From the NCBI GenBank assembly GCA_028065135.1, contig JAPTWR010000068.1, forward strand, positions 1-23,220: 23,220 nt of DNA, given 5' to 3'. Position 1 is the stretch's first letter. Every line of letters begins with the position of its first letter. Shown piece after piece: positions 1 to 23,220 of this stretch. The stretch is from Acidithiobacillus sp. Lineage in GTDB: Bacteria > Pseudomonadota > Gammaproteobacteria > Acidithiobacillales > Acidithiobacillaceae. The notes below the pieces were generated by a model, which ran no database searches, was not told the DNA's origin, and was given only the letters and a program-made list of their open reading frames with translations. A program made the position numbers and the translations under genes.

Positions 1-137
<137 letters not shown>

Positions 138-149
138 GCGTTCCTCCGC

Positions 150-1388
150 TCAGGAGGCACGTGCCGCCGCATCCAGACTGCGCAGGGTCTCATCCGCACC
201 TGCCGCCGCCGTCAGGTCGGCGACGTTATCCTTGGTGAAGAAGCCCTGGAAACCTCCGAAGCGCTGTACGTACTCCACGATCAGCGAGGAATGTTCCGAA
301 GCGCTGGAGAAAATCTGCTTCAGCCCTTCCCGCTCCGAACCAGCAACCTCCAGCAGAAATTTCTGCCCGCAATTCTGCAGGACGTTCACCACATGGTCGA
401 TATTGGCCTGACCTCCGGTGTGTCCATCCCGCACCGCCACCGCCAGATGATGTAAACGCGGCCCGAAGTTGCGCACGAAGGCCTCGGTGGGGGATGGTCT
501 GCCGATCAGATGATTGCAAAAGTACGGATGGTTGGCGGCGGTAAAAACCTTGGCCGGGCTATGCAGTTCACTGGTAAAATGTATGCTCTTGGTCACATTC
601 GTGGAGGAGTTCTGATCGGGAATATCGTAGGAACCCCAATAGTAGTAACTGGAGAGCGTCAGATACTCGAGAATGGCCGCCTCCCGGTTCTGACTGTATA
701 CCCTGGTCGCCAGGTGGTCGATGGGTAGAAGGAGCTTGTCCAGACCGAGCCTCTCACGCAATTCCTTGGCCCGTTCAAAGGCGACCTGCATGTCCTCCCG
801 GATGAAGGATAACCCCAGGGAATAGACCCGGATGTGGTCGTCCGGGCGCTCCCAGTAACCGACGATATTGTGGGTATAGGGAGACGGTTTGACGATGGCC
901 ATATTCCCCGGCAACTCCAGGTGGCGAACCTGCTCCTGATTGAAAAAACGGATTTCCCGGCCCTTCTGCGCCTCCACCACCTCATGCAGGTTTTTAACCT
1001 GAAAGATTTCCCCCATATACCGGGAGTTCGGCCGCCGCGCCCCGATGGGGTAGACCTCGTTGAGACTGCGAAAAATACCATGCAGGTTGGGATCTTTCAC
1101 CTCCCGCACCAACACGTCGGGGGCATTCATGTCGATTCGCAGGATGTGCGTCGAGTGCTGCTCTGTTTCCAGGGTAACCAGGTAGTCATAAGGCGTCATC
1201 AGGCAGAGTTCGCCGACATAGGCCGCGGAATGCCCGGGCTCCACCGTGATCATCAGACTGTCGATACGGCCGATATTTTCGCTGAGGCCCTGGCGGTCGC
1301 GGTCTTCCAGCAACCGTCCCAGCCACTCCTCAAAAAAAGCGGAATTCTGCTTGTCGCCCTGCCGCTGAAAATCTACCGATGCCTGCAT
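150..1388 (-). CDS. VOC-superfamily (4-hydroxyphenylpyruvate dioxygenase-like) protein
   Basis: A 412-residue cytoplasmic protein with no signal peptide or membrane segment. The C-terminal half resembles extradiol/HPPD-type VOC dioxygenases. IDHLATRV gives a first metal histidine (about residue 225), LHHLAVAV a second (about 314) and IVEYVQRF the glutamate (about 373), followed by the GFFTKDN tail typical of HPPD-like proteins. The N-terminal 200 residues are not recognised and may be a degenerate VOC repeat. A GTG at 1406 and an ATG at 1394 are in frame, but the ATG at 1388 has GGAGGG six bases upstream and is preferred. The gene is divergent from the TetR gene. The substrate is unknown; true HPPD activity is not implied. 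Confidence 0.7.
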   Translation of the reverse strand: MQASVDFQRQGDKQNSAFFEEWLGRLLEDRDRQGLSENIGRIDSLMITVEPGHSAAYVGELCLMTPYDYLVTLETEQHSTHILRIDMNAPDVLVREVKDPNLHGIFRSLNEVYPIGARRPNSRYMGEIFQVKNLHEVVEAQKGREIRFFNQEQVRHLELPGNMAIVKPSPYTHNIVGYWERPDDHIRVYSLGLSFIREDMQVAFERAKELRERLGLDKLLLPIDHLATRVYSQNREAAILEYLTLSSYYYWGSYDIPDQNSSTNVTKSIHFTSELHSPAKVFTAANHPYFCNHLIGRPSPTEAFVRNFGPRLHHLAVAVRDGHTGGQANIDHVVNVLQNCGQKFLLEVAGSEREGLKQIFSSASEHSSLIVEYVQRFGGFQGFFTKDNVADLTAAAGADETLRSLDAAARAS

Positions 1389-1513
1389 ATCCATCCCTCC
1401 ATTCACATCCTGCCGATCAGTGTACCCCCCTTGATCCAGGCGGCCAACGTACTACCCCCTCGCACTGCCGTTGCTTCACCGACCGCATCTTGCTGGAAAA
1501 GCACATGCGCTTC

Positions 1514-1542
1514 TTGACAAGATACCGATTGGTCGGTATCCT
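1514..1542 (+). promoter_or_regulatory. Promoter of the TetR gene with embedded palindromic operator
   Basis: A consensus -35 TTGACA (1514-1519) and a -10 TATCCT (1537-1542) are separated by exactly 17 bp. The spacer and the edge of the -10 hold a perfect inverted repeat, GATACCGA-TTGG-TCGGTATC (1521-1540), the size and symmetry of TetR-family operators. Binding there would block RNA polymerase, so autorepression is the simple reading (inference). Confidence 0.8.
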
Positions 1543-1549
1543 TAACATC

Positions 1550-2167
1550 ATGATGATACAGCCCCTACGAAAAACCCGTAACCCGGAGCAGACCCGCAGC
1601 GATCTACTGGACGCCGCCTATATCGAGATTTTGGAATCCGGCTTTCAGGCGGCCAGCCTGGAACGCATTCTTGCCAATACCTCGGTAAGCAAAGGCGCGC
1701 TCTACCATCACTTCGGCACCAAGCGCGAACTGGGGCTGGCCGTAGTCGAAGAAGTGATTGCACCGCAACTTGCGGTGCGGTGGTTCGCCCCTTTTGCCGA
1801 GCACGATGACCCTTTGGTCAGCCTCCAGCGTATTCTCGAAGAAAAAATCACTACTGCCGACGAATCCGTCATCCGCTACGGCTGTCCCCTCAATAATCTC
1901 ATCCAGGAGATGAGCCCCCTCGATGAGGCGTTCCGCTGCGGGTTGCAGCAGATTCTCGATCGCTGGGTCGCGGTCATGGCCGACGCCTTGGCCAGGGGGC
2001 AGACCGCCGGCAAGGTGCGCACCGACGTCGAGGCGAAAGAGGTAGCACTCTTCATCGTTGCCGCCATCGAAGGCTGCGTCGGCCTGGGCAAAAATGCGCA
2101 GTCCGTCGAAGCCTATCGGCGTTGTCTGCGACAGTTGCAACTCTACGTCCAGTCACTGGCCGCCTGA
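1550..2167 (+). CDS. TetR/AcrR-family transcriptional regulator
   Basis: A 205-residue TetR repressor. The N-terminal helix-turn-helix runs from TRSDLLDAAYIEI to SKGALYHHFGTKREL (about residues 15-55), with the YHHF motif typical of the family. The C-terminal ligand domain contains GCPLNNLIQEMSPLDEAFR, a cysteine-bearing block seen in TetR proteins next to reductases and hydrolases. The start is ATG 1550 (1553 also possible). No Shine-Dalgarno is visible, and the promoter predicts transcription starting near 1549, so the mRNA may be leaderless. The hydrolase and ene-reductase genes follow on the same strand after 90 bp and are probably co-regulated. Electrophile sensing, as in NemR, is a guess from context. 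Confidence 0.9.
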   Translation: MMIQPLRKTRNPEQTRSDLLDAAYIEILESGFQAASLERILANTSVSKGALYHHFGTKRELGLAVVEEVIAPQLAVRWFAPFAEHDDPLVSLQRILEEKITTADESVIRYGCPLNNLIQEMSPLDEAFRCGLQQILDRWVAVMADALARGQTAGKVRTDVEAKEVALFIVAAIEGCVGLGKNAQSVEAYRRCLRQLQLYVQSLAA

Positions 2168-2257
2168 TAGAGTGTCCCGTAGCGTGCCGTGAACATTTGC
2201 TTCGCAATTTCCGGCGTGCCGCTTTTTTCTGCTTCCTGACTGCAGCAAGGAGATATC

Positions 2258-2986
2258 ATGTCGCAGATCACCTCTGAATGGGTTCAACTGGAAAACGGCC
2301 CACGCGCCTGGTATGCCCGCCCCGTCGGCGTGGGTCCATACCCGGCCGTGCTGGTCTTCATCGAGGCCTTCGGAGTCAACGCACACTTTCAGGACGTGGC
2401 CCAACGGCTTGCCCGGGCGGGTTATTGCGCCATCGTGCCCGACCTGTATCACGGCAAGACCTATGATTATTCCGACTTCGACGGTGCCATCGGCCACCTC
2501 AAGACCCTGAACGACGCAGTCGTCATGCAGGAGGCGGGCCTGGCCATCCAGGCACTGCAGCAACGTGCCGAGGTGCACAAGGACGCCATCGGGGCGCTGG
2601 GGTTCTGTATGGGCGGACGCTACGCCTTCATGGCCAATGCCATCCATGCAGACCAGCTTCGCGCCGCGGTCGCCTTCTACGGCGGCGGTATTGCCCCCGA
2701 TCAGGATTCCGTCGGACGTAAGCCACTGCTGCATCTGGTGGACCAGATGCGGGCGCCGCTGCTGCTGCTTTACGGCGCGGAGGACCAATCCATCACCCCC
2801 GAAGAACATGGTCGCATCGCTACCGCGCTCAGCACCGCCGGCAAACGTTATACCCTGACCGTGTTTCCGGGTGCGCCACACGGCTTTTTTGCGGATCCTC
2901 GGGACAGCTTCCGTCCCGATGCCGCGCAGGAAGGCTGGCGCCTGACCCTTGACCACTTCACCCGTTACCTCGGAGCATCCGCATGA
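2258..2986 (+). CDS. Dienelactone hydrolase family protein
   Basis: A 242-residue alpha/beta hydrolase of the carboxymethylenebutenolidase type. The cysteine nucleophile is C117 in GFCMGG, the acid is D176 in YGAEDQS, and the base is H208 in APHGFF. E36 in IEAFGVN matches the glutamate that activates the cysteine in dienelactone hydrolase. Length and motif spacing are normal for the family, and no export signal is seen. An AAGGAG site lies seven bases before the ATG. The stop codon overlaps the start of the ene-reductase gene (ATGA at 2983-2986), so translation is coupled. The natural substrate is unknown; many family members act on esters or lactones unrelated to chloroaromatics. Confidence 0.9.
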   Translation: MSQITSEWVQLENGPRAWYARPVGVGPYPAVLVFIEAFGVNAHFQDVAQRLARAGYCAIVPDLYHGKTYDYSDFDGAIGHLKTLNDAVVMQEAGLAIQALQQRAEVHKDAIGALGFCMGGRYAFMANAIHADQLRAAVAFYGGGIAPDQDSVGRKPLLHLVDQMRAPLLLLYGAEDQSITPEEHGRIATALSTAGKRYTLTVFPGAPHGFFADPRDSFRPDAAQEGWRLTLDHFTRYLGASA

Positions 2987-4059
2987 CGCACAAGCTGTTT
3001 TCCTCCTGGACGTTACGCAGCGTCACCCTGCGCAACCGCATCTGCGTGGCGCCCATGTGCCAGTATTCCACACCCGATGGCGTCGCCGGGGACTGGCATA
3101 TGGTGCATCTCGGCAGCCGCGCCGTAGGTGGTGCCGGGCTGGTCATGGTGGAAGCGGCTGCCATCAGCCCGGAAGGCCGCATTTCCCCCCGCGACCTCGG
3201 TATCTGGACGGATGCGCAGGCGCGGGCACTGGCTCCCATCGTGGCGTTCATGAAGACGCAGGGGACGGTCACCGCCATTCAGATCGCCCATGCGGGACGG
3301 AAGGCGTCCACCCGGCCACCCTTTCTCGGTGGCGATCCCATTGCGCCCGATGCCGAGGGTGGCTGGGAGCCTCTGGGACCCAGTGCCCTGCCCTTCCACC
3401 ACAGCCATACCGTGCCCCACGCCATGGACGCCCAGAACCTGGAGAAGGTACGCAGGGACTTTGTGGCCGCGGCCAGACGTGCACTGGCCGCGGGATTCGA
3501 GGTTCTGGAACTGCACATGGCCCACGGCTATCTGCTGCACAGCTTTCTGTCCCCCATCAGCAACCAGCGGACCGACGACTACGGCGGCAGCCTGGAAAAC
3601 CGCATGCGCCTGCCACTGGAAATCACCGCTGCCGTGCGTGCGGTGTGGCCCGAAGAGCTGCCCCTCTGGGTGAGGATTTCCGCCACGGACTGGGTGCGCG
3701 GCGGCTGGGACCTGGAGCAGTCCGTCGTCCTCGCCAAAGCGTTGAAGGACCGTGGCGTGGACGTCATCGATTGCAGCAGCGGTGGCATGACGCCGGATGC
3801 CGTCATCCCCGCCGGCCCCGGCTTCCAGACGCCTTTCGCCAGCGCCATCCGGCAGGAGGTCGGCATACCCACCGTCGCTGTCGGCCTCATCACCGAGGCG
3901 ATGCAGGCAGAACACATCCTCGTCACCGAACAGGCCGACGCCGTGGCCCTGGCCCGGGAACTGCTGCGCAACCCCTACTGGCCTCTGCACGCGGCCCGAG
4001 AACTCGGCGTCGATATCGCCTGGCCCGTACAGTACGATCGCGCCAAAGCACGCCCATAA
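2983..4059 (+). CDS. Old yellow enzyme family NADPH:flavin oxidoreductase (YqjM-like ene-reductase)
   Basis: A 358-residue FMN-dependent (beta/alpha)8-barrel ene-reductase of the class II, YqjM type. It shows PMCQYS with C26 and Y28 at the same positions as in YqjM, and substrate-binding histidines H178 and H181 plus Y183 in HMAHGYLLH. The loop SNQRTDDYGGSLENR is the family signature. Such enzymes reduce activated C=C bonds of enals, enones and maleimides with NAD(P)H. Together with the overlapping hydrolase and the upstream TetR gene this looks like a small electrophile-responsive operon, comparable in idea to nemRA. The inducer and true substrate cannot be read from the sequence. Confidence 0.93.
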   Translation: MTHKLFSSWTLRSVTLRNRICVAPMCQYSTPDGVAGDWHMVHLGSRAVGGAGLVMVEAAAISPEGRISPRDLGIWTDAQARALAPIVAFMKTQGTVTAIQIAHAGRKASTRPPFLGGDPIAPDAEGGWEPLGPSALPFHHSHTVPHAMDAQNLEKVRRDFVAAARRALAAGFEVLELHMAHGYLLHSFLSPISNQRTDDYGGSLENRMRLPLEITAAVRAVWPEELPLWVRISATDWVRGGWDLEQSVVLAKALKDRGVDVIDCSSGGMTPDAVIPAGPGFQTPFASAIRQEVGIPTVAVGLITEAMQAEHILVTEQADAVALARELLRNPYWPLHAARELGVDIAWPVQYDRAKARP

Positions 4060-4141
4060 TCCCCCTTACCGTTCGGGGGCTGCCATCGGGGTGGCAAAAA
4101 ACGCGCTTGCGGCGACCCGCAGGGAGCGGTAATAAAGGGTG

Positions 4142-4768
4142 TCAGACGGGGTTCGGGACGGATTCCACCAGCAATTTCTGCAACTGCGCGAGGGTCGCCC
4201 TGCGCAAGGGTCGGCCGTCCACGGGGGATGCGGGACTGCGCCGGTCCTCGTCCAGATCAAAGAGGACCAGACGCAGATCCGCCCCAGCAAAATTCAGCTT
4301 CAGGCAAGGATAATCCCGGGCCGGGGCATCCCCATAATGAAGCCGCTGCCAGACTTCTTCATAAGCCACCTTCTGATCCATCAGAAAAAAAATCACGCTC
4401 TCCGGCGCGTCCACAAAAAGATGGAGGGTGACGGGCACGTGGCGCGTCGCCGTCCCGGTCAGAACCGGCCCGGCCAGACGCGGCCGAAACTCCGCCAGCC
4501 ACTGCATGGCCTGCGCAGCCTGCTCGCGGAGCTGGCGCAACTCCGCCTCATGAACCTGACCGTGGAAAAGCTGCAAACGCGACTGAAGCTCTTCCTCGAT
4601 CTCCGCATTACTTGGCCAGTCCTGCTGGGCGTCGCCGCCGGCGCCCAGGCGGCGCGCCGCCTTTTCCTTGGCCACCCGGAAGTCCACCACCCCTTCGTCG
4701 GCCATGATCCGCGCCGATTCCACCACCAGCAAGCGCCGCAAACGGGATTGTTGCTGTGACTTGGCCAT
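4142..4768 (-). CDS. Conserved proteobacterial hypothetical protein
   Basis: A 208-residue soluble protein. The N-terminus (MAKSQQQSRLRRLLVVESAR) and the block ADEGVVDFRVAKEKAARRLG form a helical region. The centre has AMQWLAEFRPRLAGPVLTGTA and the C-terminus has SPVDGRPLRRATLAQLQKLL. From memory this layout belongs to an uncharacterised family found beside core genes in beta- and gammaproteobacteria. The middle part (GPVLTGTATRHVPVTLHLF) could be a nucleotidyltransferase-like fold, but that is a guess. An upstream in-frame ATG at 4801 is possible; the start at 4768 is chosen because it matches the usual N-terminus. Function unknown. It converges on the ene-reductase gene across a GC-rich gap with small inverted repeats. 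Confidence 0.75.
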   Translation of the reverse strand: MAKSQQQSRLRRLLVVESARIMADEGVVDFRVAKEKAARRLGAGGDAQQDWPSNAEIEEELQSRLQLFHGQVHEAELRQLREQAAQAMQWLAEFRPRLAGPVLTGTATRHVPVTLHLFVDAPESVIFFLMDQKVAYEEVWQRLHYGDAPARDYPCLKLNFAGADLRLVLFDLDEDRRSPASPVDGRPLRRATLAQLQKLLVESVPNPV

Positions 4769-4784
4769 TTCCGCACCCCGCTCA

Positions 4785-4813
4785 TTGTCTACAAACGACA
4801 TTCCGCATAAGAT
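4785..4813 (+). promoter_or_regulatory. Probable promoter of tRNA-Leu
   Basis: A -35 TTGTCT (4785-4790) and a -10 TAAGAT (4808-4813) are 17 bp apart, placing transcription start a few bases before the mature tRNA 5' end at 4823. Each box matches four of six consensus bases. It overlaps the 5' end of the divergent hypothetical gene. Confidence 0.55.
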
Positions 4814-4822
4814 AGCGCGAAT

Positions 4823-4907
4823 GCGAGAGTGGCGGAATTGGTAGACGCACTGGATTTAGGTTCCAGCGCCGCACGGCGTGGGAGTTCGAATCTCCCCTTT
4901 CGCACCA
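4823..4907 (+). tRNA. tRNA-Leu (anticodon UAG), CCA encoded
   Basis: An 85-nt class II tRNA. The acceptor stem GCGAGAG pairs with CTTTCGC (one G-U), followed by discriminator A and an encoded CCA. The D-arm carries TGGCGGAATTGGTAGACGCA, the anticodon stem CTGGA/TCCAG encloses TTTAGGT giving UAG, there is a short variable arm (CGCCGCACGGCG), and the T-arm has GGGAG-TTCGAAT-CTCCC. It decodes CUN leucine codons. Its 3' end faces an integrase gene and is the likely integration target. Confidence 0.97.
4881..4907 (+). other. Candidate attachment site at the 3' end of tRNA-Leu
   Basis: Integrases of this type usually recombine within the T-arm and acceptor 3' half of a tRNA, leaving the tRNA intact at one junction. 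The integrase starts 92 bp downstream and points away. No second copy of this segment was found by eye later in the window, so the other junction lies outside or has decayed. Inference from arrangement. Confidence 0.5.
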
Positions 4908-4946
4908 AATAGTTAGAGTGAAGTCATGAATCCATATTGATTTTAC

Positions 4947-4998
4947 GCTGCATATATGCTGCACTAAGCTTCCGAATTGAGTGCAGCGGGAGTGCAGC
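4947..4998. repeat. Cluster of four TGCAGC/GCTGCA half-sites before the integrase
   Basis: GCTGCA at 4947-4952 and GCTGCAC at 4958-4964 face two copies of GTGCAGC at 4981-4987 and 4992-4998. The last copy ends at the base before the integrase ATG and covers the ribosome-binding region. The sites could bind a repressor or excisionase, or form an mRNA hairpin that masks the start. Confidence 0.5.
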
Positions 4999-5982
4999 AT
5001 GGCAACTATAAATTCACGGGAAGACCAGGATGGCATTACGATCGGCTGGCAAGCCATCGTGCGCAAGAAGGGTTATCCAAGCCAGACAAAAACCTTTCGG
5101 ACCAAACGGGATGCCGAGGCGTGGGCACGGCTTACTGAATCGGCCATGGAACGCGGGTTGTGGCAAAATCAGAGCGACGCAGACAGTACAACGCTGGCCG
5201 ATGCGCTGGATCGTTACGGTAGGGAAGTCTCCAGCTTGAAGAAATCGGGCAAGATTGAACTGTACCGCATTGGAACACTCAAGACGGACAAAATCGCCAA
5301 ACTGCACTTATCGCGAATTCGCGGCGCTGACCTCGCAGAGTATCGAGATCGGCGATTGAACGTGGGGCTTTCTGATAGCTCCGTGCGCCTAGAGTTAGCC
5401 ATCCTCTCCAATCTGTACACGGTCGCCATGAAGGAGTGGCGTATGGAAGGCTTACGCAACCCGGTATTGTCAGTGCGGAAACCATCGCCAGGCAAGGCAC
5501 GGGATCGAAGGTTGTCGCCGATTGAAGAAAAGAAACTATTGGGCGAATGTACCCCACCATTGAAGGCCATCATCCTGTTCGCTCTGGAGACCGGGATGCG
5601 GCGGGGGGAGATACAGAAGTTACTCTGGAAGGATGTGGACCTGATCAAATGTACTGCCCAGTTATTTGATACCAAAAACGGGGAAGATCGGACCATTCCA
5701 CTGTCCAGTCGCGCTATTGCCGTCCTGAAAGCGTTGCCGCGCAACATCAACGGCAAGGTGTTCCCAGGTGCGGACATATCCCATTCCTTTACTGCCGCCT
5801 GCCGCCGCGCAGCCATTGATGACTTACGCTTCCACGACCTGCGCCACGAGGCCACCAGCCGTTTTTTCGAGAAGGGCTTGAATCCCATGCAGGTGGCGGC
5901 CATTACCGGCCACAAGACCTTGCAGATGCTGAAACGCTATACTCACTTGAGAGCGGAGGACCTGGCGAAGATGCTGGGGTGA
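4999..5982 (+). CDS. Tyrosine-type site-specific integrase
   Basis: A 327-residue phage/island integrase. The N-terminal part (residues 1-60) is an AP2-like arm-binding region with GWQAIVRKKGYPSQTKTF. Residues 65-160 form the core-binding domain. The catalytic domain carries R201 (TGMRRGEI), K226 (TKNGEDR), H279 and R282 (FHDLRHE), H305 (TGHKT) and nucleophile Y314 (KRYTHL), so all catalytic residues are present. ATG 4999 is chosen for the GGGAG upstream and the typical short N-terminus. Its place next to tRNA-Leu suggests it brought in the following accessory DNA. No excisionase gene is recognised nearby. Confidence 0.95.
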   Translation: MATINSREDQDGITIGWQAIVRKKGYPSQTKTFRTKRDAEAWARLTESAMERGLWQNQSDADSTTLADALDRYGREVSSLKKSGKIELYRIGTLKTDKIAKLHLSRIRGADLAEYRDRRLNVGLSDSSVRLELAILSNLYTVAMKEWRMEGLRNPVLSVRKPSPGKARDRRLSPIEEKKLLGECTPPLKAIILFALETGMRRGEIQKLLWKDVDLIKCTAQLFDTKNGEDRTIPLSSRAIAVLKALPRNINGKVFPGADISHSFTAACRRAAIDDLRFHDLRHEATSRFFEKGLNPMQVAAITGHKTLQMLKRYTHLRAEDLAKMLG

Positions 5983-6332
5983 ATATTACCCGAAGGACCG
6001 AACCGGAAGCGGCGGGAGAATGCCGACGGAGAAGGCACAGAAGGCTCCACGGTGAAAAGCGAACCGGTTTTCGATTCCGGGCGGGAACCGTCCGAGATGT
6101 GGAGCGGTGGAAGTTTCGCCGCGATGAAGCACGAAACTCACGCCATAGCCGTATAGGCTTGGCGGGAGCAGTTCATTTTGATCTGTACACCCTGCTAAAA
6201 AAGCACGAGGCCAGTTTGGTGGATGCCAAGGTGGTGCTTTCAAAAGGTGGGACAATCAATGGATGGAACGTTTTTACGGAAAGGCTCTTTAATCTTCCCG
6301 TGCGAATGGCATTACTTCATTCCTGAGACCGG
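5983..6332. other. Gap after the integrase, no convincing gene
   Basis: No gene here can be supported. A 34-codon frame (GTG 6052 to TAG 6156, containing FDSGREPSEMW and MKHETHAIAV) and the tail of a longer frame (to 6326, with FDLYTLLKKHEASLVDAK) look protein-like in places. They have no good ribosome-binding sites and no recognised relatives, and could be remnants of a deleted gene. Confidence 0.4.
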
Positions 6333-6462
6333 ATTCGCTCACCGCTCGCGCGGTGGTATGATGAATCCACGAAACAAACGGGATGAACGGAACGACGTGG
6401 TACGCAAAGGAGATCGAACATGGGCATGATGGATTATATTATCGGGAAGAACGTGGGGCGGG
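6333..6462 (+). repeat. 130-bp direct repeat, copy 1 (promoter, leader and first codons)
   Basis: This segment matches 7431-7560 with only about five differences in 130 bp. It covers a promoter, a palindromic operator, the untranslated leader with an AAAGGAGA ribosome-binding site, and the first 14 codons of the gene. Confidence 0.95.
6334..6362 (+). promoter_or_regulatory. Promoter with palindrome in the spacer, copy 1
   Basis: A weak -35 TTCGCT (6334-6339) lies 17 bp from an extended -10 TGGTATGAT (TATGAT at 6357-6362). The spacer holds the inverted repeat CACCGC-TCGC-GCGGTG (6340-6355), a likely operator. The same arrangement occurs in copy 2. Confidence 0.7.
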
Positions 6463-6875
6463 AAGAGGCGCGGAACTCCCAGGACAGCGGAGCGGCGCAT
6501 CGCGCGGAAATGGACGCCATCCAGGCCAGAGGTACCGCAGACCAGGCCCAAAACACCGCCCTGGCCATCGCCATCGCGTTGAAGCAGACGCGGGAAGAAC
6601 TGGAGGTAACCAGGAAGCGGTTCTATCGGGAACGGCGGGAACGTCGTGGTTGGCAGCGCACTGCGGAATTGCGCAAATTGTCACTTATGGAAAAGGCAGG
6701 AATGACTGCGGATGACGTTTATGAAGATCAGGACAGGGTCAGCGATTTGCCGGGCGTAAGTGAACACATGAAACAGTTCCTCGATGGGCAAGACAAAGAG
6801 ATCGATACCGATACGATTGGCACCTCTACTGATGCAACAAACGCCACGAACAACGGCCCTTCGTCCGTGAACTAG
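6420..6875 (+). CDS. Small charged hypothetical protein, paralogue 1
   Basis: A 151-residue soluble protein of unknown function. It opens with MGMMDYIIGKNVGRE, identical to the paralogue that starts at 7518. A central stretch with heptad character (about residues 45-85) contains RKRFYRERRERRGWQRTAELRKLSL, shortened here: the shared core is R-F-x-RER-x-ERR-x-WQ-x-TAE-x-RKLS. The C-terminus is acidic and low-complexity. The basic core could bind nucleic acid or a partner protein, but nothing recognisable confirms it. An AAAGGAGA ribosome-binding site sits seven bases before the ATG. A perfect 9-bp hairpin follows the stop. It sits in the integrase-borne region, so a phage or conjugative origin is likely. 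Confidence 0.75.
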   Translation: MGMMDYIIGKNVGREEARNSQDSGAAHRAEMDAIQARGTADQAQNTALAIAIALKQTREELEVTRKRFYRERRERRGWQRTAELRKLSLMEKAGMTADDVYEDQDRVSDLPGVSEHMKQFLDGQDKEIDTDTIGTSTDATNATNNGPSSVN

Positions 6876-6884
6876 AAGGCTGTA

Positions 6885-6912
6885 AAGGATGCCCAGGTTT
6901 TTAGGCATCCTT
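6885..6912. terminator. Hairpin terminator between convergent genes
   Basis: AAGGATGCC (6885-6893) pairs perfectly with GGCATCCTT (6904-6912) around a 10-nt loop. It lies between the stop of the first paralogue and the stop of the convergent membrane protein gene, so it could serve both strands. The T-run is short. Confidence 0.65.
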
Positions 6913-6929
6913 ATTCGTGTTACAATTGG

Positions 6930-7424
6930 TCATAACTTATTCCCCCCTTTACCAACCTCCGGTTTAGTCTCACCACTATCCTGCCCCGCCGCTTTTCCCC
7001 CACTCAGCGCACCCATCATTTCCTGGTGACGCCGCTCGGCGGTTTCCGCAGACGACGCCGATGCCGCCGCTCTTTCCTGTTCATCCGCGCGGCCTTTGGC
7101 GCTGGCATTCATCGAATCCATACCAGCATTCATCTTGTCCCCAGCATACATGCCGTACTTCCCGGCGCCAGACCCCGCATTGGAGATAGCCCCTTGCGCG
7201 ATGTCCGCCTCGCCCAGACCCTGACCGGAGTGACCGCCAATCCATTGCGGAGCACGGTCTGCAAGGTGCGTGATGAGTTTCAGGACGGTTTTGATGAACA
7301 TCAGCACCGTGGCGATGATGACCGCGAGTATGGCCGCGAACCCGATGATGCCGACCTGTGTGCCGCCCATGCCGGTCAGAAACGCCTGCAACGCCTCTCC
7401 CACGAACCAGCCGCCGATATCCAT
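6930..7424 (-). CDS. Single-TM protein with Gly/Ala-rich hydrophilic tail (possibly a VirB6/TrbL-type C-terminal remnant)
   Basis: A 164-residue protein. After a short amphipathic start (DIGGWFVGEALQAFLTGMG), residues about 22-48 form one strong membrane segment (VGIIGFAAILAVIIATVLMFI). It is followed by LKLITHLADRAPQWIGG and a long tail rich in Gly, Ala, Ser, Lys and Glu. This layout, a last TM, then a W-hGG turn, then a repetitive soluble tail, is like the C-terminal end of TrbL/VirB6 channel proteins, but the protein is far too short to be complete. A small holin-like or entry-exclusion protein is an alternative. The ATG lies 6 bp from the second copy of the direct repeat, so its promoter probably overlaps that repeat on the other strand. 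Confidence 0.6.
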   Translation of the reverse strand: MDIGGWFVGEALQAFLTGMGGTQVGIIGFAAILAVIIATVLMFIKTVLKLITHLADRAPQWIGGHSGQGLGEADIAQGAISNAGSGAGKYGMYAGDKMNAGMDSMNASAKGRADEQERAAASASSAETAERRHQEMMGALSGGKAAGQDSGETKPEVGKGGNKL

Positions 7425-7430
7425 GATGAA

Positions 7431-7560
7431 ATTCGCTCACCGCCCGCGCGGTGGTATGATGTATGCACGAAACAAACGGGATGAACGGAACGACGCGGTA
7501 CGCAAAGGAGATCGAACATGGGCATGATGGATTATATCATCGGGAAGAACGTGGGGCGGG
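7431..7560 (+). repeat. 130-bp direct repeat, copy 2
   Basis: Copy of 6333-6462, offset by 1098 bp. It begins just outside the start codon of the oppositely oriented membrane protein gene and covers the promoter, leader and first 14 codons of the second paralogue. The high conservation of noncoding leader against the diverged proteins suggests recent conversion or selection on regulation. Confidence 0.95.
7432..7460 (+). promoter_or_regulatory. Promoter with palindrome in the spacer, copy 2
   Basis: TTCGCT (7432-7437), 17-bp spacer, TATGAT (7455-7460). The spacer palindrome is CACCGC-CCGC-GCGGTG (7438-7453). The single change from copy 1 lies in the loop, leaving the arms intact. Confidence 0.7.
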
Positions 7561-7946
7561 AGAGCGGGCGGGCGACAGACTCTGCCGCTGTATCGAACGC
7601 GCAACAGGACGCGCACGACGCTGAAATTGGCGAAATCCAAATGCAGACGCAAGTGTATCGGCTAATCGGCACGGTCAACACGCTGACGAAGCGATTCACG
7701 CGGGAGCGGCAGGAGCGACGTAATTGGCAGCTCACGGCAGAAGCGCGCAAGCTGTCAATGAAACAAATGGGCATGACCGAAGCCCAGGTTATTGCAAAGC
7801 AAAAGGAAATCCTTGCGGATCCAGTTCTGTGCGCCCAGATTGATCGGAACCTCGATGCGGAAACCGCAGAAATTGATGCCGAATTGGGCATCATGCAAGA
7901 AACGTCCGCAACCACTCAAGAAGCCAATAATTCATCATTTCAGTAA
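7518..7946 (+). CDS. Small charged hypothetical protein, paralogue 2
   Basis: A 142-residue soluble protein, paralogue of the gene at 6420. The first 15 residues are identical. The next 30 differ, and then the core TKRFTRERQERRNWQLTAE aligns with the same core of the first copy, followed by KLSMKQMGMTEAQV against KLSLMEKAGMTADDV. The C-terminus is acidic (AETAEIDAELGIM) and unlike the other. The ribosome-binding site is the same AAAGGAGA. A good hairpin and T-run follow at once. The function is unknown; the paired paralogues under one operator type could form a heteromer or be alternative partners of the membrane protein between them. Confidence 0.75.
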   Translation: MGMMDYIIGKNVGRESGRATDSAAVSNAQQDAHDAEIGEIQMQTQVYRLIGTVNTLTKRFTRERQERRNWQLTAEARKLSMKQMGMTEAQVIAKQKEILADPVLCAQIDRNLDAETAEIDAELGIMQETSATTQEANNSSFQ

Positions 7947-7950
7947 ACAA

Positions 7951-7977
7951 AAGCCGGCCTCCTGGTCGGCTTTTTTT
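7951..7977 (+). terminator. Rho-independent terminator
   Basis: GCCGGCC pairs with GGTCGGC (one G-T) around a TCCT loop and is followed by seven T's (7971-7977). It closes the second paralogue's transcript. Confidence 0.9.
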
Positions 7978-8016
7978 AATTTTGTCGAACGAGGTTAAGG
8001 CGTTCTGCTCTGTTCG

Positions 8017-8205
8017 TCAGGTGCGTATCATGTCCGGATGGAAAGCAATAGTATCCCATGAACCGCCATCATGCATGTCACGAACACCATCCGGATATGA
8101 CAAGCGAATGGAATCAGGAGATCTGAGTTCAACCAGACTTCCCAGAGCATCACCACATAATTGCCCAAGGAAATAACCTTGGGCACGGAGCAGTTGCGAA
8201 ACCAT
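8017..8205 (-). pseudogene. ADP-ribosylglycohydrolase (DraG/ARH family), N-terminal fragment
   Basis: Sixty-two residues that match the start of ADP-ribosylglycohydrolases: LLRAQGYFLGQLCGDALGSL, then SPDSIRLSYPDGVRDM and DGGSWDTIA. The next family block, which holds the metal-binding TDD/S residues, is missing. After DTIA the frame turns to FHPDMIRT and stops, and no continuation is seen in other frames downstream. Full-length proteins are about 250-350 residues, so this cannot be active. Its ATG overlaps the stop of the preceding gene (TGATG), so it was once translationally coupled to it. Such enzymes remove ADP-ribose from proteins or nucleic acids. A short imperfect inverted repeat (CATGTCCGGATGG near 8031 and CCATCCGGATATG near 8090) may mark the rearrangement. 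Confidence 0.75.
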
Positions 8206-8540
8206 CAGAACAGATGGAAATAGATTATTTCCATCTCGTCTTGGTGAACTAAAATTATTTCACCCCCATCTTGGGAATCGAATCTGTCTAAATGATATTC
8301 GCCCCCTACATCCTCATAACAGTCCGCCCTAAATATAATGTTTCCGTGGCCAGCTATGATAACAACCTCAAATTCGTCGCTATGATCGTATTTATTTCTA
8401 AGGCGGCAGCGGCAAACCTGTGTTCCTATTTCATCCGCGTTAACGGCAAGCGCTCCATTAGATGTATAAAAGCCATCCAATTGGCCCCCACCATCTATAT
8501 TAATCCATGTGGCAGTGATTGTCGTCTTGTCTTCAAACAA
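8205..8540 (-). CDS. Hypothetical acidic protein coupled to the ARH fragment
   Basis: A protein of about 111 residues with no recognised family. It is acidic and beta-rich in appearance (TTITATWINIDGGG, FEVVIIAGHGNIIFRADCYE, GGEIILVHQDEMEIIYFHLF). The chosen start is a TTG at 8540, because AGGAGG lies eight bases upstream; a TTG at 8567 in the same frame lacks such a site. The stop overlaps the ATG of the ARH fragment. The protease gene lies 75-100 bp upstream on the same strand, so the three probably formed one transcript. A substrate-binding or immunity role would fit the context but nothing in the sequence shows it. Confidence 0.6.
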   Translation of the reverse strand: MFEDKTTITATWINIDGGGQLDGFYTSNGALAVNADEIGTQVCRCRLRNKYDHSDEFEVVIIAGHGNIIFRADCYEDVGGEYHLDRFDSQDGGEIILVHQDEMEIIYFHLF

Positions 8541-8641
8541 GTCACGCTCCTCCTCTCTTCGCAACAAAAGTCATTTATAATGCCGGATTATGCGAACCGA
8601 TTGACATAATTTCAGTAACGCCCTCATAACACCTGCTGTAA

Positions 8642-9286
8642 TCAAATCGGCAATGTACTCATAAATTGTCCGATCTTCACGACGTTCGCGTGCTCGGTAG
8701 TGGCGGTAATCGTTAAGGGGGTAGTCCTCGGCGTGCCCGTGTAGAGCCCAACGAGGCCAAACTTCCCATTGCCGATATCCACGACAACGGGGGCGCCTGA
8801 CATGCCTGCCTTACCTTGGGATGTCAGTCGCAGATGAAAAGAATCTTCTTGTTCTACGAGGCCCGCTTGGCCATCTAGTACGTTTTGCAAAATCTGATCA
8901 TCATCAGGCGCGAAGTCTAGGCAGGTAATGAGTGCAGATCGCAATAGCCCGATGTCTGAAACCACAATATCAAAAGCATCGCCCGTATAGTCGTCAAGCG
9001 GAATGGCCATGATATCGTCGCTTTCTGCTGTTTGTACGGCATCAGACGCAGCGGAGACGAGGCGTTTGCCCGCTGTATACATATCAAAATTCTTTACGAT
9101 ATCTGAATGCACGCCCGTCCACACCTCGAAACGCTCACGATCTGTAACAGCATGAGCGACCGACACTGCAAAAAAGCGTTCCTCTTTTTTCACGACTACA
9201 CCAAATGTCGGTGTCATCAAAATGCCATCTCGATACGCATAAAATAAAACAACCGTCTTTTGCAAACTATCGGATGTTATATCCAT
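8642..9286 (-). CDS. Trypsin-like serine protease domain protein
   Basis: A 214-residue protein consisting of one chymotrypsin-fold domain with no signal peptide, so it should be cytoplasmic. The histidine is H45 in FFAVSVAHAV, the aspartate is probably D111 in VVSDIGLLRS, and the serine is S163 in GKAGMSGAPVV. The spacing is normal for trypsin-like peptidases. Cytoplasmic stand-alone trypsin-like domains occur in bacterial conflict systems, where they act as effectors or are coupled to sensors (established for several systems; application here is inference). It is the first gene of a minus-strand set with an unknown protein and an ARH fragment. GGAG lies about nine bases before the ATG. Confidence 0.8.
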   Translation of the reverse strand: MDITSDSLQKTVVLFYAYRDGILMTPTFGVVVKKEERFFAVSVAHAVTDRERFEVWTGVHSDIVKNFDMYTAGKRLVSAASDAVQTAESDDIMAIPLDDYTGDAFDIVVSDIGLLRSALITCLDFAPDDDQILQNVLDGQAGLVEQEDSFHLRLTSQGKAGMSGAPVVVDIGNGKFGLVGLYTGTPRTTPLTITATTEHANVVKIGQFMSTLPI

Positions 9287-9607
9287 TTTTTAATTCTCCA
9301 TTCTAAAATAAGAAAACCCCGCCGTTTTAGTATATTCCTTGGTTCCTTATATGGATGCCTCCGTTCGTGCAAGCAAACTTTCGATCCTTGGCGATGTGAG
9401 GCCAAAGTACCGCCTTATATCCGACCTTTCGTGCAGACTTTGCCTGCTGGTCCTGATGAAATCCGCTGGAAGTGGCCTCAACTCGTCAACGTCCTTTAAG
9501 GACAAGGAACCACCAGGCTCTTCCTTCCCCGGTCTAACCTGTTATGCCATCAATCGTCTATCTATCTGCGCAACTCTCTTTGCTGAACTTCAGTAATGCT
9601 CCTGGTA
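9287..9607. other. Gene-poor spacer upstream of the protease gene
   Basis: No convincing coding frame. It must hold the promoter of the minus-strand protease set, but only a loose A/T-rich stretch (near 9296-9320) is visible. Base composition is lower in GC than flanking regions. Confidence 0.4.
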
Positions 9608-9890
9608 TCAGGCGGCAACACGCACGGTGTATTGTGGGTCATATTGCCTGTCCCTTACCAGTAATGTCCAGATCGTGTGCGCCATCTTGTTGGCAAGCGC
9701 CACGACGACCACGTTTTGGGGCCGTCTGAGAGCAGCTTATTAATCCAGGGGATTCGGTTCTTGACTTGGAGATTCACGACTGCCCGCGCTCCGTGGGTGA
9801 GCAGCGTTCGGAGATAGGTATCTCAGCGTTTACTGATGCCCAGTAACCGGACCTTGCCACCGGTCCCACTCTGTTCTGGGTGGCGAGAGT
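9608..9890 (-). pseudogene. IS110-family transposase, degenerate C-terminal remnant
   Basis: Reading on the minus strand from about 9885, GGKVRLLGISKR is followed by an in-frame TGA where the family has glycine, then DTYLRTLLTHGARAVV in the same frame. A frameshift near 9720 leads into NVVVVALANKMAHTIWTLL and a terminal stop at 9608. This is the C-terminal (transposase_20) half of IS110-type transposases, including the conserved LGISKRGD-YLR and ALANKMA blocks. The N-terminal DEDD domain is absent. It is a dead relic with a nonsense mutation and a frameshift. Confidence 0.85.
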
Positions 9891-10040
9891 TTCGTATCTC
9901 TTTCCACCGGTCTGCAGAACGCCCTTTGGTGAGTTGGGTGCGCAGATCGGATGCCTTTCCGACGATACTGCCGGTCAGTGACAGGCGTTGTTTCGTGCCC
10001 ATCATGTTCGCAAAGGGGCGTCCCCGCGCCGTCGTGAAAG
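9891..10040. other. Unassigned segment between IS110 relic and vsr
   Basis: The minus-strand frame that runs through the start of the relic continues here (MMGTKQRLSLTGSIVGK), but it has no family I recognise and overlaps the downstream end of vsr in another frame. It is probably decayed mobile DNA. Confidence 0.3.
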
Positions 10041-10493
10041 TTAGGAAACGCGGGGTGCGTTTTTTATGGCCTGCGCGACATCTTCCAATTTTTCTGGTTC
10101 GGACAATTCGCACTCCCAAAGGACGACGACCCTCCATCCCATGGCCGCGAGCGACTTCATCGCCGCCTCGTCGCGCTCCTTGTTGCGGGCGATCTTGGCA
10201 GTCCACCAGTCGGATCTAGTTTTGGGAATGCGGTGGCGGGGGCAACCCTCGTGACCATGCCAGAAGCAACCATGGACGAAGATGGCGATCCGCCTTGATC
10301 GAAACACGATGTCTGGGCATCCGGCGAGGCCTCGATCATGCAGGCGGTACCGCAGGCCCGCTTTCCACAGAGCCCGCCGGACGAGCATCTCGGGTTTCGT
10401 GTCGACCGATCTGACGCGCGACATGATCTCGGAGCGGGTGAGTGGTTGCCGGGACGTCCGCGTCTTCCTCATCCCACCCCCTTTTTTCGTCAT
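10041..10493 (-). CDS. vsr: Very short patch repair (Vsr) mismatch endonuclease
   Basis: A 150-residue endonuclease that nicks 5' to T in T:G mismatches created when methylated cytosine deaminates. It has SEIMSRVRSVDTKPEMLVRR (E35 region), the catalytic D61 in GCPDIVF, and FVHGCFWHGHEGCPRH with the histidine and zinc ligands, plus a later zinc cysteine in LWECEL. Length and order match E. coli Vsr. ATG 10493 is chosen because GGAGG lies seven bases upstream; ATG 10472 is an alternative. It is the last gene of the minus-strand restriction-modification group and is expected to protect sites of the C5-methyltransferase encoded at 13674-14711. Confidence 0.93.
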   Translation of the reverse strand: MTKKGGGMRKTRTSRQPLTRSEIMSRVRSVDTKPEMLVRRALWKAGLRYRLHDRGLAGCPDIVFRSRRIAIFVHGCFWHGHEGCPRHRIPKTRSDWWTAKIARNKERDEAAMKSLAAMGWRVVVLWECELSEPEKLEDVAQAIKNAPRVS

Positions 10494-10596
10494 GCTTCCC
10501 CCTCCAATGGTGGCGATTGGAGCGATCCTCGTCATGCCGCAGGTCATTGCGGTTGCGCCGCAAGAGCGGGTCAACCGCAAGCGGCAAGATTCTTGC

Positions 10597-12510
10597 TCAA
10601 AGGCCCAACACTTGATGGACCGGCTCTCCATCCTCCAGCCGCTTCTCCATCATGTCGTAATTTTGTGCTATGCCTATCAACGCGCTCGCCGGGCCTGGAC
10701 AATCGCCGTGGGAAAACGCCTCCATGATCCTGGAGAACATCACGTGCGTGTAATCCCCGGCCATGGCGCTCACAAACTCCAACAGGGGGTGCTCGCTGTT
10801 CCCATCGTGCGCTATCTTGTTCCTCATTCTGTAGACAAAGTTGACCTCATCGGCGGAATCCCTGTAAAACTCCGCCAGTTTCCGCAAAGCCATCTTCGTG
10901 TCCACGTAGAAGGACCGCAAGTCCTCGACTTGCTCGTTCATCAGCTCGCCAAGGTCGATAGTCGCCAGATCGCCCAAGGCGTCTATGAAAGAGCGTAGCG
11001 TTATCATTTCTCCAGGGACGTGCGCGAACCCGGCCTTTACAAGAAGGTCAGGAGGTATCAGCCGACCTCCGTTGTTCATGTTCGCGACCATGACTTGTTG
11101 ACGCAGTGTCCAACCATATTCATAGGCTTTCGTGACCGCTCTCGCCTTGCCCACCACGGCGACGATCACGTCGATGTTCTCCTCGCTGTCCTTTTCGTTC
11201 GTCGCGAACCAGTTCGAGGAGGTCTTTTCCGGTTTCGAGCAGAGCGTTTCGAGAGATATCCAGTAGGATAAAAGCCTTTCTCCGGGGGAATAGCTCTCCT
11301 CAGCCCTCCTTAGCCAGTAAAGCGCGTCGTCCACTTTGCTGGAGAAGCCGTGCGCCGACGCTTTCGCCATCCCTCTCTCCAGATCATTCAGGTGGGTGGA
11401 GTGTTGGGAGATAAATTCGGCGTTGATGATGAACTTTTTGGTGATATCGTCCTCCGCGCGTTCGAACGTGTGCGTGCTTGCGCCGTTGATGCGCCCCTCC
11501 GGGTCGATGACGACATAGGATTTGCTCACCATGATCGGAGCGGCCCCCGGTCTCAATCTCCGCAGTACGCTCAGCGCTTTTTGGACGCGGTTTCTAGCCG
11601 CGTCAGCCGCCGATCTTCGCCCGCACTTGGAAACCTGGTGAACCAACGCGTTCGTGGCGCATCGGCGTGGGCCAAAGTGGAAAAGTTCCGAATCAACGGC
11701 TCCGTCGGTCGCCTCCCGAACGACGCGCGGATTCTTCGACGGGGAGTAAAACTCCACCCCGGAGACCATGATCGTTTCCTCGACATCGAGCCCGTCGATG
11801 CCGAATATGAAATGGGACTCTTCCACGTCGTTGTTGAAGAATTTGGAGAACGCGTCGATCCTGGCGTTTTCGCCAAGAGCCAGATCAAAGGCTATGAGGT
11901 TTTTCCGATACTCCGCCAGGCGCGGCTCGTCGGCGTTTTCGGGAAAGGGTATTCCGTGTGGAAAGTTCCAAAGGACGTGTCCTTGGAAGGGGACCGGGGA
12001 GTTGAACAGTTTTCCGGGGAGGGGTCTTATGTCATCGTCGGTGAGTCCGATGTTTCGGAATTCCACGATCATGTTGTTCGCTATGGCCTTGACCCTCGCT
12101 TTTTCGGCGGGTCCAAGCTCCTCCAGCGTCATCATCCCCTTCAGGCTCGACAGCAACGAACCAAAATAGGTTCCGTCGCGGAAGAGTCGGAGGGCGGAGC
12201 GGCAAAGCTCCTTCATGTATCCAGGACGGCGTTTGTAGTTGTCAAACTCCTTGATGATCTCCCGCACATGGATGCGCAACACCCCCTCAAGTCCTGGATC
12301 GGTTTTGAGATAGTTCCCCAGCGTCGATCGGAAGAAGTTCCTGTTGTTCGCGCTCAACAGATCGTTGTACGTCATCTCGTCCTGAAGCTCCTTGATGATG
12401 GCGTGCGCATTGAAAAGCTTGAGGAGGGATCGTCTCGATCCCACGCCATCGAAAAGGTCGCTCCAGCATTCCCAAAAATATCTCGTGGCGTGGCTCAATT
12501 GCATGTTCAT
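10597..12510 (-). CDS. Large protein with C-terminal HEPN (ApeA-like) motif inside the R-M locus
   Basis: A 637-residue soluble protein. The first 400 residues are not recognised. The C-terminal 230 residues resemble ApeA-type HEPN domains: LLSYWISLETLCSK near residue 417, a helical region, and RMRNKIAHDG near 563-568, which gives the R-x4-H catalytic motif of HEPN RNases. HEPN proteins often cleave RNA when infection or restriction failure is sensed. It lies between the restriction enzyme and vsr genes, all on one strand, a place where an abortive-infection backup would make sense (inference). An in-frame ATG at 12546 is possible. ATG 12510 is preferred because GAGGAA lies at a suitable distance. 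Whether the RNase site is active is not known. Confidence 0.7.
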   Translation of the reverse strand: MNMQLSHATRYFWECWSDLFDGVGSRRSLLKLFNAHAIIKELQDEMTYNDLLSANNRNFFRSTLGNYLKTDPGLEGVLRIHVREIIKEFDNYKRRPGYMKELCRSALRLFRDGTYFGSLLSSLKGMMTLEELGPAEKARVKAIANNMIVEFRNIGLTDDDIRPLPGKLFNSPVPFQGHVLWNFPHGIPFPENADEPRLAEYRKNLIAFDLALGENARIDAFSKFFNNDVEESHFIFGIDGLDVEETIMVSGVEFYSPSKNPRVVREATDGAVDSELFHFGPRRCATNALVHQVSKCGRRSAADAARNRVQKALSVLRRLRPGAAPIMVSKSYVVIDPEGRINGASTHTFERAEDDITKKFIINAEFISQHSTHLNDLERGMAKASAHGFSSKVDDALYWLRRAEESYSPGERLLSYWISLETLCSKPEKTSSNWFATNEKDSEENIDVIVAVVGKARAVTKAYEYGWTLRQQVMVANMNNGGRLIPPDLLVKAGFAHVPGEMITLRSFIDALGDLATIDLGELMNEQVEDLRSFYVDTKMALRKLAEFYRDSADEVNFVYRMRNKIAHDGNSEHPLLEFVSAMAGDYTHVMFSRIMEAFSHGDCPGPASALIGIAQNYDMMEKRLEDGEPVHQVLGL

Positions 12511-12627
12511 CCCAAATGCTTCCTCACCCCTTGGCCCGTAACCCATTTTTGGACGTGCCGACAGCCATGCTCATCGACGATGGGCGATGGTTTGAAGCGC
12601 GTTGGGCCGCGAAGAATTCGCGGTTGC

Positions 12628-13629
12628 TCACTCGTCCAGAAACAAGACCTCTGACGGTTTCCATCGTTCGCCGGCGGCCGCGTCCGCCCGCCGCAGCCAC
12701 TCCGCTATCCTGTCCTCAGGAGCGACGTCTTTTCCCCAATACTCCTCGAATAGGGCGCCGTCCATGCGCAGGGCGGCGTTCCTCAGTTCATTCTCGATCA
12801 GCTTCAGCGCCCTCTCTATGTACAATCCGCCGTTGTCGTCGTTGTCCGGGTTCGCCACGCTCCCGGCGGAGAAGAGGTCCCGAGCTTGATGGCAAAGAAC
12901 GCCATGGTAGGTCAGGAGGTAAAGCGCGATGTCGTCGTACTTGTGCTTGGCCCTGCCGGATTGGACGATCTGGGGGCAGAGTAGAACGGCCTCGGCTCTA
13001 AGCCGGACTTTTTCCGCATTGTCGAGTTCCGTGTACAATCTTGCCTGTATCGGAAGGGTGTGCTCCTCGCCCGGCGCGTCTTCAAGCCACCAGAGCCGCT
13101 CTCCCCCCTTCAAGCGTTTGCGGGCGTACTCTCTGATGTACTGCATCTTTTCATGCATGGGTAGGTGGCGGAACTTGTCGTAGACGACCCCCATTTGTTC
13201 GAAGAGGGAAGTTGGCGCACCAATCTCCACTTCGAATCTGGGTACGTGGGAGGTGCGCACGTGCATCACGCTCTTCTCATACTCTCCCCACTTCACGTCC
13301 GGAACGCCGCCCATCTTGCCGAAGACGATGTAGACGGTCTTCACCGCGTCGATACGGTTCGTCTCCAGCACGCTGTTCGCCACACTGCGCCAGGTGTCGT
13401 TGGTCGTGAACTTGACCTCGATACCGAACTCCCCGACCGCGATGTCAGGGAACGCCTGGGCGTGGGGGTGGAAGTCGATCGTCACATCGGGATCTTCGAC
13501 AACCTCGTTGACGACGATTCGGACCCTGTTCTCGAATTCCTGGGCGTTTTTGAAAGGGGCGGCCAGCGCCTCGCTCCGAAGGCGCCCCGTCACTTCGTCG
13601 AGAAAATCCTCGAATTCCTCTTTCGTCAT
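12628..13629 (-). CDS. Predicted type II restriction endonuclease (PD-(D/E)XK)
   Basis: A 333-residue protein with a PD-(D/E)XK nuclease signature in the N-terminal third: FPDIAVGEFGIEVKF, with D62 and E71-V-K73. A helical N-terminus (EEFEDFLDEVTGRLRSEALA) and a long C-terminal half without recognised motifs follow. Its position immediately after the C5-methyltransferase (44 bp) and before vsr makes a type II restriction enzyme by far the likeliest reading. The recognition sequence cannot be deduced. GGAG lies just before the ATG at 13629. It is not a member of a family I can name with certainty. Confidence 0.78.
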   Translation of the reverse strand: MTKEEFEDFLDEVTGRLRSEALAAPFKNAQEFENRVRIVVNEVVEDPDVTIDFHPHAQAFPDIAVGEFGIEVKFTTNDTWRSVANSVLETNRIDAVKTVYIVFGKMGGVPDVKWGEYEKSVMHVRTSHVPRFEVEIGAPTSLFEQMGVVYDKFRHLPMHEKMQYIREYARKRLKGGERLWWLEDAPGEEHTLPIQARLYTELDNAEKVRLRAEAVLLCPQIVQSGRAKHKYDDIALYLLTYHGVLCHQARDLFSAGSVANPDNDDNGGLYIERALKLIENELRNAALRMDGALFEEYWGKDVAPEDRIAEWLRRADAAAGERWKPSEVLFLDE

Positions 13630-13673
13630 GTTCTCCGCGCGGCAAGCCCGCTCCTCTTGAAAAGAGGATCAGG

Positions 13674-14711
13674 CTAACCCCGACCAGCGGCCATGTCCAC
13701 CAGAAGGCATTCCGCCACCGCGTTGGCGACGTGCCACGCCAGCACGGGGGGGACTGCGTTGCCCACCTGTCGCTCCGTCTCCCGCAGCTTGGAGTCGAAG
13801 ATGAAGTCGTCGGGGAAGGATTGCAATCTCGCCGCCTCGCGCATGGATATCCTGCGGGGCAGCTCGTAATGCCACTGGATGTTACCATGGCATTCCGCCC
13901 GTATGGTGTAGCCAGGCCGGTTCGGAAGCAGGCGCCGGTCCCCTTGTTCGGGGCTCCGGTTGGCGCGGCTCCAGACGTGGTTGATTGCTTCGTCCTCGCC
14001 ATAGTCGGCCAAATCGGAGATCGCCTCCCGAGCAGTGACCCAAGACTCGCGGTCATGCGTGGAGAGGGGAGGAGCGAACGGGGGGACGCCGGGAAGCGTC
14101 CCGACCAGCATGACGCGCTCCCGAGACTGCGGGACGCCGTAATCCGCCGCGAGGTAGAGATGATGGGTCACTTCGTACCCTAGTGCGCGGAAGTCGGCCA
14201 GGACGCGCTTGAGGGCCTCCGCATGATGGCTCATCAGCAGCCCCTTCACGTTCTCGGCGACGAAGACTCTGGGCTTGACTCGCGCGACCACCTCGACCAT
14301 GGCCCGGTAGAGGCCGCTGCGTTTTCCTTCAATTCCTGCCCCTTTGCCGTTGACGGAAATGTCCTGGCACGGGAATCCACCGATGACCACGTCCGCCTTG
14401 TCCGGGAGGGCGTCCATCATGGACCAGATATCGCCGTGGCGGATGTGGGGGCCGATGTTCCTCCGATAGGTCCGGCACGCGGCCTCGTTGATCTCGTTGG
14501 CCCAGATGATGTCGAAGGGGTTTCGCGGGTAACGTCGGCCCAGGAACGAGAACGCGCCCTTGAAGCCTAGATCCATTCCCCCGCATCCGGAAAAGAGGGA
14601 GATCACCGAGAGGGACTCTTCTGCCTCGTCAGCGTTGGTTGGAAATCCCGGATGGCCATCCGTCGCGGGGAGGGGGGTGATTACGTCAGGGTCAGGATCC
14701 ATGTACAGCAT
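13674..14711 (-). CDS. DNA (cytosine-5-)-methyltransferase
   Basis: A 345-residue C5-cytosine methyltransferase. All main motifs are present in order: motif I LFSGCGGMDLGF (about 39-50), motif IV GGFPCQDIS with catalytic C115, motif VI ENVKGLL (about 153), motif VIII QSRERV, motif IX REAARLQSFPDDF, and motif X QVGNAVPPVLA. The target-recognition segment between VIII and IX is short, ending in YTIRAECHGNIQWHY. An in-frame upstream start is possible, but ATG 14711 has AAGGAG eight bases before it. It protects host DNA against the neighbouring endonuclease and creates the T:G mismatches that Vsr repairs. The target sequence is unknown. Confidence 0.95.
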   Translation of the reverse strand: MLYMDPDPDVITPLPATDGHPGFPTNADEAEESLSVISLFSGCGGMDLGFKGAFSFLGRRYPRNPFDIIWANEINEAACRTYRRNIGPHIRHGDIWSMMDALPDKADVVIGGFPCQDISVNGKGAGIEGKRSGLYRAMVEVVARVKPRVFVAENVKGLLMSHHAEALKRVLADFRALGYEVTHHLYLAADYGVPQSRERVMLVGTLPGVPPFAPPLSTHDRESWVTAREAISDLADYGEDEAINHVWSRANRSPEQGDRRLLPNRPGYTIRAECHGNIQWHYELPRRISMREAARLQSFPDDFIFDSKLRETERQVGNAVPPVLAWHVANAVAECLLVDMAAGRG

Positions 14712-14756
14712 CTTCAGTCTCCTTTCTTTGAAAGCAAGTGTCGCCCACATGCGTGG

Positions 14757-16016
14757 TCACGACAAGTTTTTCTTTTTGCGCCCGCCGGATGCTGGCAAGG
14801 CCTGCGACGATTTCGGGGGCGGCTGATAATCCGGGTGCATCGCCAAATCCATTTCGGTACGGTTGTCATAAATGCGCACGCGCCGCGCAACACGGGCCAC
14901 CAGCGCCGTATGGAGAAACCCATTGAGCAGGTTGCGACTGACCCGATCTTCCGGGATGTCCGCACGCGCACCGCGATGTGCGCGGGACTGGACACGCCGT
15001 ACCAAGGTATCCAGATCATGAACACCCACATAATCCAGATCCACTACAGCCCCTGCCCGAATGCTTTCAAGTACCTGATCGAATCGGCCCGCAAGGGAGA
15101 ACGTGGTTTCCACCAGCAGATTTTGACGGGCATCCAGGCCCCGCCGCCAGTCCGCATTGGAGAGCAGATAGGCCACCTGCAATTCTGGCAGGGGTTCATT
15201 GGCGGCGGGAATCAGGCCCATGGCCCGATCTGCGTCATCTTCGTCTGGCAGCCATTGCCGGATGGCCTCACGGGCCATCGTGACAAGGCGTGCGTGATCT
15301 TTCGGAAGCGACGGCAGATAACGATCCACGTCGACCCATGCGCTTTCCGCAATGCCCAACTGGCGGCGCAGCGGCGCGGAGAGGAGCGTTTTGCCGGAAC
15401 CGATACTGCCGGCGAGATAATGCAAAACCGGTGCACTCCCGTCGGCACGGTGACAGTTGGTCCGCGCTTCAGCCATTTCTTCCGCATAGTGAGCCAGTCG
15501 GATAGCCACGAAACGCCGGTAGGTGGACGCGTCCTGTTTGGGATCGGCGGGCAGCCCGCGTGCGGCGAGGGGTCCTTCCGGTGGCAATCCCCTTTGTTTG
15601 AATTTGGCTTCCCGCAACTGTTGAAAGGCAGCAGGCGTCAATCCGCCGTTGGCGTGCTCCGGACAGGCCACATGCCAGTAGGCGCCACTGACCAATAAGG
15701 TACCCGGCAAACCGCAGTGCTCACAGATCCGGCGTGAGCGGTCACCATAATCCTCCACGATCTGAAACAGGCCGTGTTTCTGCGCGTCCGTCAGTGTCGC
15801 GTCGTAGCCATAGTAATAGCGCAGCGTCCCGAATTTCTGTTTGACCTGGGTGACGTGGAGACCTATGCCGTTCTCCTGGCAGTAGGTCTCTACGGCCTGA
15901 GACAGGGCGCGCAGCAGGGGATACCAGCCGTCTTCGCACTCAAAATGGATTTCCCGGCAGCCGCTGTAGAGTGCCGGGTAATCCCGTCGCAAGGCGTGTT
16001 CCAGGGCGATGTCCAT
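14757..16016 (-). CDS. Zinc-ribbon plus zeta-toxin-like P-loop kinase protein
   Basis: A 419-residue two-part protein. The N-terminal half has DGWYPLLRALSQAVE, VTQVKQKFGTLRYYY and a zinc ribbon built from CEHC (98-101) and CPEH (118-121). This is a domain seen in phage-related hypothetical proteins. The C-terminal half is a P-loop kinase with Walker A GSIGSGKT (203-210), LLVETTFS, RVQSRAHRG and IPEDRVSRNLL, like zeta toxins and AAA_33 kinases. AGGAG lies eight bases before ATG 16016. It is the fourth gene of the ATPase-phosphatase-phosphatase-kinase group. The substrate could be a sugar nucleotide, RNA end or protein; nothing decides. No antitoxin (epsilon-like) gene is adjacent. Confidence 0.75.
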   Translation of the reverse strand: MDIALEHALRRDYPALYSGCREIHFECEDGWYPLLRALSQAVETYCQENGIGLHVTQVKQKFGTLRYYYGYDATLTDAQKHGLFQIVEDYGDRSRRICEHCGLPGTLLVSGAYWHVACPEHANGGLTPAAFQQLREAKFKQRGLPPEGPLAARGLPADPKQDASTYRRFVAIRLAHYAEEMAEARTNCHRADGSAPVLHYLAGSIGSGKTLLSAPLRRQLGIAESAWVDVDRYLPSLPKDHARLVTMAREAIRQWLPDEDDADRAMGLIPAANEPLPELQVAYLLSNADWRRGLDARQNLLVETTFSLAGRFDQVLESIRAGAVVDLDYVGVHDLDTLVRRVQSRAHRGARADIPEDRVSRNLLNGFLHTALVARVARRVRIYDNRTEMDLAMHPDYQPPPKSSQALPASGGRKKKNLS

Positions 16017-16038
16017 GTGTTTTTCTCCTGTATCTAAT

Positions 16039-16938
16039 TTAGAACGCGGGCGCATTTCCCAGCGTTACGCTCTCCATATCGGTTGCGGTGGCCATCCAGC
16101 CCTGCTGTTCCTGATGGCAAAACAGGGTCAAGCCCTGATCGCGGTATCGCTCGGCTTGATCCAGATGGGCGGCACCCGTATCCAGAAACACGTGTCCGGC
16201 GACCTGCAACAAGCGCCCTTCCCGGGGCGGCGTGATGGTGTGCCCCACATAGGTGCGGGACAGCGCGGCCGGGACAATGGGTATCTCGTGGGACAGGGCA
16301 TAACGCAAGCTCCGTCCCCACAGCAGATGATCTTCCCAAGTCCCCGTAGCGTCATAGCCGATGACCGGATGTGGCTCCAGCCAGCGGGGATGCGCGTCCT
16401 CTGCGAGAGTGGCATCATTCCAGAACACCGCCACGCCATCCTCGCATTCTGCCGCCAGTTCCGCGTGCAGTACCTGAAACCGCCCGGCGGGAGCCGTATT
16501 TCCAGGGTCGACGATGCGTACCAAAGGCACCTGAGACAACGCCGACCGCCATCGTTCGCACGATTCTTCATCCGTCCGATAAAGGCGAAACCAGTCCCAG
16601 CCGCCATTGCGGGCAAAGAGATCGGCGTAGGCCGCGGTCCGTTGGGCTTCCTCTCGCCGCATCGCCCGCAAATGACCCAGATTCAACGTGGCCAGCAGCA
16701 TGGCGTCGTGGTTGCCCAGCACCGGATAAAACCAGGGCGCCTCCAGCAGATCCAGCGCCCCGGCACTGTTCGGGCCGCGATCCACCAGGTCACCCACGCT
16801 GAACAGGCGATCCGTATCGTAGTCGAAGGCCACATGATCCATGAGCCTGCGCAGGACATCGGGGTGACCGTGCAGATCACCGACGATGAAATCCCGGCCC
16901 TGAAGATTGGCCGGATGGGCGATGACACGCGGATTCAT
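16039..16938 (-). CDS. PPP-type metallophosphatase (lambda-phosphatase/ApaH-like)
   Basis: A 299-residue phosphatase with the three metal-binding signatures of the PPP superfamily: GDLHG (20-24), GDLVDRG (49-55) and GNHD (75-78), plus later metal histidines in LHAEL and YVGHTI. Families with this set act on phosphoproteins, diadenosine polyphosphates or RNA ends. A ribosome-binding site (AGGAG) lies eight bases before the ATG, inside the preceding gene, whose TGA overlaps the ATG (ATGA at 16935-16938). Two phosphatases of different subfamilies translated together next to a kinase suggest a shared phosphorylation cycle, but no substrate is visible. Confidence 0.85.
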   Translation of the reverse strand: MNPRVIAHPANLQGRDFIVGDLHGHPDVLRRLMDHVAFDYDTDRLFSVGDLVDRGPNSAGALDLLEAPWFYPVLGNHDAMLLATLNLGHLRAMRREEAQRTAAYADLFARNGGWDWFRLYRTDEESCERWRSALSQVPLVRIVDPGNTAPAGRFQVLHAELAAECEDGVAVFWNDATLAEDAHPRWLEPHPVIGYDATGTWEDHLLWGRSLRYALSHEIPIVPAALSRTYVGHTITPPREGRLLQVAGHVFLDTGAAHLDQAERYRDQGLTLFCHQEQQGWMATATDMESVTLGNAPAF

Positions 16939-17738
16939 GAAACCTGCTCCTCCAGTTCAATCACCTGATCCAACCGCACGCCGGTACCTTCCCTCGGGTA
17001 TCCGAAGGCGTTGGACCATATGCGCACCGCACCGATACGGTAATCCACCGCATGATGGGTATGGCCGTGCATCCACAGCCGCACCCCCTGATCACCAAAA
17101 CGCGCCACGGTCTCCTCCAATCGGCTGGCGTAGGCGCCGGACAGATCATCCTGCCGGAACGACTGGTAGATGGACTCCCATGCCGGTGCGTGGTGGGTGA
17201 TCACGACCTTGTGGCCGGCCCAGGGCTGGGCGATCGCGTCCTCCAGCCAGACTTTGCTGGCCAGATGCACCTCCAGGGTATCCCGCGGCAAAAAGCGCCG
17301 GGCACCCTCATGGCACCGTATCCGCTTATGGTCCTGCATGGTCTCCTGGGCCGCCCGCATGGCATAGGGGTCGCCGCCATCAAAATCGGACCACAGGGTG
17401 GTCCCGAAAAAGCGGATATCGCCGATGTCCACGCCTTGTCTTTCCAGCAAAGTACACCGCGCCATCAGATCCTCCGGCAAATGTCTGGCCAGACCTTCCC
17501 GCCATTTTTCCGGTGCCCGTTCGACGGACAAACCCCAGTAATCATGGTTTCCCAGCACCGCCACGATATGTGGAAAAGGATCAGCCACAATTTTCAGCCA
17601 GTCGGCCAGCTTTTTGGGCGTGCCGAAGTCTCCCGCCAGTACGAGAATACTGTCCCGGTCCGTAGGCAAAGACGCCAGACGGACGGTGGCGGGTGGATTC
17701 ACATCCACGTGAATGTCGGAAATCAATCGGATGAACAT
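16935..17738 (-). CDS. Calcineurin-like metallophosphoesterase
   Basis: A 267-residue single-domain metallophosphoesterase. Metal ligands are in SDIHVD (D8, H10), AGDFG (D37), GNHDYW (N64, H65), THHAP (181-185) and HGHTHH (224-229). No signal peptide or membrane segment is seen, so it is cytoplasmic. Members hydrolyse phosphoesters, cyclic nucleotides or UDP-sugars. The stop codon overlaps the PPP-phosphatase start. The ribosome-binding site is weak (GAG at a normal distance), which may mean lower expression or dependence on the upstream ATPase gene 89 bp away. Confidence 0.88.
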   Translation of the reverse strand: MFIRLISDIHVDVNPPATVRLASLPTDRDSILVLAGDFGTPKKLADWLKIVADPFPHIVAVLGNHDYWGLSVERAPEKWREGLARHLPEDLMARCTLLERQGVDIGDIRFFGTTLWSDFDGGDPYAMRAAQETMQDHKRIRCHEGARRFLPRDTLEVHLASKVWLEDAIAQPWAGHKVVITHHAPAWESIYQSFRQDDLSGAYASRLEETVARFGDQGVRLWMHGHTHHAVDYRIGAVRIWSNAFGYPREGTGVRLDQVIELEEQVS

Positions 17739-17827
17739 GGTATTTTTCTCGTAAAACGTATGGCTATAACGCCATGCGGGTGATTTTCATCGCGCCGATC
17801 CTTATGGGTTGAATACCCTTCCCATAC

Positions 17828-19357
17828 TCACTGCAGACGCCTCAGTGCCCCATCTTCATCCATCTGTGCTTTGGCCTCCAGTTGCAGCAGAGATCGTGTG
17901 ATCACGGCCAATCGCCGCAGTGAACCGGGTTTACGCTGAAACCGCCGTCGCAATGCCCCGGCCACCTGTGGATTCAGGGACGGCAACGCCCAGGGTTCCG
18001 TGCCCAGATCACGGGCAATATCCTTGAGGATATTCGTAAAAATACGGTCAAAATCCCCTCCGGCGGGTTCCCCCACCCGAATGATGGTGAAGCGCGATTG
18101 CAAGGGTCCGGGCAGATCCTCCACATCATTGGCCGTGGCGACCCAGTTGACGGACGAATAATCCACCGGCCCCAGCAAAAATTCGTCCGTGACGCGACTG
18201 GCCGTCGCCGGTTCCAGCATCGTCAGCAACGTTTCCCAAAGGCGGCCGTTGTTTCGCCCCGTGCCGATTTTCTCCATTTCATCCAGACAGACCAGCGGGT
18301 TGGCCAGGCGGTTTTCGAGCATGAATTCGACCAGATAACCCGCCCTCGCGGAGCTCCAGCCGCGCGCCGTGCCTTTGAGCATCATGTTATCGTTCATCCC
18401 CGCCATCGTCACGAATGCCGTTGGCAACCCCAACGCCTCCCCCAGACTTTGCACGAAGCGGCTCTTTCCGAGCCCAGGATTCCCCACCAGCAGGAGAGGG
18501 CGGAACTTCAGCACCGGTTGACCAGTGACGCGATTGAGCGCCCATTCATTCTCCAGCATATCCATGGCCCGCGACATCCAGGGGTATTCCCTCCGCAAAT
18601 TCTCCGTCCAGGACAGGCTGCCCGGCCAGGTCTGCAAGGGCAGGGGCCGAAGCAACGGTTTGAAACGCTCCAACGCCTGATTTTCCTTGTTATCATTTCC
18701 TGGGGCGATACTGTTCAGTATTTGACGGCTGGGCTCCGAAGCGGGCTTGTTCTGGAGCAGCAACATCTCCGCCTGCCATTTCAACCCCGTCAATTGCAGA
18801 TCATCGAAGGACAACGCTCGCATGATGCCCAACACCTCTTCGGCCAGAGCGGCATCTTTCCGCCCCACGGCCGCCTGCAAACCCAGCCCGAAGGCCACCG
18901 GACGCATCATGCTAAAGCGTTGATTCTGGTTTTTCCAAAGGAAATCAGATCGTTCCTCTTCGGCCTGCCATCTCTGGAAAGCCTGCAACCAACGGGGGTC
19001 GTATGCCGTCCTGCCAGCTTCAATATTCATTCGCAACAGCAGCATCTGCCCCATCAAAGAACCCCATTCCGCGCCGATCGCCAACCACTGTTCGGCAATG
19101 TTTCGATCGTTTGGCAGTCGGCTATCCCCTGCGAGATAACAGCGCCCGATATCCACCAACCCTTCGCGCACACTCAGATCGACGATGCTTTTGGGTTCAC
19201 GGGCGGACACCAGGTCGAAATCTTCATCCAGAAGCTTCAGCTCAATGCTGCTCCAGATCGCAAGAAAGACGTCTGTGTTCCGTTTGCCGGATTCTTCCAC
19301 GTCATTCTTCAATTTTTCGCCCAGAGCGAGCAGTTGGTCGATACATTGCGCGGTCAT
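17828..19357 (-). CDS. Lon-like AAA+ ATPase without a protease domain
   Basis: A 509-residue protein. The first 270 residues are helical and contain repeat-like elements suggestive of Sel1/TPR-type scaffolding (DIGRCYLAGDSRLPND, AEQWLAIGAEWG). The AAA+ module has Walker A GNPGLGKS (292-299), Walker B LVCLDEMEK (about 355-363), sensor 1 WVATAND (405-411) and an arginine finger in GPLQSRF (R422), in the spacing of Lon. The C-terminal Lon protease (Ser-Lys) domain is missing and there is no room for it. A strong AGGAGG lies five bases before ATG 19357, preferred over the in-frame codon at 19414. It leads the ATPase-phosphatase-kinase group and is divergent from an HTH protein. Confidence 0.85.
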   Translation of the reverse strand: MTAQCIDQLLALGEKLKNDVEESGKRNTDVFLAIWSSIELKLLDEDFDLVSAREPKSIVDLSVREGLVDIGRCYLAGDSRLPNDRNIAEQWLAIGAEWGSLMGQMLLLRMNIEAGRTAYDPRWLQAFQRWQAEEERSDFLWKNQNQRFSMMRPVAFGLGLQAAVGRKDAALAEEVLGIMRALSFDDLQLTGLKWQAEMLLLQNKPASEPSRQILNSIAPGNDNKENQALERFKPLLRPLPLQTWPGSLSWTENLRREYPWMSRAMDMLENEWALNRVTGQPVLKFRPLLLVGNPGLGKSRFVQSLGEALGLPTAFVTMAGMNDNMMLKGTARGWSSARAGYLVEFMLENRLANPLVCLDEMEKIGTGRNNGRLWETLLTMLEPATASRVTDEFLLGPVDYSSVNWVATANDVEDLPGPLQSRFTIIRVGEPAGGDFDRIFTNILKDIARDLGTEPWALPSLNPQVAGALRRRFQRKPGSLRRLAVITRSLLQLEAKAQMDEDGALRRLQ

Positions 19358-19392
19358 GTCAGCCTCCTTTTTGCGGAATGACAATGGTGCAG

Positions 19393-19421
19393 AGCATAGC
19401 GATGTAATACACACATGTCAA
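19393..19421 (-). promoter_or_regulatory. Promoter of the AAA+ ATPase operon
   Basis: On the minus strand a perfect -35 TTGACA (19421-19416) and a -10 TATGCT (19398-19393) are 17 bp apart. Transcription would begin about 30 bases before the ATPase ATG. It lies in the divergent intergenic region shared with the HTH gene. Confidence 0.8.
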
Positions 19422-19424
19422 CTA

Positions 19425-19518
19425 TCCTGTCCTGTAACATGGTTTTGCAGTTTTCCGTTTTTATGTAGATCTGTCAGCACCCGTTTTGCAGGACGGTGGC
19501 GGTGGGATACCATATAAT
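19425..19518. promoter_or_regulatory. Divergent control region with direct repeats and HTH-gene -10 box
   Basis: A 9-bp direct repeat GTTTTGCAG occurs at 19442-19450 and 19483-19491 (41 bp apart, close to four helical turns), with a tandem TCCTG at 19425-19434. A perfect -10 TATAAT is at 19513-19518, without a good -35 at 17 bp, which suits an activated promoter. The repeats are candidate binding sites for the HTH protein. Confidence 0.55.
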
Positions 19519-19553
19519 GCAGATCGTTCAAAAGCGCTGTCCTAGAGGTGTTC

Positions 19554-20678
19554 ATGTCCATCCGTGCCTACCCGATCCCGATTGAAGATTTACGTAACGT
19601 GCTGACGCTTTCTCACCTCAGTCTGGTGGAGATAGCGCGCAGATTTGGGGTGAGCAGAAGCAATCTGATGGGGGTCGTCGGCGGTAGGCGGACGCTCAGT
19701 GATGACAGACTCCTGCAGTTGGTGGGCTGGGCGGGGCTGGTGGCGGATATGGATGCTTCGGATACGCTTCACCTTGGTTCTGGAATCCATCTTTGGAAGA
19801 TCGCTTCCGAAACGCAAATGGAGGCTTTTTTGCATCTGCCCACGGGGATGTTGCCGGAGAATTTGCGGTGGAGCGTGGCACTCGAATTCCCACCCCAGGA
19901 GCGGGACTGGATCCACCTCGTGGCCGAGGTCGGCAAGGACTGCTGGGTGCTGCTGTCCGTCCGGCCCGTCTATTTTGCGTTGCTCCGGGATCGTGTTCCG
20001 GGCGTTGGACGCCCCATGGGGATGGCGAGTCTACAAAAGCCGCTGAACCAGATCATCGCCACTACCGGTGCCAAGGGTTTGTATGTTGCGTGGGCGGAGC
20101 AGCCACAAACGCTCTCCTGGGTGGAGCCCGAGATGCGGGAGCGCTATGGAGAGGATTTGTCTGCCTGGATGGCTTGGGCGCGTCAAAAGTTGGCTTTGGA
20201 CACCAGTGAAATGAGTGGCCAGACCAATCCACCGATGGCGGTACCAAATGACGCGCGGGACGATACGGTTCCTTGTGATCAGGCCTGGGCACTGTTTGCT
20301 CACCGGCTGGATGTCGCCGGCGCCGCGCACCAGGATGTGGCGGATATGCCGATATTCAACATGGAAACGGTCCATGATTATCCTGTAGGCATGCTGCGGT
20401 TGGATCGGACATGGCTGGGCGACGCCCTGCTGGAACTCGGGAAAACTGGACGGCTGCGATGCTATGTGCGGGCAGACGGTGCTGCGGTAGTGGTCATAGT
20501 CTCGCCGTCGGCCGCACGCTGTGGATTGCCGCAACACTGGGTTGCGCCACCAACGGCGGAAGGCTACCTGATATGGCATGACCAAATCCTGGAGATATCC
20601 GCTCACGTCGGGACTGGCGACCACTGTATTGGGCCGGTTGTCGCATCCTGGAATCGCTGCGCGAAAATTCCCTCATAA
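19554..20678 (+). CDS. HTH protein, probable regulator of the AAA+ operon
   Basis: A 374-residue protein. The N-terminus carries a helix-turn-helix, LSLVEIARRFGVSRSNLMGVVGGR (about residues 22-46), XRE-like in pattern, followed by RTLSDDRLLQLVGWAGLV. The remaining 300 residues are not recognised. There are two halves of similar size with hydrophobic beta-rich blocks (CWVLLSVRPVYFALL; RCYVRADGAAVVVIV), possibly a duplicated sensing domain. AGAGG lies five bases before ATG 19554. It is divergent from the ATPase gene across 196 bp with direct repeats, the usual arrangement of a local regulator. A strong hairpin terminator follows. The function is inferred from the motif and location only. Confidence 0.65.
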   Translation: MSIRAYPIPIEDLRNVLTLSHLSLVEIARRFGVSRSNLMGVVGGRRTLSDDRLLQLVGWAGLVADMDASDTLHLGSGIHLWKIASETQMEAFLHLPTGMLPENLRWSVALEFPPQERDWIHLVAEVGKDCWVLLSVRPVYFALLRDRVPGVGRPMGMASLQKPLNQIIATTGAKGLYVAWAEQPQTLSWVEPEMRERYGEDLSAWMAWARQKLALDTSEMSGQTNPPMAVPNDARDDTVPCDQAWALFAHRLDVAGAAHQDVADMPIFNMETVHDYPVGMLRLDRTWLGDALLELGKTGRLRCYVRADGAAVVVIVSPSAARCGLPQHWVAPPTAEGYLIWHDQILEISAHVGTGDHCIGPVVASWNRCAKIPS

Positions 20679-20711
20679 ATAGTGCCCCCTCCGCGGTAGG
20701 TGGACTGCGGG

Positions 20712-20755
20712 ACGTTCATCTTCGATACGGAACCATATCGAAGATGAACGTTTTC
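20712..20755 (+). terminator. Strong hairpin terminator after the HTH gene
   Basis: A perfect 16-bp inverted repeat (arms 20712-20727 and 20736-20751) encloses an 8-nt loop and runs into TTTTCT. It lies 34 bp past the HTH gene stop. The stem is unusually long and nearly symmetrical. Confidence 0.85.
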
Positions 20756-20798
20756 TAATGGGCAGTTCGGTATGGCTGCAGAGCGTATTAGCACTTCC

Positions 20799-20906
20799 TG
20801 TTTGTCACCATTTTGGTGTTATTTTTGGGCCATTTTGGCGCCATGCTGGTGAATGGTGACATTTTGTCGATATGTTGGTGACAAAACAGCGCCATTTTGG
20901 GCGCCC
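20799..20906. repeat. Series of small palindromes around an ATTTT core
   Basis: Four inverted repeats share the loop ATTTT with different arms: CACC/GGTG (20806-20818), GCC/GGC (20829-20839), GAC/GTC (20858-20868) and GCGCC/GGCGC with loop ATTTTG (20889-20904). A long-range inverted match links CTGTTTGTCACC (20799-20809 region) with GGTGACAAAACAG (20877-20889). No coding frame is supported. Confidence 0.6.
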
Positions 20907-21178
20907 GAGGTATTTTACTGCTGTCGTTGGTCGGTTTTTGGTGCCCGGGGGTCATCGCGGATTCTATGGAACAGCGCCATGGGTTGCCCGACGGCAAAAC
21001 TGCATTGAAGAAAATCTGTAAACGCAGTTTTCGTGGGGCTTTTTCTTTCGTTAAAAACATGCATTCGATAAACCTAGCAGGGGGAGTGTTGAGCATGGAT
21101 CGGATTTTTGTGCGGGATCGTGTCCAGAAGACAGTGATAGAATTCCGTACGTATCGGCTCTCATCTTCGCGGCGACAA
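20907..21178. other. Intergenic stretch without a supported gene
   Basis: A plus-strand frame from a TTG near 20897 begins like a signal peptide (ILLLSLVGFWCPGVIADS), but it runs 180 bp into the coding 3' end of the GGDEF-EAL gene and has no ribosome-binding site. An inverted repeat AAAACTGC/GCAGTTTT (about 20996-21035) with a following T-rich run may be a weak terminator. Confidence 0.4.
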
Positions 21179-23020
21179 TCAAGTATTGGCCGCGGCGTTT
21201 TTCCGCATGGACTCCACCGCTTGCCCCAACTCTTCCTGAAAGAGATGGCTACGCCTATGCAACTGACCGAGCAGGCGACGGCGTTCCTCGCGCATTCCGC
21301 TTTGCCGTACCTGAAGAATTTCCCGACCCAGGGCATGCACTGCTTCGTGCTCAGCTAGCAAGGTCTCCACCCCGGGCAGTTCTGATGCGTGGGCGAGCAG
21401 CCAAGTCGTAATCGGGCAGGCGGCCAATTCCGTATGCTCGTTAATGCCATGGTTCATCGCGGACTCTTCTGCCGCATGCACCCAAAGCAGATGCTGATAC
21501 AGCGCCACCAGCGGCGTGTCCGCATCCCCGGACCCGAGGACAAAGGTGCGCACAAAATCAGCGACCGCTTCTGCCTCCAGCGGCCTGGCGATGGCATATC
21601 CCTGGAGATAGTCGACATCCATCTCGCGCAGGAGGGCGATGTGGGCTTCGCTTTCTACCCCTTCCACGGTGATAAGGATGCCCATCCCCAAACCCAAGCT
21701 GACGAGGCTCTCGACGAAGATCAGATCCTGGGGCTTGTCCGACAACTCGCGGATGAAACCCTGATCGATCTTGATCTCGTCAATGGGCAGGTTTTTGAGT
21801 CGCAGGAGGGAGGCGTACGCGCTCCCTACATCATCCAGGGCGATTTTGACGCCCGCGCTGCGCAGCCGTCGCAGATGTTCCAGTGCGACCTCCTGTTCGA
21901 GGATTTCCCCGATCTCCAGCACCTCCAGCACCAGGGATTCCGGGAGGACGTTCGGATACGCCGCCAGGATGCCAAAGACCGTATCGGCAAATCCGGATTG
22001 GTCAAGTTCTTCCGGGGTGACATTGATGCTGAGGAAGAGATCCAGTCCGGTTTCCCGCCATTGCGCGAGGTGCTGCAGTCCCGTTTGCAGCACGAAGCGC
22101 CCCAATGCCTGACGCTCCCGCACGCCAAGGGAAGAGAGGAATCGATCTGGGGAGACCTCCCGGCCGTTTCGGTGCCAGCGGGTCAGGGCCTCAAGGCCCG
22201 CCACCCGGTCCGTCGTCGAGGCTACCAGGGGTTGATAGCGTAGTGTCACCTCTCCGGTGATCAAGGCCCGCAGAAAATCCTGGCGCAACATTTCATCGCC
22301 CACGGGGATGGTACCGAGATCCGGGTGATAGATCTGCACCCAACCCCCGCTCGTCCGACCGGGGCGCGCCTTGGCGGCATACATGGCCTGGTCGGCGTGC
22401 CGCAGGAGGAGATCGGTGTCCGCCTCGTCGAAGGGATAGATAGTCAGCCCCAGACTCGCCTGGAGGCTAATTTCCTTTCCCTGGATCAGGAAGGGTTGCG
22501 CAAGTGCGGTCTGGAAGCGGGCTAGGACCTGATCCAGTTCATCCATGTCCCGCAAGCCTTCCAGCAGCAGTACAAACTCATCGCCGCCCAGGCGTGCCAC
22601 GGTATCCGTCCGGCGCAGAGCGTCTCGCAGGCGGTGGGCCATTTCTTTCAGCAGGTCGTCACCGGCTGCGTGTCCATAGGTATCATTGACCGGTTTGAAG
22701 CCGTCGATATCGAGAAAACCCACTGTCAAGAGGCGCTCCTGACGGTCTGATCGCGCCAGCGCCTGTTCTAAAATCAGTCGCTGGCCCTCGCGGTTGGGCA
22801 GGCCAGTCAGGGCATCTTGGGTTACCTGTGTGGTCAAAAGATGTTGCTGGTCGTGCAGACGCATCAGCATGCGAACCGTGCTCACACCAAATATCAGGAT
22901 TCCCAGGATGACGCCGATCGCCAAGGGCAAGCGGGCCCTTTCTTGGTGCCACCATAATTGCTCTACCAGGGCCGATGACCAGTGCGTTTCTACTGTCCAG
23001 GGATATCCGGGCACCGCCAC
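21179..23020 (-). CDS. GGDEF-EAL cyclic-di-GMP protein with C-terminal CZB-like domain, 5' end lost
   Basis: The remaining 613 residues show one TM (LPLAIGVILGILIFGVSTV, 31-49), a GGDEF domain with intact GGDEF (145-149) and RxxD inhibition site (136-139), an EAL domain (EAL at 277-279, with DDVG for the usual DDFG and VEGVES), and a tail that fits a CZB zinc-binding domain: H515, C535 in ACPITTW, H553 and H557. The frame stays open from the GTG at 23020 to about 23098 and reads like the end of a periplasmic sensor domain (LLGIFRQGRFTVLTLPARA). There IS sequence begins, so the original N-terminus is gone. It may be inactive or driven from another start. Both catalytic domains look otherwise complete. 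Confidence 0.85.
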   Translation of the reverse strand: MAVPGYPWTVETHWSSALVEQLWWHQERARLPLAIGVILGILIFGVSTVRMLMRLHDQQHLLTTQVTQDALTGLPNREGQRLILEQALARSDRQERLLTVGFLDIDGFKPVNDTYGHAAGDDLLKEMAHRLRDALRRTDTVARLGGDEFVLLLEGLRDMDELDQVLARFQTALAQPFLIQGKEISLQASLGLTIYPFDEADTDLLLRHADQAMYAAKARPGRTSGGWVQIYHPDLGTIPVGDEMLRQDFLRALITGEVTLRYQPLVASTTDRVAGLEALTRWHRNGREVSPDRFLSSLGVRERQALGRFVLQTGLQHLAQWRETGLDLFLSINVTPEELDQSGFADTVFGILAAYPNVLPESLVLEVLEIGEILEQEVALEHLRRLRSAGVKIALDDVGSAYASLLRLKNLPIDEIKIDQGFIRELSDKPQDLIFVESLVSLGLGMGILITVEGVESEAHIALLREMDVDYLQGYAIARPLEAEAVADFVRTFVLGSGDADTPLVALYQHLLWVHAAEESAMNHGINEHTELAACPITTWLLAHASELPGVETLLAEHEAVHALGREILQVRQSGMREERRRLLGQLHRRSHLFQEELGQAVESMRKNAAANT

Positions 23021-23098
23021 GCGAACCTGATTTGCTGCAGAAGCGGCCCGTGCGGGAAGGGTAAGGACAGTAAAGCGCCCCTGTCTGAAGATACCTAG

Positions 23099-23220
23099 CA
23101 GGCTGTCGGACTTTCACTTTGTGCCGAATTATCTTATAATTACCTATGATTCAATGTGATGAGTGAAATATGTCCCACTTTCTCGATGCTGATCGCAAGA
23201 CGGATTATCTCCTGCCGCCC
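23099..23220 (+). mobile_element. IS1182-family insertion sequence, left end (partial)
   Basis: The GGDEF-EAL frame breaks at CTAG (23095-23098). The sequence after it begins CAGGCTGTCGGACTTTC, typical of an IS end, and leads into a transposase start. A -10 TATAAT is at 23135-23140. The exact boundary and target duplication need the other end, which is outside the window. Confidence 0.7.
23170..23220 (+). CDS. IS1182-family transposase, N-terminal start (partial)
   Basis: Seventeen codons are visible, beginning MSHFLDADRKTDYLLPP, which matches the opening of IS1182-type (DDE) transposases as I remember them. The gene runs off the right edge. A weak GAG lies upstream of the ATG, and an outward-facing -10 box sits about 30 bases before it. 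Confidence 0.75.
   Translation, partial: MSHFLDADRKTDYLLPP

What the first reader, a model, noticed from the sequence alone, without database searches (positions are those of the whole stretch)
14757..19357. Unnamed module: Lon-like ATPase, two metallophosphatases of different families, and a zinc-ribbon zeta-like kinase
Four genes in a row on one strand. The ATPase has full AAA+ motifs but lacks the Lon protease, the two phosphatases overlap by ATGA, and the kinase has an intact Walker A plus CEHC/CPEH ribbon. A kinase with two phosphatases and a remodelling ATPase suggests a reversible phosphorylation or nucleic-acid-end processing system. It sits next to a restriction-modification locus and has its own divergent HTH protein, as defence or stress modules often do. 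I know of no described system with this set.
Basis: partly seen in the sequence, partly recalled or inferred. Interest (0 to 1): 0.8.

Follow-up and report, generated by a model that had tools for sequence, protein, structure and literature searches.

The report
Swappable ATPase-phosphatase operon in defence islands
A mobile group of genes in acid-loving bacteria pairs a protein-threading ATPase that lacks the usual protease with interchangeable phosphate-removing enzymes and a zinc-binding kinase; it often sits near anti-virus genes and may be an undescribed cell-defence system, though its function is untested.

Summary
In detail: on the minus strand, a Lon-type AAA+ ATPase without protease, two metallophosphatases of different families (ATGA overlap) and a zinc-domain/zeta-like kinase, with a divergent HTH gene, in an Acidithiobacillus-like genome. 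In Acidithiobacillaceae the HTH and ATPase genes diverge together (r=0.93, 16 loci), while closely similar MPP2-PP1L cassettes (mostly about 90% identity) sit behind three different ATPase+HTH heads, with breakpoints at the MPP2 start. The exact four-gene set was not seen outside the family. A simpler core recurs in Alpha- and Betaproteobacteria and other families of its class: protease-less Lon-ATPase followed by the kinase's zinc domain (no Pfam or PHROG name found) and/or a metallophosphatase, in 8 of 22 testable loci against 0 of 49 beside full-length Lon. Several family loci lie near CRISPR-Cas, Dsr1-like, GmrSD, SIR2, Mrr-like or R-M genes (no random control). The R-M genes of this window are a later insertion that replaced the kinase's C-terminus. 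Best reading: a regulated conflict/defence cassette with an ATPase core and exchangeable phosphoesterase effectors. Function and substrates are inferred. No description found in the open papers searched.

The parts
19554..20678 (+). HTHR: divergent XRE-type HTH regulator with a C-terminal phage-186-CI/LexA-like fold (residues ~262-373); ORF from 19548
19358..19553 (.). Divergent promoter/operator region (196 bp) between AAA and HTHR; in genome G004 about 9 kb with defence genes lies here
17828..19357 (-). AAA: protease-less Lon-type AAA+ ATPase (509 aa) with helical N-terminal half; ORF to 19414
16935..17738 (-). MPP2: calcineurin-like metallophosphoesterase (phrog_1649 type); weak match to PADLOC candidate PDC-S10 (33.7 bits)
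16039..16938 (-). PP1L: PPP/NinI-like metallophosphatase (phrog_246), ATGA overlap with MPP2
14757..16016 (-). KIN: N-terminal zinc domain (here called DGW: GW..K[EQ]K..C..CG..C...H) fused to a zeta-like P-loop kinase; last 43 aa of most relatives replaced by an unrelated tail
10041..14816 (-). Inserted block: C5 methylase (13674-14750), type II REase (12628-13629), 649-aa protein without family match (10597-12546), Vsr-like gene (10041-10631, named by eye). Surroundings, not part of the ancestral module; its left end was not determined
4823..5982 (+). tRNA-Leu (4823-4907) and tyrosine integrase (4981-5982): likely entry point of the island

Best explanation
A mobile, regulated conflict (probably anti-phage or anti-plasmid) cassette. 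SHOWN by comparison: a divergent HTH gene and a protease-less Lon-type AAA+ ATPase form a co-inherited head; behind it lies an exchangeable enzyme cassette of metallophosphoesterases (MPP2, PP1L, elsewhere MPP3 and others), in some genomes with a zinc-domain/zeta-like kinase; such ATPases are associated with phosphoesterase and zinc-domain genes in unrelated proteobacteria; several family loci lie near defence-type genes. INFERRED: HTHR represses the operon until induction. The ATPase, with a conserved pore-loop aromatic (W353), threads or remodels a protein trigger or its partner and thereby licenses the phosphoesterases. These hydrolyse phosphate esters of nucleotides, signal molecules or nucleic-acid ends so as to block a parasite. 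The zinc domain is an adaptor; the fused kinase is a dispensable extra effector.
For: Co-divergence AAA-HTHR r=0.93, p=0.0005, 16 loci. MPP2-PP1L 92-96% identical to the window's behind an ATPase of 25-26% identity with another divergent HTH in G003 and G008; DNA similarity stops at 17720-17743, the MPP2 start. Outside Acidithiobacillales: L043, L149, L068 (ATPase > zinc domain > MPP), L044 (same, zinc-domain ORF overlapping), L150 (ATPase > MPP), L164 (MPP > ATPase, 4-nt overlap), L142 (ATPase > PPP, 4-nt overlap), L041, L146, L151, L152, L171 (ATPase > zinc domain). Downstream phosphatase/zinc domain in 8 of 22 short Lon-ATPase loci against 0 of 49 full-length ones, p=3e-5. A profile built from Acidithiobacillus KIN alone finds, in 12,805 ORFs at E<=10, only zinc domains at ATPase loci or family KIN loci. 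Defence-type neighbours: Cas7e/Cas8e (G008), GmrSD + HNH effector + Dsr1-like pair between ATPase and HTH (G004), SIR2 (G009), REase_I fragment and Mrr-like (G003), R-M (window). Metallophosphatase systems DS-8/DS-9 protect against phage (PMC13092281, passages); calcineurin-like phosphoesterase is the commonest effector of a GTPase-centred conflict subsystem (PMC7159879, passage).
Against: No functional data. PADLOC has no hit for AAA, PP1L, KIN or HTHR and only a weak candidate-family hit for MPP2. Defence neighbours come from genes I picked, with no random-region control; other loci showed none by eye. Head-only pairs of G026 and G029 sit beside ABC-transporter genes (by eye). 14 of 22 ATPase loci of at least 400 aa and 19 of 20 shorter ones have no phosphatase or zinc domain downstream. 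Dropping four related Methylobacteriaceae plasmids leaves 4 of 18, p=0.004; dropping also the two loci that seeded the first profile leaves 2 of 16, p=0.06. HTHR-PP1L (r=0.53) and AAA-PP1L (r=0.38) also correlate, so exchange is partial; the MPP2 matrix mixes paralogues. MPP2 is a remnant in G004 and G006. Both phosphatase families are common in phages and plasmids. The HTHR fold match is moderate.
Confidence: 0.45

Rival explanations
1. Counter-defence or maintenance kit of the mobile element: the phosphoesterases clear host alarm nucleotides or repair ends, and the ATPase disassembles host complexes, so that the island survives transfer.
For: All parts look like mobile-element genes: tRNA-Leu/integrase, plasmid and viral-contig relatives, phosphatase families in 248 and 149 of 50,697 phage records. 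A Rv2179c-like exoribonuclease and a macro-like gene recur near some loci (the macro label is by eye).
Against: Family loci lie near defence genes of different kinds. The one ATPase tried in the phage records (that of L043, E<=1e-20) had no match, though six viral contigs carry relatives.
Confidence: 0.2
2. Reversible phosphorylation or nucleic-acid-end processing: KIN phosphorylates, PP1L and MPP2 dephosphorylate, the ATPase remodels, as in Pnkp-type repair.
For: Kinase and PPP-type phosphatase in one operon; PP1L has a 17-bit match to bacterial Pnkp.
Against: No ligase; score far under the 750-bit cut-off. Only 6 of 20 compared loci have a KIN match, two of them zinc domain only and one broken; elsewhere the zinc domain occurs without the kinase.
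Confidence: 0.13
3. Toxin-antitoxin-like unit: KIN is a zeta-type toxin kinase and the phosphatases reverse it.
For: Zeta_toxin Pfam match above cut-off and complete Walker A; decay of KIN in G005, G006, G009 and G018 would fit a costly enzyme.
Against: No room for a small antitoxin gene beside KIN: PP1L ends 22 bp before it and the methylase starts 6 bp after it; in L023 MPP3 follows 55 bp after KIN. Most compared loci lack KIN.
Confidence: 0.07
4. Accessory genes heaped together on islands, with no joint function.
For: Each enzyme family is widespread alone: PP1L-like (E<=1e-15) 35 of 274 and MPP2-like (E<=1e-8) 46 of 274 class genomes, within 10 kb of each other only in the family's representative G001.
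Against: Swapping at a gene boundary behind three heads; overlapping genes; 8 of 22 against 0 of 49; a zinc-domain-only search of 349 genomes found one hit, and it adjoins such an ATPase.
Confidence: 0.15

Closest known systems
Lon (LonA/LONP1) AAA+ protease
   Different: No protease domain; a helical N-terminal half in place of the Lon N-domain; operon context with phosphoesterases
NTPase-centred conflict systems with exchangeable effectors (Kaur et al. 2020, PMC7159879; passages seen)
   Same: NTPase core plus exchangeable effectors; calcineurin-superfamily phosphoesterase the commonest in a GTPase-centred subsystem
   Different: Lon-type ATPase instead of MoxR/STAND/GTPase; no vWA gene found; effectors are separate genes
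Metallophosphatase defence systems DS-8/DS-9 (DefensePredictor, PMC13092281; passages seen)
   Same: Metallophosphatase as essential part; DS-8 joins it to an NTPase (NACHT)
   Different: DS-8 is one NACHT-metallophosphatase protein, DS-9 adds a HAD phosphatase; no Lon-ATPase mentioned; homology not testable here (sequences not at hand)
NinI/lambda-type PPP phosphatases and ApaH
   Same: PP1L has the PPP motifs and a phrog_246 match
   Different: Equivalog cut-offs for ApaH and PrpA-type models not reached
Zeta toxins (PF06414)
   Same: P-loop kinase core above Pfam cut-off
   Different: Fused to a zinc domain, no room for an antitoxin gene beside it, C-terminus replaced in this window
Bacterial Pnkp RNA repair
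   Same: Kinase and PPP phosphatase together
   Different: Separate proteins, no ligase, score under cut-off

Membership tests
Lon protease | Lon-type AAA+ domain | tested here: met
   (TIGR00763 81.7 bits over 141 residues)
Lon protease | C-terminal Ser-Lys protease domain | tested here: not met
   Protein ends with the AAA+ alpha domain; no Lon_C match up to E 0.1
Zeta toxin | Zeta_toxin Pfam domain with Walker A | tested here: met
   24.9 bits, cut-off 22.3; GSIGSGKT
Zeta toxin | Cognate epsilon-type antitoxin gene beside it | tested here: not met
   Neighbours are PP1L and the (inserted) methylase with 22-bp and 6-bp gaps; MPP3 after 55 bp in L023
Zeta toxin | UDP-GlcNAc phosphorylation and toxicity | not testable with these tools
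   -
PPP (NinI-like) phosphatase | GDxHG, GDxxDRG, GNH[DE] and two later metal-binding His | tested here: met
   GDLHG20, GDLVDRG49, GNHD75, HAE158, GHT232; phrog_246 E 9e-36; roles of the His recalled
Bacterial Pnkp | Kinase-phosphatase-ligase architecture | tested here: not met
   17.3 bits, cut-off 750; no ligase among ten window proteins
BREX | BrxL/PglZ/BrxC components | tested here: not met
   No PADLOC BREX hit for AAA, MPP2, PP1L, KIN, HTHR up to E 0.01
MoxR-vWA ternary conflict systems | MoxR ATPase with vWA partner | tested here: not met
   ATPase is Lon-type; no vWA Pfam hit among ten window proteins up to E 0.1
LexA/CI-type regulators (HTHR) | XRE HTH plus S24-like C-terminal fold | tested here: inconclusive
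Known anti-phage defence system | Demonstrated protection | not testable with these tools
   -

The most novel reading that the evidence does not exclude
A new class of prokaryotic immune system: a protease-less Lon ring ATPase acts as sensor or licensing machine for plug-in metallophosphoesterase effectors, coupled through an unnamed zinc adaptor domain that in Acidithiobacillus has captured a zeta-type kinase; a CI/LexA-fold repressor ties it to stress or phage induction.
Probability: 0.3. Interest if true: 0.78.

Novelty: new variant of a known kind. Interest (0 to 1): 0.57.

Why it matters
It would add a Lon-type AAA+ core to NTPase-plus-effector immune systems, give phage- and plasmid-borne metallophosphatases a partner, and put a recurrent zinc domain without Pfam or PHROG match on the map. 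The natural swaps between heads and enzyme cassettes make specificity directly testable.

Tried and rejected
Four-gene set as a conserved unit in unrelated hosts: not seen. HTHR in 1 of 274 class genomes; 8 protein clusters found in the protein database (capped list of 7,997 candidates). MPP2 and PP1L within 10 kb only in G001 of the 274 class genomes.

R-M genes as partners: rejected. The edge at 14817 is the same against L021, L029 and L134, and most relatives keep the kinase tail.

KIN against solved structures by sequence: no hit up to E 1; MPP2: nothing credible. Phage records with the L043 ATPase: none at E<=1e-20; the window's own ATPase was not tried there. Viral contigs with the L043 ATPase: only itself. 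Exact repeats of 11 bases or more of the tRNA-Leu tail elsewhere in the window: none. Two Acidithiobacillus mobile-element papers hold no 'phosphatase' or 'zeta' in the main text (find). Rhizobium and Bosea plasmid AAA-MPP pairs (L162, L163, L166) look FtsH-like (HExxH by eye) and were not counted as Lon-type. The short (<400 aa) Lon-like ATPases, mostly of Burkholderiales, have no such neighbours save L142.

How the fetched loci were chosen: 13 of 16 records; 8 of 68 records, picked partly because 'AAA family ATPase' was annotated there (1 Lon-type pair, 3 FtsH-like, 4 without).

Dropped before counts: remnants L033 and L134 and the lone HTHR of G005 (L133). In one search: loci with under 2.5 kb downstream (among them positive L044), L154 (MPP on the other strand), L148 (duplicate of L043), L016 (duplicate of L144), L018-L020 (Lon of family genomes) and the Acidithiobacillales loci. 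Classes there rest on ORF length (under 400, 400-689, 690 aa or more); a few loci of the middle class may be truncated Lon (L079 is cut by its contig end) and the long class may hold a plasmid ATPase that is not Lon (L158, 776 aa). The first zinc-domain profile was seeded with KIN, L041 and L146, so those two were hits by construction; a profile from Acidithiobacillus KIN alone also finds them (E 3.5e-7, 2.8e-10) and the others.
Full report

HOST. The assembly is not held. Where close relatives carry names they are mostly Acidithiobacillus; one AAA of 80% identity is on a contig labelled Planctomycetia MAG (P0012), probably misbinned. tRNA-Leu 4823-4907 is followed by an integrase.

THE MODULE IN THE FAMILY. 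Searches of 29 Acidithiobacillaceae genomes at E<=0.001: HTHR in 17 of 29 (13 with E below 1e-30), KIN in 10 of 29, PP1L in 28 of 29, which includes short ApaH-like matches, MPP2 in 15 of 29. The AAA search of 57 relatives matched 53, mostly full-length Lon. I compared 20 loci, the window included, one of them (G030) from a sister family. AAA is present in 20, HTHR in 16, PP1L in 14. MPP2-type genes are in 13: eight are 88-100% identical to the window's (itself included), four are MPP3-like paralogues (36-39%), one (G006) is a remnant. KIN is in 6, of which G006 and G030 have only the zinc domain and G018 is broken. The AAA and HTHR identity matrices correlate at r=0.93 (p=0.0005, 16 loci), PP1L-MPP2 at 0.67 (p=0.007, 12), HTHR-PP1L at 0.53 (p=0.001, 10), AAA-PP1L at 0.38 (p=0.016, 14), HTHR-MPP2 at 0.27 (p=0.04, 10), AAA-MPP2 at 0.15 (p=0.16, 13). 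The low MPP2 values owe something to mixed paralogues. The clean evidence for exchange is this: in G003 and G008 the MPP2-PP1L pair is 92-96% identical to the window's, yet lies behind an ATPase of 25-26% identity with a different divergent HTH gene; and in L022/L127, L027, L028 and L029 it is 77-94% identical behind an ATPase of about 41% and an HTHR of about 35%. DNA similarity stops at 17720-17743, the start of MPP2. Head-only pairs exist: L030, L032 and L036; L037 and L038 have little sequence downstream. Further members near some loci: a third MPP, a fourth phosphoesterase (phrog_547) and a Rv2179c-like exoribonuclease (PF16473). MPP2 is a remnant in G004 and G006, and PP1L has a stop in G006.

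THE KINASE AND THE R-M NEIGHBOUR. Most relatives share a 43-residue C-terminal tail that the window lacks. Similarity to L021, L029 and L134 stops at the same base, 14817. The R-M block (C5 methylase, REase matching PADLOC REase_II, a 649-aa protein, a Vsr-like gene) therefore came later. KIN is broken or truncated in G005, G006, G009 and G018, while dN/dS between the window and L021 over 400 codons is 0.27. It is a dispensable part.

DEFENCE ISLANDS. Among genes I picked from the flanks: GmrSD, an HNH effector and a Dsr1-like pair (951 + 373 aa) lie between AAA and HTHR in G004; SIR2 and a Mrr-like gene on the G009 contig, which ends inside PP1L; a REase_I fragment and a Mrr-like gene on the G003 contig that carries the rest of PP1L; Cas7e and Cas8e in G008; type II R-M in the window. 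No random control was run, and other loci showed no such gene by eye.

OUTSIDE THE FAMILY. HTHR: 1 of 274 class genomes, the family's own G001. In the same 274 genomes PP1L matches 35 (E<=1e-15), MPP2 46 (E<=1e-8), AAA 50 (E<=1e-19, mostly full-length Lon). It has no Pfam or PHROG match above cut-off in the proteins scanned. The first profile was seeded with two of these loci; a profile from Acidithiobacillus KIN alone recovers them all at E 2e-4 or better and, up to E 10, hits nothing else in 12,805 ORFs but family KIN genes and G030's zinc domain. Phosphatases adjoin the ATPase in L043, L044, L068, L149, L150, L164 and L142, with 4-nt overlaps in L142 and L164. In L144 a zinc-type motif seems fused to the ATPase (by eye; the profile does not match it) and the divergent HTH is of the G003/G008 type. 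Within 4 kb downstream of the ATPase, DGW/MPP/PPP genes were found in 8 of 22 loci of 400-689 aa with enough sequence, 1 of 20 shorter ones and 0 of 49 of 690 aa or more, taken as full-length Lon (p=3e-5). Without four Methylobacteriaceae plasmids found with one query it is 4 of 18 (p=0.004); without the two seed loci instead 6 of 20 (p=3e-4); without both 2 of 16 (p=0.06). A search of 349 phylum genomes with one DGW protein found a single hit, 234 bp behind a protease-less Lon ATPase. That query is insensitive, since it missed KIN in G001.

LITERATURE. Full-text searches of the open PMC library found no paper on this set (listings only, save the papers named). Passages read: PMC13092281 (metallophosphatase systems DS-8 and DS-9 protect against phage), PMC7159879 (calcineurin-superfamily phosphoesterase as commonest effector in a GTPase-centred subsystem), PMC12839542 (BREX components), PMC9503650, PMC10322971. 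In PMC12375680 the searched words gave no passage.

MECHANISM AND VERDICT. The regulated head, exchangeable phosphoesterases, defence neighbours and mobility fit a conflict system best (0.45). Counter-defence (0.2), an unlinked heap (0.15), end processing (0.13) and a toxin-antitoxin unit (0.07) remain. Substrate, trigger and phenotype are unknown.

Noticed in passing
window 10597-12546: 649-aa protein between the REase and Vsr-like genes has no match in Pfam (E 0.1), PADLOC, NCBIfam or PHROGs (E 0.01).
   Followed up: partly
window 6420-6875 and 7518-7946: Two paralogous small proteins both beginning MGMMDYIIGKNVGRE, with a membrane-type protein (6930-7424) between them; similar-looking small proteins lie near the ATPase-phosphatase pair of G102 (L142 10941-12085), by eye.
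   Followed up: no
L131 2826-6802: Dsr1-like defence protein apparently split into a SIR2 gene (373 aa) and a 951-aa gene that overlap by a base.
   Followed up: partly
L021 387-1949 and L029 2962-4689: Membrane-type protein plus OmpA-domain protein with a weak ZorB match downstream of two module loci; possible Zorya-like or envelope genes.
   Followed up: partly
L128 28-3232: Type I-E cas genes (Cas7e, Cas8e) on the same contig next to the third metallophosphatase of the G008 module.
   Followed up: partly
L162 2525-5346, L163 2534-5346, L166 2174-5310: Rhizobium and Bosea plasmids pair the same metallophosphatase family with an FtsH-like AAA gene (4-nt overlap in Rhizobium).
   Followed up: partly
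L042 13001-14122: A relative of the window's type II REase lies within 3 kb of another protease-less Lon ATPase in a viral contig (seen by eye).
   Followed up: no
window 8642-9286: Trypsin-like peptidase look (by eye) in the island's low-GC stretch (47% GC at 8001-9000).
   Followed up: no
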